Below, piece after piece: positions 1 to 64,000 of a DNA stretch of 64,000 bases. This DNA is from a virus. Below the pieces are notes generated by a model. The model did no database searches. It was not told the origin of the DNA and worked only from the letters and a program-made list of their open reading frames with translations. Position 1 is the first letter of the stretch. Each line of letters starts with the position of its first letter. A program made the position numbers and the translations under genes. The stretch covers positions 1-64,000 of the IMG/VR virus record IMGVR_UViG_3300027733_001253, one strand, 5' to 3'.

Positions 1-61
1 GAATCGAACCTCTTTCAATGGTTCTTCAGACCACCGCTATGACCACATCAGCTAAAGTTGC
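1..61 (-). tRNA. tRNA-Phe (GAA), partial
   Basis: Read on the minus strand, a 7-nt 5' acceptor strand is followed by TA, a D arm, a 5-bp anticodon stem with loop CTGAAGA (anticodon GAA) and most of a T arm with GGTTCGATTC. The 3' acceptor strand and CCA lie beyond the window edge. It is the last visible member of the array. Confidence 0.85.
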
Positions 62-272
62 AAATAGGTTTTCAAGCAACCAACTATCCTTTCAGACTCA
101 TTGGGTTGTCTCGTGTAAGAGAGTTTATACTACCTTATAATCGTGTGCGGTGTCACACAGCCAACCAAAACTGTGTTAGATTATTTGGGACTCAATCTTA
201 CCGTCTAGCTTGAAATTTGGTGGTCAACCCATAGAGCCAGGCGCATAGCACTCTACAATGCCAACCGTAACT
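62..272 (-). other. tRNA-like but unfoldable spacer in the tRNA array
   Basis: This 211-bp gap is longer than the other spacers. It holds several short hairpins and three GTTGG-containing motifs that resemble D arms, but I could not fold a full cloverleaf. Minus-strand 266-218 could form a 49-nt CCA-ended mini-tRNA: a 7-bp acceptor stem with three wobble pairs around one 5-bp hairpin. It may hold decayed tRNA genes or an armless tRNA-like RNA. Confidence 0.35.
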
Positions 273-351
273 TGGTGCCCCGCCTCGGAGTCGAACCGAG
301 AGAACTCTTCCTTTTGAGAGAAGCGACTTTGCCAGATTTGTCCAGCGGGGC
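273..351 (-). tRNA. tRNA-Leu (CAA), short variable loop
   Basis: Acceptor strands GCCCCGC and GCGGGGC pair perfectly and the CCA end is encoded. The anticodon stem carries loop CTCAAAA, giving CAA for leucine UUG codons. The D arm resembles bacterial Leu tRNAs. The variable region is only about 6 nt, although bacterial Leu tRNAs normally have a long variable arm. The T arm is standard (TTCGACT loop). Confidence 0.82.
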
Positions 352-362
352 GTAAATTTGTT

Positions 363-439
363 TGGTGCCCTAGGCGAGATTCGAACTCGCACTTGATGGC
401 TTCTTAGACCATTGCCTCTACCAATTGCGCTACCAGGGC
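363..439 (-). tRNA. tRNA with AAG anticodon (Leu)
   Basis: Full cloverleaf with encoded CCA: acceptor GCCCTGG/CTAGGGC, anticodon stem ATGGT/GCCAT, loop CTAAGAA, T loop TTCGAAT. The anticodon reads AAG (leucine CUU), which is unusual in bacteria, and the variable loop is class I (about 5 nt). The D arm has one extra G relative to consensus. The isotype should be treated with caution. Confidence 0.7.
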
Positions 440-444
440 ATGAT

Positions 445-521
445 TGGGGTAACCAATGGGGAACGATCCCATTCTATCGCTTTCACAGAGCGAGGTGCTA
501 AACCTTTACACTATGGTCACC
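445..521 (-). tRNA. tRNA-His (GTG)
   Basis: The anticodon stem TCGCT/AGCGA carries loop CTGTGAA, giving GTG. An extra 5' G opposite C73 is present, the classic histidine identity element. CCA is encoded. The T loop is ATCGTTC, with A at position 54 and T at 58, the reverse of the usual T54-A58 pair. Confidence 0.88.
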
Positions 522-530
522 GTAAATAAT

Positions 531-609
531 TGGTCTGTGCGGTAGGATTTGAACCTACGATTTCTCACTTCCAAGGCGAGTAGATTAGACCGGACTTTCT
601 CACACACAG
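531..609 (-). tRNA. tRNA-Pro (TGG)
   Basis: Acceptor CTGTGTG/CGCACAG, discriminator A and encoded CCA. The anticodon stem CTCGC/GTGAG has loop CTTGGAA, giving anticodon TGG, which reads proline CCN codons. The T arm is standard (TTCAAAT loop). Confidence 0.85.
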
Positions 610-617
610 ATAAAACT

Positions 618-726
618 TGGTGGATTGTAAGGGACTTGAACCCTTGTCAGACCAAGAGTGCGGTGGCGCACACTCGATAATGCTCCTACGGCTATTCACC
701 GTGCATGAGACCAACCTTGACAACCC
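618..726 (-). tRNA. Oversized tRNA-like gene (109 nt), isotype unknown
   Basis: The ends are clearly tRNA: acceptor GGGTTGT pairs with ACAATCC, the CCA is encoded, and a perfect T arm (AAGGG, loop TTCAAGT, CCCTT) precedes the 3' acceptor strand. The 72 nt between them are too long for a class I tRNA. They form a 4-bp hairpin with loop TGAATAG, which lacks T33, and a separate 7-bp hairpin GAGTGTG/CGCACTC. Possible readings are a tRNA with an expanded variable arm, one with a short insertion, or a fused remnant. No anticodon could be chosen. Confidence 0.5.
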
Positions 727-735
727 ATAAAAACT

Positions 736-809
736 TGGTGGACCGCTGGGGAATCGAACCCCAATAACTGACTTGCAAGGCCAGTGTAATCCCATTATAC
801 TAGCAGCCC
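736..809 (-). tRNA. tRNA-Ala (TGC)
   Basis: Acceptor GGGCTGC/GCGGTCC with encoded CCA. The anticodon stem CTGGC/GTCAG has loop CTTGCAA, giving anticodon TGC. The D and T arms are standard. Confidence 0.88.
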
Positions 810-815
810 AAATTT

Positions 816-891
816 TGGTGCCTCCACTTGGACTTGAACCAAGGACTTCCGCGTTATCAACACGATACTCTACCAACTGAGTTATAGAGGC
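816..891 (-). tRNA. tRNA-Ile (GAT)
   Basis: Acceptor GCCTCTA/TGGAGGC with encoded CCA. The anticodon loop TTGATAA gives GAT for isoleucine. The D arm is a textbook ACTC/GAGT stem and the T loop is TTCAAGT. Confidence 0.9.
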
Positions 892-900
892 AAAATTGTT

Positions 901-976
901 TGGTGGTAATAGTTGGACTCGAACCAACGATAGACTGCGTATGAAGCAGTTGCATTAGCCACTATGCTATATTACC
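901..976 (-). tRNA. tRNA-Met or tRNA-Ile2 (CAT)
   Basis: The acceptor GGTAATA/TATTACC pairs perfectly and CCA is encoded. The anticodon stem ACTGC/GCAGT carries loop TTCATAC, giving CAT. The pairing first base pair argues against an initiator. Elongator Met and the lysidine-modified Ile2 cannot be told apart from sequence alone. Confidence 0.87.
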
Positions 977-983
977 ATATAGA

Positions 984-1065
984 AACACACTACCAGTCCC
1001 GGGGATTTGAACCCCTTTCTCTTGTAGTTTACCACGACTTTTGCAGTCAGGCAAGCAGTGTGTTC
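984..1065 (-). other. tRNA-like sequence lacking a closing acceptor stem
   Basis: It contains a clear T arm (GGGG, TTCAAAT, CCCC), a GACT/AGTC hairpin and an outer 7-bp inverted repeat ACACACT/AGTGTGT. The T arm is separated from the outer repeat by about 9 nt. No CCA is encoded and no 7-nt anticodon loop with T33 can be placed. A GCA triplet near the hairpin might be a displaced Cys anticodon. It is either a decayed tRNA or another CCA-less structured RNA. Confidence 0.4.
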
Positions 1066-1070
1066 TTATA

Positions 1071-1144
1071 TGGTGCTCCTTGCTGGTAACGATCCAGCGT
1101 CTATACATTACCAATGTATTATAATACCTTTATACTAAAAGAGC
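1071..1144 (-). tRNA. tRNA-Thr (GGT)
   Basis: Acceptor GCTCTTT/AAGGAGC with encoded CCA. The anticodon stem ATACA/TGTAT has loop TTGGTAA, giving GGT. The T loop is ATCGTTA, again with A54 and T58 in place of T54-A58. Confidence 0.86.
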
Positions 1145-1148
1145 AAAT

Positions 1149-1225
1149 TGGTGCGACCGGAGAGATTCGAACTCCCGACTCCTAAGTTCGTAGCCTAGTA
1201 CTCTATCCAGCTGAGTTACGGTCGC
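1149..1225 (-). tRNA. tRNA-Arg (ACG)
   Basis: The acceptor GCGACCG/CGGTCGC pairs perfectly and CCA is encoded. The anticodon loop CTACGAA gives ACG, the usual bacterial arginine CGN reader whose A34 is deaminated to inosine. The D and T arms are standard. Confidence 0.9.
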
Positions 1226-1231
1226 ATTGAT

Positions 1232-1306
1232 TGGTATTCCGTATGGGTTTTGATCCCATCTCAATAGTTTGAAGGACTATCGGCCACGCCAGCTGCCTCA
1301 CGGAAT
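1232..1306 (-). tRNA. tRNA-Glu (TTC) with C33
   Basis: The acceptor ATTCCGT/ACGGAAT pairs perfectly and CCA is encoded. The anticodon stem ATAGT/ACTAT is perfect with loop CCTTCAA, giving TTC. Position 33 is C rather than the nearly universal T. The T loop ATCAAAA has A54. Confidence 0.78.
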
Positions 1307-1316
1307 ATAAAATAAC

Positions 1317-1427
1317 AGGATAGTTTTTAACATAGTGCTACCGTTACACCAAACCTTGCGGCTACGGAGTCGAACCGTTCCTTTACTTTTACAGAGTAGT
1401 AGTTAAATTATTTGCTGAACCTATCCT
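1317..1427 (-). repeat. Inverted-repeat unit A (AGGATAG...CTATCCT) enclosing tRNA-Tyr-like sequence
   Basis: Perfect 7-bp arms at 1317-1323 and 1421-1427 enclose tRNA-like pieces. On the minus strand there is a hairpin with loop CTGTAAA (anticodon GTA, Tyr), then a T arm (ACGG, TTCGACT, CCGT), and only after that a D-arm-like stretch GTGTAACGGTAGCAC. The usual order is altered and no acceptor stem closes around it. Unit B at 1599-1656 shares the arms and the nearby TTTGCTG. Confidence 0.5.
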
Positions 1428-1432
1428 TAAAC

Positions 1433-1507
1433 TGGTACCTAGTGTAGGAGTCGAACCTACGACATTCCGCTAATCGGGCAGACGTTCTTCCGCTGAACTA
1501 ACCAGGC
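1433..1507 (-). tRNA. tRNA-Ile-like (GAT) with C33
   Basis: Acceptor GCCTGGT/ACTAGGT with two wobble pairs and encoded CCA. The anticodon stem TCTGC/GCGGA holds loop CCGATTA. Read canonically this gives anticodon GAT, but with C at position 33. A normal GAT isoleucine tRNA already exists at 816-891, so its identity is uncertain. Confidence 0.68.
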
Positions 1508-1514
1508 ATAAAAT

Positions 1515-1588
1515 TGGTGCGGGGTAAGGGAGTCGAACCCTTGACTAGTAGTTGGCAACCACTGATTTTTCCGTTAAACTAACCACGC
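1515..1588 (-). tRNA. tRNA-Gly (GCC)
   Basis: Anticodon stem AGTGG/CTACT with loop TTGCCAA gives GCC. The acceptor GCGTGGT/ACCCCGC has one T-C mismatch. CCA is encoded and the T arm is standard. Confidence 0.83.
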
Positions 1589-1598
1589 ATAATAAAAC

Positions 1599-1656
1599 AG
1601 GATAGCATTTTTTTTCATAAACGTTGAAAGTTTTTTTGATTTGCTGTTGCTATCCT
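1599..1656. repeat. Inverted-repeat unit B (AGGATAGCA...TGCTATCCT)
   Basis: A perfect 9-bp inverted repeat encloses 40 bp of AT-rich sequence with no tRNA features. Its arms and the flanking ACAGGATAG and TTTGCTG match unit A at 1317-1427, and in both units the right arm sits just before the CCA of the next tRNA. It looks like the same element with its tRNA-like content lost. Confidence 0.6.
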
Positions 1657-1661
1657 AAAAC

Positions 1662-1735
1662 TGGTGCCCCATGACAGAATTGAACTGCCGTATCCTGATT
1701 ACAAAACAGGCGTAATACCGTTATACGAAAAGGGC
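1662..1735 (-). tRNA. tRNA-Thr (TGT)
   Basis: Acceptor GCCCTTT/ATGGGGC (one T-T mismatch) with encoded CCA. The anticodon stem CCTG/CAGG has loop TTTGTAA, giving TGT. The D arm is standard and the T loop is TTCAATT. It complements the GGT threonine tRNA at 1071. Confidence 0.78.
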
Positions 1736-1741
1736 TAAAAT

Positions 1742-1820
1742 TGGCTCCGTATCTGGGTAATGATCCCAGCTAGTCATTGATTAACAGTCAAGTCCGTGCA
1801 CCATGCTCGGATTCTACGGA
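1742..1820 (-). tRNA. tRNA-Asn (GTT)
   Basis: The anticodon stem TTGA/TCAA carries loop CTGTTAA, giving GTT. Discriminator G73 fits asparagine and CCA is encoded. The D stem TCCG/CGGA is perfect. The T loop ATCATTA again shows A54 and T58. Confidence 0.83.
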
Positions 1821-1827
1821 ATAAATT

Positions 1828-1903
1828 TGGCAGGGGAGATGGGATTCGAACCCATGATGACGATTTCAAAGACCGTTGCCTTAGGCCACTAGGCGACACC
1901 CCA
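1828..1903 (-). tRNA. tRNA-Gln (TTG)
   Basis: The 5' end TGGGGTG resembles bacterial Gln tRNAs, G73 and CCA are present, and the anticodon stem ACGGT/ATCGT has loop CTTTGAA, giving TTG. The acceptor has weak T-T positions at its ends. It is the first tRNA of the array in transcription order. Confidence 0.85.
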
Positions 1904-2211
1904 ACATGTTTGTTAACACACTCTTGCGAATGTGTGTATTGAAACACACTCAACATTACACCCTTGATTCGCTACTGCTACTAGGGGCGTGTTTTAATAT
2001 GTTTCAATACGCTAGAATTTTTCATCTCACAAAAGAGACTTCATCCTCTAGGCCGCCCGTTCGTCCATGTTTTAAGTGCAGACTAGGTCCTCGTTACCTA
2101 TACACACTATCTAACTCTCCACTACGCAACTTTGTAGTTGCTTCTTAATTAACCCTTAGTATATCAGAGTATCCATTTACTGTAAACTCTGTTTGTTGTT
2201 TTTATACAACG
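1904..2211. other. Non-coding leader between the tRNAs and the candidate RNA
   Basis: I see no convincing gene here. The sequence is rich in inverted repeats: an 11-bp perfect pair GTATTGAAACA (1936-1946) and TGTTTCAATAC (2000-2010), with a second inner helix near CACGCCCCT; a 6-bp hairpin at 2126-2141; and a 6-bp pair at 2165-2170/2186-2191. It probably forms structured leader RNA for the tRNA transcript, or holds a second small RNA. Confidence 0.45.
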
Positions 2212-2246
2212 AAAAACCCCTGAGACTTTTTAGTTTCCCAGGGGTT
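2212..2246 (-). terminator. Hairpin plus T-run, intrinsic terminator-like
   Basis: AACCCCTG (2215-2222) pairs with CAGGGGTT (2239-2246), and on the minus strand the stem extends to about 9 bp with one wobble. The minus-strand stem is followed directly by GGGGTTTTTC, the pattern of a Rho-independent terminator. It would end, or attenuate, the transcript started at about 2469 before the tRNA array. Confidence 0.72.
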
Positions 2247-2469
2247 GAATAAATTTTGTTATGATGTAACTAGTTATTCCTCTCCCCGGGCTCCTCTTTG
2301 GTTATCATTCCCGCGAATACTTGTAGGATATGATACCGCAAAGGCCGCTAAGGTCTCTATAGACCATAGCCCCGTATGTTTCGGCATGTAACAAGTTTTA
2401 TTCATCATAGTATTCTATTTAGTCCTGGTTAAAAATAACTGCAAATTACATAGTGTTTTTTGCGTTTAT
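2212..2469 (-). ncRNA. Candidate structured small RNA, about 250 nt
   Basis: It is bounded by a sigma70-type promoter (2476-2504) and a hairpin-T-run terminator (2212-2246), and has no open reading frame of note. Visible helices on the minus strand include TATGATG with CATCATA (7 bp, closing), CTTGTTA with TAACTAG (6 of 7), the small hairpin GGTCT/AGACC, and GGT-ATCAT with ATGAT-ACC. I do not recognise it as tmRNA, 6S or RNase P RNA. Alternatively it is only the attenuated leader of the tRNA operon. Confidence 0.5.
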
Positions 2470-2475
2470 GTGTGT

Positions 2476-2504
2476 ATTATATAGTAGTTCTGAATAGAAG
2501 TCAA
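2476..2504 (-). promoter_or_regulatory. Sigma70-type promoter for the minus-strand RNA/tRNA transcript
   Basis: On the minus strand TTGACT (2504-2499) is followed after exactly 17 bp by a perfect TATAAT (2481-2476). This is a near-consensus host housekeeping promoter, facing the candidate RNA and the tRNA array. Confidence 0.82.
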
Positions 2505-2543
2505 CCTTCAATTTACCCAAAACACAAATTACGCATCATCCTT

Positions 2544-2551
2544 TATTTATA
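2544..2551 (-). promoter_or_regulatory. T4 late-promoter-like octamer
   Basis: The minus strand reads TATAAATA, identical to the T4 late promoter consensus, pointing towards the tRNA array. It lies in an AT-rich stretch, so a chance match is possible. Confidence 0.35.
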
Positions 2552-2563
2552 TTAAATATTCGT

Positions 2564-4150
2564 ATGAGTAAAGAATTTAAAATCTACGAATACGATGTTG
2601 TCTATCTTAGCTATGATGAGCCAAATGCACAAGCAAATTGGGAAGATTTGTTAACAAAAATTCCTTATGCCAAAAGGGTTCATGGAGTTAAAGGTAGTGA
2701 CGCTGCACACAAAGCGGTTGCAAAATTAGCAACTACCCCACGAGTATCAGTCATTGACGGCGATGCGGTTATTGACCACAAATATCTACATCAGACACTA
2801 GTGTTAGATGATTCAATCGATGACAGTAAAACAGTCTTTAGTTGGCCCAGTAAGAATATCATCAACGGTTTATTGTACGGCAACGGGGGAATCAAATGTT
2901 GGCCTGTACAAGCAATGCTTGATATGAAAACACATGAGGCAGCGGATCTAAATGATCCCATGACTCAAGTAGATTTTTGTTGGGCATTAAATTATATGGC
3001 AATAGATAAGTCATATTCTATAATACACAATAATACTAGCCAGTTGCAAGCATGGCGTGCTGGATTCCGTGAAGGGGTAAAGATGTGCTTGCATAACGGA
3101 ATTAAAGTCGATGAATTAGCAGACTTAAACATAGGTAATTTAAATAGACTAAAAATTTGGATGACTACTGGAATAGAGGTTAATAATGGCATATGGGCTA
3201 TATTAGGTGCTAGACAAGGATGTTATAAAACACAATATACAAATTGGGATTTTACTCAAGTAAGAGATTTTGATTATTTAAATGATTTGTATAAATCTAC
3301 GGTAGAAAAAATGTCAGTGTTAGATGCAGTAAACGAATGCAAAACTTTAGGTAGCATTATCCCAATATGTGAACCATTTACTAGTGAACAAAGCAAATTC
3401 ATTAAAACTTTAGAATTCAACCCCGATAGACAACCCAAAACGATACACTCAGTTGATACTATTAATGAGTATGAATATGATATTATTATGGTAACATACA
3501 ATGAACCTAATGCTGAGGAGAATTGGACTAATCTTAAGCGTAGATTCCCAAGAGCAAAAAGAGTTGACGGTGTTAAAGGTATACATAATGCACATATTAC
3601 TGCTGCTAAGTTAGCCAACACTAAGATGGTTTGGATAGTAGATGGTGATGCCGTAATAAACAAGAATTTTAATTTTGACTATATCGTTCATCCAGACAAG
3701 ATGGACTGGGTTTATGTTTGGCGCAGTAAGAATCCAGTCAATGACTTAGAGTATGGATTTGGTGGCATCAAGTTATTCCCTAGAGAGTTAACAATCAACA
3801 TGGACTTGAGTAAGCCTGACATGACCACCAGTATCAGCACTAAGTACAAGCCCGTATTTGAAGTTAGCAACATAACAAATTTCAATACTGACGCATTTAG
3901 TGCTTGGCGTAGTGCATTTAGAGAATGTTGCAAACTAGCAAGTAAAGTCATTGACAGACAGAACGATGAGGAAACATTTAATAGATTGGAAACATGGTGT
4001 ACAGTGGGTGCTGATAGACCATATGGTAAATATGCGATTGCTGGTGCAATTCAAGGCAGATCATACGGAACATTAAATAAAGGCCATTTACTAGCACTAT
4101 CAAAGATTAATAACTTTGATTGGTTAAAGGAGAAATTTGATGACAATTAA
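2564..4150 (+). CDS. Tandem-duplicated GT-A-like (glycosyltransferase-like) protein
   Basis: The 528-residue protein is an internal duplication. Residues about 9-240 and 303-528 each begin with a beta strand followed by a Y-[DN]-E-P-N-A...NW motif, then a KR-x-[HD]-GVKG stretch and an acidic DGDAVI motif (near residues 65 and 359). A DxD placed after a hydrophobic strand is the usual metal and nucleotide-sugar site of GT-A fold glycosyltransferases, so a cytoplasmic sugar transferase is the best guess. I cannot name the family and the acceptor is unknown. No clear Shine-Dalgarno precedes the ATG. It is the first gene of the long plus-strand block, and the ribosome-binding site of the next gene lies inside its 3' end. 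Confidence 0.55.
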   Translation: MSKEFKIYEYDVVYLSYDEPNAQANWEDLLTKIPYAKRVHGVKGSDAAHKAVAKLATTPRVSVIDGDAVIDHKYLHQTLVLDDSIDDSKTVFSWPSKNIINGLLYGNGGIKCWPVQAMLDMKTHEAADLNDPMTQVDFCWALNYMAIDKSYSIIHNNTSQLQAWRAGFREGVKMCLHNGIKVDELADLNIGNLNRLKIWMTTGIEVNNGIWAILGARQGCYKTQYTNWDFTQVRDFDYLNDLYKSTVEKMSVLDAVNECKTLGSIIPICEPFTSEQSKFIKTLEFNPDRQPKTIHSVDTINEYEYDIIMVTYNEPNAEENWTNLKRRFPRAKRVDGVKGIHNAHITAAKLANTKMVWIVDGDAVINKNFNFDYIVHPDKMDWVYVWRSKNPVNDLEYGFGGIKLFPRELTINMDLSKPDMTTSISTKYKPVFEVSNITNFNTDAFSAWRSAFRECCKLASKVIDRQNDEETFNRLETWCTVGADRPYGKYAIAGAIQGRSYGTLNKGHLLALSKINNFDWLKEKFDDN

Positions 4151-4832
4151 TTGGACAGATGATAAAGATACGTTTGGAAGAATGTTTGTTTTAACTCAAA
4201 ACAAATTGTTTAGTCAATTATGCAATGCAGTTGATAATGAGGGTGCTGACTTGTCTGATGCGTTAAGCTGGGGACAACTAAAAAGTAAACGATGGTTAGT
4301 ATCTGAATTAGAAAAATTAAACTTAGATTTAGGTATCATATTTTTATGTGCTGGTTGGTATGCTACATTAGCACCAATGTTATTTGAGAGTAGTTGCATA
4401 ATAGATAAAATTCGTAGCTTTGACATTGATCCGTTGTGTGAACGAGTAGCAGAAACTATAAACAGAGAAAAAGTAAAAAATAATTGGCAATTTAAAGCAG
4501 CTACAGTAGATATACATAATCTAATTTATGAAAATTTTAAATATGAAACTCATAGATATGATAGAAGTAAATTAGAATTAACTGATTCTGCAAACACCAT
4601 CATCAATACTAGCTGTGAACATATACATAATTTTGATGTTTGGTACAATAACATACCTAATAATAAGATAGTTATACTTCAAACCAATAACTACGTTGAG
4701 ATTGAAGATCATATAAATTGTTCTAATAGCTTAGAAGAATTTAGAATACAATCTCCAATGTCTACTATGCTATATGAAGGTGAATTGGCGCTTGATAAGT
4801 ACACACGATATATGCGTATCGGCATAAAATAA
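4140..4832 (+). CDS. Class I SAM-dependent methyltransferase-like protein
   Basis: The 230-residue product shows the alternating strand/helix order of a Rossmann methyltransferase: a hydrophobic strand ending in FLCAGWY (glycine-loop position, degenerate), then SFDIDP with the acidic residue expected to bind SAM ribose, and further on an INTSCEHI strand at the motif IV position. I chose the ATG at 4140 because a good AAGGAG lies 7 nt upstream; a TTG three bases earlier is less likely. The start overlaps the end of the GT-like gene, and the stop overlaps the next start as TAATG, so the three are translationally coupled. The substrate is unknown. Confidence 0.55.
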   Translation: MTINWTDDKDTFGRMFVLTQNKLFSQLCNAVDNEGADLSDALSWGQLKSKRWLVSELEKLNLDLGIIFLCAGWYATLAPMLFESSCIIDKIRSFDIDPLCERVAETINREKVKNNWQFKAATVDIHNLIYENFKYETHRYDRSKLELTDSANTIINTSCEHIHNFDVWYNNIPNNKIVILQTNNYVEIEDHINCSNSLEEFRIQSPMSTMLYEGELALDKYTRYMRIGIK

Positions 4833-5917
4833 TGTATAAATCAAAAGATATAAAGAAAGTTCATTTAGAGATAACACAGTTATGTCAAGCAGCATGTCCA
4901 ATGTGTGACCGCAACGAGAACGGTGGCAAAGATAATAAACACATCACCAATGCTGAACTATCTTTAGATGATTGCAAAAAGATATTCTCCACAAAATTTA
5001 TTAGTCAGCTAGACACAATGTACATGTGCGGTAATTTAGGTGATCCAATAGTTGCTAGAGATACACTAGAAGTATTTCGATATTTTAGAGAACATAATGC
5101 AAACATGTGGCTCAGTATGAATACTAACGCAGGGGCTAGAGATACTGATTGGTGGACAGAATTAGCCAAGATATACAACAACAAAGGTGCTGTAATATTC
5201 TCTGTGGATGGGTTAGTAGATACTAATCATCTATATCGCCAAAATGTTAAATGGAGTATAGTAGAAAACAGTATGCGTAGTTTTATCAATGCAGGTGGCA
5301 GAGCAAGATGGGATTATATCATATTTGAACACAATCAACATCAAGTGGAAGAAGCCGAAAAGTTAGCAAATGAGTGGGGATGTGAAAAATTTACTAAAAA
5401 GAAAACTGCTAGATTTTTTAGCACTGCAAGAAATCAAGGAAAAGAAGAACATCAAGCACAAAATCGGAAAGGCACGGAAACTATATTGCTTAAAAAACCT
5501 AAAGAAGAATTTCAAAATCGTGTTTTATCCAAAGAACAAGAATTAATTGCTCAACACGGGAGCATGACTAAATACTATGACAGTTGTAAAATAGATTGTA
5601 AGGTTGTTAAAGAAGGTAATATTTTTATCACTGCCGAAGGACTGCTTATGCCTTGCTGCTGGACAGCAGGTAGAATGTATAAATGGTGGCATGAAGATTA
5701 CAGAATAGAACAAATTTGGCACATAATTGATAATACAGGCGGTAAAAAAGGCATCGATGTTATCAACAACGATTTGAGTGATGTTATTGACAATAGTAAA
5801 TTATTTTCAAAAATAGAATCAAGTTGGAAATTATCTAGTGTAGCAGCAGGGAAATTAGAAGTGTGTTCACAAAAATGCGGCACAGAGTTTGATGTATTCA
5901 CAGAACAATTTAAGTAA
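4832..5917 (+). CDS. Radical SAM protein with C-terminal SPASM-like cysteines (subfamily A)
   Basis: C18-x3-C22-x2-C25 is the radical SAM [4Fe-4S] motif, and a GNLGDP segment follows at about residue 68 where GGEP is usual. A second cysteine set lies in the C-terminal third (about C251, the pair C274-C275 followed by W, and C344/C348), the layout of SPASM/twitch domains that hold auxiliary Fe-S clusters. Radical SAM enzymes cut SAM to a 5'-deoxyadenosyl radical to start difficult C-H chemistry. Length (361) is typical. Its closest relative in the window is the split gene at 7859-8822. The PP-loop gene follows 2 nt after its stop. The substrate cannot be told. Confidence 0.85.
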   Translation: MYKSKDIKKVHLEITQLCQAACPMCDRNENGGKDNKHITNAELSLDDCKKIFSTKFISQLDTMYMCGNLGDPIVARDTLEVFRYFREHNANMWLSMNTNAGARDTDWWTELAKIYNNKGAVIFSVDGLVDTNHLYRQNVKWSIVENSMRSFINAGGRARWDYIIFEHNQHQVEEAEKLANEWGCEKFTKKKTARFFSTARNQGKEEHQAQNRKGTETILLKKPKEEFQNRVLSKEQELIAQHGSMTKYYDSCKIDCKVVKEGNIFITAEGLLMPCCWTAGRMYKWWHEDYRIEQIWHIIDNTGGKKGIDVINNDLSDVIDNSKLFSKIESSWKLSSVAAGKLEVCSQKCGTEFDVFTEQFK

Positions 5918-5919
5918 TC

Positions 5920-6588
5920 ATGTTTATCAAAAATTCTCAACAGGATATAGATTTTACTATAGATCCACAATTCAATAAAGTGGGAATTAAAATCTCAGGC
6001 GGCGCAGATAGCGCCATGATCTGCTATATACTATCGAAGTATAAAGTAACTGAAAGACCAGAAATCAGTATACATCCTATAACTGCGGTCAATATTTTAA
6101 AACCTTATCAATTTATTTTTAGTAAAAGAGTAATAGAATTTTGTGAGAAAGAATTTGATATCAAATTTAGTGAACATTTACATTGTGATCCTGTAATGGA
6201 AGGACCCGAATTACAAGATGCACAAGATATACTGACTGAAGGAGCGTATAAAAATGAAATTATTGATTGCCATGTCACTGGTATTAATTGCAATCCACCA
6301 CCTGAAGTGTGCAATTCATTTAATGAAGCTGTGATAGACGAGAGAGATTTTAGGAGAGACCGCACAGAAGAAATAAAATCAGTTATGCCGGGACCTAGAT
6401 GTTATAGACCTTTTGCTAATTTAGATAAAAAAGGAATAGCAGAATTATATAATCATTTTAACTTGATGGATACATTATTTCCAATCACTAAAAGTTGCGA
6501 AGCTAAGACTTATGATTGGTCAACACCACATTGTGAAACTTGCTGGTGGTGCCATGAAAGAAAATGGGGATTTGGAAGACTCATATGA
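5920..6588 (+). CDS. QueC-like PP-loop ATP pyrophosphatase, copy 1
   Basis: Residues 26-31 read SGGADS, the PP-loop that binds and adenylates with ATP. The C-terminus carries C193, C205, C208 and C211 in the form SC-x11-C-x2-C-x2-C-x2-R followed by WGF, very like the zinc site of QueC, which makes 7-cyano-7-deazaguanine. At 222 residues it fits the QueC/ExsB range. The middle is not close to textbook QueC, so it may activate a different carboxylate for amidation or nitrile formation. It sits between two radical SAM genes, and its TGA overlaps the next ATG. A second copy at 19177 shares the same C-terminal motif. Confidence 0.78.
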   Translation: MFIKNSQQDIDFTIDPQFNKVGIKISGGADSAMICYILSKYKVTERPEISIHPITAVNILKPYQFIFSKRVIEFCEKEFDIKFSEHLHCDPVMEGPELQDAQDILTEGAYKNEIIDCHVTGINCNPPPEVCNSFNEAVIDERDFRRDRTEEIKSVMPGPRCYRPFANLDKKGIAELYNHFNLMDTLFPITKSCEAKTYDWSTPHCETCWWCHERKWGFGRLI

Positions 6589-7853
6589 AAAATAATTTTA
6601 AAGATATATATGGAATGCCGGAACCGGCTTGTGTGTGGAAATTTTCATGGAGTTCAATAAATATATATGCTAAAAAAACAAACAGTTGTCATAGAGTAAA
6701 CCCCGATGAAATAACAGTTGAAAACATTGAAGATTTTCACAATACTCCTTTAAAATTAAGTACCAGGAAAGATATGTTAGATGGCCGTTGGCCCGGCAAA
6801 GGATGTGAATATTGCGAAAAAATTGAAAAGAGTGGTGGCATTAGTGATAGGATGAGTGTAAATTTAAACGTGCATCCTACTAGCAAACACTATGTAAAAC
6901 CTGCTGTTGAATTGTTAAATAATAATAAAGCTATTAAAGTATCGCCAACTATTGTTGAAGTATATTTCAATAATTTATGTAACATGGCTTGCCTTTATTG
7001 CAATTCAGAATATAGCACGGTATGGGAAAATGAAGATATTAAATTTAATTTAAAATCACAAAAAGAGTTAGATAAACATATTGACAGAAAAAAAGACTAT
7101 CCCATATTAGTAAAAAAATATTGGGCTTGGTTGGAAAAAAATGCATTGTCTATAAGAGAATATAATTTGTTAGGTGGTGAGCCATTTTTTCAACCTGAGT
7201 TTGAACAAAATATAGAATTTTTTGAAACAAATCCATGCCCTGAATTAATTTTTAGTATTTTTTCAAATTTAAAAGTATCAAATACTAAATTTAGAAAAAT
7301 ATTAGATAAAGTAGAAAATTTAGTTACTAAAAATCATATAAAATCTTTTAGAATATTTTGTAGCATTGATGCATGGGGACCACAAGAAGAATATGTTAGA
7401 CATGGTTTAGATTTAATTCAATGGGAAGAAAATTTTAAAACGTTAATAGCAGAATACCCTAAAATAAAATTAGTAGTACATTCTACTATGTGCAACTTAA
7501 CTATAAAAACATATCCAGAATTAATTGAAAAAATTAATTATTATAACAATATCAGAACAACAAATGATCTTTCGCTAATTGAAATTTCTTTTAGTTTTGC
7601 TGACTATATGACTTATTTGCGAGCCGATATATTTCCTAATGGGTTTTTTGATGAAGATTTTGACAGGATGATTGCAGTTGCACCATCTGAATATCTCAAA
7701 GAAAAACTTAGTGGATATCGTGATACTATTAATAATCAACCTTATTGCCCTGAATTAGTAAAAGAACTAAAAATTCAACTAGATGATATAGATAGAAGAA
7801 GAAATTTAAATTGGAAACCTTTATTTCCATGGTTAGATGAATTTGTTATTTAA
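6585..7853 (+). CDS. Radical SAM protein, divergent twitch-type (subfamily B)
   Basis: The start is the ATG at 6585, which overlaps the previous stop as ATGA. The N-terminal region has scattered cysteines (C-x-W near residue 12, and GCEYC near residue 80) comparable to the N-terminal twitch region of the genes at 8812-17133. The radical SAM motif CNMACLYC lies at about C132-C139 and LGGEP near residue 196. The rest has the strand pattern of a partial TIM barrel, with an FCSIDAWG segment matching the SID.xG segments of its paralogues. It is 422 residues long. It probably works with the preceding PP-loop enzyme, but its substrate is unknown. Confidence 0.8.
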   Translation: MKNNFKDIYGMPEPACVWKFSWSSINIYAKKTNSCHRVNPDEITVENIEDFHNTPLKLSTRKDMLDGRWPGKGCEYCEKIEKSGGISDRMSVNLNVHPTSKHYVKPAVELLNNNKAIKVSPTIVEVYFNNLCNMACLYCNSEYSTVWENEDIKFNLKSQKELDKHIDRKKDYPILVKKYWAWLEKNALSIREYNLLGGEPFFQPEFEQNIEFFETNPCPELIFSIFSNLKVSNTKFRKILDKVENLVTKNHIKSFRIFCSIDAWGPQEEYVRHGLDLIQWEENFKTLIAEYPKIKLVVHSTMCNLTIKTYPELIEKINYYNNIRTTNDLSLIEISFSFADYMTYLRADIFPNGFFDEDFDRMIAVAPSEYLKEKLSGYRDTINNQPYCPELVKELKIQLDDIDRRRNLNWKPLFPWLDEFVI

Positions 7854-7858
7854 ATAGC

Positions 7859-8503
7859 ATGAATAATGAAGATATTTGGATAGATGACAGAGTACTACAC
7901 ATAGAACCTACTAGTAGGTGTACGTTAGCATGTCCGCATTGCCCGCGAACATTGTCAATTGATAATATTAAATTAGAAGATTGTGATATTGACACTACCG
8001 TAAAATTAGCTGAGGGAAAAAAGAAGTTTGTCATGTGTGGCAATCACGGTGATCCTATATATCACCCTAAATTTCACGAATTAATATCTAGTATACGAAC
8101 AGCACATCCCCACATGAGTATAGGTATGCATACTAATGGTGCATTTAGAAGTATCGATTGGTGGAAAGAAACAGCAAGCATACTTGACCATCGTGACAAC
8201 ATTGTATTTTCAATAGATGGATTACCAAACAACAATCATTTATATAGAGTTAATAGCAAGTGGGAAACTATTGAAAACGGTATTAAGACTTTAGTAGAAT
8301 ATAATCCTAATATTAAAATAATTTGGAAATGGATTTTATTTAAGTATAATCAATACAATATTGACGAAGGTATATACTTAGCAAGAAAATTAGGATTCCA
8401 TGAATTTAGCATTGTAAAAAGTGTAAGATATGAAAGTGAAGATCCATTAACACCAACGATAGATTGGCAAGAAGTACAGAGGCGCTATGTTAATTTATCC
8501 TAG
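7859..8503 (+). CDS. Radical SAM catalytic half of a split gene (subfamily A)
   Basis: C21-x3-C25-x2-C28 (CTLACPHC) is the radical SAM cluster motif, followed by a CGNHGDP segment near residue 60 that matches GNLGDP of the 4832 gene. FSIDGL and the NHLYR motif are also shared with that paralogue. The frame stops at TAG after 214 residues, just before the region where the paralogue carries its SPASM-like cysteines. Those cysteines continue in the +1 frame in the next ORF. The protein is either a true two-subunit enzyme or one polypeptide made by frameshifting, or the split comes from an assembly error. Confidence 0.8.
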   Translation: MNNEDIWIDDRVLHIEPTSRCTLACPHCPRTLSIDNIKLEDCDIDTTVKLAEGKKKFVMCGNHGDPIYHPKFHELISSIRTAHPHMSIGMHTNGAFRSIDWWKETASILDHRDNIVFSIDGLPNNNHLYRVNSKWETIENGIKTLVEYNPNIKIIWKWILFKYNQYNIDEGIYLARKLGFHEFSIVKSVRYESEDPLTPTIDWQEVQRRYVNLS

Positions 8504-8822
8504 ATGTAAAAAAGGATTAACATCAGACTATATTTCTGCTCATGGCTTCTATTTTCCATGTTGCTGGATAGCAAATGAACCATATATTAATAAAGTGACA
8601 GAATTTTTAGGACCTTTATATGAACAGCTAGATGGTAAAAAATATTCTTTAGCTGAAATGAAAAATAGTCAAGCTATGAAAAAAATAGAAGAAAGTTGGA
8701 AAAATGAAAAATCAGTTTGTTCTAAATTTTGTAGTGACAAAATAAATGACAACATAGATAAGTCTGATGTAAGAGATGATAGTATAAACATTTCATTTAA
8801 AGAAATAAAAAATGACTTCTAA
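8487..8822 (+). CDS. SPASM-like C-terminal half of the split radical SAM gene
   Basis: The 111-residue ORF starts at an ATG 17 nt inside the upstream ORF, with GAGGCG just ahead of it. It holds C7 (YPRCKKG), the FPCCW motif and a C-terminal C-x3-C, the same pattern and spacing as the last third of the 361-residue gene at 4832. It lies in the +1 frame relative to the upstream half, and the upstream stop context TCC-TAG-A would allow a prfB-like +1 shift into it. Alone it would be only an Fe-S accessory domain. Its last codons overlap the next gene by 11 nt. Confidence 0.7.
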   Translation: MLIYPRCKKGLTSDYISAHGFYFPCCWIANEPYINKVTEFLGPLYEQLDGKKYSLAEMKNSQAMKKIEESWKNEKSVCSKFCSDKINDNIDKSDVRDDSINISFKEIKNDF

Positions 8823-10005
8823 AACATTGTGTGTTGTTCCGTGGGTGCATTTAAACTTTCAACCAAATGGTAAAGTAGTTCCGTGTTGTTTGATTAAACC
8901 GCATTACCATGCCGGTGATCTTAATACACAACCTATCAATGAAATATGGAACAGTGATAATATGAAGAAATTACGAAGTGAGATGATGAATAACATTCGT
9001 CCAACTGTATGTAGTTCATGTTTTGATAAAGAAGATGTTACCGGAAAAAGTAATCGTTATTCTCGCAATGAATCTTATTTAGATGTTTTAAAAAATATAC
9101 CTAATATAACAAATTCTGACGGAACTTGTTCTACGATGCATTTGAAGTATTGGGATTTTAGATTTAGCAATCTATGTAATTTTAAATGTCGTAGTTGCGG
9201 ACCTGCATTTAGTAGCGCATGGACACAAGATGCAATTAATTTAAAATGGTTATCTGAACAAAACAAAGTATTAAACACTCCTATTGATTTTAATTTTTTA
9301 GAAAGTCAAATTGATAATGTTGAAGAAATATATTTTGCAGGCGGAGAACCTTTATTGATGCCTGAACATTGGCAAATATTAGATATGTTAGTAGAACATA
9401 AAAAATTTGATGTACGTATACGATACAATACAAACTGTTCTACGTTAACATATGGAAAAAAAGACATACTAGATTATTGGCGCAAGTGGAATTCTGAAAA
9501 GATAAGTGTATGGGCAAGTATTGATGAGATTGGAGATCGTGCTGAATTAGTTCGTTACGGAACAGTATGGAAAAGTGTTGAATCTAATTTAAAACAATTA
9601 TCTAATTTTGATTTTATTAAATTTGGCATTGGAATAACAGTAGGAGTATTAAATGTTAGTAGATTGCCTAATATTATTACATATCTAACTGATTCAAAGA
9701 TAATTAAAAAGAATAATTTTTATATTAATTTAATCGAAGCTCCTGCATATTACAACGTAAGCGTACTTCCAGATGAATTTAAAAAAACAATTACCGATAA
9801 CCTTATATCTTTTGCAAATATATATGACAATAAATACTCAACAAATATAATTTCAGAATTTAAACAAACTTTAGCAGAATTATCAAAACCTTCTAATTTC
9901 AAAGACTTAAATTTATTCATCAAAACAACTAAACAAATAGATAAACTTAGAAATGAAAACACTTGGGAAACTATCCCTGAACTGATAAAATTAAATGACT
10001 TCTAA
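8812..10005 (+). CDS. Radical SAM protein with N-terminal twitch cysteines (subfamily B)
   Basis: The N-terminus has C7-VVPW, C25-C26 and a C-x2-C near residue 68, an auxiliary-cluster module placed before the catalytic domain. The radical SAM motif CNFKCRSC follows at about C122-C129 and AGGEPL near residue 178. It is 397 residues long. The start overlaps the previous stop within ATGACTTCTAA, and the identical 11-nt overlap recurs at the next junction (9995), a trace of tandem duplication. It is one of five close paralogues (8812, 9995, 12299, 13628, 15844). Function is unknown beyond radical SAM chemistry. Confidence 0.83.
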   Translation: MTSKTLCVVPWVHLNFQPNGKVVPCCLIKPHYHAGDLNTQPINEIWNSDNMKKLRSEMMNNIRPTVCSSCFDKEDVTGKSNRYSRNESYLDVLKNIPNITNSDGTCSTMHLKYWDFRFSNLCNFKCRSCGPAFSSAWTQDAINLKWLSEQNKVLNTPIDFNFLESQIDNVEEIYFAGGEPLLMPEHWQILDMLVEHKKFDVRIRYNTNCSTLTYGKKDILDYWRKWNSEKISVWASIDEIGDRAELVRYGTVWKSVESNLKQLSNFDFIKFGIGITVGVLNVSRLPNIITYLTDSKIIKKNNFYINLIEAPAYYNVSVLPDEFKKTITDNLISFANIYDNKYSTNIISEFKQTLAELSKPSNFKDLNLFIKTTKQIDKLRNENTWETIPELIKLNDF

Positions 10006-11383
10006 AACATTCTGTATTTTACCTTGGGTACATCTCAGCACTCGTCCAGATGGGCAGATGCGTGTATGCTGTACTGCCAACGCTAGTAGTGTAGGCATCA
10101 CTAATGACAAAATTGGTGGTGGTAATGTAGGCATATTAAAAGATGAAGAAGGTCGTCCTAATAATCTGAACGTGAGTGATTTTGTCTCTAGTTGGAATAG
10201 TACTTACATGAGGAACGTGCGTAAGCAGATGTTGAACGGTGAAGAACCACCAAGCTGTCGCAAGTGTTATGAAGAGGAACGAGCAGGACATAACAGCAAA
10301 CGCATGTGGGAAACTAAGTATTGGAAAGAAAGAGTTGACTTAGATAAGTTATTAGCTGAGACAACAAGTGACGGCGAAGTACCACCTCAATTAGCATATA
10401 TTGATTTAAGATTTGGAACTAAATGTCAGTTGGCTTGCATCATGTGCAGCCCGCATGACAGTTCAGGTTGGATTAAAGAATGGCAAAATATCTATCCTAC
10501 CATTGAAAATAAGAATGTAAAAGAGATATGGCAATGGGATAATAAAGGAAGTACAAACGGAAGCAGCTATAATTGGCACAAGAATAATCCAGTATTTTGG
10601 AAACAGTTCTATGAACAGATTCCAAACATGAAGCAATTGTATTTTGCAGGTGGCGAGAGTCTCATCATTGAAGAACACTATGATATCTTAGAAGAATGCA
10701 TCCGTCAAGGATATGCTAAAGATATGGAGATACGCTATAACAGTAACGGAGTAGAATGGCGTGAAGATTTATTTGAATTATGGAAACATTTCAAGATTGT
10801 TCGTTTTCACTATAGTGTAGACAGTATACATGAGATGAACGATTACATACGTTATCCAAGCAAATGGAGTCGTACAGAAGAAGTATTTCATATACTAGAT
10901 ACACAGACTAGCGACAATGTAGAGATAACTGTTGCATGTGCAGTCAACGCATTGAACATTTATTACATTCCAGACTTTGTAAAATGGAAGTTAGAGCAGA
11001 ACTTCAAGAAAATAAATATGTGGCCATTCGGTGCGGGTGGCATCAACTATCACTTTGTCTATTGGCCTGCATTTTTGAACGTGAAGATATTGCCTAAATG
11101 GTTCAAAGATGAGTGCGAACGCAAGTATGAAGAATTCATACCGTGGTGGGAAGAAAATTGGGAGTTAGGTATTCCATCATGGCACAAAGGTAAAGTAACC
11201 AAAGAAGATTGGAAAGTTGCGTCTTATGGTATTGATAGACTGCGCGGTATGATTAGCTTTATGAAAAGCGATGATTGGAGCGTGAGATTACCAGAAACTA
11301 AAGACTACCTCGAGAAGGTTGATAGATATCGCGGTACTAATTTTTATGACACTTTTCCAGAAATGAAAGATATATTTAAATGA
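9995..11383 (+). CDS. Radical SAM protein with N-terminal twitch cysteines (subfamily B)
   Basis: C7-ILPW, C25-C26 and C88-x2-C91 form the N-terminal cysteine module. CQLACIMC at about C144-C151 is the radical SAM cluster site. The GGEP position reads AGGES, a Pro-to-Ser change. YSVDS and RYPSKW match the substrate-barrel segments of its paralogues. At 462 residues it is the longest of the group, because of an aromatic-rich C-terminal stretch with many Trp. It overlaps the upstream gene by 11 nt and the downstream gene as ATGA. Its composition is less AT-rich than the flanking genes, so it may be an older or differently acquired copy. Confidence 0.83.
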   Translation: MTSKTFCILPWVHLSTRPDGQMRVCCTANASSVGITNDKIGGGNVGILKDEEGRPNNLNVSDFVSSWNSTYMRNVRKQMLNGEEPPSCRKCYEEERAGHNSKRMWETKYWKERVDLDKLLAETTSDGEVPPQLAYIDLRFGTKCQLACIMCSPHDSSGWIKEWQNIYPTIENKNVKEIWQWDNKGSTNGSSYNWHKNNPVFWKQFYEQIPNMKQLYFAGGESLIIEEHYDILEECIRQGYAKDMEIRYNSNGVEWREDLFELWKHFKIVRFHYSVDSIHEMNDYIRYPSKWSRTEEVFHILDTQTSDNVEITVACAVNALNIYYIPDFVKWKLEQNFKKINMWPFGAGGINYHFVYWPAFLNVKILPKWFKDECERKYEEFIPWWEENWELGIPSWHKGKVTKEDWKVASYGIDRLRGMISFMKSDDWSVRLPETKDYLEKVDRYRGTNFYDTFPEMKDIFK

Positions 11384-12306
11384 TACCTATTCACTTAACT
11401 AATTCTGGTCCAAAAAACATAGCAATGATATCGTTTAAACCACATAATGTGTGTAATTATACATGTGATTATTGTCACCCAAATAGTAATGATGGTTCTG
11501 AAAGATGGAATATAAATTATATAGCTGTAGCTAACTTTATTAACAAAGTACGACAAAAAAACTCACATGTGTGTTTAGAGATAATAGGTGGGGAACCCAC
11601 ACAATGGCCGCAATTACAAGCATTTATGGATAGCGTTTCACATGAAAATCTTGTGATTGAAATAAACACCAATGGATCTAGGACTCTCAGATATTGGGAA
11701 CAGTTTAAGTCTAGCAATTCAATGTTTTTGTTTTCATGGCACTCAAAAGAAGTGGACACTGAGCATTTGGTACAGGTTGTTAAAATAATGAAAGATAAAT
11801 GTTTCCCAATGGTTTCATTATTGATAACGCCTGATTATTGGGAAAAAGGGTTAACTGCTATTAAGGAATTTGAAAAATTAGATATATTAATTGATATTAA
11901 ACCCGTAAGAAAAAGTTTAATATGCGATGAGTTATATCCATATACTGAAAGTCAATTAGAGTACATTCGATCATATCCTAAAAAAACTTCTATTATTAGT
12001 TTTCCAACATGGTTAGATTTATATCCAAAGAATATTTTTTTAAACGGAGTTCAAGCAAATTGGAACAGTTTAGTAGTGAATCAAAAAAACATTTTTACAG
12101 ATTGGAAATGCAATGCAGGAATAGACCGTTTTGTAATTGATCCAAATGGTGATATATCTAGATGCTGGCCAAGAGTAGGTGGAAAAATAGGCAATGTTTA
12201 TTCTGGATATACTTTACCAACAGAACCCATAACTTGCACATATAAACATGAATGTCATTGTAAGCAAGATGCTTTAGTTGAGAAATGGTCTCCTAATTAT
12301 GTCTAA
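11380..12306 (+). CDS. Radical SAM protein, subfamily C (CNYTCDYC)
   Basis: C25-NYT-C29-DY-C32 is the catalytic motif and IGGEPT appears near residue 71. The C-terminal part has a WKCNAG segment, an SRCWP segment and a final C-x5-C-x-C group, compatible with one auxiliary cluster. It is 308 residues long. It resembles the gene at 18071 (CNYKCSYC, SGGEPT, ECNSG) rather than its immediate neighbours. It overlaps the upstream gene by 4 nt and the next gene by 8 nt, so it is co-translated with the subfamily B copies. The substrate is unknown. Confidence 0.82.
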   Translation: MIPIHLTNSGPKNIAMISFKPHNVCNYTCDYCHPNSNDGSERWNINYIAVANFINKVRQKNSHVCLEIIGGEPTQWPQLQAFMDSVSHENLVIEINTNGSRTLRYWEQFKSSNSMFLFSWHSKEVDTEHLVQVVKIMKDKCFPMVSLLITPDYWEKGLTAIKEFEKLDILIDIKPVRKSLICDELYPYTESQLEYIRSYPKKTSIISFPTWLDLYPKNIFLNGVQANWNSLVVNQKNIFTDWKCNAGIDRFVIDPNGDISRCWPRVGGKIGNVYSGYTLPTEPITCTYKHECHCKQDALVEKWSPNYV

Positions 12307-13624
12307 TACATATTGTCCGTTGCCGTGGATAGGAGTAAGCACTAGGAGTACCGGTGATTTACGAGTTTGTTGTCAAGCAGATTCCTCTATTACTAAAGGT
12401 TCAATAACAAAAGACAACGGTGAAAACTTTAATATAGCCAAAGATGGATTAGAAACGTTTAGAAATTCCAAAATTCTAAAAGAAGTAAGAAAAACTATAC
12501 TAGCTAACGAGTCTCCAAAAATGTGTAGTAGGTGCGTGAAAGAAGAATCTACTGGATATAGAAGTAATAGAATACAGATGATTGAGAATTGGAATAAAGA
12601 ATTTTCATTAAATGATGCAGTAACTAGAACGAATGAAGATGGTTCTATAGATGAAACTAGTGTACCCATTAAATATGCAGATTTAAGATTTGGTAATCTA
12701 TGCAATCTTAAATGTAGAATGTGCGGCCCAACTGATTCCAGTGCTTGGTATGATGACCATGTTACTTTATTTAATAATAATTATTTTACTGATCAATCGG
12801 GTAATCAATTAAAAATTATAACAAACTTAACTGAAAAAGCAAAACTAGAGACAGATATTTATAATTGGCATGAACAAGAACTATTTTGGAAAAATTTAGA
12901 AAAGCATATACCTAATCTTAAGCATATTTTTATTATAGGCGGAGAGCCATTGTTAATAGACAATCATTATAGCTTTTTAGAAAAATGCATTTCATTGGGT
13001 TATGCTAATCAAATTTATATTGAAGTAATGACTAATCTCACTAACATACCTAAAAAAGCATGGGGGCTATGGGAACATTTTAAACTGATTCAAATTGCTC
13101 CTAGTATTGATGGAGTCGGAGAATTAAATGATTATATACGATATCCAAGTAAATGGAAACAGATTGAAAATAACTTGTCTAAATTAACTACTGCAAAAGG
13201 AAATTTTAGAACAGTTATATCTCCTACCATTATGGTTTTTAACCTGTTACAGCTACCAGAGTTAATGTTATGGAAATTTGAAAATTTCCCTGATACAAAA
13301 TTTGATTCACATTTATTACACGGACCTGCACGTTATAATATTAAAATTTTTCCATTAACTAGTAAACTTTTTATAAGTAACTATTTTGAAGAATGCAAGG
13401 TAACATATAAAGAAAGAATTATGAATACAAAAACACAAGAAATTAATTACAAGTTTTTTTGTAAGGAGCTAGATAGGGCAGTAAAATTTATGAACTCTGA
13501 AGATTTGTCACATGAACTTACTAATTTTTTTGAGATAACTAATAAATTAGATCAAATGAGAGATCAATCATTAGAGATTGTTAGTCCAATTACATATAAA
13601 TTATTAAAAGAAATGAGCACTTAA
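12299..13624 (+). CDS. Radical SAM protein with N-terminal twitch cysteines (subfamily B)
   Basis: The ATG at 12299 was chosen over an upstream in-frame ATG at 12278 because MSN-TYCPLPW aligns with the starts of the paralogues. C6, C24-C25 and a C-x2-C near residue 80 are the N-terminal module. CNLKCRMC near C135 is the cluster motif, followed by CGPTDSSAW, IGGEPL and DYIRYPSKW. It is 441 residues long. It is very similar in layout to the next gene, consistent with tandem duplication. Confidence 0.83.
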   Translation: MSNTYCPLPWIGVSTRSTGDLRVCCQADSSITKGSITKDNGENFNIAKDGLETFRNSKILKEVRKTILANESPKMCSRCVKEESTGYRSNRIQMIENWNKEFSLNDAVTRTNEDGSIDETSVPIKYADLRFGNLCNLKCRMCGPTDSSAWYDDHVTLFNNNYFTDQSGNQLKIITNLTEKAKLETDIYNWHEQELFWKNLEKHIPNLKHIFIIGGEPLLIDNHYSFLEKCISLGYANQIYIEVMTNLTNIPKKAWGLWEHFKLIQIAPSIDGVGELNDYIRYPSKWKQIENNLSKLTTAKGNFRTVISPTIMVFNLLQLPELMLWKFENFPDTKFDSHLLHGPARYNIKIFPLTSKLFISNYFEECKVTYKERIMNTKTQEINYKFFCKELDRAVKFMNSEDLSHELTNFFEITNKLDQMRDQSLEIVSPITYKLLKEMST

Positions 13625-13627
13625 ATT

Positions 13628-14947
13628 ATGTCTGATACGTTTTGTCCTTTGCCTTGGGTTTACCAAGCATTCCGTAACAACGGAGATGTTCGCGTTTGCT
13701 GTCAAGCAAATCAAAGTCCTAATAGGGGAATCCTTATCAGAGATGATGGCACTACATTTAATGCTGCAACAGCCAATTTAGATGAATCACGTAATTCAGA
13801 GTTAATGAAGCGTCTTAGAAAGAACATGATTGTAGGTGAATGGAGTCCTGAATGTAAAAGATGCACAGTAGAAGAAAACAATGGATTGACCAGCAACAGA
13901 CATTATGCTATTGCTGATTGGGAAATGTCATTAGATGATGTAATAAATGATACTAGTGATGATGGAACTATTGATATTGAGAAATTTCCGGTTATATCTT
14001 ATGACATGAGGTTTGGAAATCTATGTAATCTAGTTTGCAGAATGTGCGGTCCCACTGATAGTCATAGTTGGTATGAGCAATGGGCTTCTTACACTGGAAA
14101 AGATAGCTTTAATGATACACACGGAAAAGTTCAGCTTATTAGAAACAGCGTAGGCAGACTTGCTACTAATGATTATGATTGGCATGACTCAGAGAATTTT
14201 TGGACACAAATTGAGAGTAACTTGGCTAACATACGGCATGTTTATATGGCAGGAGGCGAACCATTAATGATAGAGAGGCACTACGAGTTCTTACAAAAAT
14301 GCATAGACAAGGATGTTGCCAAAAATATAAAATTAGAATATAATACTAACGGAACCACATTACCCAAAAGAGCATTAGAATTATGGAAAAAATTCAAGCA
14401 AGTAGAGTTAGGAGTAAGTATAGATGGATTTGGTAAGGTAGTCGAATATCAAAGATGGCCTGTTAAATGGAGTCAACTATACCCCAATCTACAAAAATTA
14501 AATAAGTTAGTAGAGACTCAAACAAATATAAAATGCTGGTTGACCGTTACAGTTACCGCATATAATGCTTTACATATAGCTGATTTTGTTGAATGGAAAA
14601 TATTTGAAAGTGGTCTAGATAGTATAAGGTCAAATCGTCCTATAATATCACATCATGTAGCACATCGTCCATTGTCATTAAATGTTAGGGTACTGCCACC
14701 TGAGATAAAAACTCAGATAGAAACTAGATACAAAGAATCTATGATTAAATTAAATGAATCTGAAATTGACAGTGCGTTAATTGAACGTGCAAATGATATA
14801 TACACTGGAATTCTTACATACATGAATCAAGAAGACCTGCACGAAACTCAATTTTCAGAGTTTGTAAATTATACTAAGTTTTTAGATAAAGAACGTAATC
14901 AAGATATAGTTGATATAATTCCATCATTAGAGAAATACTTCTTATAA
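13628..14947 (+). CDS. Radical SAM protein with N-terminal twitch cysteines (subfamily B)
   Basis: C6-PLPW, C24-C25 and C-x2-C (ECKRC) precede the radical SAM motif CNLVCRMC near C133, CGPTDS, AGGEPL and SIDGFG. It is 439 residues long. Three bases separate it from the preceding paralogue. Its 3' end overlaps the convergent aminotransferase-like gene by 6 nt. The aligned N-terminal and barrel motifs make it the closest partner of the 12299 gene. Confidence 0.83.
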   Translation: MSDTFCPLPWVYQAFRNNGDVRVCCQANQSPNRGILIRDDGTTFNAATANLDESRNSELMKRLRKNMIVGEWSPECKRCTVEENNGLTSNRHYAIADWEMSLDDVINDTSDDGTIDIEKFPVISYDMRFGNLCNLVCRMCGPTDSHSWYEQWASYTGKDSFNDTHGKVQLIRNSVGRLATNDYDWHDSENFWTQIESNLANIRHVYMAGGEPLMIERHYEFLQKCIDKDVAKNIKLEYNTNGTTLPKRALELWKKFKQVELGVSIDGFGKVVEYQRWPVKWSQLYPNLQKLNKLVETQTNIKCWLTVTVTAYNALHIADFVEWKIFESGLDSIRSNRPIISHHVAHRPLSLNVRVLPPEIKTQIETRYKESMIKLNESEIDSALIERANDIYTGILTYMNQEDLHETQFSEFVNYTKFLDKERNQDIVDIIPSLEKYFL

Positions 14948-15787
14948 ACATCTCAACAAAGGTCTGATACCTACGATTTTTCCTTGCATTGTTTTAGCTA
15001 CATGTATAGATTTAGTGGGTATTAGATTGAAATCTTCACATACTTTATAGTATCTAGTCTCATATTTTTTCCAGAAATATTCAGAACCTAACTCTTGCAT
15101 AAACTTCAATCCAGTATGTAACAGGCTTTTGCAATTCATATTAAAGTCATTCATTATGGTTATCGCTCCACATGGTCTAGTGCGTGAAAATCGTACACCT
15201 ATTCTATCATTGCCCATTCCACCTTTGCTTAGACTTACAGCAAAAGTTTTGATAGCAGGGTGATCAAAGTTGAATGTTATATCTCTACTACAAGTTATCC
15301 ATGCACCGTCTAAATGCACGGGTATATCTAGTTGTTCGCAACGGTCTAATATAGTATGCATTAATGGATGCACATCTCCGTGTGCAGGGAAAGGCATAGA
15401 GATTATCAATTCTTTATTTGGAACAAGCGTATCTAATGTAACATATTCAATGTCATTGTTCAATCTCCAGTGATATTTGTAATCATTTTCAAATATCATA
15501 ACATCATTGGTACCTACACGCTGATAGATATCATCAATAAATTGGGTACACCCCACACATATATCAGTATGAGGGAACATATCAATACCTGATAATTTAC
15601 TGAGTGAATGATTGTTAAGAAAATGTATGAATTCTATTTTGAATTCATTAGCTATATCATCATTGTATGCCGGATTGGTGTAGAAAACTGATTCATATAG
15701 TTTGTTGATAGATGAATCGTACATGGGTTGAGGGCGTTCATGTTGTAGCCATTCACTTGTATATTGTCTATTCTCCGAATCACGCAT
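14942..15787 (-). CDS. PLP-dependent aminotransferase-like protein (fold type I)
   Basis: Near residues 159-195 the sequence reads HLDGAW followed by FAVSLSKGGMGNDRIGVRF. An SLSKG lysine flanked this way is the Schiff-base lysine of aspartate-aminotransferase-fold enzymes, and the DGAW aspartate matches the residue that contacts the PLP pyridine nitrogen. Downstream R residues could hold a carboxylate substrate. At 281 residues it is short for the fold (usually 350-400), so parts of the small domain may be missing. It is the only minus-strand gene inside the plus-strand island and diverges from the 15844 gene across a palindromic promoter-like site. It could add or remove an amino group in the island's pathway. 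Confidence 0.65.
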   Translation of the reverse strand: MRDSENRQYTSEWLQHERPQPMYDSSINKLYESVFYTNPAYNDDIANEFKIEFIHFLNNHSLSKLSGIDMFPHTDICVGCTQFIDDIYQRVGTNDVMIFENDYKYHWRLNNDIEYVTLDTLVPNKELIISMPFPAHGDVHPLMHTILDRCEQLDIPVHLDGAWITCSRDITFNFDHPAIKTFAVSLSKGGMGNDRIGVRFSRTRPCGAITIMNDFNMNCKSLLHTGLKFMQELGSEYFWKKYETRYYKVCEDFNLIPTKSIHVAKTMQGKIVGIRPLLRCL

Positions 15788-15804
15788 AAGTATTGTTCCC
15801 AGCG

Positions 15805-15823
15805 TATTTATACTGTATAAATA
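15805..15823. promoter_or_regulatory. Palindromic divergent T4-like late promoter
   Basis: A perfect 9+1+9 palindrome TATTTATAC-T-GTATAAATA lies in the 56-bp divergent gap. It places TATAAATA, the T4 late-promoter consensus, on both strands, 21 bp before the plus-strand gene at 15844 and 18 bp before the minus-strand gene at 15787. Host repressor operators are also palindromic, so an operator is the alternative. Confidence 0.65.
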
Positions 15824-15843
15824 TCAATAACAAATAAGAATAT

Positions 15844-17133
15844 ATGTGGTGCCCTTTACCTTGGACTCATGTCGCAATTAAAAATAACGGAACACTCCGT
15901 ATGTGTTCCCATAGTCAAAGTGGTAGTAATGAAAATACCGTGCTGTCCAAAGATAAAGTGACATTGAAAGCAGATAGTTTAGCTAACATAGACAATGTAT
16001 TAAATTGTGACACACTTAAGCAAGTACGCAAAGATATATTAAATGGGGTGTGGCCAGAACAATGCAAGCGGTGTGAGGTTGATACTAGTACGGGAAGTAA
16101 CAGCAGAAACGATTGGGAAACTAAAAGACATTTAGATACATTTACTATTGATGATGCTATCAACAGCACGACCGTCGACGGTACGATAACTAATTCAAAG
16201 TTAGTTTCACTAGACCTTAGGATAGGAAATCAATGTAATCTACGATGTGTAATGTGTTTTCCCGGTGAATCTACCTTATGGTATAAAGATTATCAAGAGA
16301 TAACTGGACATGATCATTTTATTGTAGATGACAAGATTTACAATCTGAAATTAGCTGATAGCGACTTTGATTGGGCCAATGACAAAGATAAGATAGATGC
16401 ATTAATCGAAAATTCAAAATATTTAAACAAGATTAAGTTCGGTGGCGGTGAACCATTAATAATTAAGTACCATCATTATCTATTGAATAGGTTGATAGAA
16501 GAAGGTTACGCAAAAAACATTGAGTTAGAATATAGCGTGAACTTAACTGTATTCCCTCCGTTGTTGTTTGACATGTGGAAAAAATTCAAAGTGATTAGAA
16601 TTTGCGCTAGTGTAGATGCGTATGGAATTGCTAACGATGCTGTTCGTTACCCTTCAAAATGGGAAACTATTGAACAAAATTTAAAAATGTTGGATGAATC
16701 TGCGGAAAACATTACTGTGTTCACTTCTACTACAGTAAGTATATTAACACTGGAACATTACTCTGACTTAATGATATGGATAAAGAAGCAAAACTATAAG
16801 AAGATAAACAGAGACATAGAAAATCCTGGTACTAGTCATTTAGTATATAACCCAGCATTTTTCAATATCAATTTACTTGATGAACGGCAACAGAATACTA
16901 TATTTGATATTGTAAAAAACAAAGCTAACGGGGACAAAAAAATATTAAAAAAACTTGATTCTTATGAGAAGTATTGTACCTCATCTCGTATGATAATGTC
17001 TGAATCGTTGCTCAATGAAACACGAAAACAATTAGTAGGAGTATTTAATCGGTTAGCTATAAATCAAAAACAAGATTGGATTAATATTTTTCCATTTGTT
17101 TCTACTTTAATAAAAACATGGAGCTATATATGA
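15844..17133 (+). CDS. Radical SAM protein, subfamily B with altered N-terminal Cys pair
   Basis: C3-PLPW begins the N-terminal module, but the usual CC pair reads C21-S22, so one potential auxiliary ligand is lost. ECKRC-type spacing is kept as QCKRC. CNLRCVMC near C131 is the radical SAM site, with CFPGES after it and GGGEPL near residue 200. It is 429 residues long. It is transcribed from its own promoter-like palindrome, unlike the upstream copies, which depend on coupling. Its stop overlaps the likely start of the next gene as ATGA. Confidence 0.83.
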   Translation: MWCPLPWTHVAIKNNGTLRMCSHSQSGSNENTVLSKDKVTLKADSLANIDNVLNCDTLKQVRKDILNGVWPEQCKRCEVDTSTGSNSRNDWETKRHLDTFTIDDAINSTTVDGTITNSKLVSLDLRIGNQCNLRCVMCFPGESTLWYKDYQEITGHDHFIVDDKIYNLKLADSDFDWANDKDKIDALIENSKYLNKIKFGGGEPLIIKYHHYLLNRLIEEGYAKNIELEYSVNLTVFPPLLFDMWKKFKVIRICASVDAYGIANDAVRYPSKWETIEQNLKMLDESAENITVFTSTTVSILTLEHYSDLMIWIKKQNYKKINRDIENPGTSHLVYNPAFFNINLLDERQQNTIFDIVKNKANGDKKILKKLDSYEKYCTSSRMIMSESLLNETRKQLVGVFNRLAINQKQDWINIFPFVSTLIKTWSYI

Positions 17134-18074
17134 ATGATGATGAACTAATTTTAGAAGCATTATGCAATTATCCAATATACTATCTCATGTATGGTGGAGG
17201 GGCAGGTGGTGAATTTTTAACTAATTTAATCTCGACACATACTAAAAAATTTAGGAATAATGTTTCTACTCAAGTTATTGTAACTTCAGAAAATAGAACT
17301 TTAGTCAGATTGCCATATTTTTTTCATTTAGTATATCATTGCAACCTTACTTACAATTCATCAATTACTGATTTAATCAATGTCATAAAAACTAAAAATG
17401 ATTTTTTAGGGTATAACATAAAAGACAAAGTAAATGAGGCTATTGTTTATTTAAAACAAGATCACAAGCCACCTTTGTTTAGATGCAATATTTTATCAAA
17501 TTCATACTTTACTAAAGAAAATACTTATTTGATATGTGCTGATAATGAAAAATGGTATACTTATGCAGGAAGTTTATTATTTATAAAAGATTTAGCAGTT
17601 AAACATATCTGCCTTAAAGAGAATGATAAAATTAAATTTTTTGAGCATGACCGTAGTAGGTATATAAATGACGCTGAATTGTCTAGCTTGTTAAACAATG
17701 GACTAGATTGGGTTATAAAAAATAACATAACGATTATGTACGGAATGCAGTTAGACGTAATTGCATATATGAAATATGATAAAAACATTACCTTTAATGA
17801 AATTTTTAATTCAACTCCGTTTGATTTATATAATAAGTATTTTTATAAAATAATGGGAAATTTTGAAGCCTATTCAAATTTTCAAATCCCAGCATTAAAA
17901 GAAAGAGGAGTTACTATTATTGATTATTCTAAAATCTTTATTAAAGGATATTTAGAAGAAATATTTGATATTGACTATGATTCATCATTTAATGATGAAT
18001 TGATTGTTTGGCACAAAAAGAATTTGTCGTTATTGTCCAAACATGGATTTAATGTGGCCCCATATATATTATGA
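17130..18074 (+). CDS. Unrecognised protein with glycine-rich loop (possible sulfotransferase-like fold)
   Basis: I prefer the ATG at 17130, which overlaps the previous stop as ATGA, over one 12 nt upstream. Near residue 20 a hydrophobic strand leads into YGGGAGGEFL, a phosphate-binding-loop-like turn, followed by an amphipathic helix. A similar arrangement (MPGSSGQLLL) opens the gene at 21516. PAPS-dependent sulfotransferases have such a loop near the N-terminus, but I see no clear second PAPS motif, so this is a weak guess. The C-terminal half is rich in Phe, Tyr, Lys and Asn, with no membrane segments. It overlaps the next gene by 4 nt. Confidence 0.4.
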   Translation: MNDDELILEALCNYPIYYLMYGGGAGGEFLTNLISTHTKKFRNNVSTQVIVTSENRTLVRLPYFFHLVYHCNLTYNSSITDLINVIKTKNDFLGYNIKDKVNEAIVYLKQDHKPPLFRCNILSNSYFTKENTYLICADNEKWYTYAGSLLFIKDLAVKHICLKENDKIKFFEHDRSRYINDAELSSLLNNGLDWVIKNNITIMYGMQLDVIAYMKYDKNITFNEIFNSTPFDLYNKYFYKIMGNFEAYSNFQIPALKERGVTIIDYSKIFIKGYLEEIFDIDYDSSFNDELIVWHKKNLSLLSKHGFNVAPYIL

Positions 18075-19180
18075 CTGATTTAAAATACAGTGATTATGAT
18101 TTCACTAAAATCCCATTTAAAGATATAGTGCAAGTAGGCCAACGAACTTTATTGTATCGTGACCTATTCACCGTCAGTTGGTTGCTAGGTAGATTTTGTA
18201 ACTACAAATGTAGCTATTGCTGGCCTTATGCCCGTAGTGATACGAAAGACCATAGACCTACAGAGTTATGCTTAAGTACTATAGATGAGATAAAATCTCA
18301 AGCTAGACTTAATGGATTTAATAGTTTTCATTTTAGTCTAAGTGGTGGTGAACCTACGTTTCATCCTGGATATCTAGACATACTAAAGTATCTAGCGAAT
18401 GATGTAGACAATACTAATTACACTAGCATACATATGACCAGTAACTGTTCTAGGAATATGAAATGGTTTGAGACATATGTAGAACATGCTAAGAAATTTC
18501 ATCGTGCTAGCATCACGGCGAGTCTACACACAGAGCATCTTGACACGATTGAGAAGATGCAAGACTTTGCAGATAAACTGATATTCTGTCAAGAACATGA
18601 TGTACAGATAACCATCAACATGGTAATGGTTCCCGCATGGTTTGATAAAGACTACGAGAATGCATTGTTCTTCCACAATCAAGGAATCAATGTCACGTTG
18701 AAACCGCAGAGCGATCCTACTGCTAATTTTGTAGTCAGTGGGTATACTGAAGAACAGATGAAACAGTTACATAATGGTATGCCGCAACGTGCTTATACTG
18801 AAAAGAAGCGTGTATGGAATGATAGACCAAAAGCTAAATTTGAAGTTCCTCCTCACATGGCAGGAGAAAATGATAGTAGTGTGCCTGCACACATGCAAGT
18901 AGAATTCACTGATAAATACGGTAAGAAATGGTACATGGATCAAGCAGAACGATTCAATGCGTTCGGGTTCAACAATTTTAAAGGTTGGGAATGTAATAGT
19001 GGATTTCAAGGCATAATCATCAGAGAACCAGATGGTAGTATCAAGCGTAGTTATAGTTGCACTGATACTCCACTGGGAAACATAGAGACTGGATTCAAAT
19101 TATTCGATAAGCCTATGATTTGTATAAGTAATTCATGTGTAAGTAGTGCCGATAGTAAATTGCCAAAGAGGACGATATGA
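18071..19180 (+). CDS. Radical SAM protein, subfamily C (CNYKCSYC)
   Basis: C43-x3-C47-x2-C50 is the catalytic motif, and LSGGEPTFHPGY near residue 92 is a textbook SAM-binding segment. The C-terminal region has ECNSGFQG, a single C in SYSCTD and a final C-x3-SC, possibly one auxiliary cluster. It is 369 residues long. The window's other subfamily C member is at 11380. Like the subfamily A gene at 4832, it is followed directly by a QueC-like PP-loop gene (4-nt overlap), which suggests two radical SAM/PP-loop pairs. Confidence 0.84.
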   Translation: MTDLKYSDYDFTKIPFKDIVQVGQRTLLYRDLFTVSWLLGRFCNYKCSYCWPYARSDTKDHRPTELCLSTIDEIKSQARLNGFNSFHFSLSGGEPTFHPGYLDILKYLANDVDNTNYTSIHMTSNCSRNMKWFETYVEHAKKFHRASITASLHTEHLDTIEKMQDFADKLIFCQEHDVQITINMVMVPAWFDKDYENALFFHNQGINVTLKPQSDPTANFVVSGYTEEQMKQLHNGMPQRAYTEKKRVWNDRPKAKFEVPPHMAGENDSSVPAHMQVEFTDKYGKKWYMDQAERFNAFGFNNFKGWECNSGFQGIIIREPDGSIKRSYSCTDTPLGNIETGFKLFDKPMICISNSCVSSADSKLPKRTI

Positions 19181-19812
19181 AAAATATAATAATAGAAAAT
19201 GTAGAAATTCCATTATTTGATGGGAACGTAGGAATAAATTTCTCCGGTGGAACCGATAGTAGCCTTTTATTGTATATTTTACTATTAAATAAAAAAGAAA
19301 CACTTGAAGTATTTACATTAGCACCAGACCTTAAGGGAAGATTACCGGCAAAAGTTGCAGCTAATGTAATTGACAAGTGCGTAGAGTTAACCAAAAACAA
19401 TAATATAAATCATCATGTAGTATATCTTGATGTACAAAATAATGAAAAATTACTTAGATTGCCCAATGAAATGTTAGAAAATAAAAAAATAACTAAATTA
19501 TATGCAGGATTAACAGCTAATCCTCCTAAAGACATAGCAGATAATTTTTTGACACCAATTGACAATACTGAACATGTGGAGAGAGACCCGTTAATAGTAA
19601 AATCTATAATTTATGATAATTTTTGTTTTCCATTTTTTAATATTGATAAAATAAAAATAGCTGAAATGTACCACTCTTTAAACTTAACAGAAACGTTATT
19701 TCCATTAACTAGAAGCTGCGAAATAGAAAATCCTCCGGCTGATTTTTTAGGACACTGTAATAACTGCTGGTGGTGCAAAGAAAGACTTTGGGGATTCAAA
19801 AGGTTTGTATGA
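19177..19812 (+). CDS. QueC-like PP-loop ATP pyrophosphatase, copy 2
   Basis: S23-GGTDSS is the PP-loop, preceded by an N-terminal strand as in QueC. C181, C194, C197 and C200 form the zinc-site-like end SC-x12-C-x2-C-x2-C-x2-R, again with the CWWC and WGF seen in copy 1 (5920). The two copies also share a central NPP segment and an ERD segment, so they are paralogues of one family rather than two independent PP-loop proteins. It is 211 residues long. It is coupled to the radical SAM gene upstream and the SDR gene downstream, each by a 4-nt overlap. The reaction is probably ATP-dependent activation of a carboxylate; the substrate is unknown. Confidence 0.77.
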   Translation: MKNIIIENVEIPLFDGNVGINFSGGTDSSLLLYILLLNKKETLEVFTLAPDLKGRLPAKVAANVIDKCVELTKNNNINHHVVYLDVQNNEKLLRLPNEMLENKKITKLYAGLTANPPKDIADNFLTPIDNTEHVERDPLIVKSIIYDNFCFPFFNIDKIKIAEMYHSLNLTETLFPLTRSCEIENPPADFLGHCNNCWWCKERLWGFKRFV

Positions 19813-20333
19813 AGTACGCAATTACAGGTCATACTCAAGGGATAGGATTAGCATTGACTAATTTATTAGAATCAAATTATATAGGGTTCTCTAAGAGTAA
19901 TGGATATGATATTACAGTTAAAGAAAACAGAGAATCTATAATATTACAGTCTATTGAGTGTGATGTATTCATCAATAATGCATACGCTGATTTTAATCAG
20001 GTAACTTTGTTATACGAGTTATTTAAAGTTTGGCAAGGTTCCAACAAAATAATAGTTAATATAGGTTCATCCACTACTTGCGGAATCAAAAATTTTCCCC
20101 ACATGTATACAGCACACAAAATTGCATTAGACAAAGCCTCTGAGCAATTAAGTCATTTAGACGATCCATGCAAAGTAATTAATATTAAATTTGGCTGGGT
20201 AGGTACTCAACGGGTATTAAGAGATTGTAACCCTGAATCATATATAGAAGTTAGCGATGCTGCAAAATATATAATAGAACAGATTAATTGGGGAATTAAA
20301 TATAGAGTTACTGAATGCTTAATTAGACCATAA
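19809..20333 (+). CDS. Short-chain dehydrogenase/reductase
   Basis: The start is the ATG at 19809, overlapping the previous stop. Residues 6-13 are TGHTQGIG, the TGxxxGxG NAD(P)-binding motif. INNAYAD fits the NNAG position, IGSS holds the catalytic Ser, and Y-x-A-H-K is the catalytic YxxxK. At 174 residues it is short for a classical SDR (about 250), lacking much of the C-terminal substrate-binding part. It probably reduces a carbonyl or oxidises an alcohol in the island's pathway. Confidence 0.82.
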   Translation: MKYAITGHTQGIGLALTNLLESNYIGFSKSNGYDITVKENRESIILQSIECDVFINNAYADFNQVTLLYELFKVWQGSNKIIVNIGSSTTCGIKNFPHMYTAHKIALDKASEQLSHLDDPCKVINIKFGWVGTQRVLRDCNPESYIEVSDAAKYIIEQINWGIKYRVTECLIRP

Positions 20334-20353
20334 CATTATTAATATAATATCAA

Positions 20354-20935
20354 ATGAAATATTTTACTGAAGTAAATTTACCAACATTCGAAACACTATC
20401 CATAGAACTTGATCAATTAATAAGTTCAAAGGTGTTAAGCTGGGGAGAACAAAATCAAATTTGTTTAAATTCTATACCAAATTTTGAACATGATTTTCAC
20501 AAAGGTGCAGGAAGTTTAATGTTTGATTGGAATAATTCTAAAATAGATTCAGTTAACGGTATTGATAATATTAGTAATCTTTTTATAAAAACAGAACAGT
20601 TAAATGAATCTGACTTTACGGTCATGTGCAGTCAATTTAAAGGAACAACTTTTGAAACAGTTTTTAATATGTTAAATGAAAGATATATATTAGGTAGGAT
20701 CAGATTGATGAATTTGAAACCAAAAACATGTTTGAGTTGGCATGTTGATGATACTCCTAGGTTACATTATCCAATTGTATCACAAGAAGGATGTTTTTTA
20801 GTAATAGAAGATGAAGTTATGACTTTACCATTAAACAAATGGCATATAGCAGATACTACAAAAAGACATACCGCATTTAATGGGAGTAAAGGTTCAAGAG
20901 TTCATTTAGTAGCAGTAATATTAAGTAATCGTTGA
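20354..20935 (+). CDS. Aspartyl/asparaginyl beta-hydroxylase-like 2-oxoglutarate oxygenase
   Basis: LSWHVDD-x-P-R-LHYPI near residues 132-146 matches the cupin motif of AspH-type oxygenases. H-x-D supplies two iron ligands, and the later ADTTKRHTAFNG holds the distal His. The following R in SRVHLV would bind 2-oxoglutarate. It is 193 residues long. A second, distant member is at 24450. Such enzymes hydroxylate Asp/Asn side chains or small molecules. A 20-nt gap separates it from the SDR, and no strong Shine-Dalgarno is visible. Confidence 0.75.
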   Translation: MKYFTEVNLPTFETLSIELDQLISSKVLSWGEQNQICLNSIPNFEHDFHKGAGSLMFDWNNSKIDSVNGIDNISNLFIKTEQLNESDFTVMCSQFKGTTFETVFNMLNERYILGRIRLMNLKPKTCLSWHVDDTPRLHYPIVSQEGCFLVIEDEVMTLPLNKWHIADTTKRHTAFNGSKGSRVHLVAVILSNR

Positions 20936-20944
20936 TTAGATTAA

Positions 20945-21514
20945 ATGTTTAAATTATTTCAAAAAGATAATGGGTCCCGCGGGTCGGCCGCTGAAGTTTG
21001 GGTAGACAAGGATGCAGGTCTTTGTAAAAAATTTTATAAACCAGATAGTATTACTATAACCGGCAAAAAACCGTTTGAGACATCTATGGAAAGAATAACC
21101 TCACTTTTTAATACTGAAATACATTGGTCAACTAAATTAAAATCTGATATGGTAATTGAATTATACGAGCATGGTGAATTAAAAGACGAGCCGGGTTTTT
21201 ATTTAATACAAGAGTGGACAAATCCAGATTTGTTGACTTGGTACGAGCATGAAAGTACTAGATTAAATCACATTATACCTGACGCATCAGAACAAATAGT
21301 TGAAATTTTTAAGTTCTTCAAAGAAAATAATATTTACAAAATTAATAATGCAATGGCCAATATGACACATAAGAATGGTAAAATAAAAGTGTTTGATTTT
21401 AAATATTCTATTGAAAGAGGTGAAGATAAAAGAGAACTAGAAATTTATTCAATAAACACTTGGGTGTCAAAAATAGATCCTAATCTAAATAATATTCTAC
21501 TTGATTTAGTGTGA
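20945..21514 (+). CDS. Protein-kinase-fold (APH/Kdo-kinase-like) protein, tentative
   Basis: The order of elements recalls small kinase-like folds: an early strand with AEVWVDKDAGLCKKFY (Lys at the ATP-anchoring position), a hinge-like FYLIQEW near residue 95, and NNAMANMTHKNGKIKVFDF near 138-156, where an N and a D follow the catalytic-loop spacing. There is no canonical HxD and no complete glycine loop, so it may be a pseudokinase or an unrelated fold. The codons after the start are strikingly GC-rich (near 20975) against an AT-rich background. It is 189 residues long and is followed 1 nt later by the next gene. Confidence 0.4.
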   Translation: MFKLFQKDNGSRGSAAEVWVDKDAGLCKKFYKPDSITITGKKPFETSMERITSLFNTEIHWSTKLKSDMVIELYEHGELKDEPGFYLIQEWTNPDLLTWYEHESTRLNHIIPDASEQIVEIFKFFKENNIYKINNAMANMTHKNGKIKVFDFKYSIERGEDKRELEIYSINTWVSKIDPNLNNILLDLV

Positions 21515-21515
21515 C

Positions 21516-22271
21516 ATGAAATTTTCAATACTAGAAAACAATGAATTAATTTTAATAGATTATATGCCTGGTTCATCTGGCCAGCTGTTATTAAGATTAT
21601 GGGCTGAACTAGATAGTAAATTACACTATGAGAATTCAAGAATATTATCCGCTACAACAATAAATCAGAATGCAGCTTCAAGAGAAATTGATTACGATAT
21701 ATTAATTCCAAAAAGAATAGTGAATTGGTTTTTAGACAAGTGTGACCCTTCATCTACTATTGATTATGTTTATTTTTTTGAAAATTTAGCAACTCATTTG
21801 ATTGCTCAACAGCAAAAATGGAAACATCAAACAAATGATATTAAGTTTTATAGTAATAATGATGTTGATATAAAAGATATGAGATTGATATATGGTATGC
21901 ATACCTGGAGCAATATTATACCGTACGATGAAATGATTAGTTTAGGATATAATATAAAACAACTATCTATTATTCCAACGACTGAAAGAGGGTTGAAATA
22001 TCAATTTGATAGAAATGTCGCATGTTACCCCGGGACAGAAGAAAACAGTAATAAATTGGTGTTAAATAAATTTAATACCAAACCTACACAAAATTCAATA
22101 GATTTATGTACTATGCTAGTTGATAGAAGATTTGTAGATATTATCGATTTTCTACAAAGTATGATAGGTGACTCATTCAGAATAGAAAAAATTGAGTACT
22201 GTAATACTATTTTAAATACCTACTACAATGAGATAGTTAGACATTTAGACCAATCCATAGAAACTCTATAG
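21516..22271 (+). CDS. Unrecognised protein with MPGSSGQ loop
   Basis: This 251-residue protein opens with a strand ending in DYMPGSSGQLLLRLW, a glycine/serine loop followed by a helix. This is like the loop near the start of the 17130 gene and loosely like the PAPS loop of sulfotransferases. A YGMHTW segment follows near residue 129. No other motif stands out. It ends the plus-strand block, and its last 49 nt overlap the convergent TauD-like gene, so the two transcripts are antisense there. Confidence 0.4.
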   Translation: MKFSILENNELILIDYMPGSSGQLLLRLWAELDSKLHYENSRILSATTINQNAASREIDYDILIPKRIVNWFLDKCDPSSTIDYVYFFENLATHLIAQQQKWKHQTNDIKFYSNNDVDIKDMRLIYGMHTWSNIIPYDEMISLGYNIKQLSIIPTTERGLKYQFDRNVACYPGTEENSNKLVLNKFNTKPTQNSIDLCTMLVDRRFVDIIDFLQSMIGDSFRIEKIEYCNTILNTYYNEIVRHLDQSIETL

Positions 22272-23059
22272 ATCATTCTATTACCTAATTCACAAGCCCA
22301 TCGTTTGTGAACAGTTAACCACTGATCTCCAAATATAACATCGCCATCTTCATACTCATGGTGATAGCAATATTTGTCTTGATAAGAATGATTGAATAGA
22401 AGTTCTTTATAATATTGATTAGTTTTCTCATCAACATCTTTAAATCCAAAAAATTGATAATAAGGAAAAAACATTCCTTTTATCCCTACTGGATTCGTTC
22501 TGATAAAATTCTGTCCATCTTTATTGCGATGTGGTTTCCATATGTTGAATGACTTAGTATATGTGTCCGGCTCAAATCCATATATACCTTTCTTATCTTC
22601 TAAGAAATCTTTAGTCGATTGGTCTAGATCATCGTAGGCTAATGCCATATTGGCCCAGCTTATCTTTGATCCTTTAGTATCATGTGCTGCTACTAGGAAT
22701 ATGATAGGTTTGCGTTCGTTCTCTGCTGATGGTCGATTAGCATGCCAATTCAATTCTTCATCATGCCCAAACAATCCTTTAGGAGTACCATCGTCATTGA
22801 ATCCTTTGCAAACTCTTTGTACTCCATTGACATTCTCAGCGGCTCTTTGTCGTTGTGTTTCTGGATCAAAATATTCAGGAACGCCAAACTGATTTGCTAC
22901 CTTGATCATATCTTCTGGAGATAAGTGTTGATCCCTGGCTATCACAACAAGATGTTTGAAATACAACTCTGCTATCTGATTAACTTCATCCGTAGATAAA
23001 TTCTTATAGTCAACATCATAGACCTCTACTGCATTAGCATCTAGTATTTTATACTTCAC
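22223..23059 (-). CDS. TauD/TfdA-type 2-oxoglutarate dioxygenase, HxN variant
   Basis: I prefer the GTG at 23059 (with GGAAAGGAAA upstream) over an ATG at 23086, because the product then starts VKYKILDANAVEVYD, matching the start of the 24469 gene. LNWHANRP near residue 107 occupies the HxD iron-binding position of TauD, but the acid is Asn. SWANMALAYDDL and the late H...GNRMIYRV are standard for the family and give the distal His and the 2-oxoglutarate Arg. It is 278 residues long. The Asn could weaken iron binding or change chemistry, as in halogenases that lack this acid. It ends a coupled minus-strand operon. Confidence 0.75.
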   Translation of the reverse strand: MKYKILDANAVEVYDVDYKNLSTDEVNQIAELYFKHLVVIARDQHLSPEDMIKVANQFGVPEYFDPETQRQRAAENVNGVQRVCKGFNDDGTPKGLFGHDEELNWHANRPSAENERKPIIFLVAAHDTKGSKISWANMALAYDDLDQSTKDFLEDKKGIYGFEPDTYTKSFNIWKPHRNKDGQNFIRTNPVGIKGMFFPYYQFFGFKDVDEKTNQYYKELLFNHSYQDKYCYHHEYEDGDVIFGDQWLTVHKRWACELGNRMIYRVSMDWSKCLTISL

Positions 23060-23849
23060 GAACAGTTTCCTTTCCGCAAATAACATACTTGATTACATAG
23101 TACAATGGATCAAAGTCTTTCCATCCTCTACCTGAATTCATTGTTATACTACTTGGCATCCCGTGATGATTGTTGTGCAATTCTTCTCCAAGCAATAACG
23201 GCTTTAACCACCATATATTAACTGAACGGTCAGTAGTTTCAAAGTTACGATATCCTCCGACAAATTTGCTCTTTGGGGAATGTACTAGTGCTATCAAAAT
23301 CGCATTAGTTTGAAATTGCATTACAGCGGGAATAGCAAAAGCAAAAATAATCAGCATGGGATTTATCAATGCTAATAATAATACATATGATATGATTATA
23401 AGGAAATAGTTCCTATGGAAAAAATTCATTATTGGATTAGACATCAATCTAGCATACACTTTGGGACCAAATACTAACTTAGTCTCATCATAAATTCCCC
23501 ACCATGTTTTCCAAAAGTTAGGTTCTGGATTATGCGGATCTTTATCTTGATCGCTAAATCCATGATGTTTGAGATGCATCAAAGTATATCCAACAGTCGA
23601 ACCTGTGCAACTGACAGTAAAACAAAATGACATTATTATTTCCCACACTTTACTAGTAGTAAAAGTCTTGTGTGTATAGAATCTATGTGCGCCTATACCT
23701 GAACCTAATCCATGCATCAACCAAAATACTATTAAGGTAGTTAACCAATAATACATGTCTCCAAAATAGATAGCAGGAATGATGAATAGGTGCAATGCCC
23801 ATTGTAAATTTTTAACTTTAGTGTGAGTAGGGGTGAATAGTTGTTTCAT
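23049..23849 (-). CDS. Acyl desaturase (delta-9 type, membrane)
   Basis: Three histidine boxes are present: HRFYTH near residue 53, HLKHH near 89 and HNNHH near 225, the di-iron ligands of membrane fatty acyl desaturases. Four hydrophobic segments surround them in the usual arrangement. It is 266 residues long, close to bacterial acyl-lipid/acyl-CoA desaturases. Such enzymes insert a cis double bond using oxygen and a reductant, and desaturases are known from some cyanophages. Its ATG overlaps the upstream stop as ATGA. It may tune host membrane fluidity or modify a lipid tail of the island's product. Confidence 0.88.
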   Translation of the reverse strand: MKQLFTPTHTKVKNLQWALHLFIIPAIYFGDMYYWLTTLIVFWLMHGLGSGIGAHRFYTHKTFTTSKVWEIIMSFCFTVSCTGSTVGYTLMHLKHHGFSDQDKDPHNPEPNFWKTWWGIYDETKLVFGPKVYARLMSNPIMNFFHRNYFLIIISYVLLLALINPMLIIFAFAIPAVMQFQTNAILIALVHSPKSKFVGGYRNFETTDRSVNIWWLKPLLLGEELHNNHHGMPSSITMNSGRGWKDFDPLYYVIKYVICGKETVREV

Positions 23850-24469
23850 GTTGTATTTATTAGCGTTGATAACTTTTCTAAGAATATATCAGGATCAATG
23901 TCATTTGTTGTTTCTTTTCTATACAAAATATACTGAGGAACATTATTAAACATGATTAGATCGTTATCCATCGTATAACTTTTAAGTAAATCAATATGCT
24001 CTGTCCCGTTTCCTATCTGACCGTACCGTTTCCCGCGAATTAAAGCGCGGCACCATGCTTCTAATCGTGTATTATGTGCATATATAGAAACAAAACTGTA
24101 ATCTATTTGTTTAGCAAAATCATTAACAGCCGTTGTTAACATTCCATCATTAGCCCATAATGTACTCCTAACGGATTTTCTAAACCTTTTAAGAACATAA
24201 TACATCATTCCGACCCTAAGAAATCTTCCGTATAACTTTGCGCCACTAATGGCAGCAATCTCGTCATTTACATATACTGCATATAATGCATCAAACCCAA
24301 GAGATTCCCATTTAAGTTTGCTAAATTTCCAAACTTCTTCAGGTATATTTTTATTGTATTTGATATCGTCTGTTAGATAATCTTCAATTGATTTTTCATC
24401 TACGCAGATAATTTCTTTTCTAAAGTTATAAACATCTATACTATTTGCATCAACTATTTTTACGTTCAT
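23846..24469 (-). CDS. GNAT-like acyltransferase, tentative
   Basis: The start is taken at the ATG at 24469 (an ATG three codons earlier is possible); both lie inside the end of the upstream gene. The N-terminus KIVDANSIDVYN matches that of the TauD-like neighbour. A YAVYVNDEIAAISGAKLYGRFLRVGMMY stretch looks like the central beta strands of a GNAT fold, and an SIYAHNTRLEAWCRALI segment resembles the late GNAT helix after beta 5. No clear acetyl-CoA P-loop (Q/RxxGxG/A) is seen. It is 207 residues long. Function uncertain. Confidence 0.45.
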   Translation of the reverse strand: MNVKIVDANSIDVYNFRKEIICVDEKSIEDYLTDDIKYNKNIPEEVWKFSKLKWESLGFDALYAVYVNDEIAAISGAKLYGRFLRVGMMYYVLKRFRKSVRSTLWANDGMLTTAVNDFAKQIDYSFVSIYAHNTRLEAWCRALIRGKRYGQIGNGTEHIDLLKSYTMDNDLIMFNNVPQYILYRKETTNDIDPDIFLEKLSTLINTT

Positions 24470-25175
24470 GCCAATCATCCCAGCTATATATTTTTTCTTT
24501 GTTAGGGTCTTTTATTCCGATAGCATGATCAACTTTACCTAAAGATGATACACGAATAGCATCACTGCTATATTTGGTATATTGTGATGTTATATACTCA
24601 AAAAATTTATCATTATTTAATTCATCACCGGTCCATGGATCACCCCAACATAATGTATATTTTTCTTCAGTTTCATTGTCCATGCCATGTAGTGCAGCAC
24701 CGGACATTAAGTATCCTCTCCAAGAATTAGGAATGTGTATCTGTTCTTTTTTATCGTTGACATAATACAAGGTGTTGTTTCTACCTTTAAGTACTAGTCT
24801 AAGTTTTGGTTCTAATTTTTCCATTTGATCTGCATAACAATCTGTGTGCAACCTCATCTTCATCCCAGGCATTGTTCTAATAATAATTATTCTAGGTCTA
24901 ATATCTGTCATTGGAAAAATAAAATTATTACATAACTCTTTTATCTTTGTGCAATTGTTAGCAAATGACAACCAATACATATCTTTTTTATTATTTACAT
25001 CTTCGTTGCCATATAGACATAGTAGATAAGACTCCCTGAATGTACACCAATACCAGTATTTGTCAGGGATATTATCTATTTCCTTAGCCATAATCAAGAT
25101 ATCTTCATCCGTCACAGGAAAATCAAGTTGCATTGCTGCTAAATCTATAATTTTTTTCTTCCAAAGATTTTTCAT
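24450..25175 (-). CDS. AspH-like 2-oxoglutarate/Fe(II) oxygenase, second copy
   Basis: The ATG at 25175, right after the preceding stop, is preferred over one 36 nt upstream. MRLHTDCY carries H-x-D, followed by LRLVLKG, a turn with LYYVND, and ALHGMDNETEEKYTLCW with the distal His, the order of aspartyl/asparaginyl hydroxylase cupins. The Arg for 2-oxoglutarate is not certain. It is 241 residues long. Unlike the 20354 gene it lacks the HYPI segment, so it is a distant relative. It overlaps the downstream gene by 20 nt. Confidence 0.65.
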   Translation of the reverse strand: MKNLWKKKIIDLAAMQLDFPVTDEDILIMAKEIDNIPDKYWYWCTFRESYLLCLYGNEDVNNKKDMYWLSFANNCTKIKELCNNFIFPMTDIRPRIIIIRTMPGMKMRLHTDCYADQMEKLEPKLRLVLKGRNNTLYYVNDKKEQIHIPNSWRGYLMSGAALHGMDNETEEKYTLCWGDPWTGDELNNDKFFEYITSQYTKYSSDAIRVSSLGKVDHAIGIKDPNKEKIYSWDDWHERKNS

Positions 25176-25176
25176 A

Positions 25177-25845
25177 TTATTCGGCTGATATAAGAAAAGA
25201 ACGGGTGTCACCGGAATCCCATTTGATAGGATTGTTCTTATTTAGTTTTTTTAATTCTTCTTTCGTTGCAGTTTGAATAGGTGTTATATGCAATTCATCT
25301 ATATTAGCAGTTGAAGGAGATTCAATTATCCATTTAGTATAATTTGCAATCTCGACCGTATCAAAGTGTGAAAAATGTCCCCATTGATTGAGTGTTTTTT
25401 CTGTTGATACTCCACCAAAGCTAAAATATGTACATTTTATTTTTGAATTGTACCAAGTAACATGTTTGGACAAAGACCTATTTAAATCTCTAAGCGCACG
25501 TTTTTCAATAGGATATAATCTATTGTCTGGTCTATAAAAATAATCAACTGCTGAACCAAAACTAATTATATGCCCTTGATGTTTTTCTACTTTCCATTCG
25601 GTCCATACTGCTTGCAATATGCGTGTTTGCCCAAAATTTGGTATCAAAGCAGAATTGATTACTATATCATAGTCTTTGCTTATTTTAGCTAATTCAAAAA
25701 CATTAGTATCAATAGTTAAATCCATTTGATATGTTGAATTATCTGATCTTGAAACAGTATGTGCTTCTGGATAAATATTGACAATTTCTTTTGATATATC
25801 TTTGTCAGGGTTACCTGTTATAAGAATTTTAAGTTTTGTCATCAC
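25177..25845 (-). CDS. SDR/Rossmann-fold reductase-like protein
   Basis: An N-terminal strand KILITGNPDKDISKEI fits a degenerate TGxxxGxx nucleotide loop. INSALIP takes the NNAG position, IISFGSAVDYF holds the catalytic Ser, and YPIEK is the YxxxK pair. The protein ends with a typical SDR substrate-loop region. It is 222 residues long. It differs clearly from the other SDR at 19809. It overlaps the DUF2061 gene upstream by 17 nt, and its stop is 1 nt before the next start. Confidence 0.7.
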   Translation of the reverse strand: MMTKLKILITGNPDKDISKEIVNIYPEAHTVSRSDNSTYQMDLTIDTNVFELAKISKDYDIVINSALIPNFGQTRILQAVWTEWKVEKHQGHIISFGSAVDYFYRPDNRLYPIEKRALRDLNRSLSKHVTWYNSKIKCTYFSFGGVSTEKTLNQWGHFSHFDTVEIANYTKWIIESPSTANIDELHITPIQTATKEELKKLNKNNPIKWDSGDTRSFLISAE

Positions 25846-26044
25846 TTATTCCCCATTTTATTTTTAACCATATACGTTCATGTATGTAATAGTCGATGCT
25901 TAATAAAATGTGTAAAGCAGTAGCAAATCCAGCTGCACTACTTAAATTCCCAGTAAACAAATATGTCCATACTATGGTAAACACCCATGCAGTTAAGCGA
26001 TAGGTGATCATTCTAAGTATAGTTCTTTTATGGGTTTCTATCAC
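25829..26044 (-). CDS. DUF2061 family small membrane protein
   Basis: The 71-residue product has two transmembrane segments (about residues 14-32 and 37-52) and ends with YYIHERIWLKIKWG, the hallmark of DUF2061 proteins (R-x-x-S/T-W-R, TG, then HERxW). The family is found in bacteria and in some aquatic phages and its function is unknown. Translation starts at GTG directly after the rubredoxin stop. It begins the accessory operon that runs to 22223. Confidence 0.8.
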   Translation of the reverse strand: MIETHKRTILRMITYRLTAWVFTIVWTYLFTGNLSSAAGFATALHILLSIDYYIHERIWLKIKWGISDDKT

Positions 26045-26173
26045 TTATAGCAATTCATAATCTTCTTTGCCGCATCCGCACTCAGGGCAAACATGGTCGT
26101 CAGGAAGTTGTTCCCATTTACCTTCAATTGTTTCATCGTGGACATGGCCGCATACTACGCATATATGTTCCAT
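26045..26173 (-). CDS. Rubredoxin (42 residues)
   Basis: C5-x2-C8-G and C29-P-x-C32-G, separated by 20 residues with a conserved W in between, are the four iron ligands of a rubredoxin-type FeS4 site; an additional C34 is present. Its ATG overlaps the rubrerythrin stop as TAATG. Ordinary rubrerythrins carry this domain fused at their C-terminus, so here one protein is encoded as two. It would pass electrons to the rubrerythrin di-iron site. Confidence 0.88.
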   Translation of the reverse strand: MEHICVVCGHVHDETIEGKWEQLPDDHVCPECGCGKEDYELL

Positions 26174-26634
26174 TATACTGCCTCCTTATATGTTGTTAGA
26201 TGTTTTTGATATGCCTCAGCATGACGCTTTTCAATCTTAGCTAATGCACCAAAGCGTTTTTCAGCTTTGGTTAGCAATGCTTTGAATTGCTCCGCATGTT
26301 CTTTTGATTCTTGAATTTGCATATTCGCTTCATTAGCAAAAACCATATTACCTTCAAATTCAGCCGTTTCTTTGAATTCAGGATACATATGTTCAAATTC
26401 ATAAGTCTCCCCGTCAATTGCCATTTGTAAGCATTCTTCAGTAGTTGGCTTCTTGATCATTAACTCTAGATGTCCCCATGCATGTAGAATCTCTTGATCT
26501 GCGGTGTGTTCAAAATGTTTTGCTATTTCTTCATTACCTTCTTCTCGGGCAATTTTAGCAAAGTAACGATACTTAGTGTGTGCTTGTGATTCGCCAGCAA
26601 AAGCGTCGGCTAAGTTTTGCATTGTTTGTGACAT
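26173..26634 (-). CDS. Rubrerythrin, ferritin-like domain only
   Basis: Residues 12-145 form the four-helix ferritin-like domain with two E...ExxH halves: ES-QAH near 15, a central EILHA with ExxH, E residues in EFEGNM and NEAN, and a late EKRH. These bind the di-iron centre that reduces hydrogen peroxide. The C-terminal rubredoxin domain of classical rubrerythrin is absent and is supplied by the overlapping next ORF. It is 153 residues long. A GATAAATA octamer lies 25 bp upstream. It probably protects oxygen-sensitive Fe-S enzymes of the phage or host. Confidence 0.9.
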   Translation of the reverse strand: MSQTMQNLADAFAGESQAHTKYRYFAKIAREEGNEEIAKHFEHTADQEILHAWGHLELMIKKPTTEECLQMAIDGETYEFEHMYPEFKETAEFEGNMVFANEANMQIQESKEHAEQFKALLTKAEKRFGALAKIEKRHAEAYQKHLTTYKEAV

Positions 26635-26658
26635 AAATCCTCCTAGTGTGTCTAACAG

Positions 26659-26666
26659 TATTTATC
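26659..26666 (-). promoter_or_regulatory. T4 late-promoter-like octamer (GATAAATA)
   Basis: The minus strand reads GATAAATA, one base off the T4 late consensus, 25 bp upstream of rubrerythrin, followed by AGGAGG as ribosome-binding site. Confidence 0.4.
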
Positions 26667-26679
26667 TGGTCACAAACAG

Positions 26680-26976
26680 TCAATCTTCTTTTATTGTCAA
26701 ACCATTACTATGTTTTCCTCTAGGATGTTCTACATCTTGGTCAAAGCGTTGTTCTTGAATAGTCTTGTGACCAAATACTTTCTCACTATGACATAACAGA
26801 CATTTTGGATTACCACAATCCAATGCATGATGTTTTGCTAGACGATGTGGTTCTTTGATGAATTTGTCATGACCTGCATGACCCATCTCCTTAGCGATTT
26901 GCAATTGTTTGGTGATGGCATTGTCGTCCTTAAGCAAGCGTTTACTGTGCTTAATTTTATCTTCTTCTGTACTCAT
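26680..26976 (-). CDS. Small phage protein with CGNPKCLLC zinc-like motif
   Basis: The 98-residue hydrophilic protein has an LDCGNPKCLLCHSEKVFG core with three cysteines and a nearby His cluster (AKHHALD), suggesting a zinc-binding site. Similar CGNPKC small proteins occur as hypotheticals in T4-like phages from water, as far as I recall. Its stop lies 45 nt from the rubrerythrin start, and one base separates its start from the iscU stop. Function unknown. Confidence 0.7.
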   Translation of the reverse strand: MSTEEDKIKHSKRLLKDDNAITKQLQIAKEMGHAGHDKFIKEPHRLAKHHALDCGNPKCLLCHSEKVFGHKTIQEQRFDQDVEHPRGKHSNGLTIKED

Positions 26977-26977
26977 G

Positions 26978-27358
26978 TTAGTGCCTGTTACGGTAATCTG
27001 CTACTGCGGCTTTGATGGCGTCCTCGGCGAGGATACTACAATGGATTTTGACTGGTGGGAGGGCGAGGTGTTCGGCGATGAGTGAGTTTTTGAGGGCTCC
27101 AGCTTCATCCAGTGTTTTACCCTTGACCCACTCTGTGACAAGACTTGAAGAAGCAATTGCCGACCCACACCCATATGTCTTAAATTTGGCATCTGTTATT
27201 AACCCCGTTTCTTTATCTACTTTAATTTGCAGTTTCATTACGTCACCGCAAGCTGGGGCACCGACCATTCCTGTACCCACATCTTCATCTTCTTTACTAA
27301 AACTACCCACGTTACGTGGGTTCTCATAGTGATCTACAACTTGTTGAGAATATGCCAT
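26978..27358 (-). CDS. iscU: IscU-type Fe-S cluster scaffold
   Basis: The three cluster ligands are present in their family contexts: APACGD, YGCGSAIASSS and PVKIHCSILAEDAIKAA. At 126 residues it matches IscU (about 128). IscU assembles [2Fe-2S] and [4Fe-4S] clusters with host cysteine desulfurase IscS, which binds near the C-terminal region. No iscS is visible here, so it must rely on the host enzyme. Its start overlaps the previous small ORF as TAATG. A phage iscU is notable next to ten radical SAM genes, each of which needs at least one [4Fe-4S] cluster. Confidence 0.93.
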   Translation of the reverse strand: MAYSQQVVDHYENPRNVGSFSKEDEDVGTGMVGAPACGDVMKLQIKVDKETGLITDAKFKTYGCGSAIASSSLVTEWVKGKTLDEAGALKNSLIAEHLALPPVKIHCSILAEDAIKAAVADYRNRH

Positions 27359-27480
27359 TATTTAGCCTCTTTATTAAACATTGATAAAACTTTTGCTTGA
27401 ATGTTTTTAGCAAATTGTGGTTGAGGGAAGTTCCATCCGACGAATGCACCTAACAATAAATATAACAAAGTTTCTAACAT
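27358..27480 (-). CDS. Small single-pass membrane protein (40 residues)
   Basis: The ORF starts MLETLLYLLLGAFVGW, a single membrane segment, followed by NFPQPQFAKNIQ and a basic tail. AGGAGATAT precedes the ATG. Comparable LGAFVGWN-type mini-proteins are frequent in T4-like aquatic phages. It is coupled to iscU through TAATG. Function unknown. Confidence 0.75.
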   Translation of the reverse strand: MLETLLYLLLGAFVGWNFPQPQFAKNIQAKVLSMFNKEAK

Positions 27481-27501
27481 AATATATCTCCTGTGTTGTA
27501 T

Positions 27502-27978
27502 TTAGTCGGACGATTTATCTTCTACTACAATCCAATTTAATTTAAACAAATCTTTGCGTATTTCATCGGTAACAACACTTTCAGCTACATGCGCTTTAGT
27601 CTCAAGTAGTCTTTTCTTTGAATCTTCACTTAAAATACCCCACTGATCTTCGTCCGCATCAACTATACCACTACAGTACCAATCCAAATAATCACCTTCA
27701 CCGCGTATTTCAGAAATGACTCCACCTGCATGTCTCCAACTGCAACTCCATTTTTTCTCAGTTAGTATAGGCCATACATCATTACGCATAAAGTCATTGT
27801 TGCACATTGCCGCATATAGATGTTGGGCATAGACTTTATCACTTTTAACTTTTTCTATGATCCACTCAGTAGTAAGTAAATCATATTCTAAGTTATCTTG
27901 TTTAGGAATCAGTATGCCATCTTCTTTTGATGATAGATACTTTTCCCAATTCCAATCTAGCTTACTATCATCAATCAT
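27502..27978 (-). CDS. Conserved phage hypothetical protein
   Basis: This 158-residue soluble protein contains WSCSWRHAGGVISEIRGEGDYLDWYCSGI near residues 78-106, a stretch I associate with hypotheticals of T4-like aquatic phages. Acidic and Trp-rich, no membrane segment or signal. It overlaps the upstream SleB gene by 8 nt, so the two are coupled. No function is proposed. Confidence 0.7.
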   Translation of the reverse strand: MIDDSKLDWNWEKYLSSKEDGILIPKQDNLEYDLLTTEWIIEKVKSDKVYAQHLYAAMCNNDFMRNDVWPILTEKKWSCSWRHAGGVISEIRGEGDYLDWYCSGIVDADEDQWGILSEDSKKRLLETKAHVAESVVTDEIRKDLFKLNWIVVEDKSSD

Positions 27979-28513
27979 CAGTTTTTTTGACTCTTTGCTT
28001 GCTATAGAAAATGTGATTACCTATCTTTGCTACTTGCTTGTATGGCCACGATGGATCAACATGTATCGAATGAAAGAACAATGTTGTCTTTGGAACAACA
28101 TCTTTATACATGCCTGTCATTACTTGGTACGCAATCATTTCTGCTTGCTTGTATCTTGCGCTTGCAGGGTTAGGATCACCTTTGCCCTCGCAAACCCAGC
28201 TAAACTGACATACAACATTTTCATTGATTGTAGTCTTTTGATAGATTACTTTGCATGGAGTCTCGGCGAACCCATGATTAACACGATTCATTACTACTCT
28301 GGCGACAGCGGCTTGACCAGGCATTATCTCAGCGCCCGCTTCATAATATATATTTTTTGCCATACACGCAAGTTGTTTCATGTCAATTTTCTTCAGAGTA
28401 GGTATACTAATCTCTGGTAAATTGTACAATGATTGTGTTGGCAAAGGAATAACCATGAATGATAAAAACATCATGGACAGTAATACTATTTTATTTTTTA
28501 ATGATAAAAACAT
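27971..28513 (-). CDS. SleB-type cell-wall hydrolase (Hydrolase_2), membrane-anchored
   Basis: The ATG at 28513 with GGAAA upstream is preferred over one 45 nt earlier. Residues 1-25 form an N-terminal hydrophobic signal/anchor. LACMAKNIYYEAGAEIMPGQ and VARVVMNRV, then the late THLFFHSI-like FFHS segment, are the core of the SleB/CwlJ hydrolase_2 family; the Glu in YYEA is the likely catalytic acid. It probably cuts host peptidoglycan during lysis or entry. It is transcribed from a promoter-like palindromic leader (28526-28572). Confidence 0.83.
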   Translation of the reverse strand: MFLSLKNKIVLLSMMFLSFMVIPLPTQSLYNLPEISIPTLKKIDMKQLACMAKNIYYEAGAEIMPGQAAVARVVMNRVNHGFAETPCKVIYQKTTINENVVCQFSWVCEGKGDPNPASARYKQAEMIAYQVMTGMYKDVVPKTTLFFHSIHVDPSWPYKQVAKIGNHIFYSKQRVKKTDD

Positions 28514-28525
28514 AATTTTCCTTTT

Positions 28526-28572
28526 CTGTAGTATACTACAGTTTTGATTAATAACCAAATGTTTTGGTTATT
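28526..28572 (-). promoter_or_regulatory. Leader with two palindromes and sigma70-like promoter
   Basis: A 10-bp inverted repeat AATAACCAAA/TTTGGTTATT (28550-28572, 3-nt loop) covers the stop of the upstream gene and could act as a terminator or stability hairpin. It is followed by a perfect 16-bp palindrome CTGTAGTATACTACAG (28526-28541). On the minus strand TTGGTT, 17 bp and TATACT form a promoter-like pair running through both. The palindrome over the -10 would suit a repressor. Confidence 0.5.
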
Positions 28573-30709
28573 GAACCCAGCAATCACAATTACATGTGAT
28601 TACATCATTGATAGCTTGCGCTATTGAAGGTACTGAAGGTAACAGTACCGAAGAATTGTCTATAGTATTTAGCGGAATTGGAATGATATTCACAGGTTCT
28701 GCTAAACTTCCGGGTATTACTATTGGGTCAGGTGCTGTTATAATACTTGTATCAGCAGGATATGCTGGTGCAGCATCTGGTGCATTTAATGGAACATTAT
28801 CTGGTATATTGTTATCTAATGGAATTCCAACTAAATTCAATCTAGTTTGATTTCTATTCTCACGCATCATACCCACTATACTTTGTCCAGTTACATTAGT
28901 TAAATTACTAATAGCTTCTAATGTTTGTGCAGCCATATTAGGTTGAGTATCTAATGCATAATTAGGTATACTATCTACAAAACTATATACAGTTGGTGTC
29001 TTGTATACTACAGTACTAATTCCGTTATACCTAGCACGTTGTTCTATGTTTAATTGTGTTGCAGTTTTACTATATAAACTATTAAGTTGTGTTGCTTGAA
29101 TTGAAGATAAATTCATTATTGTTGATATCTCAGCATTTGCCAAATCAATTTGTGCTTGTACTGCTGCATCTAATCCAAGAGTAGCACCTTGCGTAGCAGT
29201 ATATAAAGTTGCGTATATAGTTGCTAATGTTGGTGTTTGAATAGATAGTATTAGTGTTTGCATCAATTCCCATGGATAAGGTAATCCAGACATTGAACCA
29301 AAGAAATCACTATATGTATATGTATTACTTGCTCCACTACCCAATGCTATTGAAGTCAATGCTATCTGTGCATTGATTGTGTCAGTTGGAACAGTTGTTC
29401 CATTGACTAAATTTAATCCTTGAGTAGTTTCTAAGTTTGCTGCTACTTGAGCAAACTTTTCTATAGGAACATTAGTGATGTTTTTTATCTGCTGCATTGA
29501 CATACTGAATGCGCCCGCTGCAACTGCTATATCTGCTGGTATTAAATCTTGTAAATAAGACCCAAATCCTTGTGGTATAACTTGTACATTGTTAATACTA
29601 CTATATCCAGTATATGATACTTGTGCAGTACCAGACGGTGATGTTGACCCTATTTGTGCTTTTATAGCTGGTGCAGTTAAACCTGAATTCAAACTTCCAC
29701 TACTAGTATATATAGGATAGTAAGTCTTGCTGTTTGTAGATTGTGTTTGTCCTACATTGTATACCGGAACCGTTAGTGTCAGATAGCTATTAGGAAACAT
29801 TTTACTTGGGTTCAATAAATCTGCTAAAGTGTCCAATCCTGTTGTCTTGCAATTTAACGAAATCAATATTTCATCTAAGTCAACACCTGCTATTATCAAG
29901 AATGCACCATAAATCATTTGTTGTTGATTTGCTGTTACATTATTATTGCTAGTTGCTCTATCTACATCAGATACTGACAATCCACTTGCGAGTAATGCTA
30001 TACGCAATGATGTTGTTAACCCATTAACATTCTTTATAGTAGCTAATAGATTAGAAGGTAGTCCAAATGTAGCGATAGTTTTTAAGTCTAGTGCTTTACC
30101 TAAATTAATTAAATCTTGACCAAAATTAGTAGTTGATAAACTTACACCAGTTATATCTGCTGTAGTCAAGTCATTCATATTACTATAAGTGCCTGTCAAA
30201 AATTCTAGAGAATTTTGTAAAGTCATTATAGATTGATTTGATTGGCTTATATATGATCCAGCTTGTTGGAAAGAACCCAAAAAATCTATATAGCTTGGTA
30301 AACTAGAATTATAATTGTATTCGTTATATGCTTGCCAAGCGAATAATCTGTAATATCCATAGCTAGCATTTTGTCCAGTGTAAGCAAAGTTGTAACTTTG
30401 ACTACCCGAGTATGTACTTGGTGGGCTATTGCCTAGTGCAGGGATAGTTGTACTACCTATTGCTAATAAATTAGTATAGGTTGACAATGATATATCACCG
30501 GCATTATATCTTACCCATCCTTGTCTTATTGCATTTGTTAAGTTATTAAGTACAGTATTAGAGATTATTGTACCGTAGGTATAAGTGCTAATACTAGTAC
30601 TGGAACCCATATAAGAAGCAGAGGTAGAATTAATTCCTATGCCAGTATTTTGCAATAACCCGCTTAGTACGTTAACGCCCAAAGGACTTTGTTTTCCTGA
30701 ATCACTCAT
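28568..30709 (-). CDS. Large virion structural protein (tail/baseplate region)
   Basis: The 713-residue protein is rich in Ser, Thr, Asn, Ile and Leu, with long helical stretches (e.g. ATLYTATQGATLGLDAAVQAQ) and no enzyme motif. Its C-terminus is proline-rich and ends CNCDCW. It starts in a 4-nt overlap with the PAAR gene, so it is made together with the spike tip. Baseplate-hub-associated proteins of this size sit next to PAAR genes in T4-like phages; that is context only, and I do not recognise the family. Confidence 0.65.
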   Translation of the reverse strand: MSDSGKQSPLGVNVLSGLLQNTGIGINSTSASYMGSSTSISTYTYGTIISNTVLNNLTNAIRQGWVRYNAGDISLSTYTNLLAIGSTTIPALGNSPPSTYSGSQSYNFAYTGQNASYGYYRLFAWQAYNEYNYNSSLPSYIDFLGSFQQAGSYISQSNQSIMTLQNSLEFLTGTYSNMNDLTTADITGVSLSTTNFGQDLINLGKALDLKTIATFGLPSNLLATIKNVNGLTTSLRIALLASGLSVSDVDRATSNNNVTANQQQMIYGAFLIIAGVDLDEILISLNCKTTGLDTLADLLNPSKMFPNSYLTLTVPVYNVGQTQSTNSKTYYPIYTSSGSLNSGLTAPAIKAQIGSTSPSGTAQVSYTGYSSINNVQVIPQGFGSYLQDLIPADIAVAAGAFSMSMQQIKNITNVPIEKFAQVAANLETTQGLNLVNGTTVPTDTINAQIALTSIALGSGASNTYTYSDFFGSMSGLPYPWELMQTLILSIQTPTLATIYATLYTATQGATLGLDAAVQAQIDLANAEISTIMNLSSIQATQLNSLYSKTATQLNIEQRARYNGISTVVYKTPTVYSFVDSIPNYALDTQPNMAAQTLEAISNLTNVTGQSIVGMMRENRNQTRLNLVGIPLDNNIPDNVPLNAPDAAPAYPADTSIITAPDPIVIPGSLAEPVNIIPIPLNTIDNSSVLLPSVPSIAQAINDVITCNCDCWVQ

Positions 30710-30978
30710 GGTACAAACACATCCTCGCTGCCTTTAACAATACGATGTCCGCAGCTATTACCCGACCCAACTCTTAGTACAGCAACACCTTCAGCGAATA
30801 CTGTTGGACTAGCTTCTGTAGTATACGCAACATTCTCACTGTGTTCATCTTCGCCATGCCCCGATAATCTACTAACATGTAAACCGATTGGGATTCCATT
30901 AACATAAACCGTCTTGGCGCCGCGTAATATTCTACCGCCTTCTTGATTTGTGTCACCCAATCTGCTTACTTTTGCCAT
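30706..30978 (-). CDS. PAAR-domain spike-tip protein
   Basis: The 90-residue protein has the PAAR pattern: an N-terminal LGDTNQEGG turn, regularly spaced glycines and NGIPIGLH, and metal-type residues (H in GLHV, H in SGHG, C and H in NSCGH). PAAR proteins fold as a sharp beta cone with bound zinc that caps the gp5-like spike and pierces the host envelope. It overlaps the next structural gene as ATGA. Confidence 0.85.
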   Translation of the reverse strand: MAKVSRLGDTNQEGGRILRGAKTVYVNGIPIGLHVSRLSGHGEDEHSENVAYTTEASPTVFAEGVAVLRVGSGNSCGHRIVKGSEDVFVP

Positions 30979-30979
30979 A

Positions 30980-31273
30980 TTATCCTAATACGATTTTCTT
31001 ATCCGGTACTTTAATTCCAGTGGTTGCTTCTAAATATTTCATTCTAATATTGTCATCTGTCTCTGCATAAAGACTAATACTAGTATTATTTAGTGTAAAT
31101 TTACCCTTAGGATTTGCAGTAAACATACTAGGTATCATTTGCATACCTTGTTGCCCTGGTGCAATGCTCACTGGTTCTTCAATAATGATGTTATCTCTAG
31201 TAATGTCAACTACCTTAGTAATCAATTCTTCACCTGAATTCAATTTAATTGTAAATACTTTTCCAATTTCCAT
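30980..31273 (-). CDS. Small phage protein, Sm-like fold possible
   Basis: This 97-residue beta-rich protein opens with a strand pair FTIKLNSGEELITKVVDIT-DNIIIEEPVSI. The pattern (LxxGxxLxGxVxxxxxxxIxLxxP) resembles LSm-like small beta barrels found in phage hypotheticals. The TAA of glutaredoxin overlaps its ATG. No RNA-binding residues can be shown. Confidence 0.55.
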   Translation of the reverse strand: MEIGKVFTIKLNSGEELITKVVDITRDNIIIEEPVSIAPGQQGMQMIPSMFTANPKGKFTLNNTSISLYAETDDNIRMKYLEATTGIKVPDKKIVLG

Positions 31274-31503
31274 TATACGCTTTCTGTTAATTTTTTTCTG
31301 AGTTCTGTGAACCCACCCACAAGTTCTCCGTCTAGGAAAATCTGCGGAACTGATCTGGCAGTTGGTACTGCTTCTAATAAATCTTCTTTGGTGTATCCAT
31401 CACCAATTTTCTTTTCTTCAAACTGTATCCCTTTACTTTTTAGTAAGGCTTTTGCTTGGTCGCAATAAGGGCAGTCGTACTTACTCCATACTATGGCTTT
31501 CAT
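31273..31503 (-). CDS. Glutaredoxin
   Basis: CPYC at residues 11-14 is the dithiol active site. SVPQIFLDGELVGGF carries the cis-Pro TVP-like motif and the GG that binds glutathione. At 76 residues it has the size of phage glutaredoxins such as T4 NrdC. It would re-reduce the C-terminal cysteines of NrdA, whose gene is upstream in the same cluster. Confidence 0.93.
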   Translation of the reverse strand: MKAIVWSKYDCPYCDQAKALLKSKGIQFEEKKIGDGYTKEDLLEAVPTARSVPQIFLDGELVGGFTELRKKLTESV

Positions 31504-31514
31504 CTTATTTCCTT

Positions 31515-32618
31515 TTATAAATTTGGCAATTGGTCGTAATCAAGTGATTCACTCATAATACCGATTACATAATTTGTTGATTCGTTTTCTTGTAGTGCGG
31601 TCTGCTTCTTGCTTGTATCACTATGTTTGTTGAACCAAGGTATAGGCGTACTCTTTGGCGCATTACCTTGATATTTAATACCGATCTCTTTCAATGCACC
31701 TACTGCTGTATAATCAACAAAGTCTTTCAATACATTAGCATTCAATCCAATTACAGGTCCTTTGTTGAACAAATAGTCTGCCCATTGTTTTTCTTCACGG
31801 ATTACATCTAAGTACAATTGATATACTTCACCTTCACACTCTTGTTTTGCTTTAGCAAATCTTTCATCTTCTTTGACTACTTGATTGATGATGTATGCAG
31901 TCCATGCTTTGTGTAGTAATTCATCTTGTAAAATCAATCCAATAATATTACCATTACCAATAAAGATTTTGTTCTCTACCATTGCTAAACTAGTAGCAAA
32001 TGATACCATAAATCTAAATGCTTCTAATGCATAGCTTGCGTTCAATGCTAACCATATTGCTTTAATATGAGTTTCTTCACTTACTGTCTTTGGACTGATT
32101 TCTTTGAAACAGTTTAACTCGTGTAGTTTGTCATAGTACTTGCCAATACTTGCAGCCATATCCACAATCTCTTGTGTATCGTGTATAGTATTGAATATAT
32201 CTTTTGGCACATTATAGATATTGCGAATGATATGGCTATAACTCTTGCTGTGAATATTTGTCTCAAAGAAGCCCCAGTTGTACATCAATGCTTCTAGTTC
32301 AGGGATGCTACATACAGGGGTAAACACTTGTGTTGGTCCACGTCCTTGCAAACTATCCAATGCTGTCTGTCGTAGTAAGTTACTAGTGAAGATATGTTTA
32401 ACTGCATCACTGGCTTCTTTGAAGTCATTGGCATCTTTAGTTAAACTGATTTCTTCTGGTTGCCAAAAGAATCCCCTAGCAGTACTATCAAAGTCTGCGA
32501 TCTTCTTATATTTAACTTCTTCAAAACGTTGGATAGTAACTGGACCCAACGGATCTAGAAACATCTTACGATTTAAGTAATCTGTCTTTGTGTGTAAATC
32601 GTATTGTGCTTGACTCAT
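31515..32618 (-). CDS. nrdB: Class Ia ribonucleotide reductase, beta subunit
   Basis: Metal ligands and radical Tyr are recognisable: ALDSLQG (Asp), FETNIHSKSY (Glu, His and radical Tyr), ALEAFRF (Glu) and QDELLH (Glu, His). At 367 residues it matches NrdB. The di-iron site with oxygen creates the tyrosyl radical that NrdA needs to make deoxyribonucleotides for phage replication. Its ATG overlaps the lipoprotein stop, so the lipoprotein gene sits inside the reductase operon. Confidence 0.95.
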   Translation of the reverse strand: MSQAQYDLHTKTDYLNRKMFLDPLGPVTIQRFEEVKYKKIADFDSTARGFFWQPEEISLTKDANDFKEASDAVKHIFTSNLLRQTALDSLQGRGPTQVFTPVCSIPELEALMYNWGFFETNIHSKSYSHIIRNIYNVPKDIFNTIHDTQEIVDMAASIGKYYDKLHELNCFKEISPKTVSEETHIKAIWLALNASYALEAFRFMVSFATSLAMVENKIFIGNGNIIGLILQDELLHKAWTAYIINQVVKEDERFAKAKQECEGEVYQLYLDVIREEKQWADYLFNKGPVIGLNANVLKDFVDYTAVGALKEIGIKYQGNAPKSTPIPWFNKHSDTSKKQTALQENESTNYVIGIMSESLDYDQLPNL

Positions 32619-33529
32619 TTTATTACGCTATCAGCAGTTACTTGTATGTTGCTGATACTCCAGTATCCACTTGTATTATTGCACAATGCGCCCCATGAAC
32701 AACTGTTGTTCCACCACGGAGCACTACCGGGGCCAGTCGGGCTAAAGCCTTGCCAGAATGATAGATTCAACCAGTAACCATTCTTCATGCTAGTTATCAA
32801 TGAAGTCATATCTACACTACCACTACCTTCTGCACCTGTACCAATACTACTATCATATACTATCACAAAATTACCATTCTGTGAATATGTTACTTTCATT
32901 GTAGGAGTTGTTCCGTATGTGAAATCAGTCACCATATCAAATGGTTTGCTCATGTCAATGACATTGACCATACTGTGTAATCCGTTAGTAGCAGTAGGTG
33001 AACTAGTCATTGATGAATAGTTGAAACAACTGTTATTCGCTGTAGATGCGAATGAATACTCATATCGTTGTGGAGCACTAGAACCACCTGTACCTAGATG
33101 TAATGTAGATTGTGTGATTTTGTTACCATTTGTTTCTATGATATCAATCTCTTGGCAGTTCCATTGGTTCTGGCTACCACCTGCATCACAGTAGTTAGTG
33201 CCTTTTGGTTGAACACTAGGTTGTACTGGGTTTGATACCATGTAGAAACTAGCGTTAACATAGTTCTGTGATAGTTTTGACAGATCAATCGTTGCTTTGA
33301 CTTGTGTGATATTCACATATCCTTGTTGTGATACAAGTCTACCTGCTTGACAATTTGTTCCTGAACCGAATGTAACAGAGTTACCTGATATTACTGGATC
33401 AGTTCCACATCCATTGTAGTCTACTACAAAAGAAGGGGTGAATGTTGTTACGGTTGCTGTAGGAGCAGTTGTTGTTTTACTACAAGCTGCTAATACTAAT
33501 ACAGTTAATATAACTAATAATTTTTTCAT
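32615..33529 (-). CDS. Lipoprotein with GH16/GH7-clan catalytic motif
   Basis: The N-terminus MKKLLVILTVLVLAAC is a lipoprotein signal with lipobox LAAC; AAGGAA precedes the ATG. The mature protein is beta-rich. CQEIDIIE near residue 130 matches the E-x-D-x-x-E motif of clan GH-B glycoside hydrolases (GH16 laminarinases, GH7 cellulases), whose two Glu are nucleophile and acid/base. Several Cys (YCDAGG, NNSCSW, ALCNN) suggest disulfides in an exported protein. It is 304 residues long. It could trim surface polysaccharide of the host or block further phages. The placement between nrdA and nrdB is unusual. Confidence 0.65.
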   Translation of the reverse strand: MKKLLVILTVLVLAACSKTTTAPTATVTTFTPSFVVDYNGCGTDPVISGNSVTFGSGTNCQAGRLVSQQGYVNITQVKATIDLSKLSQNYVNASFYMVSNPVQPSVQPKGTNYCDAGGSQNQWNCQEIDIIETNGNKITQSTLHLGTGGSSAPQRYEYSFASTANNSCFNYSSMTSSPTATNGLHSMVNVIDMSKPFDMVTDFTYGTTPTMKVTYSQNGNFVIVYDSSIGTGAEGSGSVDMTSLITSMKNGYWLNLSFWQGFSPTGPGSAPWWNNSCSWGALCNNTSGYWSISNIQVTADSVIK

Positions 33530-33538
33530 GTTTTTCCT

Positions 33539-35854
33539 TTATAATTTACATGCAATACAATCTTCTTCATTATCAAAGTCGATTGGTTCCAACATTGTTG
33601 GGGCTATCTCATCGGGTGCTTTACTACCCTGTTTGTTAATCAAGCTATAATAGAAAGTCTTAAGTCCCCACATATGTGCTTGCATCAGATTCTTTGCAAT
33701 CAATGTAGTTGGAACTTTACGACCCTCAAAATGAGCAGGATTATAAAATGTGTTAGTACTTATGCTCTGGTCGATGTATGCTGCTAGTACTGCTGCGGTC
33801 TTTAAGTAACCATCACAGTCTTTCTGCTCCCACATCAACTGATACTTGTTCTTTAATTTGTGATATTCTGGAACTACTTGAGTGAAGCTACCTGCTTTAC
33901 TTTCTTTTACAGATATCAAACTCATTGGCATTTCAATACCATTTGTACTGTTAATAACTACACTACTTGATTCTACAGGAGCGATAGCCATTTGCGTAGC
34001 ATTACGTACACCGTGTTCTTTCATATTTGTGCGTAGTGTTTCCCAATCTAATTCTGGGTTAAAGTCAGTTAGTTGATTAACACCTTTGGCTCTTAGTTCC
34101 CACGGAAATGTTCCTTGACCATATCTTGTCTTGTCGCTACCTTCACACTTACCTCTTTCTTTAGCAAGTTCTACACTTGCTTCTGTTAGATAGAATGCTA
34201 GATGTTCTGCCCAAATTTTGACTTCAGCCAATGCATCTTTCTCGCCGTACTTAAGACTGCGTTTAGCATGCCAGTATGCTAAATTAGTTACACCAATGCC
34301 TAATGGGCGTATCTCATCGTTACTAAGTTTAGATTGAATACTTAAGAAGTCCTGGTAATCCAATATATTGTTAAGACTCCTATGTAGAATACGGCAAGCC
34401 CGACGCATGTCTTCCGGATTTCTGAAGGCTCCCCAGTTGATTGAGCCCAAAGTGCAAAGGGCAATGCGACCATCAGGATCATCAAGACGCTTAAAGGATC
34501 TAGTGGGTAAAAGTATTTCACAGCATAAGTTACTCTGGTAAATTGTATGATACTCGGGATCAAATGGACCCTGCTTCATCACATTGTCAATGAACACTAG
34601 ATATATACGTCCAGTGTCTGTTCGTTCCTTGAGAATACCACTCTTGAAAACTTCCTCCGCAGCCATCGTTTTCTTACGCAGGGTTTTCTGCTTTTCATAT
34701 TTGCAGTAAAGTTCTTCAAACAGATTAGTATCTTTATAAAATGCTTCATACAAGTCAGGTACTTCGTTAGGGTCAAAGAATGTTATGTTCTCTTTGTTCT
34801 TGAATCTCTTCCAGAAAAATGCGGATAGAACCACACCATAGTCCATGTGTCGCACACGGGTTTCTTCTGTGCCTTGATTGTTCTTGAGAACAATAAGATC
34901 ATCAAACTGATGATGCCAAATAGGATAAAAAACAGTAGCACTAGCATTACGGATACCTCCTTGACTACATGAACGTAGATCACCGAACCACTTCTTTAGA
35001 AAAGGTATCATGCCGGTGTGCATGATCTCTCCACCACGGATGGGACTGCCTAACGGACGCAATCTTCCAATTTCTAGACCAATGCCAGCACGTTTGCTAG
35101 CATACTTGGCCATCATCTCTCCCGAAGCAAAGATACTGTCCAGATCATCGTCACTGCGAATAAGCACACAACTACTGAATTGCTTAGTTGGAGTTCCCAG
35201 GCCAGCAAGCACAGGGGTAGCCAATGTAAAAAGACCATCACTAGCAGCATTGTAGTATTCTTTGATGTATCTGAGTCTTGCTGTGTTTGGTTCTTCACTA
35301 TGGAAGACGGTAGCTGCTGCAACCATGTAGCGAATTTGCGGAGTTTCATATATTTCCTTAGTGCTGCGATTTTTTACTAGATACTTTTCGATAAGTTGCT
35401 CAATAGCGGCATAACTATAAGTCTCATCTTTAGAATGATCTATAATATCATTCATTTTGTTCCAATCTTCCTCAGTATACCATTCTAGTAATTCACTTGT
35501 ATACAATCCTGTAGCTACATTCTTTTTCACAATATCGTAGAGGTGCGGAACCTCATATTGACCATATACATCCTTACGCAGCATACTCATACGCTGCTTT
35601 CCTGCTACATACTGATAATTCGTATGTCCAACTTCAGGGTTACTTTCTACGTCAATCAAATCAACGATTGCTCGTAATGTTATACTATCTATCTGACTTG
35701 TAGTGATTCCATCGTAAAAGTGTAGTTGACTTTTGATCTCAACCATACTCGGGCTTACATCAGCGATTCCTGTACATACTTTTGCTACTTGTGCTTGCCA
35801 TTTCTCTAACATTAATGGCTCTTTTTTGCCATTGCGTTTTAAAACATTAATCAT
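33539..35854 (-). CDS. nrdA: Class Ia ribonucleotide reductase, alpha subunit
   Basis: An N-terminal ATP-cone-like region (about 1-90) precedes the barrel. Key residues: SSCVL (first active-site Cys), SNLCCEI (N-x-C-x-E thiyl radical loop), CTLGSINW (partner Cys), FYYSL (radical-relay Tyr pair) and the C-terminal C-x2-C that is reduced by glutaredoxin. It is 771 residues long, as expected. It makes dNDPs from NDPs with NrdB. Upstream on the minus strand an AATAAATA octamer may be a late promoter. Confidence 0.96.
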   Translation of the reverse strand: MINVLKRNGKKEPLMLEKWQAQVAKVCTGIADVSPSMVEIKSQLHFYDGITTSQIDSITLRAIVDLIDVESNPEVGHTNYQYVAGKQRMSMLRKDVYGQYEVPHLYDIVKKNVATGLYTSELLEWYTEEDWNKMNDIIDHSKDETYSYAAIEQLIEKYLVKNRSTKEIYETPQIRYMVAAATVFHSEEPNTARLRYIKEYYNAASDGLFTLATPVLAGLGTPTKQFSSCVLIRSDDDLDSIFASGEMMAKYASKRAGIGLEIGRLRPLGSPIRGGEIMHTGMIPFLKKWFGDLRSCSQGGIRNASATVFYPIWHHQFDDLIVLKNNQGTEETRVRHMDYGVVLSAFFWKRFKNKENITFFDPNEVPDLYEAFYKDTNLFEELYCKYEKQKTLRKKTMAAEEVFKSGILKERTDTGRIYLVFIDNVMKQGPFDPEYHTIYQSNLCCEILLPTRSFKRLDDPDGRIALCTLGSINWGAFRNPEDMRRACRILHRSLNNILDYQDFLSIQSKLSNDEIRPLGIGVTNLAYWHAKRSLKYGEKDALAEVKIWAEHLAFYLTEASVELAKERGKCEGSDKTRYGQGTFPWELRAKGVNQLTDFNPELDWETLRTNMKEHGVRNATQMAIAPVESSSVVINSTNGIEMPMSLISVKESKAGSFTQVVPEYHKLKNKYQLMWEQKDCDGYLKTAAVLAAYIDQSISTNTFYNPAHFEGRKVPTTLIAKNLMQAHMWGLKTFYYSLINKQGSKAPDEIAPTMLEPIDFDNEEDCIACKL

Positions 35855-35861
35855 TCATCAC

Positions 35862-36296
35862 CTATATTTTTTTATTTATTATATCCATATTCACTGGATT
35901 GCCCAACTTAAAATCTTGTAGACTATTACTTATTACCGTGTTAGGGTAGTAATTCAGTATATATTTTGCGTTATCGACCATGACTAAGGCACATTCTTCA
36001 CTATTATCGTCTATTGCTAGGCAAAAGTCAATGTCTTTGATGCCCACTAATTGCAGTGTGTATACCATTCCTAATCCTCTACTGAGTTGACAGTAGTTAT
36101 TTTCTACTAGTAATTCCCATGGTCCGGGCCAGTTATCTACATCATCTGGGTGTAGATGATGGTTTAATAGAGGTGCATATTGCCACCATTTGTCTATTGC
36201 TAGACAAACGGTTTCTATATCACTGTTTTCTAGGGATTTTCTTAAGTCGTACCAACTCTTAAGTCTTGTTTCATAGTTTAATTGAAATACATTCAC
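35862..36296 (-). CDS. Conserved phage hypothetical protein
   Basis: This 144-residue soluble protein has LAIDKWWQYAPLLNHHLHPDDVDNWPGPWELL near residues 32-63 and a later LAIDDNSEECALVMVDNAKYILN. The NWPGPWEL segment recurs, to my knowledge, in T4-like aquatic phages as an unnamed protein. Its stop lies just ahead of nrdA. No function can be given. Confidence 0.65.
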   Translation of the reverse strand: MNVFQLNYETRLKSWYDLRKSLENSDIETVCLAIDKWWQYAPLLNHHLHPDDVDNWPGPWELLVENNYCQLSRGLGMVYTLQLVGIKDIDFCLAIDDNSEECALVMVDNAKYILNYYPNTVISNSLQDFKLGNPVNMDIINKKI

Positions 36297-36314
36297 ATTC
36301 TACTTATCATTTTG

Positions 36315-36665
36315 TTAGACTGTGATTTCTTTCCATGAAACAGTTTCTTCATCCCAACTGTACTGTTTATCATCAGTTGGCATTGGGGTAGGTGGTTCCC
36401 ATTGGCATGTATCATCATTCAATGTCCAGCTTGGGTAAGGTTGAGGTGCATAGAATGCATCTCGTTCACTATCATATGTGTATCCAAGTCCTGCGTAATT
36501 TTTACGCATTGGGGTCCCACCTAGACGATGCTCTCCACCGTATGTGTTATAGCTTGTTTGTACCCAAGATGCTGGGTCTCCCCACAAACCAGTATTTAAT
36601 ACATCTTGTTCTATAACAATCACTGAAGTGACTATTCCGTTTTCTACTTTTGCAAAATGACTCAT
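36315..36665 (-). CDS. Small tail-associated phage protein
   Basis: The 116-residue protein starts HFAKVENGIVTSVIVIEQDVL and has RKNYAGLGYTYD and PYPSWTLN segments. This architecture (FA-V-NGxV-VI, then AGIGYxYD and PYPSW) is common among small proteins near tail-fibre genes of T4-like aquatic phages. AAGGAG precedes the ATG, with an AATAAATA octamer 20 bp upstream. Its role is probably in tail fibre assembly or attachment, by position only. Confidence 0.65.
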   Translation of the reverse strand: MSHFAKVENGIVTSVIVIEQDVLNTGLWGDPASWVQTSYNTYGGEHRLGGTPMRKNYAGLGYTYDSERDAFYAPQPYPSWTLNDDTCQWEPPTPMPTDDKQYSWDEETVSWKEITV

Positions 36666-36710
36666 TTATGTCTCCTTTATAATATATATTTATTAATTAA
36701 ACTATGTTAA

Positions 36711-37634
36711 TTAAAAAGTTATCGATCCTGAACTAGTCCAAGTATATATTCTATATCCACCGGTAGTTGTAATAGTTGGGCTACCTGTAGTGCTTGTTGC
36801 TGCTAGATAACTATCTGGATAACGAATAACAACGATTCCAGAACCACCTGTATTAGTAAACCCAGCAGGCCCGGCGGAAAATGGGTAATTCCCACCACCG
36901 CCACCACCTGTATTTTGTCCTGCACCATATATGGTAGCAGAATTAAGTCCGCTCCCCATAGCCCCAGACGATCCTGGCCCAGCGCCGCCTTGTCCGCCAC
37001 CGTTACCGCCTGCACCAGCTGGCGACCAACCGCCACCGCCACCGCCTGCCCAATAATAACTAGTACCAGTGATAGCATTTAAGACACCGATACCGCCGGC
37101 ACCACCTGTACTACCTGAGCCGGCACCACCAACCGCACCTGCTCCGCCGCCGCCGCCTGCACCACCCCCAGCAGTAGCTGAAACTGTTCCTCCGTTATTA
37201 CCTTGCCCAACAACACCTGTACCCGGATTTCCATTTGCATGACTATCACCGCCATATGTAACGCCAGCGCCGCCACCTGAGCCACCATTAGCCCCGTCCA
37301 TCTCCCCATAGTTATAGTAGTAAGCGCCGCCGCCTCCCCCACCAACGGAAACAACGGATACTGCTGTTCCAGTTATAGAAGAATTAGCACCGTTGCCACC
37401 GATACGGTAACTTCCCACTGGTACCGCGCCGCCAGCACCTACAGTTACTGTAATTGCTGAACCTGTAGGAACTGCAAAGCCACTTGCGGCTAAGTAGCCG
37501 CCACCGCCGCCACCACCAATGGTACCGCCACCACCTCCACCGGCAACTACTAGATATTCTACTGTTGATGGTGTAGGGATAGGGGGTATAATCGTTACAC
37601 CTAATCCAATAGTCACTCCTGAAGTTATTAACAT
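36711..37634 (-). CDS. Glycine-rich tail protein, paralogue 1
   Basis: The 307-residue protein has an N-terminal strand VEYLVVAGGGGGG, long runs of Gly broken by Ala, Ser and Asn, a middle YTVTVGAGG-like unit, and the C-terminal tail VIRYPDSY...GGYRIYTWTSSGSITF. The glycine-rich domain resembles phage receptor-binding proteins that fold as polyglycine-II bundles (as in gp38-type adhesins). It is the first of three tandem paralogues (36711, 37645, 38639), probably fibre-tip adhesins with variable glycine loops. Confidence 0.7.
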   Translation of the reverse strand: MLITSGVTIGLGVTIIPPIPTPSTVEYLVVAGGGGGGTIGGGGGGGYLAASGFAVPTGSAITVTVGAGGAVPVGSYRIGGNGANSSITGTAVSVVSVGGGGGGAYYYNYGEMDGANGGSGGGAGVTYGGDSHANGNPGTGVVGQGNNGGTVSATAGGGAGGGGGAGAVGGAGSGSTGGAGGIGVLNAITGTSYYWAGGGGGGWSPAGAGGNGGGQGGAGPGSSGAMGSGLNSATIYGAGQNTGGGGGGNYPFSAGPAGFTNTGGSGIVVIRYPDSYLAATSTTGSPTITTTGGYRIYTWTSSGSITF

Positions 37635-37644
37635 TTATATATCC

Positions 37645-38631
37645 TTAAAAAGTTATTGTTCCGCTACCGGTAAAAATGAATAATTTATACCCATCTATCA
37701 CCGTATTCGATACAGTGCCGGTAACAATGATGTTTGATGAGTTGTTGTAAACTGAATCTGTGACTCGTATGATTACAATACCCGAACCACCAGTTCCCCC
37801 GGTCATGTTATTTGCACCAAATCCTAATCCACCTCCACCTCCACCTGTGTTAGGTAGACTTGATACTACATTAGCATTATATCTTGCGTTACCACCTCCA
37901 CCAAGACCACCAAGTCCTTGATTAATTGTGGATCCTGTAGATCCGCCTCCACCGCCTGCAAAATACACAGAACCCCCGCTTACTTGCCCTACACTTAAAC
38001 TAGTAGCTAATGTAGTACTAATAAATGTAGTGATTGCCCCAATACCACCATTTCCTCCCCTTGCTGCGGTTCCGTTTGCCCCGGCAGCCCCAGCGCCTCC
38101 GCCTCCACCGGCAGCCCCTTGTACATCACTTGTGTAATTTCTTCCACCAGCATAACCTTGAGGTGGAGTTGCTGCCGGTACATTACCAGCTCCTCCAAAT
38201 TGATCTTGACCACCACCACCTGAACCTGCCCCGCCCCCAGACCCGCCGACGTCGCCATCAGTACGGCCATTTGTTGGAGTATAATATCCGCCACTTCCAC
38301 CTCCACGTGCATTAACTAAAGTTGTTATAGATGATGTGTTCCCGTTGGTAGCTGCTGCTACTGTAGCGCCAATACCGCTGCCATTAGTTACTAATCCACC
38401 GGCGCCCCCTGCGCCTACGGTAATAGTATAAAGTGTAGCAGGGGTGATTGAAATATTTGTTCTTTCAATGAATCCTCCACCACCGCCACCACCGCCTCCC
38501 GAGTCAGTATCCCAAGCAGTACCCACACCACCGCCACCGCCGCCACCTACTGCTAAGTAGTCGATAGATGAAATGGTCGGGAATGAAAAATCAACACCCC
38601 CAGCTGCAACAGATAAATTACCTATGATCAT
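37645..38631 (-). CDS. Glycine-rich tail protein, paralogue 2
   Basis: It is 328 residues long with the same plan: SSIDYLAVGGGGGGG at the start, YTITVGAGGAGG in the middle, a GGTGGSGIVIIRV junction and the end GYKLFIFTGSGTITF. It is more divergent than paralogues 1 and 3, especially at the C-terminus. Thirteen bases separate it from paralogue 1 and seven from paralogue 3. Confidence 0.7.
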   Translation of the reverse strand: MIIGNLSVAAGGVDFSFPTISSIDYLAVGGGGGGGVGTAWDTDSGGGGGGGGGFIERTNISITPATLYTITVGAGGAGGLVTNGSGIGATVAAATNGNTSSITTLVNARGGGSGGYYTPTNGRTDGDVGGSGGGAGSGGGGQDQFGGAGNVPAATPPQGYAGGRNYTSDVQGAAGGGGGAGAAGANGTAARGGNGGIGAITTFISTTLATSLSVGQVSGGSVYFAGGGGGSTGSTINQGLGGLGGGGNARYNANVVSSLPNTGGGGGGLGFGANNMTGGTGGSGIVIIRVTDSVYNNSSNIIVTGTVSNTVIDGYKLFIFTGSGTITF

Positions 38632-38638
38632 ATTTGCT

Positions 38639-39547
38639 TTAGAAAGTTATTGAACCTGAACTAGTCCAGATGTATATTCTGTATCCGCCGGTAACAGTGA
38701 TAGTTGGGCTACCTGTAGTACTTGATGCTGCTGCAAAACTATCTGGATAACGGACAATAACAACACCAGAGCCGCCTGCTTGACCTGATGTTGGTCCATT
38801 ACCACCACCACCTCCACCGCCACCGGTGTTAGCACTGCCTGCGGTTCCATTGGTATCTTGATTTGCACCATTACCTCCGCCGCCTGTTGCAGGATTTGTT
38901 CCGCCACCATAACCACCGCGTGTCGTGCCAGTATAGTGTCCACCGCCACCGCCTCCACCGGCATATGAAACATTTGCACCAGAGATAGTACTATACACGG
39001 CTGTACCGCCGTCACCTGCCGGACCGGATCCAGACGTAGATGAATTTCCACCAATGCTTGTTCCACCACCACCGCCGCCACCTTGTTGATGTGCTCCACT
39101 GACCTGTGTACCGTAGCCGCCGGCATATCCTTGAATAGGTGGACCTGATACCCCGGTACCGCCTGCGCTTCCTAACACACCACTGTTTGGGCCAGAACCG
39201 CCACCGCCCCCAGAACCACCGTTGCCACCTACGTTTGTGCCTATACCACCAACTGCCCCTCGTCCCCCCGCTGTGGCAGTGACAGAACTAAACACACTGG
39301 CGTTTCCGTAGTTACCATATGCGCCATAACTAACACCTGCGCCACCACCACCAACTGTAACCGTATATGGAGTGCCTAATGATATAGAAAAACTACTACT
39401 AGATAATACGCCTCCTGCACCTCCACCGCCGCCACCTGGTCCACCACCACCAGAGCCGCCGCCGGCGACTACTAGATATTCAACAGAACTCAAGTCCGGT
39501 TTAGATATAGTAAATCCGCCGGTAAGGGTCATTCCAAATAAAATCAT
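38639..39547 (-). CDS. Glycine-rich tail protein, paralogue 3
   Basis: It is 302 residues long, with SSVEYLVVAGGGSGGGG at the start and a C-terminus (YPDSFAAASSTTGSPTI and GGYRIYIWTSSGSITF) nearly identical to that of paralogue 1, while the glycine-rich middle differs. Conserved ends with a variable middle fit swapping of receptor-binding loops by recombination. Its stop and the next upstream gene are 2 nt apart. Confidence 0.7.
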   Translation of the reverse strand: MILFGMTLTGGFTISKPDLSSVEYLVVAGGGSGGGGPGGGGGGAGGVLSSSSFSISLGTPYTVTVGGGGAGVSYGAYGNYGNASVFSSVTATAGGRGAVGGIGTNVGGNGGSGGGGGSGPNSGVLGSAGGTGVSGPPIQGYAGGYGTQVSGAHQQGGGGGGGTSIGGNSSTSGSGPAGDGGTAVYSTISGANVSYAGGGGGGGHYTGTTRGGYGGGTNPATGGGGNGANQDTNGTAGSANTGGGGGGGGNGPTSGQAGGSGVVIVRYPDSFAAASSTTGSPTITVTGGYRIYIWTSSGSITF

Positions 39548-39549
39548 TT

Positions 39550-39873
39550 TTAATTAGTCCAAGGTAAAGGTAACATTACGATAGGGGGATTTATCTGTAA
39601 TTCTATTTGATTATCAATCTGTGCTTGAACACTAGCTTGATCTACTCCAGAACTATATACCCAAGTTAATACTTCTTCTTCTGTTAAATCACTATATGGG
39701 GTAAAATCTGGTCCACCGCCAAATGTGATTCTAGTTAATCCTGGTATAGTTGCTGAATAAGCACCGTCAATTCCAGTGCAACTCCAGGCTACTTGTACGA
39801 CTACATCTGTATAACCATCTAATTGCACTTGAGAAGCCATATTTTCTATTGTCCATGTATATGATATTGACAT
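39550..39873 (-). CDS. Small phage tail-region protein
   Basis: The 107-residue protein begins SISYTWTIENMASQVQLDGYTDVVVQVAW and ends with PPIVMLPLPW. It has a strand-rich first half and a LTEEEVLTWVYSSG helix. I associate this architecture with small conserved proteins beside tail-fibre genes in T4-like aquatic phages. AAGGAAAC precedes the ATG and a CATAAATA octamer lies 21 bp upstream. Confidence 0.65.
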   Translation of the reverse strand: MSISYTWTIENMASQVQLDGYTDVVVQVAWSCTGIDGAYSATIPGLTRITFGGGPDFTPYSDLTEEEVLTWVYSSGVDQASVQAQIDNQIELQINPPIVMLPLPWTN

Positions 39874-39893
39874 ATTGTTTCCTTTTATAAAAA

Positions 39894-39901
39894 TATTTAT
39901 G
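39894..39901 (-). promoter_or_regulatory. T4 late-promoter-like octamer (CATAAATA)
   Basis: Minus-strand CATAAATA, one base from the T4 late consensus, 21 bp before the ATG at 39873; it touches the end of the giant fibre gene. Confidence 0.45.
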
Positions 39902-42900
39902 CTGTCTTGATTACTGCAAAGTTAATGATTGGTGCTTCGGCAACAGCAGGCGATACTACATTATAAATTTGTACAGCAAACGATCCTGCTGCTACATTAG
40001 CAACATTGAGTATATAGCTACCAACAGTACCAGATCGTTGGCTCAATATAATTACATCAGTTGCTGCTACTGTAGTATTAGTAACAGTAAACACATTGGT
40101 TGTATTTGCTGTAGTAATTGTACTGAACAATGTAATAGCACCAGTAATGTTACTGATAGTAACCGAATTATTACGATTAGCTGTTTGAGTATTAGCACCA
40201 ATAGTGCTGTTATATCCTAATCCACCTGCACCGTTTACACGTAACCCTGTTCCAGTAATAACTACTACATTGGCATTACCTGCTGAACTGAAGTTTATAT
40301 TTCCATTAGCTGCAGGAATATTTATATTACTATTTCCGTTTGCTAATGTACCAATGATGTTACCACCAAAGAAGCTGTTACCTGCTGCAACATATAGTGC
40401 ATATGGGTTAGTTATTGTCATATTCGTACCAGCAGTTGGCTGTGCTTGAATATAGAAAGTAGCCGCATTGGTTGCTGTTACTGTAGTATTTGCTGCTGCA
40501 TAAGTTGGGGTAGCAATCGCATGTGCTGCTGCAACTGACAATGTACCGGATGCCGCTGCTGAATTGTCCGTATAAGTTGAAGATATACTTCTAATACCCA
40601 TAACACCGGTGACTGTACTCACGTTAGCATTACCAGTAACTGCACCGTTTGCTGTATAACTATTAGAAGTTATAGCATTTGCACCAGATATGTTGCCACC
40701 GGTACCAGAACCAATAGTTACGTTTGTGCCTTGAACTGTAAGATTACCAGTGATGTTTGCAGTACCAGATATATTAGCACCGGTATTAGAAAATACTGCT
40801 ACATTACTAGTACCACCGACGGATAGAGTAATATTGCCGGCAGCTGATGGGATACTTACGTTACTATTGCCATTTGCATATATACCAGTTAAGTTAGCTG
40901 CATTTAAGTTACCAGTAATGTTGGCAGTACCAGATATATTAGCACCCGTGTTAGATATTACTAATACGTTAGCTGTACCAGTTACTGATATATTAACATT
41001 TCCGTTTGCTGATGGGATATTTATGTTACTATTACCATTCGCAATACCACCAATTAAGTTACCAACTGTCAAGTTAGCAGAAATAGTAACGTTACCGTTA
41101 AAGTATGAGTTAGCCGGTGTTGATGCACCACCAACCCACAATGCATATCTATTAGTTATTGTTACATTACTGCCAGCAGTTGGTGCACCTAATATTGCCA
41201 TCGTTGCTGCGTTACCATACGTAACAAGAAGATTTGACGCTGCCATAGTTGGTATATCAAATCCATGTGCGCCTGCTAGTGTGATAGAAGTTGAAGCCAA
41301 ACTAATAGTATCTGTATATGTAGCTTGAGTTGCTCTTATACCAACGTTATTAGCGACTGGTATAGTGGTACTAAAATTCATATTACCGTACGCAACGCCG
41401 TTAGCAGTAATTGTATTAGCAATAAATGAAGTGTTTGCAGCTTGTACTAGAACACCAGTATTAGCTATTATCATAACATTTGCTACACCACCAACATCAG
41501 TAAGTATATTACCATTTGCTACTGGAATACTAAAATCAGTATTTCCATTTGCAAAAATTCCAATTAAATTACCAGCTGTTAAATTACCCGGTACATTAAC
41601 ACCAATGTCAGTAACTATTAATACGTTTGCATTACCTGCTGATGATATATTAACATTTCCGTTAGCAACTGGTATATTTACATTACTGCTACCATTACTA
41701 ATCAATGCACCACTGGTAGCTATACCAGTTAATAGTGAACCATTACCTGCAAAGAAGGGTGCAGTAACTGTATTAGAATAAAATCCGTTTCCAGTGACGT
41801 TTGCACCGGTATTAGAAACAACTAATACATTAGCAGTACCAGTGGCACTCATAGTAATGTTACCATTTGCTATGACTGTCACATTGCTATTACCATTTAT
41901 TAAAGAAGTGCCAGCACTGATAGTAAGACCAGTCAATTGACTACCATTACCTATGAAGAATGCTCCACTGACATTACCGGTTGTATTAATATTACCACTG
42001 CCTGTATTCAATGTGCCGGCTACGTTAACGCCAGTTGATGTTACAACTACAACGTTTGGTACACTTGTTACCGAGATAGTGACATTTGAATTTGCTACTA
42101 CGTTTACATTACTATTTCCATTAGCTATACTTGATGTTGTTGGAAAAATGCCAGTCAATAGACTACCATTGCCTATGAAGAATGCTCCACTTACGTTACC
42201 CGTAGTATTAATATTCCCACTACCAGTGTTCAATGTGCCATTGATATTAGCGCCAGTTCCAGTTACTACTAATATGTTAGCATTACCTGCTGATGATATA
42301 TTAACGTTTCCGTTTGCTGCTGGTATGTTTACATTACTGTTACCATTTGCGTGAGACCCCAATAGGTTAGCTGCACTTAAATTACCAGTGACACTTACAT
42401 TACCACTGAAGTTTCCAGTACCTGCTACGTTCACGCCAGTACCAGTGATTGTCAATGTTGTGTTACCAACCGCAGCTACAGTTACGTTTCCGTTTGCTGC
42501 TGGTATATTTATATTACTGTTACCATTACTGAATGTAGTAAAAGTAAGACCAGTTAAGAATGCACCGTTACCTGTGAAGAAGTTAGCACTCAAGTTACCG
42601 TTAGCATCTCTCTGAGCAATTGTATTTGCTGTGTTTGCAGATGTAGGTGTATTACCTTGCAATGCGTTAGCATTTAAGTTTGCTACAACTGTGGTCGAAG
42701 TAACTATTAATGGAGCAGTACCTGTTGCGACAGTAGATATAATCTGTCCTGCTGTACCTAAATTACCTACGTTTGCATTACCGGCAATGTTAGCTGTACC
42801 TGTGATATTAGCGCCAGTTCCAGTCACTACCAATATATTAGCATTACCTACTGCTGATATATTAACGTTCCCGTTTGCTGCTGGAATATTTACATTACTA

Positions 42901-45900
42901 TTGCCATTTGACACAAATGTGCCAGCACTTACACTGATACCGGTCAACTGACTACCATTGCCTATGAAGAATGCTGCTGTTACATTTGCACCAAAGGTAC
43001 CTGTATTAGCTGAAATCACATTAGCACCTGTAACATTACCGCCGACACCGCCGCCCACTGTTAAGGCAGATGTAACTACGCCGGTGTTACTTACTACCAT
43101 TACATTTGAAACACCAGTAGCACTCATAGTGATATTGCCGTTTGCAGTAGCTATATTTACATTACTGTTTCCATTACTGATACTTGCACCACCGCCGCCT
43201 CCCCCTGATTGTGCTACCCAACTTAAGTTACCGGCACCGTCTGTACTTAGTACATATGTGCTAGAACCACCTGTAATTTTTACATTACTCACAGAACCTA
43301 AATTTGAGGTATTTGTTACTTGAAGATTTCCGGTTACTGTAAGTTGATTGGTTGTTTTATCAAATGTTAGATTAGCACTACCATTTGCAGTGCTAGCGTC
43401 ATTGAATATAATTTGTGTGTTACTACCAGCGACTGGTCCTGTTGCACCAGTCGCTCCGTTATAACCAGTAGCGCCAGTAGCACCTGTACTACCTATACCA
43501 GTAGCACCAGTTGCTCCGTCATTGCCTGTTGCACCTGTTGCGCCTGTACTACCTAAACCAGTAGCACCTGTACTACCTACTGCTCCCGTCGCGCCAGTAC
43601 TACCTAATCCAGTAGCGCCTGTAGCGCCTGAAAAACTAGTTAGTCCAGTCAATTGACTACCATTGCCTAAGAAGTACGCTGCTGTTACGTTAGCAGTAAA
43701 ATTACCTGTGTTTGCACTTATAACATTAGCCCCACTGATGTTTCCACCTGTGCCTGCACCCGTTACTATATTTCCAGTAACTGTTAATAAACTGGAAGTT
43801 TTATCGAATGTTAAGTTAGCACTACCATTAGCAACACCTGCATCATTGAATATGATTTGTGTATTAGATCCTGCAATCGGACCTGTAGCGCCAGTAGCAC
43901 CATCATATCCAGTAGCACCAGTTGCACCTGTACTACCTAAACCAGTAGCACCCGTTGCACCTGTACTACCTAATCCTGTTGCACCAGTAGCACCATCATA
44001 TCCAGTAGCACCAGTTGCACCTGTACTACCTAAACCAGTAGCACCCGTTGCACCTGCACCTGTAGCACCTGTAGCACCCCCGCTGCTAGTAATACCGGTC
44101 AATTGACTACCATTACCTAAGAAATATGATGCGGTTACATTAGCAGTAAAATTACCTGTGTTTGCACTTATAACATTAGCCCCACTGATGTTTCCACCTG
44201 TGCCTGCACCCGTTATGATGTTACCAGTGATATTCGCTGTACCTGCAACATTCATACCAGTACCAGTAACTATTACAACATTAGCGTTGCCTACAGCACT
44301 TAAGTTGATGTTACCATTTGCTGACGGGATGCTTACATTGCTATTGCCATTAAATATAGTATTACTACTTGTAGATATACCGGTCAATTGACTACCATTT
44401 CCCAAGAAGTATCCGGCAGTTACATTACCTGTACCAGTGATTATACCACTACCAAATCCTAAATTACCTACATTAGCATTACCTACAACATTCAAAGTAG
44501 TAGCAAAGTTACCAGAATTAGCACTTAAAACATTAGCTCCGGTGATATTGCCGCCAGTGCCTGCACCAGTTATTATGTTACCAGTGATTGTTAATACGCT
44601 AGATGTCTTATCAAATGTTAAGTTAGCACTACCATTTGCTGTACCTGCATCATTGAATATGATTTGTGTATTAGATCCTGCAATCGGACCTGTAGCGCCA
44701 GTTGCTCCGTTATTACCCGCTGCACCTGTTGCACCAGTGCTACCTAAACCAGTAGCACCCTGAGCACCTGTTGCACCTGTACTACCTAAACCAGTAGCAC
44801 CAGTTGCACCGTCATTACCTGCTGTACCTGTTGCACCTTGGGCACCAGTTGCACCTGTACTACCTAAACCAGTTGCACCTGTTGCACCTTGATCACCTGT
44901 TGCACCTTGGGCACCAGTTGCACCTGTACTACCTAAACCAGTTGCACCTGTTGCACCTTGGGCGCCAGTTGCACCTGTGCTACCTAAATTGCCTGTTGCA
45001 CCAGTTGCACCAGTTGCACCAGTACTACCTAAGCCAGTTGCACCAGTTGCACCGTCATTGCCTGCTGCACCTGTAGCACCCGTGCTACCTAATCCAGTAG
45101 CGCCCGTCGCTCCAATTGCACCAGTACTACCTACACCAGTTGCACCAGTACTACCTACACCAGTTGCACCAGTACTACCTACACCAGTTGCACCTGTCGC
45201 ACCAGTACTACCTAAACCAGTAGCTCCAGTTGCACCAGTCGCACCTGCACCTGTAGCACCAGTGGCGCCGCTGCTACTTGAAAGACCGGTCAATTGACTA
45301 CCATTACCTAAGAAATATGATGCTGTTACATTAGCACTGAAATTACCTGTATTTGCACTTAATACATTTGCACCAGTTAAATTACCACCTGTAGCTGAAC
45401 CTATTGTTAAATTACCAGAGATATTTGTTGTACCTGCAACATTCATACCAGTACCAGTTACTATCACTACATTAGCGTTACCAACAGCACTAATAGTTAT
45501 ATTACCATTGGCCACTGGAATATTTACATTACTATTACCATTTGACAATGAACCGGCACTACCTACACCTGTCAATTGACTACCATTACCGATAAAATAA
45601 TTAGCACTTAAATTGCCACTTGCATCTCTTACTGCAACTGTATTTGCCGTATTTGCTGTTGCTGTAGTATATCCATCAAGTAAATCAGCATTCAAGTTTG
45701 CTACTACTGTATTTGAACTAACAATAAACGGAGCAGTACCTGTTGTTACATTCGAGGTAAACACATTTGCAAATATTACATTAGCACCAGTTAAATTACC
45801 ACCTGTAGCTGAACCTATTGTTAAATTACCAGAGATATTTGCAGTTCCTGCAACATTCATGCCGGTACCAGTGATAATTACTACGTTACTATTACCCACA

Positions 45901-47720
45901 GCACTCATAGTAATGTTACCGTTCGCAGCAGGAATGTTTACATTACTATTTCCATTGCTGATGCTAGCAGGAGTACCAGTTGCAATACCAGTTAATTGAC
46001 TACCATTGCCAATATAGTAAGTAGCACTAACATTACCAGTTACTGCTAACACGTTGGTTGTTTTGTTAAAAGTTAGATTAGCACTACCATTCGCAACACC
46101 TGCGTCATTGAATACAACTTGAGTATTACTTCCGGCAATCGGACCAGTTGCACCAGTTGCACCGTCATTGCCTGCTGCACCTGTTGCACCTGTACTACCT
46201 AAACCAGTTGCACCTGTAGCACCTGTACTACCTAAACCAGTTGCACCAGTAGCACCTGTACTACCTAAACCAGTTGCGCCAGTGGCACCATTATATCCAG
46301 TAGCACCAGTAGCACCAGTTGAACCTGTAAAACTAGTAAGTCCAGTCAATTGACTACCATTGCCAATAAAGTATGCTGCTGTTACATTAGCAGTAAAATT
46401 ACCTGTGTTAGCACTAATAACATTAGCACCAGTTAAGTTACCACCAGTGGCTGATCCTATAGTTAAATTACCAGAGATGTTTGCTGTACCAGTGATATTA
46501 GCGCCAGTACCAGTAACAGTCAATGTTGTGTTGCCTACTGCTGCTATAGTTACGTTTCCATTAGCTGTTGCTATGTATACGTTGCTATTCCCATTCGCTA
46601 ATGCACCTACAAAATTACTTGCGGTTACATTACCAACTACTGCTAATACATTAGTTGTTTTATTGAATGTTAAATTAGCACTACCATTCGCAGTGCCGGC
46701 GTCATTGAATACAATTTGAGTATTACTGCCTGCAACTGGTCCTGTTGCTCCGGTTGCGCCATTAAAGCCAGTTGCACCAGTGGCGCCCGTAGCACCTAAA
46801 CCAGTGGCTCCTGTAGCACCCGTACTGCCTAAACCAGTTGCACCTGTGGCACCTGTACTACCTAATCCAGTTGCTCCTGTGCTACCTTGATTACCTGTTG
46901 CACCAGTTGCACCAGTTGCACCAGTACTACCTAAGCCAGTTGCTCCTGTGGCTCCATCATTACCAGTAGCGCCAGTACTACCTAAGCCAGTTGCTCCTGT
47001 GCTACCTTGATTACCAGTTGCACCAGTTGCACCTGTACTACCTAAACCAGTTGCACCTGTGCTACCTGAATTGCCTGTTGCTCCTGTAGCACCCGTTGCT
47101 CCAGTACTACCTGTATATCCAGTAGCGCCTGTTGCACCGCTACTACTTGGAAGTCCTGTCAATTGACTACCATTACCTATGAAATATGCAGCAGCAACGT
47201 TAGCACTAAAATTTCCTGTACCAGCTACATTCACCCCAGTACCAGTGATTGTTAGTGTTGTGTTACCAGCAGCAGCTACAGTCACATTGCCGTTTGCGGT
47301 AGCGATATAGATATTACTATTGCCATTCGCTAGTGTACCTATGATATTACCAGTGAAACGTGCGTTTCCCCCTGCTAATAATGAATATGAGTTAGTTATC
47401 GTAGCATTTGTATTAGCTACTGGTCCACCTGCGATATAGAAAGTAGCTGCGTTTGTGAACGTGACACCTGTGTTCGCCGCTGCTAAGTTTGGTGCAGCAA
47501 ATGCGTGTATAGCTGCATTAGCTACTGTCGCTGATGATGCAGCAGAATTATCTGTATATGTAGCAAAAACACCACGGAAACCTAAGTTTGCAGTTACAGT
47601 GGCGATATTAACATTACCTGTAGCGTTTCCCGAGACGGTTACTGAGTTGCTGGTTGTACTAGCGAATGTGAAGTTATTCGCTGAGTCAATTGCTACCGGT
47701 TGTATCGTTAAAACTGCCAT
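39897..47720 (-). CDS. Giant tail-fibre protein (2607 aa) with collagen-like blocks
   Basis: The N-terminal 160 residues form a module with YTDNSAA...NAATFYI...ITNSY that returns twice near the C-terminus. Between them alternate collagen-like blocks of Gly-Ala-Thr and Gly-Ser-Thr triplets and beta-type units carrying [22 protein letters not shown] and [11 protein letters not shown] motifs. The last 100 residues ([10 protein letters not shown]...GSFAVQIYN...INFAVIKTA) look like a fibre head domain. Collagen triplets should form triple helices in a trimeric fibre. The repeats are also near-identical in DNA, so the length probably changes by recombination. Confidence 0.85.
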
Positions 47721-47738
47721 CTATGTTCCTTGTTCTTA

Positions 47739-47746
47739 TATTTATG
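47739..47746 (-). promoter_or_regulatory. T4 late-promoter-like octamer (CATAAATA)
   Basis: Minus-strand CATAAATA lies 19 bp before the ATG of the 2607-residue fibre gene, followed by AAGGAAC as ribosome-binding site. Confidence 0.5.
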
Positions 47747-47780
47747 CGTCTTTTGAAAGTGAATATCTAGTTGGTATGAT

Positions 47781-48395
47781 TTATTCGTACAGAATATTTA
47801 CAGTACCTGCGTCAAAACTATCTACACCGGTAGTAGTTGTTAACCTAACGGCAGTTAAGGCACTACCCAACTCAATGTAACCTGCGGTAAAAATTGTAGT
47901 TGCTTCATCGCTTCTTCCCATTATTGCAGAACAAACCCATTTATTTGTTGCCGCATCTACAAGAGTAAAAACAAATGTTCCAGATGTAAATGCCGTAGTA
48001 GCCAATGCCCTTAACAAATCAAAACCAGTACTAATAGCGCCTGCGCTTGCAGTTGATGTTGAGCCTCTAATAATTGAAGATGTACCAGCATACCCAGATG
48101 CAACGTATGTCGGCGTGCCACCTGTTCCAAGCTGGGCAGTTAAATTTCCAGATGTGCCGTTTGTTGATACTGCAAACAATTGCAATGTGATTCTTTTTGC
48201 CCAACTTGGGATATTGGGAAATCCTACGCTTGTGCCACTAGCAGTTACAGAAGTACCTGAACTAATTGCTCCGCCTAAAATCGTTTTGTTCGTTAATGTT
48301 TGTGTGTCAGTCGTACCAACGACAGCACTTGTAGGATTTCCAACACCACCAGCTGGAAATGTGATTCCCGTATCACCGTTTATTATCGCTGCCAT
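47781..48395 (-). CDS. Tail-fibre tip or accessory protein
   Basis: The 204-residue protein begins AAIINGDTGITFPAGG and continues with GTTDTQTLTNKTI, a phrase frequent in phage tail-fibre proteins, then NIPSWAKRITLQLFAVST and a beta-rich end. This fits a virion protein of the tail-fibre region with a compact beta-sandwich head. GGAG precedes the ATG. The same protein family may decorate the fibre described above. Confidence 0.7.
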   Translation of the reverse strand: MAAIINGDTGITFPAGGVGNPTSAVVGTTDTQTLTNKTILGGAISSGTSVTASGTSVGFPNIPSWAKRITLQLFAVSTNGTSGNLTAQLGTGGTPTYVASGYAGTSSIIRGSTSTASAGAISTGFDLLRALATTAFTSGTFVFTLVDAATNKWVCSAIMGRSDEATTIFTAGYIELGSALTAVRLTTTTGVDSFDAGTVNILYE

Positions 48396-48396
48396 A

Positions 48397-49074
48397 TTAA
48401 CTCCATGTTCCTATACTTGTATTCGATCCACTAGCACCTAGTGGAGAGATTTTGAAATAGCTGCCAATAGCTGTAGTGTATGCGCCACCTGGCGCTGCGC
48501 TTAGTGTATATTGCGGAATAAATGTACCGCCGGCGTTAACAGAAACTGTACCTTTTATTAGACAAAAAAACTGAAGACCAGCAAGGGCCAAAGGGCCAGT
48601 TACAGCAGTATTTGTAGCTGTTTGTATATACAACGCCATATCAGGGGCGCCTCCAGCAAAAGCTCCTGTTTTAAACAACCCTTGTACATCATATCCAATA
48701 TTGTTTATAGTAGCTGTTCCTCCAAATCCAAGCCCGTACGCATGAGATGTTGTCCCGGCTGTTTTGCTTAATGCGTAAACAGCTTCAAACTGATATACCG
48801 TACTACCGATCAATGTAACCCCAACCCCTAATATGCTTTGTGCTGTATTCACATTCGCACCAACCAAATCACTATTCAATCTATAGAACTGTTCTGCTGG
48901 AATACGACCAGTACCTAATCCATTCACCGTTGCGGATGGATATTGACTAGTGTCTACCAATAATGCGTTAGTACCATTAGTCTGTAGTTGAAGATTACCA
49001 GTAGAGTCTGAGACATACTTCAGTCCCGGAACACCGCTGACTACACCGTTATCTGCATTTATTATAGTTGCCAT
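48397..49074 (-). CDS. Tail-fibre-associated beta-rich protein
   Basis: It is 225 residues long. It has an N-terminal ATIINADNGVVSGVPGLKYVSDSTGNLQLQTNG unit typical of tail-fibre starts, then AEQFYRLNS...STVYQFEAVYALSKTAGTTSHAYGLGFGG, a beta-sandwich domain seen in phage tail tips. A GGAG ribosome-binding site sits in the 3-bp gap region after the preceding gene. It probably binds host surface or caps the fibre. Confidence 0.7.
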   Translation of the reverse strand: MATIINADNGVVSGVPGLKYVSDSTGNLQLQTNGTNALLVDTSQYPSATVNGLGTGRIPAEQFYRLNSDLVGANVNTAQSILGVGVTLIGSTVYQFEAVYALSKTAGTTSHAYGLGFGGTATINNIGYDVQGLFKTGAFAGGAPDMALYIQTATNTAVTGPLALAGLQFFCLIKGTVSVNAGGTFIPQYTLSAAPGGAYTTAIGSYFKISPLGASGSNTSIGTWS

Positions 49075-49077
49075 ATG

Positions 49078-49974
49078 TTATAACTCCGCATTGGCTATCC
49101 AACTGAATCCAGTTACGTTACTAAATTTCGCATAAAAATTATCTGTGCTTATGAGTGGACCAACTGTGACTGATCCAGTTACCCCTGCTGTGGTTACTGC
49201 ACCAGTTACTCGTTTAGTGACTTTATAATATTGCATTGCATAATCAGCATTACTTACGCCACCACCAATTTCATAATATCTCTGACAAAATTGTAATTCT
49301 GTAATTATTGAACGATAATCAAACGATGTAGCTTGAGTTCCTTCTTCAAGTTGAATAGTATCAATTACCCATGTACCGCTCGTCTGTGCGCCCACTGTGA
49401 ATACTATTTGAATTCCAGTAGTAGCCGCTGATGGTATAGCTATCTGCGCTGAATATTGCGCCCTAGATGATGTGACTGTGAATGTTCCCGTAGCTATCTG
49501 TGTCACTGTCGGACTTGCTAATGAACCAAATGTGTTTGCTGTATTAGCGTAATAAGCTGTCCATGTAACAGTTGTTAGTAATGAATTAGAGATATAACAA
49601 CTAAGGGTAGCAGTTGAGTTTGCTAAATCATAACAATTAAGTTGCTCAATGCGTTGACCAAACCCAATCGCAGTAACACTCGCTGCACCTGTGAATTGAT
49701 AGCGATATTGTGATGATAGATATGTTCCAGCTATCTGTTGACCAGTGACATTTGCACCAGTACAATATGCATACCATCTGTCTACAGTATAAGCAATAGC
49801 CGCAGCCGCTGTTATAGTTTGTGCTGCGCCACTATTTCTTTGATCAATTGATAGTCCACCATTGATGATACGATTTTTGAACCCAAAAGTATTTACCGAT
49901 GACACGCTACCCGTGACAGATAGTGCGTTCGCTGAGGGTGTTATTGAATCTATCGCTAATGTTCCGTATGGCAT
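49078..49974 (-). CDS. Tail-fibre carbohydrate-binding-type protein
   Basis: The 298-residue protein contains FKNRIINGGLSIDQRN, YTVDRWYAYCTG, DTIQLEEGTQATSFDYRSI and ELQFCQRYYEIGG, a well-known order of motifs in tail-fibre or tail-spike head domains of many phages. The central 150 residues have a jelly-roll carbohydrate-binding look. A GATAAATA octamer lies 23 bp upstream. The likely role is recognition of a host glycan. Confidence 0.8.
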   Translation of the reverse strand: MPYGTLAIDSITPSANALSVTGSVSSVNTFGFKNRIINGGLSIDQRNSGAAQTITAAAAIAYTVDRWYAYCTGANVTGQQIAGTYLSSQYRYQFTGAASVTAIGFGQRIEQLNCYDLANSTATLSCYISNSLLTTVTWTAYYANTANTFGSLASPTVTQIATGTFTVTSSRAQYSAQIAIPSAATTGIQIVFTVGAQTSGTWVIDTIQLEEGTQATSFDYRSIITELQFCQRYYEIGGGVSNADYAMQYYKVTKRVTGAVTTAGVTGSVTVGPLISTDNFYAKFSNVTGFSWIANAEL

Positions 49975-49996
49975 TCTTTAATTATCTTTCAGTAAG

Positions 49997-50004
49997 TATT
50001 TATC
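49997..50004 (-). promoter_or_regulatory. T4 late-promoter-like octamer (GATAAATA)
   Basis: Minus-strand GATAAATA, one base from the T4 late consensus, sits 23 bp before the ATG at 49974 in the short gap between two fibre genes. Confidence 0.45.
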
Positions 50005-50027
50005 CGTTACCATTATCTAGTTTCATT

Positions 50028-58940
<8,913 letters not shown>

Positions 58941-58947
58941 GATTTAG

Positions 58948-61275
58948 TTAGTTGCTTGCCGCTCTCAATGATAATGCTGTAACAGTTTGTCCGCTTGTTA
59001 ATCCTACCCTTAAATAAATTTCATTTTGTGCTGTACTAGAACTACTTACAGTTCCAAAGGTCGCAGTAATGAATTTATTTGTCTGTACTATATTTATCGG
59101 AGCTGTTCCTCCCAATGCAGAACCGTCACTTCCATTACCACCAGCAGCTACATTCGCACCCGGAACTCCTGCTCCAGCATACGAAACTGTCATATCTAAC
59201 CAACCATTTGCAGTTGAAGTGTTATCAATGGTACTTCCAGGCAAAGCTACCCATAATCCAGCTATGTTCCCTGACCATCCTACATCAAATTTAGATACAG
59301 ATGTTCTAACAACTTTAAAAGTAAAATACTGTGTACCACTTCTACCAGTGCTTAAATCAGGGCCAACTGGTAAATAACCCGTTGAGTAATTTGTTTGATC
59401 ATGTTTTAATACATTTGCTACTACGGTTGCATCGTATACTCTTAATAAACTTGACTGACTATCAAATGCAGTTTCATATCCTGTAAAGTATGGAGTATTA
59501 CTTGCACCTGGGTTTAATATTCTAAATGCTAATCCAGATCCAACCCCTATCGTTGAACCAATATAAATATTAGCTTCTTGTATAACACTCAATGAACTTA
59601 CTGTTCCTGTTTTATATAATACATTGGCACCTAATGTAGTAGTGAATGACTGTGTTCCAGTAGCATAACTGTTTAGTACATTAACACTTGGTCCAGTTGT
59701 ACTTGCACCAAATCCTGATATTATACTACTAGTAGTTGATACTGCTTGCGAACCAGAACTTACATATAAATTTTGTGCTAGTGGTGTAGTAACGCCTGCC
59801 GTAGCGTATGTTACTGATGTTGGTGCAGCAAATGCGCCACCTGCTGTTCCTGTTACAAACGCATCACTCACTGGATACATGTTTCCACTTAATTTTGTAC
59901 AGTTAAATCCAATGGTAAAATTATTAGTATTAGCATAATGTGGAACAGTACTTGAGTATGTATAAGTAGGTGACCCGGGCGCAGTTATTGATAGTGAACT
60001 GAATGTGGGAGTGCCGGGTGAACTTGAATCATAGAACCAATTTGCAGTATTAGTGTTACTAGTAGCTGAATCTCTTATGTATACTTCATTCCAACCTTGA
60101 GTTACTGTACCTGAGGCTCTTGAAGAAAACACACTCCAAAACCCGGCAGTAATATTTGCATTGACTGTATTATAGTCAGCATTATTGAATATAACTAAAT
60201 TACTATAAACACCGTTTCCATTTAAACTAGTAGTAAGTATTCTACTTCCTGCATTGGCGCCATTCAGAAATGCAGTAATTGTTCCACTATCACCCGGGCC
60301 AGCGTTAGCTATATTGCTTGTAGTGTATGTTGCTACTCTGGTTACGGTTGATACCGTTGTTCCACCTGCTACTGATTTGTTTGCGCCAGGAGTATTATCA
60401 GTTTGAACATAGTTTGCCATACGATATGATGACAAGCTATTAATAGTTATTGATTGACTGGCAGGGAAATTAGGGGGAGACGGGGGAACTAATTTCCCTA
60501 ATACTGTATTTAATTGGGCGATGGCGTTTGACACTGTTGAGTCCGTGGTAAAAGATATTGCATTGCTTACTAGATTTCCTTGACTAGGACTACCTAATGC
60601 AATGTTCGTTGCTCCACCTGCTGTATTTGAGATAGTTACTGTATTGCTTACAGTTAATGTTCCATTGATATTGGCACCAGTGCTAGTAACCACTGCTACA
60701 TTTGCGTTACCATTGACTGATATGAAAACATTACCATTTGCTGTTGGGATAGAAACATTACTAGTTCCATTGCTAATCTCATTGTCTGAGATGTTTCCTA
60801 AATTAGCAGAGAATGTGATTTGTTGTGGGTATGCTAAGGCATTAGTTGTGATATCTATACCAGAGCCGGCTATGAACTGTACAGTATCTTCACCTACCGC
60901 AACAAGACTGGTTTGACCTGCAACTTCCCAAGTTTTGAATGAACTACCTAATTGAATTAATGCATTGCCATTACCTAAATTAGTTACACTAAAACCTGTT
61001 GTGGTGTCAAATAATAAATTAGCTACACTTGTTACTGTATTACTAATTGTTCCAGTCGTGTATTGACTTACATTTAAGCTAGAGCCGCCGGAACTTATAT
61101 TGGTTAAATAACCACCGTCTCCTACAAAGAAGCTATTGGTAGAAACATTGCCAGAAAAATTTCCAAGGTTGGCGCTAACATTCGCAAAATTTGCGTTTCT
61201 GTTAGCATCAATTACAAGACTAGCACTGCTTCCAACGCTAACCCCGGTATCCGCGTTGAATGCTTGAGTTGCCAT
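58948..61275 (-). CDS. Large virion structural protein (775 aa), fibre/whisker type
   Basis: The N-terminus has FNADTGVSVGSSASLVIDANRN and GDGGYLTNI units like the other fibre genes. Then ANLLFDTTTGFSVTN and a long beta-rich body with many Thr, Ser and Asn. Conserved-looking FKTWEVAGQTSLVAVGEDTVQFIAG and PGANVAAGGNGSDGS segments occur in T4-like aquatic phage structural proteins. It is a structural component of the tail-fibre or baseplate periphery, and the exact role is unknown. It is separated from its neighbours by 3-7 nt, so it is one operon with them. Confidence 0.75.
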   Translation of the reverse strand: MATQAFNADTGVSVGSSASLVIDANRNANFANVSANLGNFSGNVSTNSFFVGDGGYLTNISSGGSSLNVSQYTTGTISNTVTSVANLLFDTTTGFSVTNLGNGNALIQLGSSFKTWEVAGQTSLVAVGEDTVQFIAGSGIDITTNALAYPQQITFSANLGNISDNEISNGTSNVSIPTANGNVFISVNGNANVAVVTSTGANINGTLTVSNTVTISNTAGGATNIALGSPSQGNLVSNAISFTTDSTVSNAIAQLNTVLGKLVPPSPPNFPASQSITINSLSSYRMANYVQTDNTPGANKSVAGGTTVSTVTRVATYTTSNIANAGPGDSGTITAFLNGANAGSRILTTSLNGNGVYSNLVIFNNADYNTVNANITAGFWSVFSSRASGTVTQGWNEVYIRDSATSNTNTANWFYDSSSPGTPTFSSLSITAPGSPTYTYSSTVPHYANTNNFTIGFNCTKLSGNMYPVSDAFVTGTAGGAFAAPTSVTYATAGVTTPLAQNLYVSSGSQAVSTTSSIISGFGASTTGPSVNVLNSYATGTQSFTTTLGANVLYKTGTVSSLSVIQEANIYIGSTIGVGSGLAFRILNPGASNTPYFTGYETAFDSQSSLLRVYDATVVANVLKHDQTNYSTGYLPVGPDLSTGRSGTQYFTFKVVRTSVSKFDVGWSGNIAGLWVALPGSTIDNTSTANGWLDMTVSYAGAGVPGANVAAGGNGSDGSALGGTAPINIVQTNKFITATFGTVSSSSTAQNEIYLRVGLTSGQTVTALSLRAASN

Positions 61276-61278
61276 TTA

Positions 61279-64000
61279 TTAAATCAATCTATACTGTGTA
61301 GTCCATACTGTAGTGTTGCTGCTAGCTGGGGTAACTTGCAAGTTAATATTTGCTGTTGGTCCAACAATACTCATATTAACTGCTAGCATACCAGTAGTAT
61401 TACCTAATCTAACTGTTCCAAATACAGCATAATCTGCAGCCGTTCCATTAGTAACTGCTTGCACTGTTGCTACACTGTATTTAGTGTCGCCGGGAGTGGA
61501 ATCATAACTTTTTACTAAGAACTCTACACCAACGATATCAGTACTTGATATAGTGTAATATGCAATAGTTTGATTAGCACCAGTACTAGTTGTTGTAGTG
61601 TTTGCCCATTTAATCAATGTGTTGCCAATATTGGCTTGTTGCATTGCTATAATGTTATTAGAAGTAATATTATTAGCAGTGATATTACCTGTTATAGAAA
61701 CATTAGCAATATTAGCAGTACCAACAACATTCAAGTCATTAGCTACATTTACATAGTTAGCAGTAGCTAAGTTACCTAAGTTAGCATTAAGTGCAGTTAA
61801 GTTACCGCTGAAGTTAGCAACATTACCATTAATCTGTGTTGCTACATTTACATAATTAGCTGTTGCTAAGTTACCTAAGTTAGCATTAGCAGCGGTTAAG
61901 TTACCAGTAAAGTTAGCAACATTACCATTTAATGTTAAAGCAACATTGGCATTTCCACTAACTGTTAATAAGTTAGTAACAGTAGCATTATTAGCACTTA
62001 AGTTACCAACAATGTTAGCACTAGCATTAGCAGTAATATTATTAGTTAAGATATTAGCACTAACTTCAAGATTAGCAGTCGTAATCATTGCGTTAGAATT
62101 AATATTAGCCGCTAATACATTACCAGATAAGTCAATACTTGTACCAGTTGCAGCACCAATATTTGGTGTCGTGAACGCTGCTCCAGCTGGAACATAAATA
62201 TTACCGTTACCGTCAAACGCAGTTGTTGGGTTAGTGTTACCATCAACCTTAGCACTGAATACTGTGCCGTTTAATGCTAAACCAGCACTAGTATTTGCAG
62301 TATATTGACCAGCACCAGAGAACTGTGTCCAAACTACAGGAGTTGTACCAACTGTAACAATTTCCCCTGTTTGTACCCAACCAGTATCTGCATTTTCAGT
62401 ACCAACAGAAACGAAAGTGAATGCACCATCAAATTCTATTGCTACATTCATATCCAATGAACGAGTCAATACGAAATAATCAGCAACGCCGCCTGCTGTT
62501 GTTAGTGTGTATATACCGTTATAAGGAGCATTGCCAGCAGTTTCATTCTTGACTAAGACACGAGTGCCTATTGTTGAAATTGTTTGACCATCAACAACTA
62601 ATGCACCAAATGCATTAGCAGTAATAGTTGCGCCTACACCAGCTGTACCATTGTTATAAGTATACGCTGGAAGTGCAGCATATGTAGCAACACGAACTGA
62701 TGCCTTAATATTCAACCCTTGTGCTACGCTATCAACATATGCTTTATTAGCAGCATCAGAGTCACTTGTTGGAGCTGCTACACTTGTGATTCTCTTACTA
62801 GAGACATCAACAGTACCATTACCTGATGGTACAAGAACAACATTTATGTTAGCTGCACCAGTTGCTGTACCTGCATTAAGAGTTAGAGCAGTATTAGCAA
62901 ATGCTGTTACAGTATTAGAAACAAATCCAGTATTTGATGTGATATTACCATTAGCAGTTACATAACCAATTGTATCAACACCACCTGAACTAAAAATTAC
63001 AGCATTTGCATATCCAGTACCTGGGCTGAATCTGATATTACCACCATTATCAATTTGTACATTACTTGCACCATTAGCAAGGTTACCGATGAAGTTTACA
63101 GCATTTACATTACCTGTAAAGTTAGCATTTGCACCTTGTAAGAAACCAGTGAAGTTTGCACTATTAGAAGTAATATTAGTTGTTACACTGATGTTATTAA
63201 CATTAGCAATATTACCAACTACATTCAAGTTGCCACCTATGTTAGCATTTGTACCAACATATAAAGCATTAGCTATATTAGCTTCAGCACCATTAAATTT
63301 AACGTTACCACTGAAGTTAGCAGTATTACCAGCTAATTCTAAATTAATTGTTGCGTTATTTGCTGTGATATTGCCAGTAGTACTGATATTCGCTACATTA
63401 AGATTAGTGATGTTAGCAGTATTAGCAGTTAATGTGTCAACGATATTGGCATTAGCACCAACAAATAAATCAGTAGAAATATTTGCAAAGTTAGCATAAA
63501 CATAACCATCACCGCCGCCTGAATTTGCATAAACATTACCATTTGCAGTTATATTACCGTTAGCTGTTATAGCATTAGCGCCAATAACACCAACAAAACT
63601 ACCGTCGCCCGGTGCATTGAATGAACCATTTGTATTAGCAAATGTCCAGGTGTAAGCAGAACCTGCATTTGCAGTAATAGTTACATTACCATTTGGATCA
63701 GCAATAGTTACATTACTATTGCCATTAAAAATTTGATTTGATTGAGCAGTTTCTTCCCACGCTACATTGCCAGTGCCGTCAGTAGTCAATACATAACCAT
63801 TACTTCCGCCTGTGATATGTAAATTACTTACACTACCTAATGCAACATTACTTGTATTACTGAAGTTTGCTGTACCACCGATAGCTAAGAAACTATTAGC
63901 ACTTACAACATTAGCACCGCTGATGTTACCACCTGAACCACTTGTAATAAAGTTAGCAGCAGTAACATTACCACTGAAATTACCAACATTACCATTAAGT
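61279..64000 (-). CDS. Large repetitive tail-fibre protein, 5' end outside window
   Basis: The open frame runs from the stop at 61279 to the window edge without interruption, so at least 907 codons are visible and the N-terminus is missing. Repeats of about 15-20 residues (NITANNAT, TANFSGNVKF, NANIGGNLNVVGN) suggest a beta-helix or fibrous shaft. ISVNG-poor, Asn/Thr/Ala-rich composition is typical. A non-repetitive insert (SVRVATYAALPAYTYNNGTAG, TIGTRVLVKNETA, PYNGIYTLT) near 62300-62720 matches a common tail-fibre domain. The C-terminus is a beta-sandwich-like tip. Confidence 0.8.
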   Translation of the reverse strand, partial: LNGNVGNFSGNVTAANFITSGSGGNISGANVVSANSFLAIGGTANFSNTSNVALGSVSNLHITGGSNGYVLTTDGTGNVAWEETAQSNQIFNGNSNVTIADPNGNVTITANAGSAYTWTFANTNGSFNAPGDGSFVGVIGANAITANGNITANGNVYANSGGGDGYVYANFANISTDLFVGANANIVDTLTANTANITNLNVANISTTGNITANNATINLELAGNTANFSGNVKFNGAEANIANALYVGTNANIGGNLNVVGNIANVNNISVTTNITSNSANFTGFLQGANANFTGNVNAVNFIGNLANGASNVQIDNGGNIRFSPGTGYANAVIFSSGGVDTIGYVTANGNITSNTGFVSNTVTAFANTALTLNAGTATGAANINVVLVPSGNGTVDVSSKRITSVAAPTSDSDAANKAYVDSVAQGLNIKASVRVATYAALPAYTYNNGTAGVGATITANAFGALVVDGQTISTIGTRVLVKNETAGNAPYNGIYTLTTAGGVADYFVLTRSLDMNVAIEFDGAFTFVSVGTENADTGWVQTGEIVTVGTTPVVWTQFSGAGQYTANTSAGLALNGTVFSAKVDGNTNPTTAFDGNGNIYVPAGAAFTTPNIGAATGTSIDLSGNVLAANINSNAMITTANLEVSANILTNNITANASANIVGNLSANNATVTNLLTVSGNANVALTLNGNVANFTGNLTAANANLGNLATANYVNVATQINGNVANFSGNLTALNANLGNLATANYVNVANDLNVVGTANIANVSITGNITANNITSNNIIAMQQANIGNTLIKWANTTTTSTGANQTIAYYTISSTDIVGVEFLVKSYDSTPGDTKYSVATVQAVTNGTAADYAVFGTVRLGNTTGMLAVNMSIVGPTANINLQVTPASSNTTVWTTQYRLI

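Follow-up and report, generated by a model that had tools for sequence, protein, structure and literature searches.

A conserved radical SAM cassette beside tail fibre genes in a T4-like jumbo phage and its relatives

Ten radical SAM (rSAM) genes, each with an intact CX3CX2C motif, lie in a tight gene string at 4832–19180 of the window, the 64,000-nucleotide stretch analysed here (positions 1 to 64,000 of IMG/VR record IMGVR_UViG_3300027733_001253). The string is part of a cassette that recurs across hundreds of IMG/VR contigs and runs in the order of a glycosyltransferase-like gene (GT2), a methyltransferase-like gene (MT), the small protein P75, an rSAM gene of type A (rA), an rSAM gene of type B (rB0) and a closing stretch of rSAM and PP-loop genes that varies. 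We infer a substrate, reactions and a biological role for the block, which we read tentatively, at somewhat less than an even chance, as a phage tailoring island whose rSAM C–H chemistry may alter a surface glycoconjugate, be it one of the host envelope or one of the phage fibres.

The rSAM gene string

The record is that of a 231-kb T4-like jumbo phage with a gp23 match (E 6e-99) and 20 rSAM matches genome-wide at E<=0.01. A second rSAM island, which encodes a UDP-glucose dehydrogenase, is located at about 122–130 kb of the same record, and fibre-type genes occur near both islands. Intergenic gaps between plus-strand neighbours from 2564 to 22271 measure −25 to +20 nt, the exception being at the minus-strand gene. 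Misassembly of the block is unlikely, since two further IMG/VR contigs match it identically over 19,380 bp (three contigs in all). Recent tandem duplication within this phage is unsupported, nearly all type-B proteins of the window and of the second island being nearest in the tree to other phages.

The initial annotation had placed ten rSAM proteins of three cysteine layouts (types A, B and C) in this block, and all ten were found where it put them, with the layouts as described. PF04055 matches every one of them (E 7e-4 to 2e-12), the weakest matches, 4832 and 6564, falling under the Pfam gathering score, and each protein carries a GGEP/GGES or GN[LH]GDP segment. All six type-B proteins (6564, 8812, 9995, 12299, 13628 and 15844) pass the 170-bit cut-off of NF033640 at 217–423 bits, a score that none of the other four reaches, so that by sequence type B is the NCBIfam subfamily N_Twi_rSAM. 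The auxiliary cysteine module of SPASM/twitch type is present, with invariant cysteines in the alignments A2 and A3; in type B it is N-terminal (in 9995, C7, C25/26, C88 and C91 precede C144/148/151), in type A it is C-terminal (C256, C275/276, C345 and C349 in 4832), and type C is marked by the motif CNYxCxYC. Profile comparison did not establish direct homology between the type-A and type-B SPASM modules; the rSAM cores do match (96%).

The string is preceded by two conserved cassette genes, the glycosyltransferase-A-like GT2 (2564..4150, plus strand, as are all genes below unless noted), with a weak Glyco_tranf_2_3 match below the cut-off (E 7e-4), and the class-I methyltransferase-like MT (4137..4832; alignment A4), for which Pfam and NCBIfam gave no convincing match and a function is suggested by motifs only. 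MT is a short form here, its relatives having N-terminal helical repeats that are absent from this phage. Next comes rA (4832..5917; PF04055 E 6e-4), the core enzyme with a C-terminal SPASM-like module. Its alignment A3 has a mean column identity of 66%, and its AlphaFold model (pLDDT 87) predicts an rSAM enzyme fold that resembles BlsE, SkfB, SuiB, MoaA and BtrN. A PP-loop ATPase with a QueC-like C-terminal cysteine cluster follows (5920..6588; PF06508 E 1.2e-4, at the cut-off; alignment A5), and then a type-B gene of the c19 family (6564..7853; NF033640 E 3e-64, above the cut-off; CX3CX2C at residue 139). The previously proposed gene positions hold, except that the type-B gene first placed at 6585 has a possible start at 6564 and the gene at 12299 has a TTG further upstream, at 12278.

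The entry 7859/8487 comprises two separate ORFs, a type-A rSAM core subunit lacking a SPASM of its own (7859..8503; PF04055 E 1e-8) and, paired with it, a free-standing SPASM subunit (8487..8822; cysteines at 7, 25/26, 78 and 82) that matches the type-A C-terminal module by profile (probability 97%, E 6e-11). A sequencing error can be rejected, because the same division into a core ORF and a SPASM ORF is seen again in the loci L079, L088 and L038 (reversed order) and in the cultivated phage Mosig.

Further along are a type-B gene of the r49 family (8812..10005; NF033640 E 3e-109; N-terminal SPASM PF13186 E 2e-14), rB0, the most conserved B enzyme (9995..11383; NF033640 E 1e-126), a type-C gene (r46; 11380..12306; PF04055 E 1e-7; CNYTCDYC) and two more type-B genes (12299..13624, NF033640 E 5e-106, and 13628..14947, E 1e-113). 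A PLP aminotransferase-like gene on the minus strand (14942..15787; weak NCBIfam valine-pyruvate transaminase match, E 1.6e-4), with relatives in other islands and 29% identity to the Mosig aminotransferase, is followed by the last type-B gene (15844..17133; NF033640 E 4e-87), an orphan protein without family match (17118..18074) and rC6 (18071..19180; PF04055 E 2e-12), a type-C gene that is core in part of the group and has relatives of at least 50% identity in 36 loci. A second QueC-like PP-loop ATPase lies just after the block (19177..19812; PF06508 E 2.5e-6, above the cut-off). The non-rSAM genes inside the block are the PP-loop gene at 5920, the PLP-like gene and the orphan. The oxygenases and the desaturase lie at 20–25 kb and not between rSAM genes.

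The operon flank (19770..22271) comprises a short-chain-dehydrogenase-like gene (19770), an Asp/Asn beta-hydroxylase-like gene (20354) and two orphans (20945 and 21516). Tailoring genes on the opposite strand (22223..25845, minus) include a TauD dioxygenase, a fatty acid desaturase, two unassigned genes (23846 and 24450) and an SDR-like gene. An IscU/NifU-type Fe-S scaffold (26978..27358, minus; PF01592 E 5e-53) could plausibly supply the rSAM enzymes with clusters. Searching the PDB with MT, GT2 and PP-loop profiles returned nothing firm.

A conserved core with a variable tail

The rSAM expansion in an operon-like block is real, and the expectation that the same genes recur in other phages was strongly borne out for GT2, MT, rA and rB0, and often for rC6. 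That the expansion is peculiar to one phage is wrong: 48 homologous loci over 20 kb carry 9.6 rSAM genes on average (maximum 15), so that about ten per 20 kb is the group average, and 11–12 per genome have been reported elsewhere. rB0 was found in 253 IMG/VR stretches, the 80 kept being 76–100% identical, and relatives at 50% identity or more were found in 117 loci for rA, in 88 for MT and in 27 for GT2. The order is conserved under three separate anchors, rB0, P75 and rA. Loci anchored on rA contain GT2 in 62/74 cases, MT in 59/74 and a further rSAM gene downstream in 71/78; with P75 as anchor, rA lies within five genes in 73 of the 76 loci having downstream genes, and MT within three genes upstream in 74/78. 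The conserved set does not extend to the whole block: at 50% identity, the only relatives of 5920, 6564, 7859/8487, 11380 and 15844 among the fetched loci are on contigs of the same phage, and the block is thus a conserved core with a variable tail, whose gene content differs greatly between loci.

P75 is a virus-specific protein of 75 residues that directly or almost directly precedes rA in most loci. IMG/VR yielded 426 stretches with it, a set of 84,980 species genomes gave 2 MAG contigs, and 50,697 phage records gave no instance. Conservation extends over its entire length, and structure prediction gives a folded, helical protein (pLDDT 87) that has no fold match in the PDB or BFVD at E<=0.001; its sequence matches in the PDB (designed repeat proteins, antibodies) look spurious.

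The tail shows a regularity of its own, in that 100 of 108 PP-loop genes immediately follow an rSAM gene, compared with 43 on average and 60 at most over 2000 permutations. This pairing and the conserved order and high identity of the rA and rB0 orthologues argue against there being no single pathway but unrelated rSAM orphans that accumulated in a plastic region, an explanation that would suit the poor conservation of several window members and the great variation of the tail and that we consider quite improbable, and disfavour for the core.

A fibre-family gene occurs within about 8 kb upstream of the cassette in 47/56 loci, and c21 matches the tail fiber PHROG 19602. In relatives, near-consensus sigma-70 promoters stand on the cassette, right after or divergent from fibre genes with late promoters. 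In this phage, two divergent T4-type late promoter motifs (TATAAATA; 15805..15823) are located inside the island as exact motifs, 18–21 nt from the starts of 14942 (minus) and 15844 (plus), and no clear sigma-70 promoter was seen at 2564, so that expression timing is not uniform.

Possible substrates of the island

In the tailoring scheme that we favour, the block would be this phage's version of an island located in the host-recognition part of the genome. The near-constant core (GT-A-like transferase, MT-like protein, usually P75, rSAM-A and rSAM-B0) would make or mark a common substrate, which the variable tail of further rSAM/SPASM enzymes, rSAM–PP-loop pairs and oxygenases would modify differently in each phage, much as an O-antigen locus combines constant with variable parts. 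Strong conservation of rA beside a varying tail is as expected of a constant core with variable decoration. The likely substrate would be a surface glycoconjugate, either of the infected cell's envelope, with receptor masking or exclusion of rivals as the outcome, or of the phage's own fibres. The conserved order, the adjacency to fibres, sugar-type partner genes (the UDP-glucose dehydrogenase of the second island, a carbamoyltransferase in relatives, GT8-like genes, and the aminotransferase, carbamoyltransferase and glycosyltransferase-like genes of Mosig and K566 described below), the sigma-70 promoters in relatives and the precedent of the host recognition clusters discussed below speak for it. 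Against it, no enzyme has an assigned substrate, family matches of GT2, GT8 and MT are weak or absent, the solved SPASM/twitch enzymes nearest in fold have peptide substrates no less often than sugar or nucleoside ones, the late motifs of this island make its timing differ from that of relatives, and the adjacency to fibres could reflect a recombination hot spot instead of function.

The main rival, which we regard as rather unlikely, is that a ribosomally made substrate, P75 or the fibre proteins, is modified as by RiPP or sulfatase maturases. It draws on the position of the virus-specific P75 next to rA in most loci, on nearest solved relatives that include SkfB, SuiB and anSME, and on the neighbouring fibre genes. 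P75 as a classical precursor is weakened by its predicted fold and its conservation throughout, where a precursor would have a variable core, by its absence from this phage's record and by its going unrecognised in 14/59 loci having MT; nor does the gene string in the window have space for a short precursor gene beside a maturase.

That the island instead makes a modified nucleoside or another small molecule, such as a DNA modification of 7-deazaguanine type or a nucleotide akin to those of viperin, appears improbable. The PP-loop genes match QueC, the type-C proteins are weakly QueE-like and viperin-like, and QueD-like and QueE-like genes are present at about 221–224 kb. The latter are, however, about 200 kb from the island on the record, and of the preQ0 genes looked for (QueD, QueE and QueC) the island has only QueC-like PP-loop genes. 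The viperin resemblance is at superfamily level, the best block score of about 40 bits lying below the NCBIfam viperin cut-off of 180 bits. To our knowledge, no described deazaguanine route needs six SPASM/twitch enzymes.

A bolder form of the surface-tailoring reading, which we hold to be unlikely, is a virus-specific system in hundreds of aquatic phages, in which a conserved rSAM pair, P75 as scaffold or carrier and exchangeable rSAM/PP-loop modules would yield a phage-specific surface chemistry, a combinatorial decoration not known from cells. If surface tailoring is right, a widespread aquatic phage group devotes 10–20 kb to radical C–H chemistry tied to host recognition, which bears on how phages alter surfaces and compete for cells. 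These cassettes would also be a rich and little-studied source of SPASM/twitch enzymes, among them an rSAM/SPASM enzyme that is split by nature, and of a conserved rSAM–PP-loop pairing.

Comparison with known systems

The initial annotation could match the block to no described pathway, and none for the cassette was found among open PMC texts. NF033640, the twitch domain-containing radical SAM entry to which the six type-B proteins belong, is a sequence subfamily whose entry shows no assigned reaction.

A close precedent is the host recognition cluster of pelagimyophages, in which rSAM cassettes accompany tail fibres and glycosyltransferases (PMC7029224). Both are hypervariable islands of T4-like phages where fibre and glycosyltransferase genes are present, and fibres also stand beside the cassette in relatives. 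Neither a core order nor P75, a PP-loop pairing or a split rSAM is described in the passages of that account considered here (PMC7029224), and the capsid protein of this phage is nearest to the jumbo T4-like phages Vibrio 2.275.O and Pseudomonas PA5oct. Another uncultured aquatic T4-like phage, the marine TARA_ERS488813_N000010, resembles this one in combining many rSAM genes (12, compared with 20 here) with Fe-S assembly genes, there an Fe-S carrier; its rSAM genes were read as Fe-S cluster supply or use, and no cassette analysis was found in that study (PMC5332604). The T4-related Campylobacter phages CP220 and CPt10 encode 11 and 12 rSAM proteins, five of them in an exchangeable central module that has a glycine amidinotransferase (PMC2853527). 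These modules appear unrelated to the cassette at tblastn sensitivity, because the 9995 and 4832 proteins matched no Campylobacter phage. New here are the conserved core, P75, the rSAM/PP-loop pairing, the recurrent pair of split rSAM and free-standing SPASM and the sigma-70 promoters in relatives.

Among cultivated phages, the island of Pelagibacter phage Mosig EXVC030M shares an MT homologue (30%), a split rSAM core with a 113-aa SPASM-like neighbour, and PLP, TauD, desaturase and carbamoyltransferase genes, and it is sited between fibres and VrlC, as are an ArnB-annotated aminotransferase and the carbamoyltransferase; it differs in having few rSAM genes and no P75, rB0 or rA orthologue that could be found. 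Vibrio phage K566 has four B-type rSAM genes with, as read from sequence, glycosyltransferase-like genes among them. With their diverged islands, Mosig and K566 make the readings proposed here testable.

The radical SAM block and its genome

All ten radical SAM (rSAM) genes that the initial annotation had placed at 4832-19180 were recovered at their positions, each with a Radical_SAM (Pfam) match and an intact CX3CX2C motif (10/10 for both), and plus-strand neighbours in the block overlap or almost touch. The six proteins grouped there as type B by cysteine layout do form a subfamily, all exceeding the cut-off of NCBIfam NF033640 (twitch-domain subfamily). The region is identical, with no mismatch over 19,380 bp, in two other IMG/VR contigs. 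The whole viral record (230,993 bp) contains a gp23 capsid gene whose closest counterparts are in T4-like jumbo phages infecting Vibrio and Pseudomonas, and yields 20 rSAM matches. Besides the ten of the window, six lie at about 122-130 kb, where one protein also has a B12-binding domain; the remaining four, at other positions, include one PhpK-like and one QueE-like enzyme.

At about 221.3-223.7 kb of the record (L091:7295-9717), QueD-like, rSAM/SPASM and QueE-like proteins adjoin; placement of an rSAM gene between those two is, in our view, unusual, and it might be a component of deazaguanine DNA modification. At about 137.3-139.5 kb (L095:4325-6532), a 735-aa rSAM protein similar to PhpK-type and other B12-dependent rSAM methyltransferases adjoins a repetitive GT2-like protein of 1353 aa.

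The window also carries, on the minus strand, a tRNA gene array (1-1903; 12 by ARAGORN, 13 Rfam matches, one cut by the window end), rubrerythrin and IscU/NifU-type Fe-S scaffold genes (26173-27358; the IscU is 83% identical to that of locus L113) and two giant proteins with collagen-like repeats (2607 aa at 39897-47720, 2970 aa at 50028-58940), which are probably fibres. No relatives were found for the proteins at 17118-18074 and 21516-22271, whose N-termini resemble glycine-rich P-loop-type motifs (GGGAGGEFL, MPGSSGQLLL).

A conserved cassette in other viruses

The block is not peculiar to one phage: scanning IMG/VR with the 9995 protein (rSAM-B0) gave 253 relatives, 80 of which were kept (identity 76-100%). 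Gene calling and clustering of these loci revealed the recurring gene order for which a check had been proposed, namely fibre-type genes, two GT8-like genes, GT2-like genes (2564 here), a methyltransferase-like gene (MT; 4137), a virus-specific 75-aa protein (P75), rSAM-A (4832), rSAM-B0, PP-loop genes and further rSAM genes. The 48 rSAM-B0 loci over 20 kb hold a mean of 9.6 rSAM genes (maximum 15), a mean valid for this group only, since its loci were picked for having rSAM-B0. In loci retrieved with P75 as the sole query (426 relatives), rSAM-A lies within five genes in 73/76 and MT at most three genes upstream in 74/78. A separate scan with rSAM-A as the sole query gave at least 586 relatives, with GT2 in 62, MT in 59 and P75 in 57 of 74 loci; these tallies count contigs rather than independent events, as the scans partly overlap and some near-identical contigs remain. 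In relatives, the MT N-terminus bears a varying number of helical-looking repeats (LRKAVxExNLHSLFRL; e.g. L063:6822-7895), which the window's copy lacks.

Of 108 PP-loop genes counted, 100 come directly after an rSAM gene (expected 43, at most 60 in 2000 shuffles), an adjacency that suggests consecutive steps. Judged from sequence, 7859 and 8487 are a split rSAM enzyme, 8487 matching the type-A C-terminal module by profile (probability 97%, E 6e-11); the split recurs in two further loci (L079, L088) and Pelagibacter phage Mosig, and in reversed order in L038.

Fibre setting and promoters

Of the 56 P75 loci with sufficient flank, 47 have a fibre-family gene upstream. Judged by sequence, as are all promoters here, T4-type late motifs often precede fibre genes (14/23 TF12, 9/28 c16; background 0.2%). 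The cassette begins instead with predicted sigma-70 promoters: sites with 11 or 12 matches out of 12 occur before 18/27 c14 and 16/70 GT2 genes (background 0.5%), and boxes of TTGAC type and TATAAT type, spaced by about 17 nt, lie immediately between the fibre gene and the cassette. This arrangement suggests early transcription of the cassette in the relatives bearing it. The window's phage differs: it has two divergent late motifs at 15805/15816, and no good sigma-70 site was found before 2564. In L027, L034, L063, L077 and other loci the -10 box ends about 6-7 nt 5' of the GT2 start codon, which would give an almost leaderless mRNA.

Likely function

The second island, at about 122-130 kb, encodes a UDP-glucose dehydrogenase, relatives carry a carbamoyltransferase, GT-like genes are present, and the island of phage Mosig has an annotated UDP-4-amino-arabinose aminotransferase and a carbamoyltransferase between fibres and VrlC; such nameable neighbours point to sugars and surfaces. 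PMC7029224 describes host recognition clusters containing fibres, glycosyltransferases and rSAM cassettes. On both grounds the best-supported reading, held tentatively, is a tailoring island that would act on a surface glycoconjugate.

The main rival, somewhat unlikely, is a ribosomal substrate, either P75 or the fibres. P75 occurs in 426 viral IMG/VR stretches and on two MAG contigs among 84,980 species genomes, and is absent from the 50,697 phage records searched; it is predicted to be compact and helical (pLDDT 87), and no structural match to the prediction was found. It was not found in this phage's record, yet MAG contig L180, a near relative whose GT2, MT, rSAM-A and rSAM-B0 match at 85-95%, encodes P75 between its MT and rSAM-A genes; P75 is therefore a common but not indispensable part of the cassette. 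A nucleoside or other small molecule as the product is improbable. The strongly conserved rSAM-A (mean column identity 66%) resembles BlsE, SkfB, SuiB, MoaA, anSME and BtrN in fold, which leaves its substrate undecided because similar folds cover sugar-nucleoside, peptide and nucleotide chemistry; by sequence, the closest solved structures are NifB for rSAM-A (E 3e-5) and SkfB for rSAM-B0 (E 1.6e-5). Least probable, by a little, is a set of unrelated orphans, set against the recurring gene order.

Comparison with known systems

As the initial annotation had found no pathway to match, so the open PMC texts yield no description of the cassette or its pathway. To our knowledge, earlier work describes neither the conserved core nor how widely it occurs, nor P75, the pairing of rSAM with PP-loop genes, the split enzyme that recurs in several loci, the arrangement of promoters or a count of 20 rSAM genes in one record. 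Against the 20 rSAM genes here, T4-like Campylobacter phages have 11 and 12 (PMC2853527) and a marine T4-like genome has 12 (PMC5332604).
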